From Tetraselmis striata (taxonomy: Eukaryota > Chlorophyta > Chlorodendrophyceae > Chlorodendrales > Chlorodendraceae), in contig VCJN01000195.1 of the NCBI GenBank assembly GCA_006384855.1, positions 124,001 to 188,000 on the forward strand: a stretch of 64,000 nucleotides of DNA, written 5' to 3'. Both the position numbers and the translations under genes were made by a program. Below are positions 1-64,000 of the stretch, in pieces. The number at the start of each line of letters is the position of its first letter. Positions within the stretch are counted from its first letter, which is position 1. A model generated the notes under the pieces. That model did no database searches. It worked only from the letters and a program-made list of their open reading frames with translations, and was not told the DNA's origin.

Positions 1-1055
1 AGATAGCCGACCACCATGCCGCCGGTGCGATGTAGCTATGCAGCGATGGATGGCGAGCGCGTGCGCGATATGGGGCCCGCGTTGCACTGCGCTCCGCGGA
101 TGTCCTTCCGGGCAGGCAGCAAGCGAGCTCGAACAGTGCGGCAACATGACGGTGGGCGTAGTCGACCGGTCGAGGGATCGCGTCATTATGCGGTGGGCGA
201 TCTTGGCTCCCGCGGGAATTCGCCACCATGCTGCTAAGGTGTAAGATGGTGCTGAGACATCCAGATCCGCCGCGGAGCTGCCGAGCACGCTAGGGGAGAA
301 ACTACACATGCGCTGCGCCCCTGCGCACGTGTCGCCCACCGCTCCATCGGCCATGCACGTGTGCTGAGACGTGCTCCCTGGAGATTGAAGATTCAAGGAG
401 AGGGCGCGTTGTGGCCAGAAAAGTGCCGTGCCAAGCCTCATCACACGCAAGCATGCGAGTCACTAATGGGACACAGATGGACAACAGCTCGCGGAGTCGG
501 ACAAGCATTCAGAATGGCAAGCACTTGAATACGCTCGGGATTCTGCATATGGTGGGAGGCAGCGCTCTTCCAGCAGTGCACGGCGGCAGTCACGTGCCTA
601 GCAAAGCCAGGCCCTGCAGGGGCAGGTTGCTCCCCGTGCAGGGATGTGACAGGTGAATGGCAGTGATTAAAGCTTCACATCACCACCTGCATTTTGGCAG
701 TGGCTGGAAAGCATAAACCGTGAAAGTGGCGTCGCCGCATTGGCACCCCATGTCCAAAGGGGTTGGCCCCTGAGACATGCGGTTAGCTGCTGCACCACAA
801 ACCAAGGGCTGATTTGTGAAATAAAAAAGAAGAGAAATGAGAGATAAGGCCAGGGAGGTTCTAATGGGTACATAAGGGTGGTGCATGGGTAACTGGCTTG
901 TGGAGGTTGTGCGCCTATTCGGCAGGCTCCTCTGGCCGCAAAGCTCACTTCCAACCACGGCGCGGGCATCCGGCATGGCAGCCATTATATCAAACACTGC
1001 AAAGGAATTGAGTCGTGGATCTGAATCCCGACTTGTTGAAGCGAAGCCCCGGTCT
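1..1055. other. 3' flank of the receptor gene, no gene seen
   Basis: Open frames here are short, overlap on both strands and resemble no family I know. The stretch lies just past the stop codon of the large minus-strand receptor gene, so part of it is probably that gene's 3' untranslated region. I could not place a polyadenylation signal with confidence. Confidence 0.5.
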
Positions 1056-4000
1056 TCAGTGGCCATCAACAGACTGCGAGGGCGAGGGCTTGACCACCAC
1101 GCGATGCGGTGACGTCGTCTGGGAATGGGAGGAGGCGCCCTGGGCGGGTGGTCCCGCCGTATTCTGGACATTGGGGCGCTTGCGCATGCAGATGAAGACA
1201 GCGACGATCACAATTGCCAGCACCACAACCACTCCGGCGGCCGCGGCTCCGGCGATGATGGCAATCGGGAGACCGGGCTCGGGCTCCGCCACCGAAGGCA
1301 CACCCATGCTGGACACTGCACCATAGTCGCCCTCCAGGCCGGCGAGGAGGTTGGTGCCCTGCAGCGTGATGGTCGCGGCTATGGCGGCCGCCTCTGCCTC
1401 GTCCTCAGCCAGCACCGTGTAATCCACCACAGCGCTGCCCGGCTTGATGGCTGTGATGTACACCTCGCCCGCGTCCACATTGGTAAGCTTGCTGACCAGC
1501 GCAGACTTGACAGCCGCCGCGAGGGCGTTTGGATCCACTGTGGACAGGTCAATGTCGGCGAAGGTGGCGCTGCCTGAGACACGGAAGCGGGATGTGGGCG
1601 CGTTTACCCCCTGGAAGGGAACAATGGCCGGTGGCGCCGGGGTAGGCGCAGGCGTGGGAGCGGCTGGGGTGGGGGCGGGTGTAGGAGCAGGGGTCGGCGA
1701 GGACGTGGCGGCATCTTCGGCTCCGTCGTCCACAGCTGTTGATGGGACCACCGCCTGGACGCAAGTGTATTCGCCCAGCACGTGGCCGGTGCAGCGGCAC
1801 ACATTGTCGGTGTCCAGGGGTGGCGCCTCTCCGATGAGGACGGGCTCGTAGGTCAGGTAGTCCATCATGACGCAGAAGAGGCGGGCGTCGTTGTCGGTGC
1901 TCGTGAACGCGGTGTCCACCGGCAGCACGATTGCCATGGCGCCACCAAGGTTCCCAAGGCCGCGCTTGTTGGGCATCGAAATGGCGAGCACGCCGCTGAT
2001 CTTGCTCACCGCAAGGCCGTCCGTGGAGGCGAGGCTCAGATTGCGCGCCACCGCGTCCGCAAACGCCTGATCCCCGAGGCCGAGGAACAGGTACGAGGCA
2101 TCCTCAATGTAGCTGATGCTGATCTCAACGGGCTGCGGGCAGCGGAGCGAGCCGCCCGAGCTGCACTCGGCCTCGAAGCCGTCCGGCACCGTGATCTCCG
2201 GCGACGCAGTGAGCTCGTCCGCCAGCAAGCCGCGGCGGCGCTGTGCCTCGCCGCCTACCGGCACGCGCATGCCGTTCATGGAGCTGGCGGTGCGTTTGCC
2301 TAGGGTGAGAGCCGCGCCGGAGCCGTCACCACCCTGCGGGCGTCCCACAGTAAGGAACGCCTCCCCGGCGACGCGGTTCTTCAGGAACTTGGGACCGACG
2401 GTGGACACGATCTCCTGCAAGCTCTCCTGCACGTTGTTGGAGGAGCCCTCACCACCCCCGCTCTCGCCGATGCCACCGAGCATTGACCCAAGGCCTTCCA
2501 TGATGCTGAATCCAAGTGACTCAAAGTTGTCCTGCAGGTTGTCAAACTGCTCCGCCACGTTCTGCAGCACCTTGACTCCGCGGCGGCGTGACTGCACCGC
2601 ACAGCAGAGGGATCGCGCAGCGGCTCAGCGCGAAACAGCGACGCGCACCCGACATGACAAGGCAATCTGCACTGTGCGCCGGCTCTTAACATGCCGGTTT
2701 CCCAAAGGGAGATTCGCGGGGCAATGCTCACCTCAGAGTTGAGCCTGCCGCCGGCCGCCTGCTGTAGTGTGTCTGTGAGCACCTGCAGCGACTCAGGCGG
2801 AAGGTCCCCCACATCGATGTCTGCCATGACGCCAAACACGGTAGCCAGCACGCCGTCGTCCTCGCCCTCCTCCTCCCCGTCCTGCGGCTGATTCTGGCGC
2901 AGCTGGCTCACCACGCTCTGCCCCACCACCAGCCTCTCAAAGGAGGATGCCTCGGTGTTGGTGCTGAGCGCGCCGACAACACCGGTGAGGTCCGGCTTCT
3001 CGGAAGGCGCGGTGACGACCACGTTCCTCATGGCGCAAGCACGCGACAGAATGCTTCCCGACGGGAGGTACTCGTCCAGCGCGCACACCATCAGCGTCAC
3101 CTGGCTTGCGTCGCCGCTGCCAACGGGGAGGCTGGTGATGCTGAAGGTGGTGGCGGCCTGCTTGACCAGCGGGATGAAGCTGCGCTCCGTGGGGCAGTCC
3201 AGCTCCCGGCAGTACCCGAACTGGTATGTCAGCCGCTGGTCGGTCGCGCCCAGCAGCACGTTGATGTCCTCAAAGCCAGAGGCCATCACGGTGAAGGTGG
3301 TCTCGCCGTGGGCGGTGCCGCTCTCCGGTGTCACCTCTGCGCAGCTTGCCTGCACGCAGGCCGGCTTGCTGTTGACGGTGACGGTACGAGTGGCGATGGA
3401 GCTGGCCTGCGTGGCGGTGTTGGTCATGCGCACACTGAACGTCATGTCCTCGCCAGGCACGAGCGCCCCGGCCTTGATCACGACGGAGTCAGTGTACACG
3501 GCGCCGTCCACCACCAGCTCAGCCGCGACCTGCCATTCGTACGCCACCTGCTCTGCCGGCACGGCGTCCTCGCTCAGCACGGCCTGCAGGCGGAGCTCCG
3601 TTTCGCTGCCGACTGGACGGTTGGGGAAGCTGCCGGAGCCGATGACTGTGATGGAGCCGGTTGGCGGGTTGCCAGTACCGTCGATGACGTCCACCGTGAT
3701 CTTGGATTCAGCGCGGCGGGTGCCCTTCTCTGCGACCACGATGAAGGTGTACGTGCCAATGTCCAGGGCGTTGGCGCCCACAGTATAGACATTGCCAGCA
3801 ATCTCAGGCACGGCGTCGCCGGTGAAGCAAATGCCGTCGCACTTCCACTCATACTTGGTGGCGTCGATACTCTTGTCAGGGTCGGAAAGCGTGGCGACGA
3901 GGCTGAAGGGCTCAGTGCTCACGTAGCTGGAGGCGCCCTCCAGCACCAGCTGCAGCTCACTGACGCCCACCATGACGACCACGGTGTCACTCAGCAGCAC

Positions 4001-7000
4001 CGACCCGCTGGCCTTTTCCAAGATCGCCAGCTGGATCCCGTACTCTGCGCCCGGCTGCACCTGCTCGCGGCTGATCTTTACAAACGACTTGTCCGTTGTT
4101 GTCAGCTGCAGCGACCCGCTCAGCACGCGCCACTCGTACGCAAAGTCGCTGCCGCAGGACAGGGCGCCCTGGATGGGGTTGAGCACCAGCGGCCGGCCAA
4201 CAGGGAACTCGATGACAGAGCTGCCGAAGTCGACAACAGGCAGCGGCGTAGACTCCTTGGCAAACGTCACCTCCACTGAGGTGGACACGCCCAACAGATT
4301 CTCCACCGACACCTCGAGCATGTACTCTCCCGCTGGCAACTCCGACAGAGCGGACAGCTCCAGCAGCTCGGCCTCCGACAGGTGAAGTTTGTCACGCACG
4401 AACTGAGCGCAGGCACGCTTGTGTCAGCGGTTCAGGGGACATCAAGAGGTGTTGGACAGGAAAACAGGCCGATGGGGGGCAGTGAGATAAAGCAATATAT
4501 AAAGAAACCCAGTCAAAACACGACACAGCAAGGCAAGGCAATAAGACACTACAATAGCACAATACAGGGAGAACACAACAATGGCAATACGACTACACAG
4601 AGCAATACAATAAAGGCGACAAAACAAAGACAGGGGCGCCCAGGCAAGACAGGACACGGCAAGACAAGGAAAGACAAGGCAATGTAATGCGGCCAATAAG
4701 GCGGTACAAAAGCACAACACAGGGCGAATACAACAATGATAATAAGGCAATACACAGCTATAGCATAATGGCGACAAAACAACGATAAGGGCGCCCAGGC
4801 AAGGCAAGCCAATGCGGCCAATAAGGCTGTACAATAGCACGATTCGAGGACAATAGATAACGAGACAACACAATACAACAAGGGGGACAAAATAACACAT
4901 AAGGGATCCAAGATATGACACAACAGTAAGCAAGGCGACAAGGTTCCACCCCGTCGCCTATCAAATAAGCAATGTAATGGGGGCGATAAGGTAATATGTG
5001 ATGGCGCTCACTTCACGAGCGTTAATCTGCTCCAGGTAGCTGTCAATCTCGGCATCCGCCAGGCCGGTGGACACACGGCTCCAGAAGACGTCGGCCCACA
5101 CCTCGCCCGCCGCAGGCTCGATGCTGATGGAGCCGCTGCCCACGTTGGAGCTAGCTGCCGCGCAGGTTTTTCCCCAGACACGGTTGTAGCGCAGGCGCGG
5201 CGCCCGCGGCGGCTCAGTAAGCGTGCCCCCAAATGACACCAGCAGGCTGCGATCCTCCGGCATGAAGGCGAAGGCACGGCCTCCCTCCGTCTCGATTGTC
5301 AGGTTGGAGAGCAGCACAAGGCTGAGCGGCTGCGTGGCGTCAAAGGGGCCGCGCTGCCCAATGCGGACCTCTGCCTTGCTGCCGCCACCACTCACGCGAG
5401 CGCGCTCGCCCAGCGCTTCTGCCGCACCCTCAAACACCTCGTCCGCAAACACGCTGAAGCGGCGCAGGGCCGGAACCTGCATGCGCATCATGCGTGGAGG
5501 GCGTCAGGCAAAGCGGGCGCCTCCCCCGCTTTCTCGATGTCAGGCAAGATGCCATTCCTACTGCTGCTGAGCATGTCATCGGCGTCACAGAGCGTGACAT
5601 GACAAAACACCCCGAGTGATTGGATAGGCTCAATAATGCCTGGGATGATCGAGGCAATAGCCGACATTTGCACTCATCCACACAACAAGGGCACCTCTTT
5701 GTGCCATACGTGGGGATGTTGGCGGGGGCATGGAGAACGAGGAGTGGGGCAGGGAGCATCACCGAGCTGGGGAACTCGATCGTGATTGATGCGCCGTCAG
5801 ACGCCAGCTCCGCCGCGAGTTCGCTTGCCCGCAGCTCCAGGGCCTCGGAAGCCTCGCAGATGCCGGAGCACTCAAAGGAGGGGTCGCTGGCCATCAACAT
5901 ACAGGCAGTTTTAGAAAACACTCTGAGAAATCATTCAGAGAAAATAGTGAACTCATGCGTTAATTAAGCCATGGTAAACATAGAAGTTGCACCGTGGATG
6001 GTAACAATGGCTCGCACGGTAATAAGAGCCCTGCGAAGTATAACACCGCTCGACAAATATAAACAAAACCGCTGCAGAACTACGGCGAATGTCCCCAAAA
6101 GTAGCTTGTTTAGACTTGTATAATGACGGACCGCAATCGCCACGGCATAAAAACAGTCCAATCGATGCATGTTTTAGCATGTAGTACATTTAATCATTTC
6201 ACCCTAAATTAATCAATTGCATGCCGGCACTATCATTGTAGGTATAAATATATGTCTTGAGAGCATATATCATGCTAGTACCTTTGTGCTTAATTACTGT
6301 TAATGGACTCAGAAGTTAGAGACACTTTATGCGTTTATATCAACACTTGCAGTGTTTCTGGATTAGGTGTTAGAGACACTTTATGCGTTTATATAAACGC
6401 TTGCAGTGTGTTATTCATACCGTACAGACAGAAATCAAATTCATCCGACGCTTTGCCCAAAATGAAGCTGCTGATTCATTGGTAGGGCGGATACCGGGAG
6501 GGTGACCGGCCATATACATGCAGTGCTGCACAAGCACAGTAGAGGCCGGGCGAGCCTCACATCTCATGCACGCCCTCCACGTCATCGCACTCAAAGTTGA
6601 GGCGCTTGCAGGCGGAATCAACGCTGCAGCGCATGCCGTCGCCACAGTCGGCATCCTGTAGGCAGGTGCTGGCCCTCAAGTCCTGCGCAGCGGCCTCGAC
6701 GCCCTCCCTCAACTGCTCCACAATCTCCGCATCGGCCTTGCCCGCCTCCCAAGCAAGCTCGTACGCCGTAATCAACTCGTACGCCAAATCCGTTCTGAAC
6801 CAGAGCAAGCACCGCAAATGGCCAAACGCAGCGATAAGTCAGTACTACGCATAACAGCCCAGGGCTTCCCACGGCAACCCGCTACGAGGCTTAGCGGCGC
6901 TGCAGGGGGATGCACTATGTTGCGCGGCATGACCGACACAAGCGCACCTGTAGGCCATGAGAAGATCGAGCAGGAGGTCCAGGCGGCCGTCACGAAAATT

Positions 7001-10000
7001 GGCGCACGCGGCTGCTCGGCGGCTCTGGCAGCCGCCGAGGCAGTACGAGTAGAAGAAGCCTGTGTCGGGGTCGCACTCCACCTGTTCGACGCACTGGCTG
7101 TCGGCATCGTCGGTGAAATCATACGGGCGGCAAATGTCGTCGGTGTTGGCGCAGTCGCGGCCCTCGCGGCACGAGCTGGCCGGCAACTGCACGGGTGCGG
7201 TGGAGTTGCTGTCGGCGCCGTACGGGCACAGGCTCTCGGCTCTGCCGATGCAGCCGTAGTCACAGAAGCCGGTGTAGCGGCAGGCGGCGCGCGCGTTGGG
7301 TTCCGCACCGTTGATCAGCGCGTTCTCCAGCCACATATCCCAATCAAACTCGTCGCAGTATGCGACTGCTCCGCTCGACGACGCCGCGGCTTTGCACCCC
7401 GCAGTGTACTCGTCCGCGGACGCGCCCGCGGACACGGACACGAGCTCGTCAATGCAGGCCTCGCAGCCCGCACAGTCCAAGGTTTTTGTGCAGGTGCCCG
7501 AGGCTGCGCGGCCGCGGAACTCGCATGACGGCTGCTCCTCGCATGGCTCTGGGCCCAGCTGCCACACGCCGTCCAGCGCACAACAGTGCACGGCGGGGTC
7601 GCATACTCGGCGCGCAAAGGGGTTTCGCGGCACCATGAAGCCGGGCACGCTAATGAGACAGCCGTGTCCGCTGTCCTCTTCGCAGCGCCCATCAAGCAGG
7701 TGGTCGACGTACGGATGCACGCCGCGAAGCCGGACGTACTGGCACACGCCGTAAACCGCCTCCTCTACATCAAGATCACCCAGCGACCAGCCCGCGGCCT
7801 CCTGGCCCTCCATTGCCAGCACAATTGCCTGGCACGCGCCGCACTCGCCGTCGTCGCACAGTCCGTCGCAGCGGGACGCCAGGCAGGCGAGTGCTTCCTG
7901 CGTGTCAGCCGCTCCATCGGCGCACTCGGCAGCACCGGCGGCGATACCTGCGCAGCTGCCTGGTGCGATGCTGCTGTCAACGGTGAGGCGGCACATATGC
8001 ACCGGCGTGCAGGCGCGCTCGCCTGCAATGCGGATCGACTCGCAGCGCGCCTCGCTGTCGCGGCCCAGCACGCGACAGAGCGTTGAGACGGCGGCTACGT
8101 CGGTGTCGTTCAGACCCAGCTCCGCCAGGAGCGGTGTCTCCGGCACGCAGGAAAGCACCTCGCCGCAGGCGCCGGACGGGCAGCCGCCAGTGTTGCCTGT
8201 GGGGTGGAACAGCTCCCCGACCAGGCCTGCCTCCACGCAGCAGGACTCCTCACCAGGGCGGCACGTGCGCGCCATCACGCGAGTGATGAACTGCTCCAGG
8301 GCATCGGCTTTGTCGTCAGTGCACAGCTGCAGCACGCTGCGCCTGTCGACCAGCTCCAGGTCGCCGGCGACTGCCAGCGCGTTGACGGCGGCATTGCAGC
8401 CAATGCATGTCTCCGAGTCGACCGCCGTCGAGTTGCTGTGATCAAGAACACCAACCCGTTGTCAGCCTCGTGCGCACTCATCGACAATATCTAGCTGCTA
8501 CAGGGGCGCTATTGCCTTCAAACTCCCCAAATACCCTTCTTACAGCATCAGCAGCATAAATCATATACAGCAAGCATATTGTATTCATAATACTCATTAC
8601 AATGTGACCAGCACCCCATAACAATGACCAAAGATGTATAAGGCATATAAATAGCAATCACATGGCTTTCTGGTAATAGGAATGCGAATGCTGGATCCGA
8701 CATACCGGGAAATTTCCACAAGGCTGCTGCAGAATACTATATTATAAATGAGTACGTTGCCAGGGGGGGAGAGTGACGGCGGGTTACAGCCACCGCACCA
8801 GAAACTGTTCTGCTCGCAGAAGTCCACAGACAGAGAGTCTGACTCGACGGCCTGGAGCAGCAGGGCGCACGGGCCACCCTCTGGGAGCGTAGGGCCAGAC
8901 ACCATGCACTCCAGGAAGCTGGTGGGCACGTCGGTTGCCTCCAGGTCGAGCTGATCCATAACCAGCTTCACGATTTCCAGCGGGTCCGACACGCCTGCGA
9001 CAGCGCCATTGCTGGGCATGGCATCCATCAAGCGGTCCATGATGTCCGCGTCATCCACGCTGGCAGCGTCAATCTCAAGACCACTGCGCTCCGCACAGCG
9101 CTGGAAGCGCCCCATGATCTGGCCCACGAAGCCGCCATCCCCAACAAAGTCGCCATCGCCTCCGCCGTGGGCGCCGCTGTCCAGGACACCAACCCGCACA
9201 CCTGCGTACACGCTGCTCCGAGCGCGGAGCGCTTGCCCCAGAGCAGGCTGCCAGTCCGCCGAGTAGCTCTCCTGGTTCATGGGCAGCTCTGGATTGCGAG
9301 CCATGTCGCTCGGGAGCTCAATGAACGTCTCGACCACAATGCCCTGCGTGGTACAGAGTTGCCGCACAAACCAGCCATTTCATTAGCGCTTCACACCACC
9401 GCATGCACTCACGCTAGTGCAATCACGCTGCGAGGCACCGCCACATCTTCAGCTGGGGCGGCAGCTGGGGTGCACAGCTAGCAGCAGGGGCGCACCGAGC
9501 CAACGGCCTGGAGCAGCTTGCGGGTAGGGGCGCCAAAGAGCGAAACGTCATCCGCAACGAGCATGGAGTAAACATACACGGATAGGGACGCGTCCCCGAG
9601 CGCCACCTCTGCCACCGCCTCGTTGAAGACTTGCTGCCCGCCTGATTCCCAGTCGGCTGCGGTAACGCCCAGCAATTGCAGCGTTACGGGATCTGTCATG
9701 AAAATGTCGCCAGGGAGGGCAGTGCCATTGCCGCCGCCGCCTCCGAGTTTCTGCCCCGCGGCTCTCACGACGCATTGTGCCAAAGAATCTGGCACCTGCA
9801 AACCAGCAGCATCCAGCAACCTCGTGAGCAGCCACGTGATGGACAATATGTTCGAAATGATCGAATGTCCGTTCGCGTGTCAGTACGTGGGAGGAACAAG
9901 GTGAGGACGGCAGGAGGGGGAGGGGCGCTCTGCTTTGCATGATCTGGCCTGAACTGCTCACATGAAGCACACGTGAATTTAGAGCTAGCTGATGGGCAAA

Positions 10001-13000
10001 TGATAACGCCATACCAATATGGCGGATAAAGCCTTGGAGCACACCGCTGCGCGCGTCTTCACGAATGGAATAATCCCAATAACCGACAAATAAAAAAAGT
10101 GTTATCAAAGTAATAACAATAACATGCCATAAGCAACAACAACCATATATATCAAAAGATCAAAAGGAATGTATCCCTTCCCCCTCTCCACTGGGCAAAA
10201 CATTGGGGGCCTTCCTTTCTCAGCACGGCGCAGTGGACACCCGCAACGCATGAATTCTGAGGGTGTACATACTCTGGGAATGCTCAAATATACAACGGGT
10301 AGAGATGAAAAGGGCCGAATCAGCCTGGCCTCACCTGCAAGCCAGGGGCAATCTCGGAGATGAGGCCCTGGACGCCGCCTGCGACCTCGCGGGGGTCACC
10401 GTCGATTGCTTGGGACATGAGGTAAGCCAGCTCTGGTCCAATGCCGTCTAGCATGGGGCGCAGGGCGCTCTCCATGTCGACCATGGTCCCGTTGGTGCAC
10501 TGCATGAGCGCCCCAATAACGGCGTCGACGACATCGCCGTCGGTGCCACCGCCAGGCAACGGCGGGCAGTCGCTGCCACCCATCCCAATGCATGCAAAGT
10601 GGCTGCCAGCTGCCAGCACGCACTGCGGGAAACCTTCGTCGACCGCAGCACCCTGCAGCAGCGGGATGCTGATCAGCAGGTCCTTCAGCGCGTCCAGTAG
10701 GCCGCTGCCGCCCTGGTCCTCCTCGTCAAAGAGCTGCGCCACCTCCTCTTGTCGGCCCACCAGCGTCGCATTCAGCTCCTCGAAGAAGAAAGGGTCAGCG
10801 GAAGAGGCATTGTGGCAATACTCAATGCCAGACATAACAATGGACACTACGCGTGGCTGTCTGGAGCCAGGACCGGATGGAAACGGAGGGCAGTCGGTGG
10901 AGTTGCCCGAGCTGTGGTAGCACATGGTCGCCTCCACGAAACCCACCAAACACTCAGCGTACTCCTCATCTCCAGGTAGATCCAAATCCAGGGAGACCAC
11001 GAAGTCCGTCAACTTGAGCAGCAGCACCGGTGTAAGCTCCATGCTCATCAGCTCTCGCAGCTCGGGCTTGCGCTGCTGCAGCGTTGCGTTGAGGCGCTCC
11101 ATAGTGTCATCCCCGAGCATGTCACCGTGGTACATGGAGCAGGTCTGGATGGCACCAAATGCCACCGATGCGACGGGCGGGGAAGGACGCGGCATCTCCG
11201 GGCAGTCCTCTGGGTCGCCTCTGCCGTAGGAGCACATCATGCTGTCAACGTACTCCACGACACACTCCCCAAACGCCTCATCCTCTGGCAGGCCCAGACC
11301 CAGCTCGCCGGCGAACTTGATCACGTCGCCCACCAGGCTGGGCCCCTTCTCCCGGGCCACCAGCTCCCGCAGGTCGCTGCGGCGCGCGGTGAGCGTGGCG
11401 TTCAGCTGGTCGAAGAAGGGGCCGTCGAAGCTCTCTCCGGCGCAGTGTGGGATGGCGTAGATGACCACCCCCACGGGGTCCATTGGCGGTGCCGGTGGTG
11501 GTTCGCAGTCGGTGGAGTTGCCCGAGCTGTAGTAGCACATGGTCGCCTCCACGAAACCCACCACACACTCGGCGTACTCTTCGTCTCCAGGTAGATCCAA
11601 ATCCAGGGAGACCACGAAGTCCGCCACCTTGAGCAGCAGCGCCGGTGTGCGCTCCATGCTCAGCAGCTCTCGCAGCTCGGGCTTGCGCTGCTGCAGCGTT
11701 GCGTTCAGGCGCTGTACAGCGGTTTCCGGCATTGAAAGGGAGCAGGTCTGGATGGCGCCGAGTGTCAGTTGTATGGTGGGTGGGGAGGGACGCGGCATCT
11801 CCGGGCAGTCCTCCGGGTTGCCTCCGCCGTAGGAGCACATCATGCTGTCAACGTACTCCACGACACACTCCCCAAACGCCTCATCCTCTGGCAGGCCCAG
11901 ACCCAGCTCGCCGGCAAACTTGATCACGTCGCCCACCAGACCGGGCCCCTTCTCCCGGGCCACCAGCTCGCGCAGGTCGCTGCGGCGCGCGGTGAGCGTG
12001 GCGTTCAGCTGGTCGAAGAAGGGGCCGTCAAAGCTCTCTCCGGCGCAGTGCGGGATGGCGTAGATGACCACCCCCACGGGGCCCATTGACACACCTCCGC
12101 CTGCAACATGAACACTCCCCTTCAGAGTCTGGCCTCGGCCATAAAATCTTGGGAAAGTGCTTGCAAAGAGCCAAACCATGGACCGTCAGGACGGGCGTAG
12201 CAGGCTTCACGTGGCAGACGAGTGCAAGTGCCGCTAGCACACCGGGGACAGCAAGAGCATGATGGCAACCCACCTTGCAACGGATCCGGAGGTGGGGGAC
12301 AATCCTGGCCACCTGTCATGTAACACCTCATGTTCTCGACGTAGCCCACCACACAGGAAGCCAGCTCCCCGGGCTCGGGCAGGCCGAGGTCCTGAGGCAG
12401 AGAGCTCAAGAAACCGGCGACCTCAAAGACGCCGCCGGCTTGGTCCAGCTGCATCAGGCGGGCCAGTTCATCTTGGCGCTGCATCAGAGTCATGTTCAAC
12501 CGCGGCATCAAGTCATTGTCCATCCCGGTGCAGTAGCCTATCGCCCAGGTAGCCAACACGGCAGCCGGGGGGCCGGGCTCTTGGCAGTCAACGCCCGTGC
12601 AGGGCTGTCCTGACACGGTCAGCTCCACGTTGGAAAACACCGCCTGGTTGACGGCCACGAGCTCGCTCATCAGATTGGCTTCAAGGCTTTCCGCGAAGTT
12701 CTCGGACGCGATCGGTAGCTCCTCAACCGGCATATCCGCAGGCAGCTCCACGCTGACACTAACGTGTAATTCCGCAGTCTGAGGGCACAGAGCAAACACG
12801 TGATTGGAAAATCTCAGTGCCGTATTCATGATACATTTACGATGGTATTCACACAGATAAGCAGGGTGGTGAAGGCATGTTTCGCGGGGGAGGAGGGGGG
12901 GGGGGGGGGGGAGGGGCTTTACCTGCTGCAGACGTCGGACTCCTGCACTGAATCTATCGATAATCTCGGCAGACACGTACTCCACTAGGCCAGAGTTGCC

Positions 13001-15104
13001 CAGGGCCACAGTGGCAACCGCCATGCGGAAGTCGAAATCGGCGCCAGCAAACCATTGCTCTTCAGTCAAGCCGCGCAGGCTGACCACAATGGGTTGGACT
13101 CGCTGAGGCTCGGGGCAGTTCTCTCCAAAGCAGGGCGGGTGCGGGATGTCAGGGCAGCCATTAGCGCCAGCAGTGCCGTTCTCCGGCTGGTCTTGGTGGC
13201 AGAATGAAGCCCTCAGGAAGTCGCGCACGCATGTCAGAAACTCTGCCGGAATTTCAGTTGCCAGCTGCAGATCCGCCACAATGGCCTCCACTAGTGGCAG
13301 CATGCTCGCATCATCCACCATCTTCAGCTCCTCCAGCCTGAGCAGCAGGTAGTCGGGAAAGGTGGTGTTGAGGGACAGCAGCATGCGCTCATCCACCAGG
13401 CCGCGGCCGCAGTGGCTGAGGGCCCGGATCATGGCAGCCTCGGGCTTGGGGCCGCCACCAGGGCAGTACTCGCCAAAGCAAGGTGGCTGCGGGATGTCAG
13501 GACAGCCATCAGCGCCAGTCGCACTGCCTGCAACACCATCACTGCCGTTCTCCGGCTGGTCTTGGTGGCAGAATGAAGCCCTCAGGAAGTCGCGCACGCA
13601 TGTCAGAAACTCTGCCGGGGTTTCAGTTGCCAGCTGCAGATCCGCCACAATGGCCTCCACCAGTGGCAGCATGCTCGCATCATCCACCATCTTCAGCTCC
13701 TCCAGCCTGAGCAGCAGGTAGTCGGGGAAGGTGGTGTTGAGGGACAGCAGCATGCGGTCATCCACCAGGCCGCGGCCGCAGTGGCTGAGGGCCCGGATCA
13801 TGGCAGCCTCAAGCCCAGGGCCTGCAAGACCATCCCCGGCCACGCAGCGGATGACATCCTGCAAGGGGTCCATGATGTCGGACATGCTGACCTGCAATCT
13901 GTCAAGGTATGGCTGCATGTCGCCCAGAATCATGTCAAGGACGGAGTAAATGTTCTGGCTACCAATCATCTCATTTGTGATGCCGGTGCCAGTGGAAACA
14001 TTGCGGCGCTCCAGCAGGGCCGCGATGTCTGCGTCTTGGAGAAGAGCTTTGAAGTCGGGCGCCTTTTCGTCCAGGCACTGCTCCAGCTCCTCGCGATTGA
14101 TCACCCCAAAGGAGCCTCCAGTGCTGGGTGAATCGATGGACAATGCTGATTCACGGGAGCACGAAATGATGTCAAGAAGAGCCTCGTACACCTGGAACGG
14201 CTCTTGGATCTGAAACTGGGCGATGAGCTGCGATAGATCCTCATAGATAAGCTCCGCGGTCATCATGTCGCCGCTGCCAGTGAGGTCGAGGACGACGTTC
14301 TCGCCCGCGCTGACGGCACTGGTGATGTTGTACGTCTCCAGGAGTGCACCAAGGTTTCCCTCGATGAAAAGGTCAACCAACTGTGGGCTCGCTTGGTTAA
14401 TACATAACTCCACAAAGGGTGGGATATCTCCAGCCGTCTGAAAAGGGACGATACAAAGCAATACAGAATCCGAGTTAGCATGCCTCATGTTGCCGGCGTC
14501 AAGCTGCACTCCATGACCGAATCTATATCCTGACGCTTTGAGATTTTGAAACATCGAGGCACAGGAACAGCCTCTCACAGTGACATTGCACGGAAAACAT
14601 CTGCGCGTAGTCGCTGTGTGGTAGGGATTTCCACCTCTGGACGAGTTAAATGCCTGAGCAGGGTATGCTTTTTGGGGGCCTACACAATAAATGATTGGCA
14701 GCAGCTATCCTGGCTTCTATGAGATGAATCCCAGATTGGGCGGTAGGAAAAAGATAGGCATACAAATAAGTAATATTCTTATGCTTGCGAACTATTAAAT
14801 AAACGTCTGGGCAGAAATCCACCATCAATGATATCCCAACAATCCCCTATCAACTTTGCGGAGATACATCTCAGATCGAAATATAATACAAACTTCGGAA
14901 GGACGGCTTTGATGAGAAGGTTCGCAGCGCCCGAAGAAAGTGCAAGGGGAGGGGGTTTGCACTAAGCACAGGAGAGGGCGGGGTTCACACCTGCTGGAGT
15001 TGTCTGCGAGCGACGGTCCACGAGGGCTGAACGCGACCAGCAGCACGAGCACTTGCGCCGCCCAGCAACAGTGCGGCTACTACTACAGCTACGAAGCACT
15101 CCAC
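1056..15104 (-). CDS. giant REJ-type cell-surface receptor, 12 exons, 5' end incomplete
   Basis: Type I membrane receptor of the receptor-for-egg-jelly kind. Exons in order of transcription: 15104-14991 (tentative signal-peptide exon), 14437-12923, 12778-12274, 12100-10335, 9795-9496, 9343-8871, 8435-6948, 6794-6561, 5886-5763, 5476-5012, 4402-2732, 2591-1056. All junctions are GT-AG and every phase agrees, giving 3,396 residues with no internal stop. The first listed exon encodes a hydrophobic stretch (FVAVVVAALLLGGASA) but no ATG, so a start exon lies further upstream. Residues about 39-1,550 hold roughly nine Cys-containing units of about 100 residues with a recurrent LNATL-type glycosylation motif. 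A Cys-rich segment follows. The REJ-like region covers about 2,000-2,950. Then come a Pro-Thr-Ala linker, one helix (AIIAGAAAAGVVVVLAIVIV) and a 42-residue tail. No PLAT or polycystin channel domain is present. The 8871 donor (GTGCGC) was chosen by phase and is the weakest junction. In animals REJ proteins act in sperm-egg recognition or mechanosensing; the role here is unknown. Confidence 0.8.
4440..4960. repeat. degenerate minisatellite filling an intron of the receptor gene
   Basis: About two and a half diverged units of roughly 150 bp. They share phrases such as GGCGACAAAACAA, GGGCGCCCAGGCAAG and GCGGCCAATAAGGC. The plus strand is depleted of T. It lies wholly within the 4403-5011 intron, and the open frames it produces are composition artefacts. 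Confidence 0.6.
6314..6411. repeat. 55-bp direct duplication in the 5887-6560 intron
   Basis: The phrase GTTAGAGACACTTTATGCGT, followed by an AT-rich stretch and CTTGCAGTGT, occurs twice, about 55 bp apart, inside an intron of the receptor gene. Confidence 0.7.
10900..12095 (-). repeat. two-unit higher-order repeat inside the receptor exon
   Basis: Within the 1,766-bp exon, a block of about 600 bp encoding two different 100-residue Cys units is present twice in near-identical form (about 10,917-11,500 and 11,530-12,090). The high DNA identity in a coding exon points to recent unequal exchange or gene conversion. Each unit has the frame C-x-LNATL-R-C-C-DCP, ending in a short Pro-rich linker. 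Confidence 0.85.
12890..12916. repeat. poly-G tract in a receptor intron
   Basis: A long G run on the plus strand, poly-C in the sense of the gene, sits just inside the donor of the 144-bp intron 12779-12922. Similar homopolymers recur in other introns of this window. Confidence 0.8.
13085..13810 (-). repeat. near-identical 365-bp tandem duplication in the receptor exon
   Basis: One Cys unit (starting AAMIRALSHCGRGLVD and ending near the FGE-CP motif) is present twice in direct order with almost no base changes, apart from a few substitutions and an indel in the Gly-Ala linker. The frame is kept throughout. Confidence 0.85.
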
Positions 15105-16092
15105 CTGCCGACGTTCCGCAGTGTTTCATACGCAACGGCGGGACGACTCAGTTCAGGACGACGGCGCCGTTTTTACAATCGCAGCTGCGCAAGTCCAGGT
15201 TCTCGGCTGCCGAGGCCCCAACACTACTACGAGTGAAAGATTGCGCGCGTAGTCAAGCATGTGGCGGAGCGCACCCTCATCATCTCGCCCTGAGAGCGGG
15301 TGCCTCCCCCGAGATGGGGGGGAAGGGGCAGCAGTTGCTATGCCCTTCTCGAATTCCGCAACGCTGTCGCAACTCTGCGGCGGGCGGGTGTGAGCAAAAG
15401 TTCGCAGCGCGGACACACGTGGACCGCACAAGTCAGCTCGCCAGTGCTCGCCAGGAGGGAGGCATACCTTTGTCAGCCGGCTGCTCAAGACGCGAGGGTG
15501 ATGTGATGGATGTCGCGTTATCGCGGGGACGGGGCCCTAGCAGTTACGTCCAGTGCACCCTAGCTACGGCTACCCGTCGAGACATATATTGCTGCAGCCC
15601 GCCCACGGAGGCGCAATGAGCGCCCAGGCGGAAGGACGTAGGTGATTGCGTTCGTGTTTACAGCGGGGCCAGCGTCCACAGTGAAAGAATACAGTCCCGG
15701 CGACCATCCAGGTGTGTACTAACGTATGTTTCGTCTTCGCACCTGGTATATAGCAATGTGAGCTGGCTTGCCGTCGGGGGCGTAGTGTCGAGTCGGTGGT
15801 GCGGTTTGATCGCCAGGACCTTTCGCGGCGCCCTCCGCCCGGGCCGGGACAGGACCACGAGTATTTAGGATTGCTTAGGGACTACCCGGTACTCGGAGAA
15901 AAAAACAGAATATGTACTGACTACAATCCTTATCTACGGTATTAATCCTTAGCCGCTAGTCGTTTATACTGGTACCAGGTGAGAACTAGTCGCTGCTCAT
16001 CGCTGAATTGTCTGATGATAATCATTTTTAGGGTTGAATTCAAAAGGATACAATACAAATCTTACAATATAAGTCGGCGCAGTCAGCCCAGT

Positions 16093-16161
16093 GGGCGCAA
16101 GAGGTTAAGTGCTGGGGCGGCTTCGGCCGATTTCCCGGGGCGAAATTTACGTTTACGTTTT
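16093..16161 (+). mobile_element. 3' fragment of the tRNA-derived SINE family
   Basis: It matches the 3' part of the full SINE at 50,489-50,739: GGTTAAGTGCTGGGGCGGCT followed by CTTCGGCCGATTTCCCGGGG and a TTTACGTTTACGTTT tail. The tRNA-like head is missing, as in a 5'-truncated insertion. Confidence 0.65.
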
Positions 16162-16235
16162 AGAATAAATATTCCCACTGTTGGGATCCCAGTACGCCTC
16201 CGCACCGGTAGCAGCAGCGCTATAAGACGTAGAGG

Positions 16236-16238
<3 letters not shown>

Positions 16239-16293
<55 letters not shown>
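16239..16293. repeat. (AG)n microsatellite
   Basis: About 27 uninterrupted AG dinucleotides. Confidence 0.98.
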
Positions 16294-16296
<3 letters not shown>

Positions 16297-17814
16297 TTTA
16301 TAATTGATATACATGGAGCTGCAGGTATTTTGTGAGCGGCTACGACTGGTGCTAGTTAGAGGGCAACCGGCATCGAACATACACCGCCCGCCGCCCGCCT
16401 GCTGCTCGTCGTCGTCATGCTGCTGCGCGGCGCCAGGACGATAATACTGTCTCGCAATTAGGGAACATGTTGCATCGACCTTGCGCAATATATTAGCCTT
16501 CTGACCTGCCATGTTCTCCCGCTTCTCCCGCCATTGAGCTGTTCTCCCGCTTGTGTAACTTCAACTTCCACTGTGTATAAACCATCGCAAATCGCTGCTA
16601 ACTATAAATCGCAAGGGATAGTAAGTGCTCGTAGCGACTTCTACTGGTAGCGACTCGTGCATGTGCACGCGCCAGCGGCGAGCCGGCAGAAGCCTGTACG
16701 CCAGCGGCGCTGCGAGAGTACGTGACCATAACGGTGCTGACCTGATTCTGAACCGCACAGGGTTTCTGTTCGTCACCTCGCCCCAGTGAAGATGCACGGC
16801 AGGCTTCTTCGAGGTATAAAGTAGCTCGAGACAGAGGGCTACAGACCGAAGGACGCAGCAGTGGGACTGCTAGCAATGTGTTTTGAGGCTGTGCAGAAGC
16901 CGAGAGTTTCTAAGCCGCTGCCGCGGGGGTGGTACAGGCAGGCAGTAGTGTACAGGCCACTGCTCTGCCGTAATATGAAACGCGTTACCGTACGCGTATG
17001 ACTGGCGTGGCGCTACAGCGGTAGTACTGGCACGTGTATGAACGTACAGTACTATGATATTATGATATTATTATCGTAGTCGTATACTGTCGTATTCGTA
17101 TGTTTTATATCGTATCGTATATACTACCGTATTTTATGACATTATGATAACACACGCGCTGGTTAGAAGCCCCGTCTCGCGTGCAGCCTCCGATACCAGC
17201 ACACGGGTTCGGAGCGGGGCACTTCGATGACGGAGTCGGCAAGCATAGATAGCGACTACATAGATAGCATAGATAGCGACTACCTGCAGCAATTGCGACA
17301 CAGCCCTCTGGATCAGGAGGTGTGGCTTTGCCGTACATCCCGCGTGAACAATGCGCGACTACATCGGCAGCAGAAGTAAGAATTTTGAGTACAGTACTCG
17401 TAGCACCTGGGACGGCATGCAGAGCGGTACGTTCGCGCGGGCGACCGCGAGGAGGGACCTGCAAGTGGCTCTCGCAGGTAACTGATATGAGCAGCCCGGC
17501 CGTGGCGGTAACGCACCTCTGCAGGATATTGGGAGTCTTTGTATTTGTAGAGAGTCACCGCAAGCCATAGTGTAGAGTGGAGCAACGTGCAGTGCCGCGG
17601 AAACCTCTTCTCCAGGTAATAACCTGGAGCGATGCTGGCCTGCCTGTGTCTATATTTGTCTTGAGTCGAATGTAACGTGCTGCCTGCTATGTACCCTGCT
17701 GTACTTATTGTAGTGGTTATTGTTCTCCTCCTACCTGTAGCTAGCAGTCGTTCAGTAGTCGTAGCTAGCTGCTAGCGCTACTCGTACAGCGCGCGCGCGT
17801 ACAGTCCTATTGTC

Positions 17815-18345
17815 AGGAGGAAGCTTTTGATGATATTTTTTATTACATAAGGGCTTTCACAAAAGCGCACTACAAACAGAACGCTTTAGCGCACTACGAA
17901 CAGGAAGCTTTTGATAGTCGCGCTCTATCAAAAGCGCCGAGGATCGGTGGATGACACACTGCGAGAGTGTATCGTACATCGCTATTTCGTGAGAATATCT
18001 CCTCACATTCCATCCCCCTGAAAGGTAAGGAGCTTAAAGGTAGCGGTTGGCACTGTCAGTTGGCCATGGTATGATATGACACTGTTAGTTGGTCATATCA
18101 GCATGGTTTTTCGTGATATGACACTGTTAGTTGGTCATATCATATCGTATGTAATGCGTGACCACACCGACCCACGCGAACCGACCCACACCGGGATTCG
18201 ATCCGTGGACTCCGCGCTTTAATTAATGTCAGGAGGTAGCTTTTGATAGCCGCGCACTACCAAAGGCGCGGAGGATCCGTGGTCCGTGGATGGTAACTTC
18301 CGAGAGTGTATCGTATATATATATCGTGAAAATATCTCCTCACAC
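17815..18345. repeat. duplicated hairpin-bearing repeat
   Basis: A block beginning GTCAGGAGG-AGCTTTTGATAG, continuing GAGAGTGTATCGTA and ending AATATCTCCTCACA, occurs at about 17,900-18,005 and 18,228-18,345. Each copy carries an inverted repeat. In the first, GCTTTTGATAG and CTATCAAAAGC flank seven bases. In the second, the right arm has changed in ways that mostly keep pairing through G-T pairs. Another piece of this family (TTACATNAGGGCTTTCACAAA) is at 17,840 and again near 44,675. Confidence 0.65.
18068..18145. repeat. 41-bp direct repeats, each a small palindrome
   Basis: GATATGACACTGTTAGTTGG followed by TCATATCA occurs twice, and a third partial copy precedes them. GATATGAC and GTCATATC within each unit can pair. 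Confidence 0.7.
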
Positions 18346-21065
18346 ATAATCGTCGTCCCGCGCGGATGGCCGCAGCATTTATATCTGCCCACAATTTTTT
18401 TGCCCCCCTTGTCAAGCACCAATTGTAGATTGGCCCATGATCAGCTCCCCGCCTTCGTTCCCGGCCGCGCCCTTCCATGTGCCATACGTGAACATGACTT
18501 CATGCGTGGGGGCAGCCCTAAATGGCGTTTGTTGAGCTCTCGTAAGAGCCATACGTTTGCGTGTCATTGTACTGGTCTAGTGATGAATTTGATAACGAAA
18601 TGTCACAAAGGCACGATTTTTTATAGCACGTATATGCGTTCTATGTGTACAGCTGCACGCCAAGAGTTAGCTCTATCATCGTGGTACACATTTACAACGG
18701 CGCGCTCTCCCCGCCGTTGGCATGCAAGCAAGTGAGCAGTTCCCGCAAAACGGTCAATGATACTGCAATTAAGGCCTGCTCCAAAACCAGCCAACCTACA
18801 GCCAATGTCCGCATTCAATGAGCCCTTGGTAGAGCCGGGCTTTAGGCCGTACTGCGCAGGGGTGCAGCCCCCAAGTCAGCGGGTGGGTCCATATATATGG
18901 TCACCTGCTAGGGCATTGTCTATGGTATGGGGTATAGGGCTGGCCATCAATACGCTCCCATATTCTGCTTTTTGGGGCTGCGCCTAGCGGGCCCCCACGC
19001 GGGGAAATCCGCCCACGCGGGGCGAGTACATCGTCTTTTTATCGGGATTAAGCCAGATGTGAGTCGCGCATTAGGCCACTGTATTAGGGTTTGTAGGAAC
19101 ACCTAAGAACATTTGCATCGGCCCTACCCCCCTCGGGTATATGTCCACAGAGGGTCCCGGCAGGATTTCAGCCTGCGCGGAGCGGAATCACGAGCGTACC
19201 AGGCAGCCCCCGTCCGCCACCTATCACATCTCAAACCGTTGATGAATATTCGAAGATACTTATATCATAGAAATGTGCCACTGTACCACTCGGAAGTCCG
19301 CAACACCTGTGTTGCGCCGCCCTCCAGGGCGCCGTCCTCGCCAACCCGCCACACGCGCACGGTGGGCTCCCGAGATCCACAGGCCAGGGCGCGGCCATCA
19401 GGCGCCCACGCCACTACGGTCACCCAGTCAGTGTGGCCGTGCAACAATTGCGGGGCGCCGCCATCCGCTGCGCCGTCCTCGCCACTCGCCACACGCGCAC
19501 GGTGTTGTCGTCGGATCCGGCGGCGAGGGAGCGGCTGTCGGGCGCCCACGCTAAGGCGGTAACAAAGTCCAGCAGCTCAGAGGTGAGAGACTGGAAATCA
19601 AACCCGAATGGCTTTGCTGATCGCGTGCGGCCCTGCAGCGCTTGCGGGGTGTTGCCCGTCTCCACCGCGCCGTCCTTGCCCACGCGCCACACGCGCACGG
19701 AAGCATCCAGATAACCGGAGGCCAGGAAGCGGCCGTTGGGCGCCCATGCCACCGAGGTCACACCCTCAGTGTGGCCCCGAAGGACTTGGAAGGTGGCGTC
19801 CTCCACCGCGCCGTTGGTCCCCACCCACCACACGCGCACGGTCGCGTCGCGGGAGCCAGAGGCCAGCGCGCGGCCGTCAGGCGCCCACGCCACTACGGCC
19901 ACCCAGTCCGTGTGGCCCCGAAGCTCCTGTGAGGCGCTGCTCTCCACTGCGCCATCGCAGCCCACCCGCCACACGCGCACAGTGGCATCCTTCGCTCAGG
20001 TGGCAAGAGAACCGCCGTCTGGCGCGCACGCCACCGATCTCACCCAGTCGGTGTGGCCATGGAGCACCTGCGGGGTTCCGCCCCTCAATGGACTGTCCAT
20101 GACCACCCGCCACACACGAGCGGTGTAGTCTCCGGATCCGGAGGCCAGGGAGCGGCCGTCGCGTGCCCATCCCACAGAGTGCACCACCGTGGTGTGGCCC
20201 TTGAGGACCTGCGGTGCGCTGCCTTCCACTGCGCCGCCGATGCCCACGCGCCACACGCGCACAGTGGCCTCCCGAGACCCGGAGGCCAGGGACCGGCCGT
20301 CCGGCGCCGACGCCACAGCGTTCACGGTGCCAATGTTGCCCCGCAGGACCTGTGAGGTGCTGCCGTCCACTGCGTCGTCCTCGCCCACGCCCGCCACACT
20401 TGCACGGTACCGTCCCGGGACCCGGAGGCCAGGGCGCGGCCGCCAGGCGCCCATGCCACAGAGAGCACCATCCAAATGTGGCCCCGCAGCACTTGCGCGG
20501 TGCTGGCCTCCAAGGTGCTGTTATCGCGCACTCGCAAGACACGAACGGACCAGTCCTGAGACCCGGAGGCCAGGGAGCGGCCGCCATGCGCCCATGCCAC
20601 CGAGAGCACCCCGCCGGCGTGACCCTGCAGCACTTGCGAGGCATTGCTCTGCACCGTGTCCTCGTCGCCTAACCGCCACAGACGCACGATGGCATCCTAC
20701 AAGCCGGAGGCCAAGGACCGGCCATCAAGCGCCCATGCCACTGATGTCACCGGGCCAATGTGCCCCCACAGAAAGAGCGGGGGCCTGCTTCCGAAGGCGC
20801 CGCCCTCGCCCAGTCGCCACACGGACGCCATATCATCATGCGACCCGCAGACCAGGGAGCGGCCGTCCGGTGCCCATGCCACGGATGTCACCTAACAAGC
20901 GTGGCCATGCAACACCAGCGGGGCGCCGCCATCCGCTGCGCCGTCCTCGCCCAGCTGCCACACGCGTACAGTGCGGTCCCATGACCCCGATGCCAGGGAG
21001 CGGCTGTCGGGCGACATTGCCACTGAGGTCACAAAGCCGGCGTAACCCTGCAGCACCTGCAAGGG

Positions 21066-21086
21066 AGGGGGGGGGGGGGGGGGGGG
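21066..21086. repeat. poly-G tract serving as poly-C before a splice acceptor
   Basis: In the sense of the WD40 pseudogene this is a C run followed by TCCCTTGCAG and then a WD40-coding exon ([13 protein letters not shown]). It looks like the polypyrimidine tract of an intron acceptor. Confidence 0.6.
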
Positions 21087-22276
21087 TTTAGGTGCCACAC
21101 CCTGAGTATTAATTCCAAACATTTGACGCCACATCCTCCCTCCATATTTGGCGTATCCGGGCTGGCAAGGAAATCAGCATCGCTCTTGTTTGTGACGGAC
21201 CCCAGGACGTCATTGTAGTATTTATCACTGCAGCAAAGGAGGTCATGGACATGCAGCCCCTGCGCACCTCTGCGGTGTAGTGCCACGGCTTCTGGAGCAA
21301 CGAGCGCCCCGCATCAAGGACGGTGGTGTTGAGGAAGGTTGCGACCTCCCCCGGCAGCCGTGCCAACATCTCCCGGAGCACTTTGAACGCCATGTCGCCA
21401 GCGTGCGGCATCGGGGCAAACTTGGTGCGGCATAGGCAGGCCGCGGTGGCCTTGTCGCTGTCGCTGGCGGTCACCGCGGCTTCGAATGCCAAATGCTCCG
21501 CCAACTTGCGTGACTGCTTGGCCTCATCCCTCGCTCTCTGCGCCTCCTGGGCGCGCTGCTCCGCCATGGCCCCCGCTGTCTCTCCCTCCCAAGCGCGCTG
21601 CTCCGCCAGCCCCTTGGCTGTCTTTGCCTCCCAGGCGCGCTGCTCCGCCGTCTGCTCCGCTGACAGCGCCTCATACTGGGAAGTGCGCGCTTGCTGCGCC
21701 ATCAACGTGCTTCCATCCATGCCCGCCACCAGCACAAGCACCAGCAGCGCCCCCAGCGCCCTCATCAGCCTGCGGCGCCGGCTTGAGTTCCGTCTCGAGG
21801 CTGAAAGAAACTCCTCCATGCCACCTGTCGGCCGAGGGTTGAGGCTGTGGCACTCTGCGTCCTGCACCCACTTTCCCCAGAACACGGCCTCCCTATCCTG
21901 CAGCAGCAACACCGGCGCCTTGGCTGCCACCGCCGCCTGCCACATGTCCTGCCTTGCTCTTCAACTTTGCGTGCTGCTTCTGAATCACCAGGTCGTCCTG
22001 CTCCACGAACGACTGCGCCACGCGGAGCATTGCATGCCAGTCTTCTTCGCTGCCAAGGGCTCCATCGCGTATGCCGCAGTCGCACAGGTTGATGGACGAC
22101 AGGCCGCTGAAAAGCTCGTGCATCACGCGCACATACATATGGGCTGGCCCGGCACCACCTGCTCCCTGGCATAGGTGCACAACCGCTTTCCAAACTCTCC
22201 ATCGTTGTACATTGCCGTCACACCCACACGCACACCCATATGCATGTGTAAATGTATTATGGGTAGCATCATCAGA

Positions 22277-22300
22277 ACCCCCCCCCCCCCCCCCCCCCGC
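22277..22300. repeat. poly-C tract
   Basis: A C run of about 20 bases upstream, in the gene sense, of the linker exon of the TIR-WD40 pseudogene. Probably intronic. Confidence 0.8.
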
Positions 22301-23020
22301 GCCTGGAGATTGAGAGGTCGGCAATCTCCAGGCTGGTTCACCACTTGCGACGGGACTCATCCAGCGGCATGCGGCTGAATGAGCTTTCAGTATGCCAGGA
22401 ATCGGCTTCGGCTTTGGCTTTAGAGGATCCCCCATGCACCTACATGAAGGAGGGCACAACGCGGGAAAGAGGGTCGGTAAGACTCAGATGACCCTTCACG
22501 TCGTCACCTGACTGAAAGAACCTTGTCAGGGTGGGACAGACCACATCCCAACGCATGGGATCCATGCTGGACACAATTCCATCACCCATCCAACCGGAAA
22601 GGATGGGCACGCGGCGGCAAGATTGGTCTACTCATCGGAGTGCTTATAGTCGGAAATGGCTTGGCCTCAGAGCGCACCGTCAGCAATTCCCATGCTTGGC
22701 GCTCCAGCACCAACACCACGAAGGGCTTGCTGTAGTGGCAAGCATCAAGAGCCAGCTCCTGCACGCGCACATCGAGGCTTGGTATTTAGACACGGCGGAT
22801 AAGAGGACAAGCATGCGGCGCTGCCAATTATCGCCAGCAAGGCAAGCTGCAGGGGGTGCACCTGCAACTAGTTGTACGAAGTGAGCCATACATTGTCCAC
22901 AAAAGCCACAAACTTGGAGCAGTGTGCAATGCCCTCCTCGATCTCCTTCAGCCACGGTAGTGGCCCCGACGCCTGCAGGTCCAGGAAATCTGCCCAGTAG
23001 GCCATGTTGCTGCCGCCCAT

Positions 23021-25002
23021 CTGTAGAGAGTGGCGGGCATGCACCAAACTTTGGACGCTGCACTGTGGATGAATCGGAAGCCCTCAGCACCACAACTGCA
23101 CGGAATGTAGGACGCATTGGGAACAATGACAAATTTACATGCTGCCGGTATAGTTGAGCAAGAGGTTGGCGGACAGCCACACGAGAGAGGGCATTGGAGC
23201 CGCATGTTGTATGAACTCACACCCCTCGAAAGGCATGCCTTTTTACATCCAATAATACCAAGAAGGAGACCGCAGCAGTGACATGTAGCAGGTTGATGTA
23301 TTGCTACTCGACGCCATTCCCAATTGCTGCTACTCTGTGTGCTGCATGGCTAAGTGATCACATACCATCCACAACCCCAACACCGACACCGCCTTCAGTT
23401 GACAGCATCGGATGTAGGATCAGTTTCGAAGGGCTTTCTGGGGTTTTCAAGGGCTATGTTTGGATGAAATGCAAGTCTCTGTCCTGGATGATGTGGGTAC
23501 GATTTGGATGTCTGCGCTCGCAGCGGTGAAAGACTCCACAGTGCTGGCAGGCATGGAGCTGCAAGTACAGCGTGCTACTGGAATAGCAACTCGCCTTTTT
23601 AGGAGCGCTGAGATGGCTGATGATGCGGCGTTTCTTGACCTGAGTGTTGTTGTCACGCCAGCAGTGGGAGAAGAACGGCTTCTCCTTTTCAACATGCCCG
23701 TGTGCTATAGGCGGCGCGAACCCTCGGAAGCCACAAAGGCCCCATTCTCTGCCCAGACCGGTTGTGATTGCACCGCGTGCCTGAGGTGCGGAGAAGGCAT
23801 CTCCGATTGGACAGAAGGGCACAGAGTGCCCCAGCTTCAAATCTGGGGCTTCTCAGCTGATCAGAATGCGCATAGTGACCAAAGGCTGGAAACTTACTTT
23901 TCAGCGTGACAGCGTGGGCAGGTGGGACATACCTGCGGAGCAAACAACTCCGGGTAACGGGCGTCTGGCAGATCCCAACCATGGCTGAGAGAAGTGGAAA
24001 GTCGGGGCATCGTCTTGGACATGCTCCAGTGGTTCAGTCGCACCTGCAGCCGTTATTCCCACCTCAGTGCCCAGATCTCCCATCATCAATATCAAGCAGC
24101 GTTGCTACCTAAGTAATGCCGTTGGATAAGCTGTTCACTGGGTTGGCTTGCTGGTGGCTGTGCTCCCACCCCGGCTTGCCACCACCTGATGACATGGTAA
24201 TGCGCTCGCGATTTAGAGGCAGATTGGCTGACTGCAGAGGAGGCCTACCAGTTTATTTGGCAGCTGGGGCCGTGGCCGTCCGAGATGTTGACCCCCAGCC
24301 GTGGTGACGACAGTGCCGCCGGCTGCTCCACCCGTGTTCAAATGCATCGTAACGTCGACGGCGATGCTTGAGGCCACCGGCGCCGACGCACCGCTTCCCT
24401 TTTCGCTCCGCAGCGCCGGATCCCCTCGCGGAAAGCTCGACATGGCGTACTACCAGCCGCCTGCCAGGTCCAGCGCTGGCACCTTTCCGGCCGCTCCTTT
24501 GATCTCCGCAGGCAAGCGCCCAGGGGGCGCGGCGCTCTGCGCCTCTCCGACTTCAGGGCCCGGGGGTCAACTATGGTGCGATGGAGTGGGGCAGGCAGAC
24601 AGGCGAGGCGGACACTCGGGGAGGCAGGACGGGGTGATGGCGGTGTCAGCCCCGACCGCCGCGACGAAGGTTGGGAGACGCGTGCAGCTCGGCAGCAGCC
24701 GAAGACCGTTGCGACTGGTACTGCTACCTGCCGGCACATCCGTCAAGGATTCACCCTCCGCGGGATCCGTCAAGCCATCAAATAATAAGACGCATGCCGC
24801 CGGCGATTATACGCGACGATTCATATTACATTATTATTCCGCGACGATTGGTACCTGTTATCCTTACCAGCACGTATGATACGCCGCGCAGCGGCCCTTG
24901 AGTATTCAATTGCCAGTACAGGGGACCGGGTACCGGTAGTAGGATAGTAGCGCGTCGGGCGGCACCTGCCGCCGGTACTTGAGTGCTTTAGCGCTTTCGT
25001 TA
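23021..25002. other. no confident gene
   Basis: The first few hundred bases may contain the missing 5' part of the TIR-WD40 pseudogene on the minus strand. Open frames at 23,460-23,909 and 24,301-24,879 (plus) are GC-rich, lack family features and have equally long frames opposite them, so I do not call them. Confidence 0.4.
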
Positions 25003-25945
25003 GGCCAGTAAGAATTGTTTGTGTGTTTTAGGTGCCATATGTCGCTCAAAACAGAGGGGGGGGGGGAATTTTGTAGCTGGGCAAAGTTTGGTAGCTAGTA
25101 CTTTCCGCTTTGCTTACAGGCTCCAACTAACCGCCGTACCGTACGCACCGCACAACCCTCGCCAACACTGCCGCCGCCTCGCTAGGCCGGCATGCTGTTG
25201 TTGCCCCGAGCGCAAATACCTATCAGTCCACAACCACTCCTACCTCACGTCGCCAGCCTTCGGCTTGGGTAGCTGACACCATGTCGGTATCCACCAGGCA
25301 CACCGTGAAGGGGGAGGTGAAGTGGGACGGCAGGGAGTTTTCGGGTTTTCCGATGAGCCCGTGCTCTACCCCCGCCTAGAGCAGGATTGGCTTCAGGCCC
25401 GTACCGTGCGCAGCAAGCTATAGAGTATGCAGTGAACGACCTGGACCCTAGCCTATCCTTTTAGCTGGTTGAACACATTGTAGTGGTCGTCGTGGAGTAT
25501 GAGCTGTTTAGCTCGCCATCCTCTGGCAATAAGAGGCGGCATGTGACCGGCGAGTCCGGTGGCAGCCGCATGCTCCAAGACAACCTAACCTGTGGGATTC
25601 GATGGAAGAGGTGCCCACTCGGTCTCACTTCGAGTTAGCCTGGTGGGCACACGCCAGAGGGGGGGGAGCAGCCATAGAACACCACTGCTGTATAATCGTG
25701 TGCTTTGTGCTCTCAATGCCGCCCTCATGCATTGATATGCACACCTACGTGTGTGGCAGTTGCTCCCTACACAATATATTTATGGACAATTGCAGCACCT
25801 TTCCAATGGACACTGATGTTGTTAGTACTTATTTAACACATTACATCAGCCAGCTACAAAACTTATGTAGGGGCGGGTCAGATTAGAGGCGGGGGGGGGG
25901 GCGGGGGGGGGGGGACCTAAAACACACTAACAATTCTGACTGGCC
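25003..25945. mobile_element. non-autonomous inverted-repeat transposon with TTA target duplication
   Basis: The left end GGCCAGTAAGAATTGTTTGT runs on to GTGTTTTAGGTGCC. The right end is its imperfect inverse (GGACCTAAAACACACTAACA, then ATTCTGACTGGCC), giving terminal inverted repeats of about 35 bp. Both ends are flanked by TTA (25,000-25,002 and 25,946-25,948), the usual target duplication of PIF/Harbinger elements. The interior has poly-G tracts and no transposase, so it depended on enzymes made elsewhere. Confidence 0.75.
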
Positions 25946-26117
25946 TTAGTGCTTTTGCCCCCCTCGGGCCGCCCTCCCCGCGCCCGCGCCCGCCGCCCCT
26001 TCCGTCACCCGTAGTAAAAGTTCGCCCGTCACCCGTAGTACTTTACCGAGATCCGACACTACCGCCGCAGACGATGAGTAGACGTGTACGTAGAGTACTA
26101 CAGGCGTTAAAAGTAAT

Positions 26118-26250
26118 TAACATGTGGGTCTGAATCCTTCGCAGGCTGCACGCCACAAGTCGCCGAACTGATTGCCGCCCTGTGGGCATATATCCTCGTC
26201 TTCCCTCGAGCTAGCCGGCCCTAGTATTCGCACAATGAACATGGGGGCAT
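26118..26250 (+). repeat. dispersed repeat, copy 1 of 2
   Basis: AACATGTGGGTCT, CGCCA-AAGTCGCC, ATATCCTC-TCTTCC and AGCCGGCCCTAGT, ending CGCACAATGAAC, are shared in order with 41,955-42,100. The tail CGCACAATGAACATAATG also appears near 38,180. Confidence 0.7.
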
Positions 26251-28524
26251 GTGACCCCAAAAGATAACGCTGAACAACAAAGAAGTGCATTCAGTGGATT
26301 ACGGGCGGGATAATGCGGTGGATTGTTAGGGATGACGAAACCCACCCTAAAAGCCGTCTTTTGAAATGTTGAATGTTCGCATTATGCAATAGGCCTCGTA
26401 ATACGACGATCGTCCACAGGATAGTTCGTCCTCATGCCGGAATTGTTTCTTCCTCAACATTTTGTAGTAGAAACCTTCTAGGCTATACGAGGCGGGGTGG
26501 TAACTACTCAGTTAATCATTGACACTACGGATCAAAGTCGGGGTCAAAAGTTTATATACGTGGCGGCCCAATCGATCGACTCCAACGTGTGCATGCCAAG
26601 TGCCACCTGTGACAGCAGTCACTAGGTTTCCGTCAGAAGTATGGCTTCGTGCGCGTACATGTTTTGCGGATTGTATAGTATTTACGATAATCGACAAATG
26701 TGACCTCCTCTAGTACATCCGGCCGGCAAGTGTATTTATTAACGTGTTTCAATGCTATGTTGGAAGACTTTCCAACATGCTTGGACTTATACATTGTGAT
26801 TCGGTTGGCCGACGGTTGTGTTGATATGAAAAAGTGCACAAAGACATACTGCGAGCAATCATGGGTCGTTCGTTTATGGTCATCGTAATTTCGGCCATAG
26901 ATACCGGGCGGGATATTAGATACATGGCGCATGCGCATTTCGGTAAGTCCGTTGTTCTTCTGTCGTGCAAGAATGCGTGTATTGTCGTCATCAATACTTA
27001 TTTAGGCATCCATGTGCTTTTGCTTTCATTTGGTATTTCAATAAATACAAGCTCCATGCTACTTCGTTGGTTACTTTCTGCCCATTCACATGAGCTCCCC
27101 AGAATAATAATTATTGTTTTGTGTGGCATGGCACAACATCAATTTCGGTCGCGACCGACGTCTGGGGCGGTAATATTCGTATCGACTCATGTTTCGTTGT
27201 ATAGTGATTCGTGCCGGGCTTGCGTTCGTAATACAGGAAAGTACAATCGGCAACGTCCGTCCTCCATGCATACACCGTTGTTACATCACTTTGTGTATTT
27301 GCTTGCATTCCACGAGTTTGTACAATTTGTGGACTAATTCATGTTGAGATTTCGGCGGGATATTTTCACTTTTGCTACTTTTCCCCTGGTATATGTGCTG
27401 TTGTTTTGTTCCACACATTTTCAACATCCGCGTCATCTATCCATATGCTTATCATATGAGCGTGTAGCGATCCGCGACCTTGCACTTCAATTTACTTATC
27501 CAATGCTTTACTCTACCAATGAATTATACCATTTGATGCATCTGTTTTAGAGCACAACTGCTTCGGAGCGATATGTGTTCTCAGAAAAGTCATGGTTCGT
27601 TTGTATATTGCTGCAGCGCTTTCATTCGGAACATCTTGCCAAGTTGGTGTTGAATTCATTTAATACGTTATGTATATTTCGAAATGCCTCCCACTTAGTT
27701 TCAGATATTTCGTCCTCTGTCAAAGTAAGAAAGATTGAGGGCATGCCGTATGTGTCAACACCGGTAATGAGATCATTCAAATCGTTCCGATACAACGACG
27801 GTGACCCATTATATAGTGTGCGAAAATAAGTGTTTCACAACATTGGCATATACTTCTTCTTCTGGAGCGTCTGGGTGCCGTCGTGGGTATCGTTATATAT
27901 CTCGGGATAGCATGCCTTTCTAGACATTTCTCGCCAACATGATGTGCGCATATTGCTGGTACATCATCAACATGTAGGGGGCGGTCAACGTATGGCAAGT
28001 AAAGAGCGACCAGGTTCTGTTTTGTGATTTTTTAAAGACTCATTTCACCATCTAATTGTCCATTTGCGTGCTGAAATATATAAGTGCGGGAAACATGTGC
28101 TCTCCATTGTAATAGCATTGCTTTGCACATACCGCTTGGGATCCCCATTACCATCGACATATAGATAGTCTGTGCAACACGCCGTTGTCACGCAGATATG
28201 ATTCGCCTATCGAGAAATCACGATCGTCATCTCTATCACGATTGTCATCTCTGTCGTTGCTTTCACGGTGTGCACCGAAATCCACGCTTATTGTGTGCAA
28301 TTGCGATTTGGTTCACGATTTGAATTCTGCGTGTCTTCCAAAATGTCCTCAATACCCGCATGAATCGCAGTCGAGCATGACAAAATGAGGGTCACGAGAG
28401 CTCGCCTTTCTTAGCAATGTGTTTTCAATGATGTTATATAGTAAACGACTGGCACAGCCGCTTTTTTCATAGCTCGCTCTATAAATGGAACAAACATGTG
28501 GTACATAGGATAAACATCATATAT

Positions 28525-29266
28525 AATACTTAGGGAAATTTGCAAAACAATGTACAATTCTGAATATATTTGCAGAACAGGGTCAAACCCGGCTTTTGCA
28601 AAACATGGTGCAATGACAAATTGCAAAACAGGGCGTTCCAAACTTAGCCACTCTTGGACAATTGCATAACATGCGGCGGGCGGTGCGACGGCTCGACGGC
28701 TCGACCGGCCCGTGGGATCCACCGATCAATATGCGGCCCGACGAGGGTTCGGGTACATGTATCATTGGCTGGTCCTGCTAGCGCCCATAGCGACTACATG
28801 CATGTATATATCTTGGGAGCACTTCTCGCCGATGCGGCTTGTGGTCGCGCCTCATCGCCGATCGGCCGATCCGCCCCCACAAGTCGCATGTGCGGCGGTT
28901 CCTATGGGCGTGCATGTTGGTTGAGCCTGCCGAACCATCGACATGTTTTCACCTGTCACGCGCGTCTATGCGGTACGTTGGTAAGTACCCCCGGCGTTGC
29001 CCCGCCGGACACTGATCATGCGACAACGGACCGGGCCGCCGGAGGGCCGTGCCGCTGGGCAGCCGGCCGTCTACGAGTAATCATTACACCCTGTTATGCA
29101 ATTTGCCATACCCTGATTTGCACCCTATTTTGGGACTCACTACACCCTGTTTTGCAATCTGCCACTGCTCGAAATTGCACTCTGTTTTGCAAAAGCCGGG
29201 TTTGACCCTGTTCTGCAAATCAAGTATGTATATATTGTACCCAGTTTTACAATTTTCCCAAATATT
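28525..29266. mobile_element. inverted-repeat element with iterated TGCAAAACAGGGT motifs
   Basis: The left arm (about 28,525-28,675) and right arm (about 29,085-29,266) are inverted copies of each other. Both contain GCAGAACAGGGTCAAACCCG and several spaced copies of the 13-mer TGCAAAACAGGGT or close variants. The 400 bp between the arms is much richer in GC. Outer ends read AATACTTAGGGAAATTTG and, inverted, AAATATTTGGGAAAATTG. I could not identify a target duplication or a transposase. Confidence 0.65.
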
Positions 29267-30559
29267 TATGACCCGTTGCATGCGCGGTAGGAAATTACGG
29301 CATGTTGACTCATATGTGTTGCGATCATTGTTGCATGTATCAATGATCGTTCTTGCAAATTTCCAAAAATATCTCATGGTCATTTCAATATGGATATCTA
29401 CGACCGGTAAAAAATGCGATACACTAAGGAAAGTTCGAGTATGTCACACATGTATGTTTTGCTTGGCATTGCAACAACGTATCTTTCCTTCTCTTCTCTT
29501 AATTCGGTATTAACACAAACTTTGCATAGATATGTTCACGTGTTGCATGGTTGTACATTACAAAAATTCTGCAAATGGTGAGGAGCAGTATAAAACGGCA
29601 TGTAACATAAATCAATTGATTGTAAGGTAAAGCCATTGAAATAATACGTTTCTGCACGAGGGTCAAAAGTTGAAATTACAGTGGTGCCATAACAGGGGCA
29701 TACAACCATGTCTTTGAATAATGTCCGATCAAAGTACTCCCATGTTGCATTCAGATGGTTTATGTTTTCGTGAATGCTTGGCAAGCCGTGTTTTTCCCAT
29801 GATATATCCGCCATGTCAAGCGCAAATGCAAGGAAATCAAGGTGGGAAAATGATTTGATTTTTCTTACAGCACGTCATACGTACAACCGCTTTGGATGTC
29901 CTTTAATATTCGAAGATTTCCGTCACCTTTGGTCAAGTTCTGGTCAGAATAATTTGCATTCCTTGCTCGGCGCAATGCCGGAGCAAGCCAATCCATGCTT
30001 CAACTTTGGTCACTTTTGGTCAAAGTCTCGTTTGGAGTTCTTGCTTGGCCCTAAGCCAGTCGCATGCCACTCCAGGCTTCGGAGTGCAGGCAACACACAC
30101 CACTGCAAACCGCGTGCACTAATGCGGGACTACTGGGTCCACGACATCCAGGAGCTGTGGCCTTTTGACCCGGGCAGGAAATAAGGTGTACAATAGTTTT
30201 CAGAGGGTTGAAACGGTAAAACTACTAATACTACAATCGACTGTGCGCCTTTTCTAAGGGCAAGCACAGCTGAGGACGATATGCGAGGTTCTATGATTTT
30301 CCGGTGACTGTGTGGAACTCCGCACCAAGGCATTCCCGGCCTTTCAGCCCGAGTCAATATGCCAGCTGATAGATTTTATTTTTTCGACTGTGTCGGCAAC
30401 CATGTCCTCCTCCGCAGATTACACAACCACATAATTAGATCAAGTACTCCATGATAGACTTTACTCATGATGTAGACCTAGGTAGCTTCTATGCGTTATG
30501 AACTAAGCACACTCATGTATACACGTGGATGCATATTGTCAAACTTGCGTACACATAAG

Positions 30560-31250
30560 TTTGACTCAAAATCATTCACTTTCATACAAGTTCATACGCA
30601 GCATTTTTCGTACTACAACAGCATGTCACGCGACGACGAGGAAACTGACGATGCTAACCACATGATTAACGTGCATCGATTTACTTGTGTGGTAAAAGAT
30701 AACCAGTTATATCATTCGGTGCCGTGCCAAGGGCAACTAAAATTACCTATATATGTGACCATATAGCCGGACTCAAAACTTTCGTACACATATCTTCTGC
30801 CTCAAGAGTACACACTTTTAAACAACTTCATTAACATGATTTTTCACAATATAAAATGTCACGCAACGATGAGGACAATGACGATGCCGAACACATGATT
30901 AGTGTGCAGCGATTGAGATTTATCGTATGAAGAGAACGAGTTGGAGCGTTCGGTGCCGTGCCAGGTAGGGGCAACAAAAAATCCTGATATGTGACCATTT
31001 AGTCGTCGGCTCAGAATTTACGTGCACCTAAATTTTGACTCAATATCATATCCACTTTCATACAGCTTCATAAACATCATTTCTCATACTACAACATGTC
31101 ACGCAACGAGGAGGACAATGCCGATGCCGAACATATGATTATTGCAGTGCATCGATTCACATTTTTCGTAAAAGAGACCGACTTATAGCTTTCGGTGCCT
31201 TGTCAGAGGCAACTAAAATTCCAAATAACTAACCAGCCATATAGTCGGAC
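30560..31250 (+). repeat. three tandem copies of a small ORF unit
   Basis: Three units of about 235-240 bp. Each has a short plus-strand frame starting MSR-(D/N)-(D/E)E: 30623-30766 (47 codons), 30856-30930 (24 codons) and 31098-31190 (30 codons). All share an acidic stretch, then A-(N/E)-HMI and an H/Q-R motif, and are preceded by a CTTCATAAACAT-like leader and followed by TTCGGTGCC. The second and third copies end early by stop codons. No family is recognised; it could be the decayed repeat unit of a satellite or of a mobile element. Confidence 0.6.
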
Positions 31251-32139
31251 TCAGAAGATACTACGCGCGAGGGAGGCACATAAACATAGACAAACAGCTT
31301 CGTGAGGGCCTCCGAAGACAAAAATATCAGAAAGAGAGACACACGGACAGTTGCGCGTGAAACCGGTCTGCTCGAGACGACGACATGGCACAATACCGGC
31401 AAATACAGCGCCCGAGACGAGTGTCCGAATACGCGGACCGGATCAAAAGACACAGAAAGCCGGGAACTACAGGCATCGCAAAACCTTAGAACACAGTGGC
31501 GGCGGTAACAAACCGCACACCTGTAGGCGGAGGTGTAGTTGGCGGGACGTGACTGACGCCGGTCGAAACGACGACATGCCGCAGTGCCATGGATCGCCGC
31601 GGCACTCGCGCGCGCCCGACCACAGAAGACCACGCGCGTCCACACATGTCCCAAACCACCAACGGTACCTGTCATTACCAAGAAACAGACAAAACACAAT
31701 AGGTAACCAAGGTGCTACCTATCCTTACCTGCTATGGCTGAGTGGGCAAGCAGTGTTGCTTTGGCGATGACGGGGAGGGAAAACAGGGGGACAAGAAACA
31801 TAGCTACTGTAAAAGGGCGAACCACGCCCAGCTGCGGCGAACGACTCACCTCCACGAGGAGGTCACCAACCGAGGTCGGCTTCATGGGCCATGTGCACGG
31901 TTGGATTTATTACAACCGCCACCGTGCAAGGCTGTGTCGAGTATTGTAACGTCCTCCCGTTCCGGGCGGCGCCGAAGTACGAAAATGCGGTTTTAATACA
32001 ACCCTCGCCGGTAGGCTTCCCCCGACCGAATCTAGCGCACCCCCTCCCCACCCGTAGGCGGATCTCGGAGAGGCCGACGCACGGCCGAGGTCGTATAGGA
32101 ATTCTTTTTAGCAACCCCCCGTACACTTCCGCTGCCCGA
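31251..32139. other. no confident gene
   Basis: GC content returns to the general level here. The minus-strand frame 31,229-31,699 has biased composition and no recognisable domain. The last part (TTTTTAGCAACCCCCCGTAC) resembles sequence near 41,020 and may be a remnant of a dispersed element. Confidence 0.4.
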
Positions 32140-32159
32140 CGGCGCAGTACATAAGGTCA

Positions 32160-32350
32160 TAGTGTGGCTGTAAGCTTCAGTCGGTGCCGCCAAGTCCGCG
32201 CTAAGTCCACGCACCGTGGTTTGCGCGCAACGGACCTGGCTCATTCATGGTACCATGAAATATGCCGACGACGAATCGAACCTGCGCACGGGCGTGCGCG
32301 CGTACGAAGAGCGCCGCTTAAACGCTCAAGCCGCAGCCCGAAAGTAACTA
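32160..32350 (-). repeat. repeat with tRNA B-box-like motif
   Basis: On the minus strand a GCAGGTTCGATTCG sequence resembles an RNA polymerase III B box, preceded by GCGGCTTGAGCG and AGCGGCGCTCTTCG. The second copy (44,440-44,655) is the corresponding part of the segmental duplication, with a 13-base insertion splitting the box. It could be an old tRNA-derived SINE, but no target duplication was found. Confidence 0.4.
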
Positions 32351-32848
32351 TGATCATTGTTAGCGCTACATACTTTTATTGTTTTGTTGTACCTATCCGG
32401 TATCGAACGGCTTGCTGCAGATAGACCCCGTAGTACCGCGTGGGGCACCGATTTGTAGTTGAGCTGTTCAAAACCGGTTCATTACTTTTGACGCCTGTAT
32501 GGAACTGGTGTGAACTACAAAAAGACATTAACAAATCCACCGACTGTTTCTAAAAGTAGTGCTAAAAGTAGTACTAAGATCAACATCACAGCTCTATGGA
32601 ACTGGTAAAGACTGCTACATAAATATAGGGGACGACAGCAGGATACTACAGGCAGTACGCTCGCGCTATATCAGTATAGCGACTAAAAATGCCTGCTGGC
32701 ATAGATAGCATATATAGCGCTATGGTATGGAAATTATGGTACGGGCATGGCATTTCCGTGCCTTCTTTGGACGCTCTCCATGTAACCACCATCATAATGG
32801 TACGCCTTCTGCAGCTAGCTCATGTAATTAATCATAATGGTACGGGTA

Positions 32849-33035
32849 TGATCTAAACTAGTTTATGGGGTTTCCTCCCTTGACCTAACCGCTTTTCAGC
32901 TACAAGTGCTGCTCAGTGGTACGGGAACTAGGCACCTGTCGTTGCGCCCTTTTTGGGTGCAGCACGAGTAGACATAAAAGCGGCCATAACAGCCGAGCCT
33001 GCCCTCTTCCAGTTTTCGCTGCGTTCCACGCAGCG
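32849..33035 (+). repeat. A1 terminal repeat of YR element 1
   Basis: Starts TGATCTAAACTAGTTTATGG and ends with the hairpin CGCTGCGTTCCACGCAGCG. It matches A2 at 35,772-35,955 with a few substitutions and single-base indels. Confidence 0.9.
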
Positions 33036-33148
33036 ATGTTAAAACTGCCTCGTAACATGTTGCGAGCAAGGTCACCCCAGGTTGTTCAAGACCACACCCG
33101 GCTCACCACCCGTGTGTGATATTCTCATCCGTACGTCCGTGCGTTACC

Positions 33149-34023
33149 ATGCCATATGGAGAAGAACCCGTCGTTGAGCCGACGCTCGAGTCGCTACACG
33201 CAGACGTGAAGGCCAAGTCTACATTACTGCGAGAGCTTGCTACAACAATGGCCCAACTTACGGCTCGTGAGCGCGTTGTTGATGGAGAAGGAGCACATGG
33301 TTCCGGTTCCGGGCAGCGCATCGCGGGACAGCCGACAGGCAGCGGGGGAGCCTCAGAGCGCCCCGACTTGCCACAGCTAGCCCAGAGCGGCCGTGTCGGA
33401 GCAAAATCCGTGAGTGACGAGGATGACTACCTCACGGTGCCAGAACTATTGCAGAGAGCAGAGTTGGTTACGAGGCCGTTCGACCGGTCAGCCGGGTGCC
33501 TGGGCTCTTCCCCTTGAGCACCGACCTAACGAACGAGTACCTCAAGCAAGAAGAACGGCGTCTGCCGGCCCAGGAGGAGCATCTATGGATGTCGTGTTTC
33601 GGCGCCCACATGGCCGCACTTTTCGTGGCTCTCGACGAGCTGCTGCCTTACGTCCCTGCTGCAAATCAGGACTTCACCCCCTACCTCGCGAGAGCTCGGA
33701 ACCACGCCGAAGCCATCGACAAGGCGTTTCGCTTTCGTTTGGCCTTCCTACGGAGGCTTAATGAGGTCAAGCGTGTGCACGGTGACCAAAGTGTTCTGGA
33801 CGTGCTGCGAGCTTAGCACTTTCAGCATGCTTCTGAGCATCTGGGTTCCGCGATTTTGGGGGACCTCATGAGGGACTACGAGCGTCGCGTCTTCGAGGCG
33901 ACTGTGGCCTGCAGCGCCAAAGCAACCGCTACTGCTCGGGTGGCGGCAGCAGCTGCGGGTCGCGGACGTGGACGAGGACGTGGCGGTGGACGCGGGCGTG
34001 GCCGCGAAGGTGAGCACGAGTGA
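33149..34023 (+). pseudogene. gag-like ORF1 of YR element 1
   Basis: Starts at ATG 33149 (MPYGEEPVVEPTLESL). A one-base frameshift near 33,480-33,510 moves the frame to a helical segment (STDLTNEYLKQEERRLPAQE). An in-frame TAG at 33,814-33,816 probably replaces a CAG. The frame then runs to TGA at 34,021 after a basic tail of RGRGRGRGGGRGRGR. Length (about 290 codons), helical core and Arg-Gly tail suit a nucleic-acid-binding Gag of a DIRS-like element. This assignment rests on position and composition, not on a recognised domain. Confidence 0.5.
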
Positions 34024-34242
34024 CGGTGTGGGGCGCCTTTCGTCGGAGATGCTGGAGCCTTGCGAGGCCACCTTTCGGTGACGACCGCCGCAAAACGCAC
34101 CCTTGCAGCTCAACGGCGGGATGAGCGCCCTGTGTCTGGACCTGACCCCCCCACCTTACAGACTTCATTTCGACCTTCCTCGGTACGGCGCTTCTTACAA
34201 CTACAGCCGAGTGCGGCTCAACCATCCGCACACCTGCACATC

Positions 34243-35653
34243 ATGGCGGCTCAACCAACCGCCTCCCGTACCATCCCAACATTGCGTCCGTCGGTTGTTA
34301 CATTGCGTGTCACATCTGGTTCGCAACGACCAAGCTTCGCGCATGTACGTTATGCGCTCGACAGGCGCTACGAGCGCGAAGGGCGCGCGGGGCGGCCCTC
34401 CTACCTGTACCTAGCCCCGCAAACCCGTAGTGGTGCTACTGCAAACCCGTCTAGCAACTACCGGCCAGCCGCCGGGAATCTAACCGCTGCTGCCGAGTAC
34501 TTTGCAAACAGTAGTCGCACGTCTGGAACTCTGTCGGTAAAACGACGCACTTACGTAATTGACGAGCCCGAAGCTGTCGCTCCCTGGGCTGCTTCACTGC
34601 GATCTCGACAGCAGGATGCTTTCGGCTCAGACGAGCTAGGACAACGGACACTCGACCTGCTCTCTAGCTCCCTCACCGCTCAGACACTCAAGAGCTACGC
34701 CGGCAGACTGTTCGCGGAGTTCTGCCACGACTCCGAGAACATCAGCCCGCTGGAGGCGACCACTGCTACTGTCGTCCGGTACGTTGCCTGGATTGGTGAG
34801 CGAGGGCACCATGGAGCTAAGTCACTGTAACCCTACCTGTTTGCAATCAACACGTTCTTCGAGTTGCACAACCTCGACCCAATCGCCAAGGAAAGCCTAC
34901 ACCTCACTTCGGCAAGGCGTGGGCTGATGCTGCGGCAGCGCCGTCTGGAAGCCGCCCCTTTGCGAGTTCCTCTGCCTGCTGATATAGCTTACCGCTTCGT
35001 CGTCACAAAGCCCGAGCTGATTGTGTCTGCTCCCACCCCAGAGTACCAACACGACTTCCGAGCCCTCGTGGCCTCGGTTGCCAACTTCATGTTCTTTGCT
35101 TGCGGACTTACTGGCGTCTCCTGCCGAGTGCGGGATGTGCATGTCGACGATTACAACATTACTCTCGAGGTGTACCGCGAGAAAGGCCGCGCTGGCCGAC
35201 GGGGGCCCGACGACTTGCGCGTACTTCTCCTTCCGGTGTCAGAGCACCCCCGAATTGCACGTCTCCTGCACCACTTCATCGACACGATACAGTCTGTTCC
35301 CCTGGTTACTGTTGGCTTGGCTGAAACAAACATCTGGGTGGTCGCCCCGAGCGAGCAGTCAAAACCTTGGACTGCCGCTACAATGTCGGCGGGACTGGCT
35401 GTCTACAGCCGTCCGTCTTGTCGGTGCTGCCCCTCCCGCCGGCGCTTCGTGGACCTCACACAGCCTTCGCAAGGGAGCAGCGTCTGCGGCCACCGCCATC
35501 GGAGTACCACTGTCCCACACTCGCTACCAAGGCGGCTGGGCCACTAACTCCGAAGTCGTTTTGGACTACATCGACCCCAACGTTCTTCCTTCACCTGGCG
35601 CATGGTTCTTCTTTGGCCACATCGCCCCCCTCCGCCACATCCAAGTCCAATAG
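34243..35653 (+). pseudogene. tyrosine recombinase (DIRS/Ngaro-like) of YR element 1
   Basis: The N-terminal SAM-like core-binding part is visible as TAQTLKSYAGRLFAEFC and VVRYVAWIGERG. The catalytic domain ends in the box-II motif HSLRKGAASAATAIG (H-x-x-R), then QGGW and the nucleophile context LDYIDP. The position where the first catalytic Arg is expected reads GLTGVSCRVRDV, with Thr where Arg is usual, although a nearby Arg could be the true residue. TAA at 34,828-34,830 interrupts SL*PYLFAINTF and is explained by CAA to TAA. A one-base frameshift lies at about 35,390-35,405, before the HSLRKG block. The first ATG in frame is 34,243; the frame is open further upstream. Confidence 0.85.
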
Positions 35654-35745
35654 GACTCCGCAGCGGTGGCCTTCCCGGTGCCTCCTTAATGACCTGGCGC
35701 TACCCCTTCTCCGTCAGTCCACCGCTCTCTCCGATCGCTCATGAA

Positions 35746-36075
35746 TGGCAAAACCAGACTCAACTTGAAATGATCTAAACTAGTTTATGGGGTTCCTCCC
35801 TTGACCTAACCGCTTTTCAGCTACAAGTGCTGCTCAGTGGTACGGGAACTAGGCACTGTCGTTGCGCCCTTTTTGGGTGCAGCACGAGTCGACATAAAAG
35901 CAGCCATAACAGCTGAGCCTGCCATCTTCCAGTTTTCGCTGCGTTCCACGCAGCGCCCCCCCCTGACTCCGTTTTCCCTCCACTCTTTCGCTAAACCATC
36001 CTGCCAATTTCGGCTCTTGACCCTGTAAAACAGCCTGCGCGACTTTTTTGGCAAAACCAGACTCAACTTGAAATG
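35746..36075 (+). repeat. B1-A2-B2 3' terminus of YR element 1
   Basis: B1 35,746-35,771, A2 35,772-35,955, then about 93 bp found only here and in the matching part of element 2, then B2 36,049-36,075. A2 begins directly where B1 ends. Confidence 0.85.
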
Positions 36076-36243
36076 GCATATCCTCTCCGTATACAGGTAC
36101 AGCAATCGTCGCGCGTATGACGCTTCGATCGTATGGCGCCCCCGCTTGAGTTTGGGCGGGTGCAGCCGGGCTGCGGGACCAGCTCCTCGGCGCATCATGT
36201 GGCGATTGGACAATGACAATACGCGACGGCGACGTTGTCTACT

Positions 36244-36291
36244 ATCCCCCCTCCCCCCCCCTCCTCCCCCCCCCCCCCCTCCCCCCCCGCC
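36244..36291. repeat. poly-C tracts upstream of sulfotransferase copy 1
   Basis: Interrupted C runs about 230 bp before the start codon. The corresponding place in copy 2 (48,470-48,490) has a much shorter run. Confidence 0.85.
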
Positions 36292-36520
36292 ACCAGCGCG
36301 GAGGTTCTGTCGGTGGACTACCGTAGCATAGAGGTTATCCGAGACGCAAGCAGCTTTATCCACCCGACAGGTGGCCTACTGCGAGCGGCGTGACGCCTGT
36401 GCGGTGCACGCCCGCTTTCACTTGACTGCACGTTGTTCTCGAGTGGAGTTTGCTGCCGGGCTCTTGGAGACTGGGGGATCTGAGCGGCAGTGGCGCGAGG
36501 CTACCGCCGCCGGGATCGTC

Positions 36521-38020
36521 ATGACCGGCGAAGTGATAGGCGACCCGCGCCCCTCTCGACGCCGCTCTCTTGGCGCGTCGTGGTTCCTGTTCACCGCCGC
36601 CCTCACGCTACTCCAGGTCGCGGTACCGGAAGCGGCAGCCCGCCCGGAATCGCGCAGCCGGAGGCTCCTGTCGGCGGAGGACGGTTACACCTGGAATGGA
36701 GTGCTTCCGCGGACGGGGTTGCAGGCGCCGAGGCCTGTGCCAGTCGGCACGCACTACGCCTTCGTGCACATCCCCAAGGCAGCAGGTGCGCGTTTGGAGA
36801 GCCGGGGGGGGGGGGGGGGGGTTCATTTTGCGGGAGGGGATGGGCCGGAGCGGTCTGTAGGGCCGAGTTTGGTGTCGCATCATCCTGCAAATTCGCAAAG
36901 ACTTCACGCCGAGGCATGGAGGCCTCAGGTGTTGGCTTTTCTCCGATTATATGATGAGGAGGGCGGGCAATTGTGCGAGGGATATAGCAACATATGCCAA
37001 TTGTCAGCTTCGTCCTTCCCCGGGTTCCCTCCAGCTTTGCCCGTCAAGAGAAAGCAGGATGATTTCACCCGCGGTGATGCGCACGTTGCTGCAGGTGCTT
37101 CTTTTCAGAAAGACTGCGCCAACTGGATGCCGGTCGGCGTGACTCTAAAGGGCAATCGCGAGGCGCTGCTCACAGACACGGCGGTTCGCTATCCCGCCGC
37201 ACCGATGGTCGCATTTTTCCGGCACCCCTGGAGGCACATTCTCTCGCAGTTCATGGAGTGCGAGTTCTCCCCATGGGGGCAGAGTGTGACGGCTGCCCAC
37301 CCGCGCTGGCGGGAGATCGTGCCTCCGCATGTTGGCAGCATCGGGCATAGCAGCCCCTACGTGGGCTTCCACCGCTGGCTGCAATACTTCCAGGAGCCGC
37401 ACTCCGACACAGCTGAGTTTGCTGACCCCAGAGCCTTCACGTTCGACTGCTACAACCCCTGGAACCTGCAAGCACGCTACATGACCTCTGTGGACTCCAA
37501 AGCAGGCCGCAGAACAATCGAAGACCGGTATGCCCACGCTGTGTGGGACAAGAGCGAGAAGCGGCCACCACTGGCCAGCGCGATTGAGGCCGCTAAGCAA
37601 CTGTCCTTCCTGGGCATCTCTGACCTCTACCAGCCGAGCTTGTGCCTGTTCCGATTCCACACCACCGGCGCGTTGCCGCATGAGTGCGGCTGCGGCGCGG
37701 AGCCTGCTGGGCAACTCCACCCGTCGAATGTGACGCATGACAACCACGGAGTGCCGCCACACAGCCTGGATGACCTGCCGCTGCACGTGCTTCGCGACAT
37801 GGGCCGGCTGGTGGAAATCGATGCGCGGCTGTACCTGGCTGCGCTGGAAATGTTCGAGCTGCGGGCGCGGGAGGCGGCGACGGCAACAGGCGTGGACGTG
37901 CTGTGCCAGGGGCAGGTGGCGGAGCTCCGGGACGAGGTGCGCGCGCTGCTGGCCCTCTCCAGAAGGCGCGGTGCGGCGAGGGCGGAGACCGCTGAGGTCC
38001 TCCCCAGTGGCGAGTTATGA
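36521..38020 (+). CDS. Golgi-type sulfotransferase, copy 1
   Basis: Two exons, 36521-36785 and 37095-38020, encode 396 residues. The start is the first ATG; the frame is open upstream but has no other ATG near. A signal anchor (WFLFTAALTLLQVAV, residues about 20-35) predicts a type II Golgi membrane protein. FVHIPKAAG-ASF is the 5'-phosphosulfate-binding loop and is split by the intron after the first G of the Gly codon. FFRHPWRHILSQF, about 45 residues later, is the 3'-phosphate-binding Arg-Ser motif. Such enzymes move sulfate from PAPS to a carbohydrate; the acceptor is unknown. The intron (309 bp, donor GTGCGC, acceptor GCTGCAG) has a G run near its donor. It happens to be a multiple of three without stops, so retention would leave the frame open. 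Copy 2 differs at roughly 5 percent of residues. Confidence 0.85.
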   Translation: MTGEVIGDPRPSRRRSLGASWFLFTAALTLLQVAVPEAAARPESRSRRLLSAEDGYTWNGVLPRTGLQAPRPVPVGTHYAFVHIPKAAGARLESRGGGGGVHFAGGDGPERSVGPSLVSHHPANSQRLHAEAWRPQVLAFLRLYDEEGGQLCEGYSNICQLSASSFPGFPPALPVKRKQDDFTRGDAHVAAGASFQKDCANWMPVGVTLKGNREALLTDTAVRYPAAPMVAFFRHPWRHILSQFMECEFSPWGQSVTAAHPRWREIVPPHVGSIGHSSPYVGFHRWLQYFQEPHSDTAEFADPRAFTFDCYNPWNLQARYMTSVDSKAGRRTIEDRYAHAVWDKSEKRPPLASAIEAAKQLSFLGISDLYQPSLCLFRFHTTGALPHECGCGAEPAGQLHPSNVTHDNHGVPPHSLDDLPLHVLRDMGRLVEIDARLYLAALEMFELRAREAATATGVDVLCQGQVAELRDEVRALLALSRRRGAARAETAEVLPSGEL

Positions 38021-38041
38021 ATGCTCAGCGGTGCTCAGCAG

Positions 38042-38107
38042 TAGTTTGGCCCCGCAGCCATTAATGGTGGCTTCGTAGTGCACCCGGCCGCACTACGAGG
38101 TCGAGGT

Positions 38108-38141
<34 letters not shown>

Positions 38142-38271
38142 CAGCAGCAGCCACGGTAAAATGTAGGCAGCCACGGGGGCGCACAATGAACATAATGTGG
38201 CTGAGGGGCATCACCCCATGGATGCATCATGGATTCATGCCCTGTAAATATGCGGCTCTCGTGGAAGCATA
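38042..38271. other. spacer with (GA)n microsatellite
   Basis: Contains an uninterrupted GA run at about 38,108-38,139 and a short tail (CGCACAATGAACATAATG) shared with the dispersed repeat at 26,250 and 42,085. No gene seen. Confidence 0.7.
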
Positions 38272-40491
38272 GTGGGTGCGAATAAGTGCAACAGGAGCAT
38301 CAGTCAAAGCACTCGCGGGCAGGGCGTCAGCGTCTGCAATGTGCTGCTGGCCGCGCTGCCGGGCGGCAAAGTACAACAGACAAGTGATCCGCACGGTCGC
38401 AACTACAGCAAAAAAAATACGCGGGCACCCAACTCCCAACTGCAACGCCCATCCCACCTGCTCCTGACCGGCCTCCCCGCCAGCACAAACGATGCCGCCC
38501 ACATGGCCGTACAGCTCGGCGACCTACTGGTGGCCCAACATCAAGCGATGGACGAAGAGTCTCGCGGCCGCACTGTGACGAATCTGATCCGCACCCTCAG
38601 CCCCAAAGTCGGAGTCCAAATTCTACCAGCAGACAACCGGGTGGTGACACACCGCTCCCCCAGCCCGCCGCCCCGCTGACCCAGCCGGATCGAGTGGCAC
38701 CACGGTCCCCACTACCACTAAGTCCGTCATCTTGCTACTGGCCCGCCGAGAAACAGCCGCTAGCGTTCTGCTGACCCAATGGGCAGGAGGGAGCACAGCG
38801 ATCCTCGACCGACAGGGCCGTCGCTGCTCCGTCCACCCGCCTGCTCGGAGCGCCGCACCTCGACGACATCGAGCCACCGATACACCAGGTTTGGCTCCGC
38901 TCCCCCTCATTCCGGGGGCATACTAGATAGGCTGGCATGCGGCAAAACCTGGCGGAGGGCCTCTTCCCGGCGTACGACCAACCCCAACCCGGCGAAGCGG
39001 CGGTAGACCAACCGGCGGCAACGCAAGCAGACTCGCTAGCACGCGCCGGCGTGAGTGCTTGGGCCGAGTACGAGGCCGACCTACATGCAGAGGACGTCGT
39101 TATATGCCCCCCGAACCGCACCCTATTGGCCCTCCTAGAGGTCGGCGAGGTGTGGAAGGCCCGCCGCTCGGCCGACTCGGTGCGATTTGGACTCCTTGAT
39201 CCCGAAGCGGCGCGCCGACTACAGGATGGGTGCCGCGACCCAGTACTGGCGCTGCCGTTCGGCGACCCATACGCAGGGCCGAGCGGGAATCCAGGTCACC
39301 GTCGAACACAGTGAAGAACGCGAGGACCCGCTGCCCACCCCACACATGGGCGTGCTACCCCCGGCATTCTCCAAGCATTTCTTCCGATGCACACTGACAG
39401 CTAGAGCGATCTGCACCGGCTCCCTAGCCATCCAGGAGCTGCCAAGGGTCGAGAAGCTAGCAGAGGCCATCGAAGCCACCATCAGCCAGCGTATCAACAC
39501 GCCCCCGGAGCTGTTGCAAGCCCAGTGGCTGACGGACACCATGATGGCTGCTAGCGTCGACATACAAGCAACAACACCACACCGAGCCGAAACTGTTACG
39601 CGTGGGAGACGACAACCTTTGCGCCATCTCCCTCGGCAAATAGGACGAGGAGTTCGCGGATACCCTGCGCCTGGCAATGGCCCTTACCACTCCCGTCGCA
39701 TTACTGCGGGCGGTACACCTCCGCACCATCGTCATCTACCACACGGAGCCTGAGCTCGATTTCTCGGAACTACTCATACACCCCTTTAGCCAGATGGTCC
39801 GGGAGGCGGGAGAACTCGGAGGCAACACGGGCCAGAACCAGCTCCGACGCACGACGATAGGCATGCGTAAGAAGGCTCGGAAGACCCCTCCAGCATCCCT
39901 CGCCCTCCGGGCCGAACAACGCCCGGTCTACACTCTCACCCTGCAGCTGGACGCCCACCACGACCACATCATCATCGGTAGCACCCGCGCAACTGAAAGC
40001 ACATAGCAGTAGCGTAAGACAGTCTCGACGGCGAGCGGGAAGATCAAGGCCACGCCAGCTCCGGCGCCGGCCGAGGGGCGACCAATGGGCACAACGCCAA
40101 CACCACAACCAGCCGGCCCAGCCCAACTGACCCTAACAACGACCCCAGCAGCCCGGGCCGGACCTCAGGTCAACGACACTCACCCCTTGGGTTCGAGCAC
40201 GTGATACCGAGGCAAGGGGCGGTCGCTACTGCCGTCGCAGCCATCGACCGGCGCCGAACAACACCGGAGCCCGCCCCCCGGAGCAGCCCACCCAGCACCC
40301 GCGTCTACAGCGCCACAGCCCAGACGGCGAACGCTATGACAGGAGTCAGGACAGCCGAAGAGGACAAACTACCGAACTACGAAGAGAACGACAGCACCAT
40401 GGATGTGGATACCGCCCATCGCGGAGCAGCGGAGGAGGTACAAGGTATGGTCGACGTTTGCTTCGATCCCCCGCAGCGCTCTCTAGCGTAG
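38272..40491 (+). pseudogene. decayed unknown coding region, possibly a retroelement gag
   Basis: Successive plus-strand frames (38,272-38,679; 38,937-39,314; 39,187-39,753; 39,677-40,006; 40,201-40,491) read as one broken protein-like sequence rich in Ala, Arg and Pro, with frame changes between them. The piece with NLIRTLSPK (about 38,580) reappears as a homologous stretch near 42,920, and CGCGGGCACCC-ACTCCCA occurs at 38,424 and 42,740. So this is a repeated element. I recognise no domain, and the gag idea rests only on repetition and composition. Confidence 0.35.
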
Positions 40492-41570
40492 CGCACATTC
40501 CGCGAGAGCACACTTGACGGCACCACAGAAAGACATGTCGAGCTTCAACATCTCACCGCCGAGACCGCCGAGCTGCTTGCCCAGTCTTCACCGGTCAGCC
40601 AGCATGCGCACGCGGCCGAACTCATCGCCCGACTCACAGCGGAGCCACATCGCCTGCGTAACCCCCAACGTCACTCGATCCAGCTCGAGCAACGCCCTCG
40701 CCAGCCCCTTCCGACAGGCGAGGGTACGGTAGCCGCACCTGGCAAGCACAAGAAGAAGCAGCCTCGGGGTCACCCGCAACCGCAGCAGGAGCAAGCCGTG
40801 CCTCTCGGGCACTTGTGACTCCGACAACGAGTGTGAGACTGACGACGAAAAAGCCCACCAATCCGGCAGCTCACACCAGTAACGGCCGCGCGATCCACCG
40901 CCGCGACAAGCCGACCAGCCGACCCAAGAACACCGGCCGCTACTAATAAGCCTTGCGACCGGTGTTGCTACTATATGATATGCTTTCACACAATTATGAC
41001 AGTACCCGTACATGAATTACTTTTAGCAGCCCCCCGTACCAGGGTGCTGCCCAGCGGCGCCAGTAGGCGCTACCGGGACCACGAGTATCTCCCATAGGGC
41101 TTCCCGGTCGTCGCACGATCCGAGGGCCCGCCACAACCGGCCACCCCACTCAGCCCCTGCCGCACCCAACCGGGCACAGGTCTTAGGGGTTACCAACGCC
41201 CACCACGTGGTGGTGGCGGTGGTGCCGCCTGAGTTGCCGTTCCCATGATCCTTCGCTCATGGTGGGCCGCTGGCTGCTGGCGGCGGGCGCCACATAATGC
41301 GAAACATACACACCCAAAAATTTAAGTTGAACACGGAAAACACTTGCCTGCAAAATCGGCGGTAATCCAGCGAAGCGTCGATTTTTCGGCGGTGAGCTTT
41401 ATTGCCGTATAGGTACCCGTATAGTGCAGCGGATCGGGCCTGTGGGTGCATGACTAAAGCGCTTATCTACTGGCATGTACTACTAAGTACTATGTAATCC
41501 ACCCACCCGCCGCCCGCCCACGGTCCTTAATTACACAGCCGTCCGATTACGATCTCACGGTTGGGAGGCT
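40492..41570. other. no gene seen
   Basis: GC-rich sequence with short overlapping frames. The segment ACTTTTAGCAGCCCCCCGTA near 41,025 resembles one near 32,110. Confidence 0.5.
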
Positions 41571-41815
41571 ATGAGTACTGGTACTCGCTACTCGTTGTTT
41601 GTAATGGAAAAGAAACTCTGGTACTTCAAAGCGCTGGCAATGCGAACGCTCGGTGATGGTACTGGTACTCGTTACTCGCTGCTGGTACTGCTGGTATTGG
41701 TACTTGTACTCGCTACTCGCTGCTGGCAATGGAAAAAAAAACTCTGGTACTTCAAAGCGCTGGCAATGCAAACGCTCGCTGCTGGTAGCGCTACTTCAAA
41801 GCGCTGGCGTTGCAA
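41571..41815. repeat. irregular tandem repeats of TGGTACT and a 60-bp unit
   Basis: The stretch AAACTCTGGTACTTCAAAGC, then GCTGGCAATG, occurs twice and a shorter version a third time. They are separated by runs of TACTCG and TGCTGGTA. Confidence 0.8.
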
Positions 41816-41954
41816 TTCATGGAAGTGTAGGCCAGTGATATATAACCCGTTCTTATTTAAAAATTTTCTGAAAAATCGACGCATCGCTACTTCAACTGTC
41901 AAGTTACTTCATACCAAATATGCGTATTAGGTTCTCCATCCCAGTACATGCGTC

Positions 41955-42100
41955 AAAAGGAAGGAACATGTGGGTCTAAATAATCCGTGCGCAAACTGTA
42001 CGCCACCAGTCGCCAAACCGATTGCTGCCATGTAGGCTTATATCCTCATCTTCCCCGAGTTAGCCGGCCCTAGTGGTCGCACAATGAACGCGATGGGGCA
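41955..42100 (+). repeat. dispersed repeat, copy 2 of 2
   Basis: About 135 bp aligned with 26,118-26,250, with many substitutions and small indels. Confidence 0.7.
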
Positions 42101-42324
42101 TCGTGGACATATACACATACATCTTGCATTGGTGAAAGGCTATGTCTTGCTATATGTTACATCATATATACGCGGTATACAACTTCTCACTTTCCAGCCG
42201 GCCCTGGACACCGGGCAAAGTACTGCGTATGTACTAAATCCGGGCGAGCCGGCGCGGCTCTACTAGTGATGATAGTATACTCCTGTGAAACGGTGGTCAG
42301 ACCGACGACCGGACGACCCACCAC

Positions 42325-42775
42325 CAGGCCAACTACCGGCCAGCGCCCACAGAGGCGTGAAGAGCAAGCTCCACATGAGACCATCACTGCAGCCACCATG
42401 GACATCATCAGACCCGAGGAGCGACAGAAGGCCGCGGTCGGCGCCATTCTCGATGCGCCGCGCGGCGGCATGACCCAAGCCCCCCCAAAATCCGAACAAC
42501 CATCGCTGCAAAAACATCGCAGGCACCCGACTCCGACTTGTTGCCCGCCCCCGGCCAACTGCCGGCCAGCGCCCACAGAGGCGTGAAGAGCAGGCTCCAC
42601 AGGAGACCACCACTACAACCAACATTCACATTAAAAAACAGACCCGAGGAGCAACATGAGGCCGCGGTCGGATCCACTATCGGTGCGCTGCACAGCGGCA
42701 GAGCCCAACCCCAGATTCGAACAACCTTTGCCGCGAAAAATTCGCGGGCACCCGACTCCCATCTGCTGTCCGCCG
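42325..42775 (+). repeat. two tandem units of about 224 bp in gag-like DNA
   Basis: Units 42,328-42,552 and 42,553-42,775 each begin CCAACT-CCGGCCAGCGCCCA, then CAGAGGCGTGAAGAGCA. They contain CAGACCCGAGGAGC and end with a CGCAGGCACCCGACTCC-like phrase. They lie at the start of the second copy of the decayed region seen at 38.3-40.5 kb. Confidence 0.8.
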
Positions 42776-43660
42776 TCTCCTCCGCATTTTGAACCGCCAG
42801 TCCCGCAGCCCCCAATCGATCCCCCCCATGGTGCCGACGGTGCCACACAAGTCGCGCCATGCTATTCAGCGATATGGCGACCCGCAAGCGTGTGATGGGA
42901 ATCGACCTGCGCCGCAGCTGTATGTTTCGGGATCTGATCCGTACCCTCGGCCCCAAGCTCGGGATACACACATCAACTCACGACGTCCGGGCGGTGAGAT
43001 CGGTGCAACAGTAGGGCGGAGGTCGCCGAGTGACGAGCGCGGGACCCGACGCGCCCCTCTGCCGAATGCCGCCGCTCCGGCAGGGGTGAGCAGAGCTGGA
43101 CTCACCACTAACACGGGATCCGACGCGAAATTCGTCGCAGCCATTACCATGCATCTACATGGGCGGGAGAGGATGGCGACTATTCACCAACCGGCGCCGA
43201 CTACAACCGATCAGTCAGCGATGCACCATGGCCAGCTCCCCCGGGAGCTCCCGCCACCACCAACTCGCCAGCTACAAGCGGCCCACTTCCCAGCCGCGGC
43301 AGCCCCTCAAGACACTGAGATATATGACGACGACCCGCCACGCTAAGTCGATCAGCCAGCGACAAGCATCGATTCAGCCCCGCACCCCGAGCCGGCTCTA
43401 TCGGCCGAAGCCCAAGCCCCCACCGCGACGGGAGAGGCCTCGGAGGCCACCACCCCCCTCGAGCATACCTCCACAACCAAGACACCAGCCCCGGCGTCCC
43501 GCCTGGCCCAGCTCGCGGCCGATGCCCACCGCCTCCGTCGCCCCCCGCGCCGGACGATCCCCTTGCAGCAGCCGAAGGTGGGCTGTCTGCTGATATTCTT
43601 CGCCGGCAAGGCGCCCAACCCCAACCCGGACGCACTCCCGCGACTATCAGCGCCGCAACC
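42776..43660 (+). pseudogene. second copy of the decayed repeated coding region
   Basis: Contains the counterpart (about 42,925-42,965) of the NLIRTLSPK stretch at 38,580, in a broken frame. The remainder is Pro- and Arg-rich with frames on both strands. No domain recognised. Confidence 0.3.
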
Positions 43661-44427
43661 CAAGAACTACGGACGTTTTTAGCCGATACGCCCGGAATTG
43701 CATGTTTTCGAATTTACCCGCACTTTCCCCCCGCAAGCAATATAGACAGTATATCGCCCGACCCGCGGGCTTGGTACAGGCACCAGCCAATAAAGTCATC
43801 CTGCCAATAAACGCAATATACTGTGCCAAAAATATTAGAGATGGAGGGCATTGAAGGCCCCACCCCACCAAGCTAGCCGGCTGAGCGGCATATAAATACT
43901 GAGCACCATGCAGTTGTTCCGGTTAGTTCCCCTCCCCCATCACACCGAAGTAGCAGCAGGCGGGACGCCTCTGGTTGCCTTAGCGCGCATGCTGAGCTAT
44001 GTATGGGATGGGTCTGACTTAGGTAGGGACAACATGGAGGCGCTGCTGTCTTAGCTATAGGCCGCGGGACGGAGGAGGGGCTAAGAAACATAGGAGGATG
44101 GCCGGTAGCTTGACCTGTGATAATACTTCGTGTTCCCCACTGTGGTTGGAGAAAGCATGCCCTCAGAGTAACTCAGTCTCAGCCAGTGGATGCAGCAGAC
44201 TATCAGGTGCTATAAATTTCAATTTTAATTTACGCGGTATACATCTAGGGTTATCCAGGGTCAATTTCTATGCTCTAATATGAAAACATGCGAAGTGATA
44301 TTCGGCATCGCGAGCCCATGACCGCGCTCGGCGCGTGCGCTCTAAAAAGTCAGCGATGCCCGCCCGGTGGTGCTCGCCGGAAAGACGGAAATTGTCGCTC
44401 GAGAATAAAATCGCGAAAACGCCATAT
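43661..44427. other. no gene seen
   Basis: Short frames only. The boundary of segmental duplication copy 2 lies at its end. Confidence 0.5.
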
Positions 44428-44667
44428 AAGGGCACAGTACATAGGGTCATAGTGTGGCTTTAAGTCCGCGCCGCTAAGTCCGCGCGAAGTCCACGCACCG
44501 TGGTTTGCGCGCAGCGCACCCGGCTATTTCCTGGTACCATGAAATGTGCCGACGGCGAATCGAAGTAAGGACTTCCTTAACCTGCGCACGGGCGTGCGCG
44601 CGTACGAAGAGAGCGCCGCTTTTAAAAACGCTCAAGCCGCAGCCCGAAAGTAACAATGATCAATGTT

Positions 44668-45129
44668 TTTATATTACATCAGGGCTTTCACAAATGCGCA
44701 CTACAAACAAAACTAACAGCAACTATGAAAGGTTGCCAGCAAAAGAGAGACATAAGCCTGAAACCAAGGTCGAGCAGGAGGACAGGGTGCCAAGAACCAA
44801 GAAGGAGCCAAGGGAACCACGAAGTGGCTTAGCTGCCATGAACCAAAGGGACCCCCGCCCCGGGGTAGGCTACCCGCGGCAAGGACGCTTGCAGCCAATG
44901 ACCCGGGTCATAGCAACACATGCCGACGAGCGACGCGACGCAGGCGCAAGAGCACCATCACGTGCCGCACGCGCGGCCGCGACCCCGCCAAGAACGTTGT
45001 CTGCATGTGCCATGTTGATGAGCAAGGAGAAACGGCGGCGCCACGCAGACAAGAGCTGGCCGATTTTTTGGCTAGTGTGTGTGTGGCTAGCTTTCGCGAG
45101 CTCCACCAAGAAAGCCTCAGCGTGCGGGG
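44668..45129. mobile_element. 462-bp insertion with imperfect 11-bp target duplication
   Basis: Absent from copy 1 of the duplication, where ATGATCATTGTTAGCGCTAC is continuous. Here it is flanked by TGATCAATGTT (44,657-44,667) and TGATCACTGTT (45,130-45,140). The insert starts with TTTATATTACATCAGGGCTT, related to a repeat near 17,840. It encodes nothing recognisable, and its class is unknown. Confidence 0.6.
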
Positions 45130-45190
45130 TGATCACTGTTACATACCTTTATTGTTTTGTTGTACCTACCCGGTATCGAACGGCTTGCTG

Positions 45191-48053
45191 TGTTTCAATC
45201 ATGCATTCGAGTCTGATTTTGCCAAAAAGTGCAGAGGATGTTTTACACGGAAAAGCGCCATTGTATGGCTAGGAAGGTTTAGCAAAAGGGGGAGGGAATG
45301 TCGGAGGAGCCCGCAGGGCGGAGGCGGAAAACGGGAGGGCGCTGCCGAAGGCAGAGAGCTGGAAGATGGCAGACGAGCTGCTGGTGGCCGTCCTAAGTAG
45401 CTCCCCGGCCGGGAGCGCAGGGCTCGCGGGCGATCGGGCAGCCCGTACCAAAACCCAATGGTAACAGTTACTTAACCGCTTGAAACCACTAAAGACCGTA
45501 CGGGTCGCACTAGGACAGTTTTAATCCGTTAGGACACCCCATAAACACGTTTAGATCTTTTCAATCATGCATTCGAGTCTGGTTTTGCCAGTTTACACGC
45601 GGTTCGTTTACGATTGCGAGCGTAGGCTGTCGGCAGGCGTGCCGACCAGGCGAAGGCGGAAGATGTCTTGAGTTGTAGAAGGGGTCTCGCGCCAAAAGGA
45701 CTTCGATCGAGGCGCAGGCACATCAGATGCGGACGGTGGATGTTGACGCCGGCATGACATAGGCCGGACGTGTCGCGGAATTAAGGCGCCGTCTCTTAAC
45801 GGCGCCGTGTAACATTGGCCGCGAGCCACGGCGGTGGCGTGCGGCACGAGCCGGAATTGCATGCCGATAGAAGCAGGGGTAGAAGTGGCCAAGTTGGCGA
45901 CGAGAGCCCAGCAAAGCAGCGGCGCATGTACCAGTAGGACGAGTACAGCTGCGCGCACGAGCGCGCGAGCGCGCCGCGTACAACCAGGTGAAGTGCTGGT
46001 ATGTTGTACCCGACGTGATGGTAACTCTGAACCTGTACTAGCGATGCACGTTACGAGGGGTGGACACGCAACATCGCGCGATGACAGCGATGTAAGGCTG
46101 CCGCCATCACCAACGGTGGTTGTTTCGCCCCCTTGCGCGAAGAGCGGCGGGTGAAACGCAACGTTGAGGGGCGCGGGAACGTGGGACCCTGTGTGGTCAT
46201 GTCGTACCGGCTCTTGGGTGTGTCGGGGTCGGTTGTCGGCGACATCGCAGAAGACCTGCCGACTCGGGAAGCTGTCGCCGTGGGTCTTTCTTCGCGGAGA
46301 GCGGTGAGCCGGCCGCTGCTTTTGCTCCAGCGACGGCTGCAGACCACCCCACAAACCGCGGGCTTAGGATGATGCTACGAAATGCACAAGTCGCGTTTTG
46401 TGGCGGAGCTATCCCCCGGCGGGCAGCTCGTGTAGTCACAGATGCGTTGCTTGCCGTGACGTTGGAAGCGGGTTGGCCGGCGTAGAGGCCCTTGTAGCCT
46501 ATGCCGGCCCGTAACGATGCCAATGATGTCGGGGCGAGGGTGACGACGAGGCGGCCGCTGCCGCGGCACCAGCGACGGTTGCCGAAGTCCCAAACCCTGA
46601 GTTGGTCAGGGGTAGTTACGTACACCACGAGACGCTAGGTGTTAGGGTTGCGCCTAGCGACTACCCTAATACCACCACAAACCTGCGACGTTTTATGGCC
46701 AAGTAATCATACCGTACTATTGTACTGCTGATATTTCAGTACGCGTATTATGTACTGGTACGGCCACAACCAGACGCCAGTAATATTCCTTGTAACATAA
46801 ATACAGTACGCGCTAGAACTCCTAAATCATCACGATAGCGCTACTAGTTGCCTGTCCGCGGTGCCGAGTCGGACCGCTATAGGATAAATATCCAATGCCA
46901 CCAGCATGTTGTAAGAGATTACATCCTGCGACCAACTCAATTCGCCAAGCGCTACGAGTAAGAGCCATGTTTCACTGAGTACTGCCACGAGTACTTACAC
47001 CAGGCACGCCATGTGGTAGAGCGCCCCCCCGGCGGGCAGCTGCAGGTTGTCGTGGTCCTTGTGAAAACGACGTTGCAGTAGGAGGCGTCGGTCGGAGACG
47101 CATCGGCACAAGCCGCACAAACGCCCCCCACTCCGACCACAACAAACGTTGCTGAAAAATGATTGGGGCGAGGACAACAAGCCCTCTCAAAACACCGGCA
47201 CATGAGCGGCGCCACCCCCGTAACAAACCAATTACGCGAGCAGCTCCGGAAAACCACATCATGTAACGGCCGTTGATGCCACGACGCCCTACTACGAGGA
47301 CACGCGGATTGGGTTGCAATGTCTTGCGGGACAACGAATGGTCGCCCCGACGACACATACAGACGTCCTCCTCCGTCCGCGCCGATTTGTTGCGGTGGGC
47401 GTACGTAGTTGTCGTCGTTGACAACCGTGACGAGCAGCGACCATGGTGCCGAGCGCGTCCACCTCACCTACACCTCAAGAGTTGACTTTTGCGAGAGGGC
47501 GCTCCACTGCGAGAGCCCCGGAGACATGTACTGCGACTCGACTTCGGGTGTTGAGGTTTAAACCCCCCTAACGGGGACCCCCCCGTTCCAATTCCTTGCC
47601 GTGCCCATCGCTACCCGAAACCGTCCCAACCTCAAAGCCCGGGCAAAAACGGAAAACGCCCTCGGGCGCACGAGTAGGGAAAACTACATTACCGAGAGGT
47701 TGTCTGCTGTCGCTGCCTGATGTTGCAACGCATGTGCGCAGCACGACGACTCACTGCCGGGTAGATGAGCCTCGGTGCGGACTTGTTCAGCCTCGGTGAC
47801 CCTCGCGCGCGCAAGTACGCAAAGCCGCTGCCGAAGGCAGAGAGTTGGAAGATGGTAGACGAGATGCTGGTGGCTGTCCTAAGTAGCCAGGAGCGCCAGG
47901 CCAGGAGCGCATGGCTCGCAGGCGATGGGGGCAGCCCGTACCAAAACCCGATGGCAACAATAACTTTACCGCTTTAAACCACTAAAGACCATACGGGTCG
48001 CACTGCAGGACAGTTTTAATCCGTCAGGAAACCCCATAAACACGTTTAGATCA
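45191..48053 (-). mobile_element. split-direct-repeat YR-type element 2, non-autonomous
   Basis: Minus orientation. A1 is 48,053-47,826, B1 45,590-45,558, A2 45,557-45,341 and B2 45,224-45,192. The A repeats share TTTATGGGGT-TCCT, GGTACGGG and CCATCTTCCA-CTCT with element 1. They end in a hairpin at the same place, with different bases (CTGCC-TTC-GGCAG). The B repeats read TGGCAAAACCAGACTCGAAT, then GCATGATTGAAA. Internal frames (for example 46,354-45,608 minus) show no H-x-x-R...Y recombinase and no RT, so it was probably moved by enzymes of a relative such as element 1. Copy 1 of the duplication (about 32,410-32,436) is the unoccupied site. Confidence 0.75.
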
Positions 48054-48720
48054 GTACCGCGTGGGGTACCGAGCTGTTAAAAACCGGTTCATTAATTTTG
48101 ACGCCTGTAGTACATGGAACTGGTAGCGACTGCTCCTCAAGAATGACAGCGGAATGTAATCAACTCGCTATCAATATAGATAATACAAGCAGTAGCGACT
48201 ACCTGTACCCGCTGCTGCTATAGATAGATAGCGGTGTATATACGGTATTATTTATAATGGTGGTACGGGCAGTATGGTATCGTCTCCGCCGTAGACCGCG
48301 CAATCGCGCGTATGACGCTTCGATCGTATGGCGCCCCCGTTTTAGCGCTACAGGTATTGGTTTGACGGGCGGGCGCTGGGCTGCGGGACCAGCTCCTCGG
48401 CAGCGCGCACCTGGCGACTGGACGATGACAAATACGCGACGGTGACGGCGACGTTCTCTCATACACTACCCCACCTCCCCCCCTCTCCTCGGCCACCAGC
48501 GCAGAAGTTCTGTCGGTGGACAACCGTAGCATAGAGGTTATCCGAGACGCAAGCAGCTTTATCCACCCGACAGGTGGCCTGCGAGCAGCGTGACACCTGC
48601 GCGGGGCGCGCCCGCTTGCACTTGACCGCACGTTGTTCTCGAGCGGAGTTTGCTGCCGGGCGCTTGGAGGCTGGGGGACCTGGGCGGCAGTGGCGCGAGG
48701 CTACCGCTGCCGGGATCGTC

Positions 48721-50368
48721 ATGACCGGCGAAGTGATAGGCGACCCGCGCCCCTCTCGACGCCGCTCTCTTGGCGCGTCATGGTTCCTGTTCACCGCCGC
48801 TCTGAGGGTACTCCAGGTCGCGGTACCGGAAGCGGCAGCCCGCCCGGAATCGCTCGGCCGGAGGCTCCTGTCGGCGGAGGACGGTTACACCTGGAATGGA
48901 GTGCTTCCGCGGACGGGGTTGCAGGTGCTGAGGCCTGTGCCAGTCGGCACGCACTACGCCTTCGTGCACATCCCCAAGGCAGCAGGTGCGCGTTTGGAGA
49001 GCCGGGGGGGGGGGGGGGGTTCATTTTGCGTGAGGGGATGGGCCGGAGCGGTCTGTAGGGCCGAGTTTGGTGTCGCATCATCCTGCAAATTCGCAAAGAC
49101 TTCACGCCGAGGCAGTGGAGGCCTCCGGTGTTGGCTTTTCTCCGCTCGTAGAATGAGGAGGGCGGGACGGTCAAAGAATAAGTCCCAGCTATCGTAGCGA
49201 CTGTTTGGTTTACTGTATGCCTTGTGCTTACACACATGTCCGGTGCTTGCCCTCTTTTGCCCTTTGGTGGGCGCCCTAAAGGCGGAATAATGCAATGGGG
49301 TCTGCAGTGTCTGTGCACATGTGTGAGGGATGTAGCAACATCTGCCAATTGTCAGCTTCGTCTTTTCCCGAGTCTCCACTATCTTTGCCCGTCAAGAGAA
49401 AGCAGGATGATTTCACCCGCGGTGATGCGCACGTTGCTGCAGGTGCTTCTTTTCAGAAAGACTGCGCCAACTGGATGCCGGTCGGCGTGACTGTAAAGGG
49501 CAATCGCGAGGCGCTGCTCACAGACACGGCGATTCGCTATCCCGCCACACCGATGGTCGCATTGTTCCGGCACCCCTGGAGGCACATCCTCTCGCAGTTC
49601 ATGGAGTGCGAGTTCTCTCCATGGGGGAAGAGTGTGACGGCTGCCCACCCGCGCTGGCGGGAGATCGTGCCTCCGCATGTTGGCAGCATCGGGCATAGCA
49701 GCCCCTACGTGGGTTTCTACCGCTGGCTGCAGTACTTCCAGGAGCCGCACTCCGACACAGCTGAGTTTGCTGACCCCAAAGCCTTCGCGTTTGACTGCTA
49801 CAACCCCTGGAACCTGCAAGCACGCTACATGACCGCTGTGGACTCCAAAGCAGGCCGCAGAACACTCGAAGGCCGGTATGCCCACGCTGTGTGGGACAAG
49901 AGCGAGAAGCGGCCACCACTTGCCAGCGCGATTGAGGCCGCTAAGCAGCTGTCCTTCCTGGGCATCTCTGACCTCTACCAGCCGAGCTTGTGCCTGTTCC
50001 AATTCCACACCACCGGCGCGTTGCCGCATGAGTGCGGCTGCGGCGCGGAGCCTGCTGGGCAACTCCACCCGTCGAATGTGACGCATGACAACCACGGAGT
50101 TCCGCCACACAGCCTGGATGACCTGCCGCTGCGCGTGCTTCGCAACATAGGCCGGCTGGTGGAAATCGATGCGCGGCTGTACCTGGCTGCGCTGGACATG
50201 TTCGAGCTGCGGGCGCGAGAGGCGGCGACGGCAACAGGCGTGGACGTGCTGTGCCAGGGGCAGGCGGCGGAGCTCCGGGACGAGGTGCGCGCGCTGCTGG
50301 CCCTCTCCAGAAGGCGCGGTGCGGCGAGGGCGGAGACCGCTGAGGTCCTCCCCAGTGGCGAGTTATGA
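48721..50368 (+). CDS. Golgi-type sulfotransferase, copy 2
   Basis: Exons 48721-48985 and 49443-50368 encode 396 residues, the same length and intron position as copy 1. It keeps the signal anchor (WFLFTAALRVLQVAV), FVHIPKAAG-ASF and LFRHPWRHILSQF, so both copies look functional. Substitutions are mostly conservative and spread along exon 2. The intron is 457 bp here, against 309 bp in copy 1. It shares the GTGCGC donor and G run with copy 1 and has extra sequence in its second half; here retention would break the frame. Upstream homology to copy 1 begins at about 48,303, so promoters are partly shared. A SINE lies 120 bp downstream. Confidence 0.85.
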
Positions 50369-50488
50369 ATGCTCAGCGGTGAGTCAAGTCAATTCGCAGC
50401 GACCAAGTCACAGAAATACGCCCTGGGTAGGTGACGCTTTGTCATAGTCAACAAGCGAATTGCCGAAATATTCTGCAATACTGCTGTT

Positions 50489-50739
50489 ACATCCCTTGTC
50501 CGCTCGGTAGAGCGGTCGTCTCGTGTGCGAGAGGTACCGGGTTCGATTCCTGGCCGATGTATTTCGGCAATATCGGCCCGGCGTGTCCCGGGTTTACTCG
50601 GTTGATGCATTAGCCCTTCGGGGTTCGAATGAGGCAATGGTCTATGGGCTATGCCAGACCTACGACTGCAGTTGGCGCACGAGGTCAAGTGCTGGGGCGG
50701 CTTCGGCCGATGTCCCGGGGCGAACTTTACTTTTACTTT
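50489..50739 (+). mobile_element. tRNA-derived SINE with 10-bp target duplication
   Basis: The head resembles a tRNA: CCGCTCGGTAGAGCGGTCG stands where an A box lies and GGGTTCGATTCCTGG is a good B box. A body follows, with a CTTCGGCCGATGTCCCGGGG segment, and the tail is TTTACTTTTACTTT. It is flanked by TACTGCTGTT at 50,479-50,488 and 50,740-50,749. A 3' fragment of the same family is at 16,093. Transcription by RNA polymerase III from the internal boxes is expected from the class. Confidence 0.8.
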
Positions 50740-50799
50740 TACTGCTGTTGCAGGTCCGATTTAATATGTTATGTTTTAGTACTCTGCTTTCCGGAGAAA

Positions 50800-51400
50800 C
50801 AGAGAGGGGGGGGGGGGGTCACTTTTTAAGTTCACGTACTTGAGCAGTATTTGGCGGCTGGGAGCGGTGCATGAGCGGATGGGGGCTCAGCCGGGCTCAG
50901 CCCCGCACCGCCGCCGTGAATATACTGTGTTGGTTACGTGGATAGCGTCTAGGGAACGCACGGAATGTCGTTTAATATCCAGGCCAGGCATACAGCAGCT
51001 TAGCAGCATCATAGCACTACATGGAGGGGTGGATAGGCCATCGTACGGTCGGTTTGTCATGATGCTGACTGTAATATGGTGATGGTTCCAAAAAGTGCCC
51101 CACCCCCTCGCTCTCCATGTTATGCTTGCATATGGCAGGGAACACCCTTCTGCACATAGCCATGCATTGAAACCATTAAAAAAGTCATGCCAATGGTAGT
51201 TCTTATGCAACTTTCGGCATGTTCTACTAAGTACTGTGATCAACATAAATAGAGAGGGGGGGGGGGGGGGGGGGGGGGGACAGAGGCCGGGGGGGTGGGG
51301 GGGGGGGGGGGGGGGTTCTAAGACATAAATTAAATCGGACCTGCCTAATTAAATGCCAGTGACAGAATTTCCAACACTGTCGGATCACCGTCTAAAACAC
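50800..51400. other. spacer with several poly-G tracts
   Basis: G runs at about 50,805-50,818, 51,256-51,279 and 51,296-51,316. No gene seen. The 3' end of the minus-strand retrotransposon probably falls near the last of these. Confidence 0.6.
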
Positions 51401-52222
51401 TGCCATCAAAATGCCCGGGACCACCAAAGGTCCGCCCTACTGGTATGGGATACCAGTCCTACCCGTTGGGCCTCGGCCCATTCGACGAGTAATATGCGAG
51501 TTGGAGCAAGCCCCATCCCACGGAGCAAAGCATTTCGAGAGTGCGATACGGGTACATGTAAGGCAACAAAAAAGGCATGTATGTGAGGGAGGGTCGACGC
51601 CATAACTGGAACATTTTCCCATTCCCCGTAAAATCCAGGGCGCCGTGAGCGGACCCCGTCCAAAATAAGAGCAGCTTAAAAAGCCCAGCTTAAAAGGTCT
51701 AGGCGCGATAACCTGACTAATTTAATATAAAATCCCTTAACTCCGGAACAAACAACCCCAAATTTTGACGGTGACACCCTCACCGAAGGCACTCCGTCCA
51801 CCAACATATGTTCGATAGTCTCAAATTCACCTCCGCCACATGCAGGGCAGTGTTCAAGGAACCGCTCTGGCGTGGCATGAATCCGGGTCAATCAGCGGGT
51901 AGTGGGAAATACTCGGGTGCGTAATTGTATCATAATGTGCAGCCCGGCCATGACCCACATTGTATTGTGGCAACGGGTTTGACGCATAAGGCTAATGGAC
52001 ATGTATACCCCATGTGTTCGTACGGGCTAACGCTGCCGACAATTCGTAACGCGCCTACACCGATGCCTTTACTAGTTTATTAGCGGCATCGCGCGCGGCT
52101 AGTGACCTCCCCTCAAGTGGAAGGTCATGCGCCCCCTCAGCTAGCCCTACGTTTGCCCTAGCTAGTCGATCTAACCACCGCACAGTCCCCGACGTCCACG
52201 TGTTAGGGCGCGCCCGACTTGG
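51400..52222 (-). pseudogene. non-LTR retrotransposon, C-terminal part (RNase H end and zinc finger)
   Basis: On the minus strand the frame entering at 52,222 reads PSRARPNTWTSGTVRWLDRL and, further on, LEGRSLAARDAANKL, like the end of an RNase H domain, and stops near 52,055. Lower down, CPACGGGEFETIEH (about 51,825) matches the C-terminal CPxC...ET..H finger typical of non-LTR retrotransposons. Frames are broken. The partner half lies at 61,667-62,480, on the other side of the MULE. Confidence 0.65.
52211..52222 (+). repeat. 12-bp target duplication, left
   Basis: CGCCCGACTTGG, repeated at 61,667-61,678 at the other edge of the transposon. Confidence 0.85.
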
Positions 52223-52281
52223 AAAAAGGGCAAATATCGAGTCAAAATGGGCACATTTACGGACTCGAAAATGTACCCCCC
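52223..52281 (+). repeat. left terminal inverted repeat of the MULE
   Basis: The core ATATCGAGTCAAAATGGGCA, then CATTTACGGACTCGAAAATG and TACCCCCC, is matched exactly in inverse orientation at 61,606-61,655. Confidence 0.92.
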
Positions 52282-52282
52282 T

Positions 52283-52325
52283 TAACTCGGTTTTGCACCC
52301 CCCAAGGGGGGTGCAAAAACTGAGT
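52283..52325. repeat. long perfect hairpin just inside the left TIR
   Basis: TTTTGCACCCCCC-AA-GGGGGGTGCAAAA is a 13-bp perfect stem with a two-base spacer. Pairing extends outward through ACTCGG/CTGAGT with one mismatch and one bulge. Inside the right TIR there is a shorter hairpin, ATGTACCCA-AAAAG-TGGGTACAT, at 61,561-61,583. Confidence 0.85.
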
Positions 52326-52591
52326 CCCGCCCAATACCGTACGAATGTACGGCAAAACTGGCCTTTCACACATTCTTGCCAGCACTGTACGAGGTACCCT
52401 TCATCTGTACTGCACTATGTACTACACAACAGTCCACCGCCCCTTGACGAGATGCGTCGCTACCACTCCATGGTAACCGTTTTTGCCTCGAATGCTACTC
52501 CGCCGCTGTTCTTTTCACTCCTCTATCACTCGCAAGCACCCTCGCGCTTTTGTTCAGGGAGGCATCTTCACGCATCTTGGTTCACAAAAGC

Positions 52592-55500
52592 ATGGCAGAC
52601 CGTCCTCGCAAAGGAAAACGCACCTCTGCCCGGTTGAAGACTCCGGTGGCGGGGGCATCTGCAGCTGCGCTTGGCTTTGACCCAACGAGCAGGCCTCTCG
52701 ACACACTGCTAGTGACCCCCATGGCGCAAGATTCTCCGCAGATGCACTTGCGTTCGGGCAGGAGGGCGTCTCAGGCTCCAATACCCACGACTCAGCCCAT
52801 AAGGCCCCTGCAACCGAGCGGTGGGCAACAGCGAAGCGGACCGCCATGGCCTTGGTACGGAGATTCGCAGCCTTTGGCTGAGCCGGGGCCTCAGCCTAAC
52901 CCCCAGCCTCAAGGCGTGCCACCTTTGGACCCACTCCCCGGAGCGACTCCAACGGTACGCGGACTCGCATCTTCGTTAGCGTCACTCATCTCGGCGCCGT
53001 GGGCTGCGTTAAGCGCATCTCGCCATCGCGCATCTCAGGGATCTCAACTCACCCAGACCGATGTCGAAGAGTCTGGAGCCGGTCAAGGTCAACCTTTGGC
53101 CACGATTCATGAGGACAAGCTCGGACAGGAAGAGGAGGAGGAGGAGGAGGAGGAGGGGGAGGGGCCCAATACTGTCGGAGGGTGTCCGCCTGGACAAACG
53201 AGCCCCGCCACAAGCGCCACAAGTGGGAGCAAAATGGTAACCCCTCGCCCCTTGTCAACAGAACCTCAAACATGTGCGCATCTTCGCGCGTGAGGGGAAA
53301 GATTCTCACACGTTCCCCCCCCCCCCCCCCCCCTTTCCCTACATAGACCATCTCCACGACCCCCCTTCAACAAGAATCGCCACTTGTCGACCCAATGCTC
53401 GGCGAGTGGAACTGCTACGAGCGGGACTTCCCTGCGTACTTCGCCACCTGGCCCGAACCACAGGACGGGCATCCCGACGACTACAAGGAGCATCACAAGC
53501 TCTTGACAAGAGTCATTCGCAACGTGGTTAACGTGTCGCCCAACTCGAACTTCTTCTTCATGCCTTGCCTCCACGCCATCGTGGACCTCTTCCCTTGCCC
53601 TGAAGGTATGGAGCTCCGGGTGCCCATCTCGGTCTTTGACAAGCGCCACCTTGGCCAAGACGCCGCGAAGACGTGGGAGTTCATCGTCGTCAGGTTTCAA
53701 AGAAAGACATACCGCGTTCCCGAGAAGGGCAAGCTCGTCGTGTGGCTAGACATCGTCACGACTCCAGGGCACTTCGCGTTTGCTGTCTGGCAGTCGCGAG
53801 ATGGTGCCTTGGTCGCCCCTGTCTTCATCTACGACTCCTGCGTCTCAGTCAAGGTACCCACCCGCGCCATCCCCTACTCCGGTTGGCAAGCTGTTTGGCT
53901 GGAGATTTCTAGGCCTCCCTCCCTGGGGGGGTGGAACCCCCCACCCCCTGGCCACGGCTTCTTCCACGGGGTCGTCACGCAACAAAGAGACGCCAGCACC
54001 TGCTGGGCGAGATGCGTGCTTGCAGCCAGAGCCATCGCCACGTTCTTCTTGTGGAGGTTCTTCGTGAAGATGCCTGTTCCAGGCCACAGCGGTGTGACCG
54101 AACCCCCCCAGCTCCTCATTGGCGACGACGATGTCGACACATTGGCCAAGGTTTGGGCACCCTTCTTCGAGTGTGCGCACATCTCCGAGAACCCCTCCTT
54201 CAACACCAAGGACCGTCTGGATGTTGTTTACCCGCATCTCCACGGCAAGCTCACGAGATTCCCCATCGAGTTCTTCCCCTTGGCCACAAATTCACCCTGC
54301 TTCTCGGTGGGCAACTTGCCGCAAACTGTCAGGCACTTTGGCTTCTCCGACACAGCCGCGAACAAGATTGCGCTGACTCTCGACATTGTACCGACCAAAG
54401 TGTTCACGAGCACTGCTGCAAGTGGTGTACGGAAGCTGTGGGTGCGTGCGCTCCCTGAGCCTCATAACGAGCACGCCTACGCCGACCGCAAGAGGGCACT
54501 CCAAGAAACCAATGGCAGCCAGGGAGCATGGCCGGAGACATCTTGGCAAGATGCCGTGGAGTCTGTCCTCTTCGTTGAGTGCCAGAGTAGAACTGTGAAA
54601 CACTGTGGCTACTCGATTCGCAGCGTGCGCGAATGGCACAACGACTACGAGATGCGGCGCGGCATTCAACATATCAAGAACAAACGCTTCACGAAGTCCA
54701 CCAACACCTGCCAGCCCTGCCGAGGGAGCTCGGCACCCCGCACCGTCTTGGTCGACAATCGCTACTACCAGGTCGTAGCGGCGCCTCGTCAAGTTGGCGG
54801 GTCCTCCAAGCCCGCATCTCAACCACCGCCAGCGGGGTCCGGTGGAGATGGTTCCCAAAAAGGCGCTGCAGCAGGTCTCCTCGAGCTTCGAGCAGCTCCG
54901 CCGCCTCCCCCCAGCAGGCTTGGTCCCTCGGTGACTGCCAAGCCGCCGAGTGAGTCTCAGCCTTCGGTAGCGACGAAGCGCTCGCACGGTGCGTTGAGCA
55001 CAGGAGGCAAGACCACCTTGTCGCCCATGAAGCTGCGTAGGAAGCATTCCGAGAAGCGCGGGCCGAGTCCTCCTTTGAAGATGGCGACAGAATTGGAGGA
55101 CGACGACCCCTTCCAGGCGCCTAAGCCGAAACGCGAAACCCGGTCAAGCCGTCAGGCGCCTTCGGGTGCCGCTGCTGGAAGTCGCCTTGCCACATCTTCC
55201 CAAGGCGGTGCCCCATCCCTGCGTCCCCGACCCACATCTCCGCCCAAAAAGGCCTCATCTCGGGACGCAAAGCCCGTAACGCCGCTTGCACGGACATCTC
55301 GGCCTCCTACTCTCGCACCAACAGTCTTCCGCAGGCCTAGGACAGGGAGCACTCCAAGTGCACCCAGGCTCGGCTTCCAGCGGTATGCTCCTCTCCCTCC
55401 CCTTCGTGGGCAGCCTGCACCCACGCCCCTCGCTGAGCGACTTGTCGCGCCTCGCCTTGTCGGGGAATCTCCGCCAATCACCGACCCCACCGTCGCCACT

Positions 55501-57723
55501 CTTGTCGGCAACCAAGACTTCCTTCAAACACGCGTCCGCTCGTTTTTTGGGTCCCAAGACCTTTGCGACCGCGTCGCTGACCTAGGGGACAGGCTGGTCG
55601 CTGCACGTCTTGCCGGTTCCCTTGGTGAGGAAAAGGCGTGGACCTTCATTGGAGGCGGCAGGAAGCAGCTGCATCTCGACATGAGTGGTGACACCAGCCC
55701 CCTTTCCCATTCCTTATTTACGTCCTTGTTCACCAACGACCTCTAACACCCCTCGACCCGCAGGCTTTGATGACCTGAGACTGCGGGGGAGGGGCGGGGA
55801 CGACAGCACGGTGAACATGCGAGCCTTCCTGGCCTCCGATGAACACCGGCTTGTGTACAACGAGTTGCGGGGGATTTGCAACGAGTATGTCCAAGAAGCT
55901 CACCGGCAGCTACGAATCTCGTCCCCTGGTTACATTGCCCGGCACAAGGCCCTCATCATGGCAGACCCGGACTGCGGCTCGGGTCCTGCCCATGTAGATG
56001 GCGTGGCGGGGGGGCTCCTCCTCATCATCTTTCTCAATTGCTGTGCGCCACTGACTGCCGTCCGGAGGGGGAGAGATGTGACTATCGTCGACGCCTTGAA
56101 GTGGGCTGCACCTGGAATCGTGAGCCTCCCCCCCTTCCCCAACACCCCTTTTCGCCTTCCACAGTGCCATTGTGTTTTAGACACCAGTAGGGTGGAATCT
56201 CACCCTCGCGTGTGACTCTCACTACATCTTCGCTCAGTGGGAAGTGGCTGCAGCCTCGTCGCTTGGCGTCGTGCCGTGGCTGGAGCAGAATCGGCCGGAG
56301 GTCCTTGCTGAGCTCCGGAAGGTTCGGAATCTCTGCACTGGGCGCCTCGCTCAGAGCAAATCTCTCGTTCCCCTCGGCGTCGTGGACGACCGGTACCGCA
56401 TGGACGTCTGCGCTGGAAACGAGGACGCTGCGACATACTCGCGCCCTGGTCTTGCTTTTATCGTGCCTGCACAAGATGTCCACGCCAGCCCACCCAAGGG
56501 AGGCGTCAACCCTGCGTTCGCAACAAGATGCCCGAGATGCAAGGAAGTTGCGGGTGTCAGCCCTTGCTTCCGCATCTTCCTGAGCTTGCACCCCAACACA
56601 GGCGCCATGATGCCAGGACCGGAGTGGCAAATTCTGTCCTACCACGTCCCCGGCATGGCTGCCTTCCTGCCTGAAGTCGACCACAAGGACGAGGCCTACC
56701 GTCGCATGCACGAGACAGCGAGAACCATGGCGGCGGCGAAAGAGATGCGGCACTGGAGCCCGGAGGCCCACATTGGGGACGACGACTACATCCTGGAGGA
56801 CGTCAAAGCAGCGGTGGGTGAGGCCACCGCAGGCAAGACTGACGAGCAAGAGATGCGGAGGGTGGAGAGAATTAACCGAGAGGGATGGGATTACCCGCAT
56901 CTCCGCAGTGGGGGCAGGTGAACGCCCGCATCTCTCGCGTACAAACCCGTCTACTATCGCTCCGACCTCTTGTAACCACGAGTCGCTTTCCGTACCCGAC
57001 TTCCCTGCGTGGTGGAACCGTTGAAACAGGCTGTTGCGCCGGATTTTACCGGAGATTGGTGATACGCTGTCAACGTACGCAGCTCGCTTGACTGCGGGGA
57101 TGCCTGGCGCGTGGTCGGAGCACACGCTGAAACGCGGGCACGCTCTTTACCGCAAGATGTTGGGCAATAACCCACCGTGCATCTACACATCTCCGTGGGA
57201 GTATCACTGCTTGACGGCCTGCGTTAAGACTTGGCGACAGGTCTGCGTGTGGGATCCCTGCAGCGGCTTCGCCGGCACGGCACACGCTCTGTTCGGGAGG
57301 GCCAGGAGGGTTATATTGAGCGACATCAACCCGTCTCGCGTGTCCCACTTCGTCGCCGACGCTTTGTCGCCGGAAACACACGACAAGGCCACTGCCCTGT
57401 GCAACGAGCCCTTTGTCGTCGTGACGTCGCCTTGGTTCAGTCACTTGGACTTTCTCCTACCGTTGCTGGCGGCCTCCAATGCGGATATCAGCTGCGTGCA
57501 GATTCCGAGCACCTACTTGACGCAAGGCCCCCTCCCGCGAATGGACTACCTCGACAGTCTGTTGACAGCGGGTCGTGTACTTATCATCGCGTCGAAGCAC
57601 CCAAGAAACCCCGACACCAACAAACGCGCCTTGTGGTTGGTCGTCGGAAGAGATTCGGCGACTTTAACGGCGCATCTCTCGGAGCACCTCGCCAAGCAAC
57701 GTGGGTTCGTGTATGGTCCGTGA
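52592..57723 (+). CDS. transposon-borne fusion: Ulp1-like protease, probable 2OG-Fe(II) dioxygenase, DNA methyltransferase-like
   Basis: Exons 52592-53236, 53347-55687, 55764-56119, 56238-56917 and 57030-57723 are all GT-AG with matching phases, giving 1,571 residues. Residues 1-215 are Pro-, Ser- and Glu-rich and disordered. The C48/Ulp1-like cysteine protease has His357 (GHFAFAVW), Asp378 (FIYDS), Gln428 and Cys434 (QQRDASTCWARC). A long basic, Pro/Ser-rich linker covers about 700-960. Residues 997-1,230 look like a 2-oxoglutarate/Fe(II) double-stranded beta helix: GPAHVDG (His1072, Asp1074) followed by LLLIIFLN, then QDVHASPP (His1196) and CFRIFLSLHP (Arg1226); the first-to-second His spacing is long. 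Residues 1,400-1,560 are a SAM-dependent methyltransferase-like domain: motif I VWDPCSGFAG, acidic ILSDIN and motif IV VVVTSPWF, close to the SPPW of N6-adenine/N4-cytosine enzymes but with one Pro. The protease call is fairly sure, the methyltransferase likely, the dioxygenase tentative. Confidence 0.75.
53311..53346 (+). other. poly-C polypyrimidine tract and acceptor of intron 1
   Basis: A run of about 20 C, then TTTCCCTACATAG, directly before exon 2 of the fusion gene. The phase on both sides fits only this acceptor. Confidence 0.75.
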
Positions 57724-57840
57724 CAGGGGAATCAACATTAGTCATAATCGACGATCATTAGAAACTGTTTTCGACAGCAGATTAGAGTTTAATCGTCTCT
57801 CGTCCGTCGATTTCACAAACCGCATTTCCTTTATTATTGC
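57724..57840. other. 3' flank of the fusion gene
   Basis: AT-rich stretch between the stop codon and the minisatellite, likely 3' untranslated sequence. I cannot place a polyadenylation site. Confidence 0.4.
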
Positions 57841-58264
57841 GCCCGGGGCAGCGGGGCGCCAACGAGCCGCGGCCCGGGGCAGCGGGGCGCCAACGAGCCG
57901 CGGCCCGGGGCAGCGGGGCGCCAACGAGCCGCGGCCCGGGGCAGCGGGGCGCCAACGAGCCGCGGCCCGGGGCAGCGGGGCGCCAACGAGCCGCGGCCCG
58001 GGGCAGCGGGGCGCCAACGCGGCGCGGCCCGGGGCAGCGGGGCGCCAACGCGGCGCGGCCCGGGGCAGCGGGGCGCCAACGCGGCGCGGCCCGGGGCAGC
58101 GGGGCGCCAACGCGGCGCGGCCCGGGGCAGCGGGGCGCCAACGCGGCGCGGCCCGGGGCAGCGGGGCGCCAACGCGGCGCGGCCCGGGGCAGCGGGGCGC
58201 CAACGCGGCGCGGCCCGGGGCAGCGGGGCGCCAACGCGCCGCGGCCCGGGGCAGCGGGGCGCAT
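57841..58264. repeat. 31-bp GC-rich minisatellite, 13 units plus a partial one
   Basis: Unit GCCCGGGGCAGCGGGGCGCC followed by AACGAGCCGCG. Units 1-5 end GAGCCGCG, units 6-12 end GCGGCGCG, unit 13 ends GCGCCGCG and unit 14 is cut off. The ordered variants show block amplification. It lies between the two convergent transposon genes. Open frames on both strands come from the lack of stops in the unit and are not genes. Confidence 0.97.
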
Positions 58265-58329
58265 CATATTGTTCGCCAAAATCAGTATGTACCTGCAGAT
58301 CATCTGACTTTTGTTGTGTTGTCTGGGTA

Positions 58330-58563
58330 CTAATAGTCTTCTTTCATAGTGGCTATAAAGAATGATGCTGCCTCTGCAATTTCAACTGGTCCAGCAGAGG
58401 TATGTAGCAGCTTAGCCATCTGGTTTGCAGAGAAGATGCTCACCACTGCTGGTATGGGTTCGATCTCACAGCCAAACAGTGTTGCATCTGGCTGTCTCTC
58501 GTGCATGGTTCCATCAGCCCAGTAGTGCATATCCGGATAATTCTTTGACCTATGAATACGCAT
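58330..58563 (-). CDS. small ORF of unknown function inside the MULE
   Basis: A 77-codon ATG-started frame (MRIHRSKNYPDMHYWADG...) with ordinary composition, ending FFIATMKEDY. It lies downstream of the transposase stop on the same strand. It could be a separate small gene, an alternative last exon of the transposase or chance. No family recognised. Confidence 0.3.
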   Translation of the reverse strand: MRIHRSKNYPDMHYWADGTMHERQPDATLFGCEIEPIPAVVSIFSANQMAKLLHTSAGPVEIAEAASFFIATMKEDY

Positions 58564-58774
58564 AATATGACATCGCAGTTACTGGAGACACTGGGGAGGC
58601 AAACAGAAAATAGCCTCTGTGGTATAACCATCTTCAAAGTGATGCGTTATTGTCACATAGTGTCAAGAGAGTTTATACGTTGTACCGTCTGCGAATTCTC
58701 CTCGCAGAAGTGAGACTCGTACGTCGGATCGCGGAGTGCCATTACAAATTACGCCTTTTACATAAGCCATACTG

Positions 58775-61336
58775 CTACGATCTGCGGGCAGTTTTCCTTA
58801 ATTTACGCCTCGCCCTGCGTCCACTGCCGCCCGCGGCAGGGGAGGCGGAAGGAGATGGACCCCCCGTACCCGTTGCCGCCCGGAGATTCCCGCGCTGCGG
58901 CACCGCGTTTCCGCGACGGCGCTGCGACGCGTTCCCGCCGTCTTGGGGCTGCCGCACTAGAGCCCCAGTAGGACCGCGAGGCCGATGCCTGCCTGGACGG
59001 TCGCTCATGTCGCCTGCCAGCCTCTCGAGTCGCATCTTCTCCGTAGGGTCTCGTAGGGCACCCCACAGAAGCTGGTGGGAGCAGATGCCGTACAGCCAAA
59101 AGCGCTCGCAGTCGCATCTTGGCTGGCCGTTTTGAAGGGTCACTCGATTAAGGAAGAGGAAGTCCCGCTCAATCGCCTGAATCGTCCAACGCGGCCTGCT
59201 TCCCACATTTCCGGCCAAGCTGTTGCGGTACTTCAGCACCGCTGCTCTAGTGACGCTACGAGTGCCAATCTTGAAGGGGTCGCCCACGACATACAACGCC
59301 TCGTCGACCTCCATATGGCTTCCCTCTGCCTGCAGATAGTCAACCGCGAAGTGGACGTCCGTCGAGAGCTCCATGCGGAAGGCAGGGTTGATAGACTTGG
59401 TGCCGCGCTTGTACGTCTCGTCCTCCAGCCACTTTGGGAAGTGCTTCTCCATTAGGGAGTCGGTGGGGTTGCGCAATCCCTTGGGAAAGGCGTTCTTGGC
59501 AGCATTGTGCCACCCTTCCATGCTGTTATTCCTGGCGGGAACTCCCACGAAGGTGGAGGCGCTCGACCACCAGTCCAGGTTGGCGCCCAAATAATTGTCC
59601 TCGAACCACCGGGCGACTGGCCCGGGAGCTGACCTGGCCATCACTTGCAACAACTTGGTCCCGACTGCCTGTGCCTGTTCCTCGGAGCGGCAAGAGTGAA
59701 TCACCTTCACACACAATTCGCACACCTTCCACTCGTGCTCCCCTCGGCATACCTGGACACGTCGACCGTTGACGCTCGTCGTGCCCTTCTTGAACTGGAA
59801 CTTGTGAAGGACATGTATCCAACACCCTATGGTCTGCAAGAGATGCACAGCGTGACCGCCTCAGCGGGGGAGATTCGTACCTATTGTCACGAGATTCCAC
59901 CGAGATGCGTCAAACGGGGGGAGGGGCGGGAGGCGGGGGGGGAGGGGGGGGGGGCGCACCCTCGCAGTAGGGAAAACGTTTCTTTTGGCGACGCGAATTC
60001 CGCCCCCTTTGTCGCTCAAGAGCCCGCGCACATTGGGCGAACTGCCATACAACATCTTGTGCGTGTCCATCGTCGCCTGGAACAAGAGGGTCATCGCTGC
60101 CCCATCCTCCTCTTGCGCGAAGCAGAACGAGATTGGGCGGAAGCTGTGAACGAGGGCGTACTTCTCCATGTCATACTCGATCGAGTGGGTGCCCAGGGTC
60201 AACAGGACCCACTTACCGTAGTGAATCTTGTGCGTGCCGTCCGTGGCGAGGCAGAGTGGGAGACTTCCCGTTTCGGCGAGGCGCAAGGTCCTGAAAAGGC
60301 CCATCGTTGTGAACACCACTCCTTTAGCCTCCTCGCTGAACCGTAGGACAACCAACTTGTCGTCTTCCAACGGCGCGTCGCTGTCACCGGAGTTCGGAGG
60401 TGGCATCTCGTTGCGACGAGCCCAATCTCTGAGATCGGCAATAGACTCGTAAGCCCGGGGCCCCTTCTCTGCGCGGGTGAGGCTCTTTTTCCAGGCTTTA
60501 AACGCCACTCGCCACGCCCTCGCGTCCGCAATCTTCCTGTCTTCTTTGTTAAGTTTCTCCACAAGTCGCATTGGCGCGTCGTCGATGTGCTCCTTCATCT
60601 GGGCTTTAACTCGCTGGGGAATGCGAACTTTGCCGTCCACGACGACGTCAACCTCCTGCTGCGAGTGGAGGCGGTGGTCGCGCTGCATTTGCCAACGCTT
60701 GCTCGCCGAATCATGACAGATGCGGAGATGCGCGGGGCAATTAACGTGGGAGGCGCAGTTATACACCTGCCGATAGCCACGCCTTGTTAGTGAATACAAT
60801 CGTGGAACATGCGAAGATGCTGGTACAATATGCCTATGCTTCAGACAACACGACTGAGGAGCGCTCACATACGCGCCCTTGCTGGTGTATTGGTGCCTCC
60901 ATTCGTCCATCATCCAGGTCAACTCCTTCACTGCGGCTTGCCTTGTGAGAAAGGTTGCATCGCCAACCTTCCTCCAATCGAATCTCACACGCTTTTCCGC
61001 CCCTTGACAAGAAGCGCTCCCCCGCCCGCGGGAGCTTGGCGAGGGTGTTGGGCGCTTGCTTTGCTGGCTTTGCGGGCCGGTACCGGCCCGTTCCGGACCC
61101 GTACCGCATGGAGGCGCGGTGTAGAACGGTCCACCTACCTCCGAAGGCAGACACGGAGAAGGGGCGAGCCCATGTAGCAACTGTCCAGCAACGGCATTCA
61201 CACCCTCTTTGAAAAGCTTGTCTCTGTGATCCGGTTGAAGGGGCAAACTGTCTAGGAAGGAGATGTAAGGCTGAATTTGCTCTTGGGCCTGGCGAAAGGC
61301 TTCGCTGGCTTGCGGGGCAGAAGAACGGTCGGCCAT
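58775..61336 (-). CDS. MULE transposase with SWIM zinc finger
   Basis: Exons 61336-59960 and 59833-58775 (intron 126 bp, donor GTGCGC, acceptor TCTTGCAG, phase 0) encode 811 residues. The N-terminal zinc-binding-like part contains YNCASHVNCPAHLRI followed by DHRLHS, as in many MULE proteins. The DDE catalytic residues are Asp366 (LATDGTHK), Asp442 (GLLSDKG) and Glu565 (NNSMEGWHN). The SWIM finger is CDCERFWLYGICSH. Asp442 is followed by NVFPTAR-TIGCWIHV across the intron, the expected order for this family. The C-terminus is basic and Ser-rich. It cuts and joins the TIRs of the surrounding element. It starts MADRSS, and the fusion protein on the other strand starts MADRPR, which may be coincidence or shared 5' DNA. 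Confidence 0.9.
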
Positions 61337-61605
61337 GACGGCAACAGAAGTACGTTAAAGAGAGTGGAGTGCAACACAGTGGTGTGGACTCGAGAGTGGG
61401 GCGAGGAGTGAAATCTCCAACGGGGTGAGTCACCACGGGGCGCAAAAGAGCGCCGCCACCTAGGTTGAGGCGGGTAGTACTTTACGCTGAACAGGGCGCG
61501 AAGGGTACACGGCGAATTGTCATTGTTAGTACTCTCGTATAGTCATAAATTGCACCTGAAATGTACCCAAAAAGTGGGTACATATACGAGTCTAAGTGAT
61601 CACGT
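61337..61605. other. 5' flank of the transposase gene
   Basis: Likely promoter region between the transposase start and the right TIR. No definite TATA box on the minus strand; contains the short hairpin at 61,561-61,583. Confidence 0.4.
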
Positions 61606-61666
61606 GGGGGGTACATTTTCGAGTCCGTAAATGTGCCCATTTTGACTCGATATTGCCCCCTGTACC
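61606..61666 (-). repeat. right terminal inverted repeat of the MULE
   Basis: Inverse of the left TIR. The outermost bases (TACAGGGGGCAATATCGAG when inverted) differ slightly from the left end. Confidence 0.92.
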
Positions 61667-61678
61667 CGCCCGACTTGG
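61667..61678 (+). repeat. 12-bp target duplication, right
   Basis: CGCCCGACTTGG, pairing with 52,211-52,222. On the minus strand it encodes the PSRA residues that appear on both sides of the insertion. Confidence 0.85.
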
Positions 61679-62480
61679 CTGATCTACTAAATAGTTTATA
61701 CATGTATTCAAGTCGGGTGCTTTGAGAAACGCCCGAGCCCGTGCCGCAGCGGCGGTAGCCTCTATATAGGCGCAATATCCAATTCCCGTATCATCGGTAG
61801 CAAGTGGCAACCGTAGGGGATGCACTACGGTTGCCACTGCAGGGGAAACTGTAGGGTTGCCACTGTAGGTGGCAACTGTACGGGATGCAGTGGCAACCGT
61901 AGGGGAGTTTTTACCCACCCCAATAAGGAACCACGCAAGCACTGATTGCTGAGTAAGGTTTATTGTAATTTATTTGCGCCGATAGTTCTATCCATACCCC
62001 ATACTTCACACCCGCAAGTTAGAACTGGTAGTACACAGGTTTTAAAGACAGACACACGCACAATAATATAGGAATAATGTCCCGTCCACCGACTAATACC
62101 GAATCGAGCGCCGCGATGGCCTGATTATTAACTCGGTTGTCTACTATGTGCCGCATACCTAGATCCGAGTTAATGACCGTACCCAAATACGTATATTCGT
62201 TTTGTCGCTACACCCTTACAATCCTTATCCGTTCTCCCCCAAGCTGCAATCGGGCAGCTTGTTCGCGTAACCCGGTCTCGTCGGAATGTCGGCCAAATGC
62301 CACCACCCCACACTTAAGTACCCCAAACCCCATAAAATGGTCCTCCGCCCATTGCGAGAAGTGGGCGAACATGGCATGCAGGTTATCGAACGAGCATGGG
62401 ATACCAACAGCGTCGTCCGCGTATAGTCGCTAACTGACCCGGCACCCGTAGAGGTTGCCTTGCCGCTAATGTGTCGGTGC
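61667..62480 (-). pseudogene. non-LTR retrotransposon, RT palm and start of RNase H
   Basis: On the minus strand YADDAVGIPCSF (about 62,418) is the reverse-transcriptase catalytic motif, followed by FSQWAEDHFMGFGVLKCG, the usual palm continuation, and EYTYLGTVINSDL. Further on DDTGIGYCAYIEA and LKAPDLNTCINYLVDQPSRA suit RNase H. The frame then meets the 12-bp repeat and continues in the same frame at 52,222. Stops occur just before YADD and after RIVRV, so the element is dead. Confidence 0.75.
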
Positions 62481-62873
62481 ACCCTGGTACACCCTGGCTG
62501 TAATACCCCATTTAATGTATCGTGATTTAGTGATTTCCTGATATCGCCTTCTACTGCTAGCTCTTGTAATTATTTAATGTATCGTTAAATAAATATGTTA
62601 CCGTAAGAGGCATATCATACGGACATCGCGTCATCAGATAATCCTTGTCATCATCTACCGTTCGCGCACCGCGGGCTGCCACGTCGACAACGCTAACGCA
62701 TGACAAGAGATGTGATTCATACGGACAAACATCAAGATTCGTTGGTCTGTCATCAGATATCGCAAGAAATCGGCCGCCGCTTCTAGTTCCGCCGCCGCCA
62801 TCGAGCCCGCAAACACCATCTTTTCCCTCGTGTCTCTCGCCCCGTCCCTCCCGCCCATCCACATTGGACAGTC
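62481..62873. other. upstream region of the Harbinger gene
   Basis: Contains paired short repeats TCATACGGACA (about 62,616 and 62,717) and GTCATCAGATA (about 62,630 and 62,750), perhaps subterminal repeats of the transposon. Its outer end was not identified. Confidence 0.4.
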
Positions 62874-64000
62874 ATGGAGCGTCCCAGCTTTGCCGTAGAC
62901 GAAGTTGGAGGGCTTGCACTTACCTACGGCAACCCGCAGTCGGAGGGCAACGCGTTTCCTCGGATGCTGGCCGTTGCCGGGGCCGCACTGGACATAGACA
63001 TGGACACACCGCATACAGACGAAACGTACACCGATGAGGACGAGGACAACGGGGCCACGCCCCATGGCAACGCGGGCGCACGCCATCCGAACCGGGCAGG
63101 CAACGAGAAGCGCGACAGGGATCAGGCACTGCGCCGGCTGTTGCAGTACTCGGACGGCGTGTTTCGGCGCCGTTTCAAGCTCATCAGGAAGCGGTTCTGG
63201 AGCTTGCTTGACGTGTTGCGACCGGACCTGGAGCAGGACGACCTCGGCCAGCGTAAGGCCCGGAACTCCTCGGGCTCCCCAGTGCCGCCGGAGTGCAAAC
63301 TGGCCGTGACGCTGAGGTGGCTGGCGGGCAGCAACTTCGCCGACGCCGAGGCCCTTTACGGTGTCGGTACAACAACTGTGTACTCCACCTGCATTTGGCC
63401 GGTAGTGGAGGCCATCAACAACCGCTGCAAAACTCCTTTCCGACCCTTTAACCAAGCAAGAAGACTTACAGCGTCTTGCTGACGAAATGACCCAGCGCAG
63501 CGGGAACAGTCTCCCTGGGTGCATAGGGGCGTTGGACGGGATGGCAGTGCACATTGGGCAGCCCAACGCCAAGAAGGTAAAGAATGTGAAGCACTACCGG
63601 AATAGGAAAAAATTCTTTAGCATCAACTTGCAGGCAGTAGCTGACGCTCACCGCAGGATTATCTACTATGACCTTTCTACTGCTGGCAGCACGCACGACA
63701 GCTTGGCCTGGAAGATGTCCCCTCTGGATCGGGCATTGGATGGCAAGGGCTTACCCGATGGGTTTTGGATTGCTGGGGATGATGCATATGTCTGCTCCGA
63801 CTACCTCATCACTCCTCACTCTACAAGCGCAATCAGGAGGGCAGGCAAGGACGGCGTCTACCTGGACAACTTCAACTTCTACCAGAGCCGGATCCGCATC
63901 AACATCGAGTGCGCTTTTGGACTCCTGGTGGCGAAGTTTGGCATCCTGCGCCGGGCTATGACCGGCACAATGGAGCACAACACTGCTGTGGTGAATGCAT
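62874..64000 (+). pseudogene. PIF/Harbinger DDE transposase, frameshifted and cut by the window end
   Basis: ATG at 62,874 (MERPSFAVDEVGG). An acidic N-terminus is followed by FRRRFKLIRKRFWSLLDVL and LRWLAGSNFADAEALYGVG, the helix-turn-helix region usual before the DDE_4 catalytic domain. At about 63,430-63,460 the frame must shift by one base, from AINNRCKTPF to QEDLQRLADEM; an intron does not fit. The catalytic residues are Asp in GALDGM (63,535), Asp in AGDDAY (about 63,780) and Glu in INIECAFGLL (63,907). The reading frame is still open at 64,000. A sequencing indel could also explain the shift. Confidence 0.85.

Follow-up and report, generated by a model that had tools for sequence, protein, structure and literature searches.

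A MULE of Tetraselmis striata with a multidomain accessory gene that includes a methyltransferase domain related to phage enzymes

Described elements with comparable cargo

It is well known that transposons can carry modifiers of DNA or chromatin: MULEs may have SET, fungal elements TET/JBP, retrotransposons DNMT and Dam-like enzymes, and plant MULEs VANC and KIU. Members of the MULE/MuDR superfamily are described with a target site duplication (TSD) of 8-11 bp, terminal inverted repeats (TIRs), a transposase with a SWIM finger and presumed D-D-E residues, and frequent extra ORFs (PMC6446971). The element described here resembles them in its TSD, its TIRs and its extra gene, and its transposase has presumed D-D-E residues and a possible SWIM finger. 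The group table of that article, in its available portion, gives FAR1, SET, PMD, OTU and DUF as extras and no DNA methyltransferase, unlike the element here, and the word "methyltransferase" had 0 occurrences in its main text.

The VANDAL MULEs of Arabidopsis with VANC or KIU also combine a transposase with a large accessory gene, which in KIU has a Ulp1 domain (PMC10398659, PMC13317346). VANC targets non-coding tandem repeats, and a non-coding tandem array was present between the two genes here (PMC10398659, PMC13317346). However, in the available portion of the source VANC and KIU are described without a methyltransferase, a word with 0 occurrences there (PMC13317346), and KIU elements are non-TIR MULEs, whereas the present element has clear TIRs and a chlorophyte host.

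Transposons with their own DNA methyltransferase are known among DIRS retrotransposons (Dam-like adenine methyltransferase) and the LINE and DIRS elements of Symbiodinium (DNMT). In contrast to the element here, these are retrotransposons, the Symbiodinium enzymes are C5 enzymes, and a protease-like fusion is not mentioned in the available portion of the source (PMC5890265). Fungal DNA transposons with TET/JBP genes likewise have a putative DNA-base-editing cargo, but theirs is a dioxygenase, which was unsupported here, and MULE/MuDR is absent from the transposon lineages named in the abstract of PMC12730594. No report of a MULE with a phage-type DNA methyltransferase was found in the literature searched.

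Boundaries, copies and transposase

The window (the whole stretch of 64,000 nucleotides that was analysed) contained an element with two convergent genes (Table 1). The two TIR arms were 92% complementary. Matching TIRs had been recognised in the initial annotation with a start at 52223, which was 2 bp late; the start was placed at 52221 because a GG start and a CC end were common to the copies. The TSD, earlier given as 12 bp, was corrected to 10 bp, the length found in all five elements with both junctions (the window's own and those on C2337, C2246, C2461 and C626). The apparent 12 bp arose since the element's initial GG coincidentally also follows the duplication, which adds two matching bases.

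Table 1. Positions of the element and its features in the window
Feature	Position	Strand	Remarks
Whole element	52221-61666		9,446 bp
Target site duplication, left	52211-52220		10 bp; identical to right copy
5' terminal inverted repeat	52221-52281	+	61 nt; genomic matches
Accessory exon 1	52592-53236	+	low-complexity N-terminus; length differs among copies
Accessory exon 2	53347-55687	+	putative Ulp1-like region (~aa 230-470 of 1,571) and long basic/proline-rich linker; motif order H...D...Q...C, without profile match
Accessory exon 3	55764-56119	+	first half of middle domain (earlier called dioxygenase-like)
Accessory exon 4	56238-56917	+	second half of middle domain
Accessory exon 5	57030-57723	+	class-I methyltransferase domain (DPCSGFAG, SDINP, VTSPWF); stop 57721-57723
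G+C-rich tandem array, 31-bp unit	57841-58262		13.6 units, between convergent genes
Transposase exon 2	59833-58775	-	CWIH, SMEGWH (presumed catalytic E), SWIM-type CxC...CxH
Transposase exon 1	61336-59960	-	ATDGTH and LLSDKGG, presumed catalytic D residues
3' terminal inverted repeat	61606-61666	-	61 nt; genomic matches
Target site duplication, right	61667-61676		10 bp

The genome search for further copies returned many. The 5' 201 bp gave at least 53 genomic matches with 40 of 584 candidates scored. Of these matches, 40 covered all or almost all of the query, and 18 top-score matches, the window included, were among the matches listed. For the 3' 201 bp, at least 40 genomic matches were obtained (40 of 764 candidates scored), 12 of them at ~100%. 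The repeated matches to both ends indicated that these ends did not arise by chance. Two copies (L059 and L060) matched the element end to end at ~99%, each with its own 10-bp TSD, and a third (L061) matched except for the 5' terminal 19 bp, which were lost at the end of its contig. A copy of subfamily B (L063) matched over the length of the element at 86-88% and had its own TSD, with a stretch near the tandem array aligning less cleanly; the TIRs of this subfamily had 71-nt arms at 76%, extending into the flanks. A chance juxtaposition or assembly chimera, by which a gene of the host or of another element would be bounded by the TIRs in this copy only, had nothing in its favour and was already refuted by these four copies, all of which matched across the element. 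A gene lying outside the TIRs in other copies, which would have refuted the initial annotation, was not observed. A search of Rfam gave no match.

The transposase gene had a predicted product of 811 aa encoded by 2 exons on the minus strand, convergent with the accessory gene. PF10551 (MULE) matched the spliced transposase with an E value of 0.0053, its score of 17.6 bits falling short of the 27.6 required. The presumed D, D, CxxH and E motifs were present. The segment CDCERF...GICSHQLLW fitted CxCx(n)CxH by eye and the Pfam SWIM profile gave no score; the pattern may be a SWIM-type finger. A SWIM or other zinc finger is common but not universal in MULE transposases. Both the TIRs and a TSD within 8-11 bp were found, and the earlier assignment to MULEs was supported, with a second cargo gene lying within the TIRs. 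The near-identical copies indicate that this MULE was recently active.

The accessory gene and its domains

The accessory gene was modelled with 5 exons encoding 1,571 aa and one terminal stop, and GT...AG was found at each of the five predicted introns of both genes together. The gene structures are predictions from sequence and not from transcripts; at that level the exon model of 1,571 aa was reproduced and the earlier description of two intact convergent multi-exon genes was borne out. Both frames were open in three of the five full copies examined. An exon-4 acceptor at 56181 was rejected: with it, subfamily B differed in length by +1 and C2337 had a TAG in frame. The acceptor at 56238 was preferred because it kept the frame open in subfamily B and left the TAG of C2337 intronic.

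The proteins obtained from three database searches (3, 5 and 5) were all Tetraselmis striata models. The candidates compared were those that shared exact words (the top 7,987 and 7,997 in two of the searches), so other algae may also have relatives. A family with the same two-gene layout (family 2) had a methyltransferase 39-41% identical to that of the window. Eight contigs had a relative of the family-2 N-terminal exon at 34-40%, and on four of them a convergent MULE domain scored above the cut-off. The gene is thus paired with a transposase in two families and probably in a third. One locus (L064) was rejected as proof that family 2 is without the middle domain; it was considered a deletion derivative because ~3.3-6.4 kb lay between both pieces on most other contigs showing both. 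Outliers in this spacing were C1487 with 10.9 kb and C860, like L064, with 0.1 kb.

The dN/dS of the accessory gene was 0.33 over 1,560 codons, with 0.20 in the methyltransferase and 0.17 for aa 996-1260 (middle domain), which indicates purifying selection. A captured passenger in the style of Pack-MULEs, functionless for the element, was considered as an explanation of the second gene. Capture of gene pieces by MULEs is known (PMC6431247), and many non-autonomous copies in the Tetraselmis striata genome carried rearranged or partial pieces of the accessory gene, which had many partial matches. However, passengers are expected to decay, and the full-length open frame in several copies, the dN/dS over 1,560 codons and the presence of both genes in a family that is only ~40% identical make this explanation very improbable.

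The methyltransferase-like C-terminus of the initial annotation was supported by a profile-profile match to phage DNA methyltransferases: hhalign of the Tetraselmis profile, which is thin (Neff 1.4), against phage phrog_799 gave a probability of 95.5 and an E value of 1.5e-8. A direct PHROG match was obtained for one of three members scanned, a family-2 member, and none for the other two, the window included. When the methyltransferase sequence was searched directly, Pfam, NCBIfam and PDB had no significant match, and five phage records were matched at E values of 0.2-0.6 only. Scanning viral contigs with the methyltransferase profile returned 53 stretches with no relative confirmed, and the scan of plasmids returned none. 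The domain shared co-linear TxPW, W(D/E)P, SD..DYG, F..D, (S/N)P.F, R and W motifs with phrog_799 (e.g. Sinorhizobium phage phiLM21 p027) at an identity of ~15-25%, and phrog_799 is a stand-alone gene in the phages examined, whereas the domain here is the C-terminal part of a multidomain protein. Motif IV was NPPF in the phage relatives, but the window and all 11 of the 11 translated family-2 copies had SPWF, which is conserved among the Tetraselmis families but atypical. As motif IV departed from NPP(F/Y), the domain was regarded as homologous to phrog_799 and not as a plain member.

The predicted structure had a class-I methyltransferase fold with modest query-normalised Foldseek TM-scores of 0.34-0.48. 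The closest Foldseek match was an m6A DNA enzyme, and non-adenine enzymes such as COMT, FtsJ and spermidine synthase were also matched; this fold match is not independent, since phage methyltransferases were part of the alignment used for the model. Together, the profile comparison and the model make homology to phage DNA methyltransferases, with a class-I fold, well supported, and the best reading of the origin is descent from, or common ancestry with, phage-type DNA methyltransferases. RNA adenine methyltransferases and rRNA 2'-O methyltransferases were numerous among the VIA-align neighbours, which makes RNA a possible target.

Accessory MULE genes, such as maize mudrB, may play cofactor roles in transposition. 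The accessory protein could accordingly be a transposition cofactor or host-interaction factor that aids complex assembly, target choice or timing. Its methyltransferase would then have RNA or protein as substrate, or would bind SAM or DNA only. This would agree with the atypical motif IV, with the closest VIA-align rows (rRNA dimethyladenosine and 2'-O methyltransferases) and with a gene that accompanies the transposase from family to family. Against it are the sequence relatives, which are phage DNA methyltransferases, and the m6A DNA enzyme at the head of the Foldseek rows, so that this role is considered unlikely, though it is the alternative of most weight.

For the middle domain, AHVDG and later DVHASPP and CFRIF were found by eye in the window and subfamily B, in the order of 2OG enzymes. 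The family-2 homologue, assembled from two copies (L165 and L064) of that one family only, aligned over 289 columns at 26% identity; in it HVD was replaced by AVS, the second His by Val and the Arg by Tyr, and the one nearby His preceded RG instead of xD. Searches of Pfam, PHROG and PDB with the middle domain of the window, subfamily B and family 2 gave no significant match, and the best sub-significant matches were DUF6768 (E 0.39) and phrog_36589 (E 0.5). The residues conserved instead were CC-PL, NLC, CxxC and PxW, which are more like those of a structural or zinc-binding domain. The Tet_JBP profile had no genomic match, but control profiles matched nowhere either, so absence is not implied.

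A 2OG dioxygenase was rejected for this domain, as the presumed metal and 2-oxoglutarate ligands were replaced in family 2 and no profile matched significantly, and the dioxygenase-like domain of the initial annotation was not supported. That first reading, in which the methyltransferase and a TET/JBP-like 2-oxoglutarate dioxygenase would add and oxidise a base mark and so edit the methylation of the element, loses its second half with the dioxygenase. The motif order in the window and subfamily B would suit it, and the stretch is among the best conserved. Many fungal DNA transposons also carry TET/JBP genes (PMC12730594). Set against the replaced ligands of the two-copy composite, the searches and the zinc-binding-like residues, it is judged improbable.

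In the Ulp1-like region, H121, D142, Q191 or Q192 and C198 (numbering of the aligned segment) were identical in the window and subfamily B. As candidate catalytic residues, they resemble those of yeast Ulp1 in order and spacing. Exon 2 and its sub-regions had no C48 profile match and no Pfam or PDB match; the C48 profile had five genomic matches, none on the contig of the window (C155). The AlphaFold2 model of the segment was poor (pLDDT 31). The motif spacing weakly suggests the C48/Ulp1 protease of the initial annotation.

Proposed role of the element

The favoured reading, with a probability of roughly 0.55, is that the element is an autonomous MULE whose accessory protein places marks on DNA or chromatin, probably to counter silencing. 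The minus-strand transposase would cut and paste whatever stands between the TIRs. The accessory protein of ~1,571 residues would comprise a putative Ulp1-like cysteine-protease region, the middle domain and the C-terminal class-I methyltransferase, and may bind the element's own DNA, for which the 31-bp array is the obvious candidate site. The methyltransferase would modify the DNA of the element, probably at the amino group of adenine or cytosine, and the protease-like part could free bound chromatin proteins of SUMO or a related modifier. The joint effect would be that host silencing is opposed or that the element is marked for its own transposase.

A more specific form of this role is proposed tentatively and is rather doubtful in all its parts together. 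In a DNA transposon lineage of green algae, a SUMO-protease-like region would have become joined to a phage-type amino-methyltransferase. The product, retained in two and probably three diverged MULE families, would be a self-marking, sequence-specific anti-silencing factor that writes 6mA (or 4mC) on the element's DNA, guided by the intergenic array, and clears SUMO-dependent repressors, similar to VANC and KIU but with its own DNA-modifying enzyme. The 31-bp unit had only 3 adenines, so adenine methylation of the array itself would be a poor fit.

If active, the protein would show that a DNA writer and a protease-like domain are naturally fused on an algal mobile element. Self-marking of a transposon against silencing could be read from long-read methylation calls by comparing near-identical copies with and without the gene. 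The array differed in size among the copies: L059 had 17.6 units, L060 had 20.6, and the subfamily B copy L063 had 13.9 units of a 30-bp repeat.

Element boundaries and genomic copies

The ends of the Mutator-like (MULE) transposon were set by junction comparison among its copies. The 5′ ends of the window element, of the near-identical copies L059 and L060 and of L001-L008 began with GGAAAAAGGG, and the 3′ ends compared across copies all terminated in ...ACC; the near-identical copy L061 started within the element, where the contig end was reached. Perfect 10-bp target duplications were found in all five elements with both flanks (the window, C2337, C2246, C2461 and, for subfamily B, C626). 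The 12-bp duplication of the initial annotation was corrected to 10 bp, since its two extra bases are flanking bases that echo the element's own GG.

The search for other element copies proposed there was made in the 224-Mb assembly and produced many copies of both ends and of accessory-gene exons 4-5. With 40 candidates scored each, the counts are lower bounds: the 5′ end had at least 53 genome matches (at least 40 full or nearly full, at least 18 at top score), the 3′ end at least 40 (at least 12 of these at about 100%) and exons 4-5 at least 45, with at least 12 full-length at 99-100% and further ones at 88-98%. An unbroken match to the element over 1.7 kb inward was found at two of eight 5′ ends and 10 of 20 3′ ends, the latter including the window itself. 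Shortened, rearranged derivatives lay behind 6/8 5′ ends and 8/20 3′ ends examined, and internal deletions behind two of the 20 3′ ends. The non-autonomous derivatives (3′ ends L021-L028; 5′ ends L001, L002, L004, L005, L007 and L008) kept the TIR ends with accessory-gene pieces rearranged. L022-L028 had most of one rearranged arrangement in common, which suggests that they were amplified recently. In addition, the element seems to have been inserted into an older LINE, since LINE-like pieces are present in both flanks.

Coordinates of features in the window
Feature	Position	Strand	Details
Terminal inverted repeats	52221-52281 and 61606-61666		61 nt, 92% complementary
Tandem array, 31 bp, G+C-rich	57841-58262		Between the convergent genes; 13.6 units
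Left-flank piece	51676-51891	-	CPACG...ETIEHML, presumably LINE reverse-transcriptase C-terminus
Right-flank piece	62019-62207	-	YTYLGTVINSDLG..., presumably LINE reverse-transcriptase C-terminus
Open frame, REJ domain	2384-4423	-	PF02010, E 1.8e-25
Imperfect tandem array	19660-21032		141-bp period, 9.7 units, 67% matches
Frame overlapping the 141-bp array	20129-21088		No Pfam match
Tandem array	30541-31218		240-bp period, 2.9 units

Accessory gene, transposase and tandem array

The count of 1,571 residues predicted for the accessory-gene product was reproduced, and an alternative acceptor adding 19 residues was rejected. Both frames, accessory and transposase, were open in three of five full copies (window, L059 and L060). 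L061 had a frameshift in accessory exon 1 and a stop in the transposase, and L063 (subfamily B) kept the accessory frame, with AT as the last acceptor and a broken transposase N-terminus. Comparison of the accessory gene between window and subfamily B gave dS 0.24, dN 0.079 and dN/dS 0.33 (bootstrap 0.27-0.40; 1,560 codons), which indicates that the gene was kept functional while the element spread. By part, dN/dS was 0.40 for the Ulp1-like region, 0.17 for the middle domain and 0.20 for the methyltransferase.

A Ulp1-like protease region is plausible. The order and spacing of GHFAFAVW...FIYDS...QQRDASTCW are those that we take for His, Asp, Gln and Cys of Ulp1 (yeast numbering), and these putative residues were identical in window and subfamily B. 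The profile (C48) and PDB searches and the structure model gave no support for the initially claimed protease domain; the C48 profile search of the genome showed five places, none on the window's contig.

The middle domain had been called dioxygenase-like, and an HxD, a second His and an Arg were visible by eye in window and B. The middle domain of family 2, a related family, was obtained from L165 (C1447) joined to the L064 tail with exon joins assumed. Its pairwise alignment with the window's middle domain spans 289 columns at 26% identity (pairwise E 8e-29). AVS was opposite HVD, Val opposite the second His and Tyr opposite Arg; the residues conserved were CC-PL, NLC and a CxxC. With the presumed ligands replaced in family 2 and no significant profile or PDB match for the domain, the dioxygenase identity is unlikely and the claim should, on this evidence, be dropped.

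Protein database searches with the accessory gene showed only gene models of Tetraselmis striata, a core chlorophyte, among the matches listed; aligned pieces of P0005 were 96-100% identical to the window gene, which makes this species the very probable source of the genome. In the EukProt Tetstr1 models P0003-P0008 the tandem array was apparently read as coding sequence and accessory-gene parts were skipped; P0007 and P0008 also fused the gene to other sequence. Matches to roughly residues 112-232 of the methyltransferase, its C-terminal half, were found at dozens of genomic loci, including contigs C1019, C746, C2346 and C1116. Some contigs had more than one; on C1019, for instance, three were spaced 592 bp apart.

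The transposase had two exons, and intron removal joined NVFPTAR to TIGCWIH. The spliced product matched PF10551 (MULE) weakly (E 0.0053, 17.6 bits; cut-off 27.6). What we take to be the transposase motifs followed in order: D (ATDGTH), D (LLSDKGG), CWIH, E (SMEGWH) and a SWIM-like finger. MULE domains above cut-off were found elsewhere in the genome, the profile search producing 45 matches. The array between the two genes had 17.6 units in L059 and 20.6 in L060, and subfamily B had 13.9 units of 30 bp at the equivalent place; the array's position is kept while the unit itself and its number drift.

Related families

The family-2 methyltransferase, 39-41% identical to the window's, was present at many loci. 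At L064, a family-2 locus, identity to the window element was 32% for the convergent transposase (E 1.4e-27) and 26% for the N-terminal domain of the accessory protein (E 2.6e-5), both E-values being from two-sequence comparisons without composition correction. A family-2 gene model matched aa 467-644 (E 1.5e-9), the region beyond the protease-like core. A third group of eight loci showed 34-40% identity to residues about 24-149 of the family-2 exon, and four of the eight contigs had a convergent MULE domain above cut-off 6 to 17 kb off. The presence of the accessory gene and transposase pair in the diverged family 2 as well, and probably in the third group, argues that the pair is old. L064 is read as a deletion derivative because the two pieces of its exon were about 3.3-6.4 kb apart on most other contigs showing both (10.9 kb on C1487); C860 resembled L064 in their closeness. 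Beside this element, an open frame (L064:8148-9209) scored 20.4 bits (E 5e-4) for a NUDIX-like domain, slightly short of the 21.1 cut-off. The family-2 models P0016 and P0017 had another minisatellite translated (unit of about 32 residues), and family 2 also seems to carry a tandem array, differently placed.

Proposed role and other features of the window

VANC proteins of the plant VANDAL MULEs are described as binding the non-coding, fast-diverging tandem repeats of their own family and removing silencing (PMC10398659), and a Ulp1 domain is described in KIU variants (PMC13317346). The Tetraselmis element has a similar layout and an added methyltransferase. On these two features, a role of the accessory protein as an anti-silencing or self-marking factor is favoured, the main rival being that it would act as a pure transposition cofactor. 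PMC12730594 describes SET genes in Phytophthora MuDR and Harbinger elements, and TET/JBP genes across many transposon lineages of fungi; PMC5890265 describes DIRS retrotransposons with Dam-like adenine methyltransferases and dinoflagellate elements with DNMTs. No MULE with a DNA methyltransferase was found in the open-access literature among the matches listed. The element is a variant of the accessory-gene MULE type, itself already known, and would be of clear interest for transposon-host conflict. Overall, the initial annotation was right in nearly every part of its observation and in half of its interpretation, the dioxygenase being the half that found no support. Finally, the 141-bp array elsewhere in the window has 47 codons per unit, which would, at a guess, fit a repeat protein of, for example, the WD40 type.
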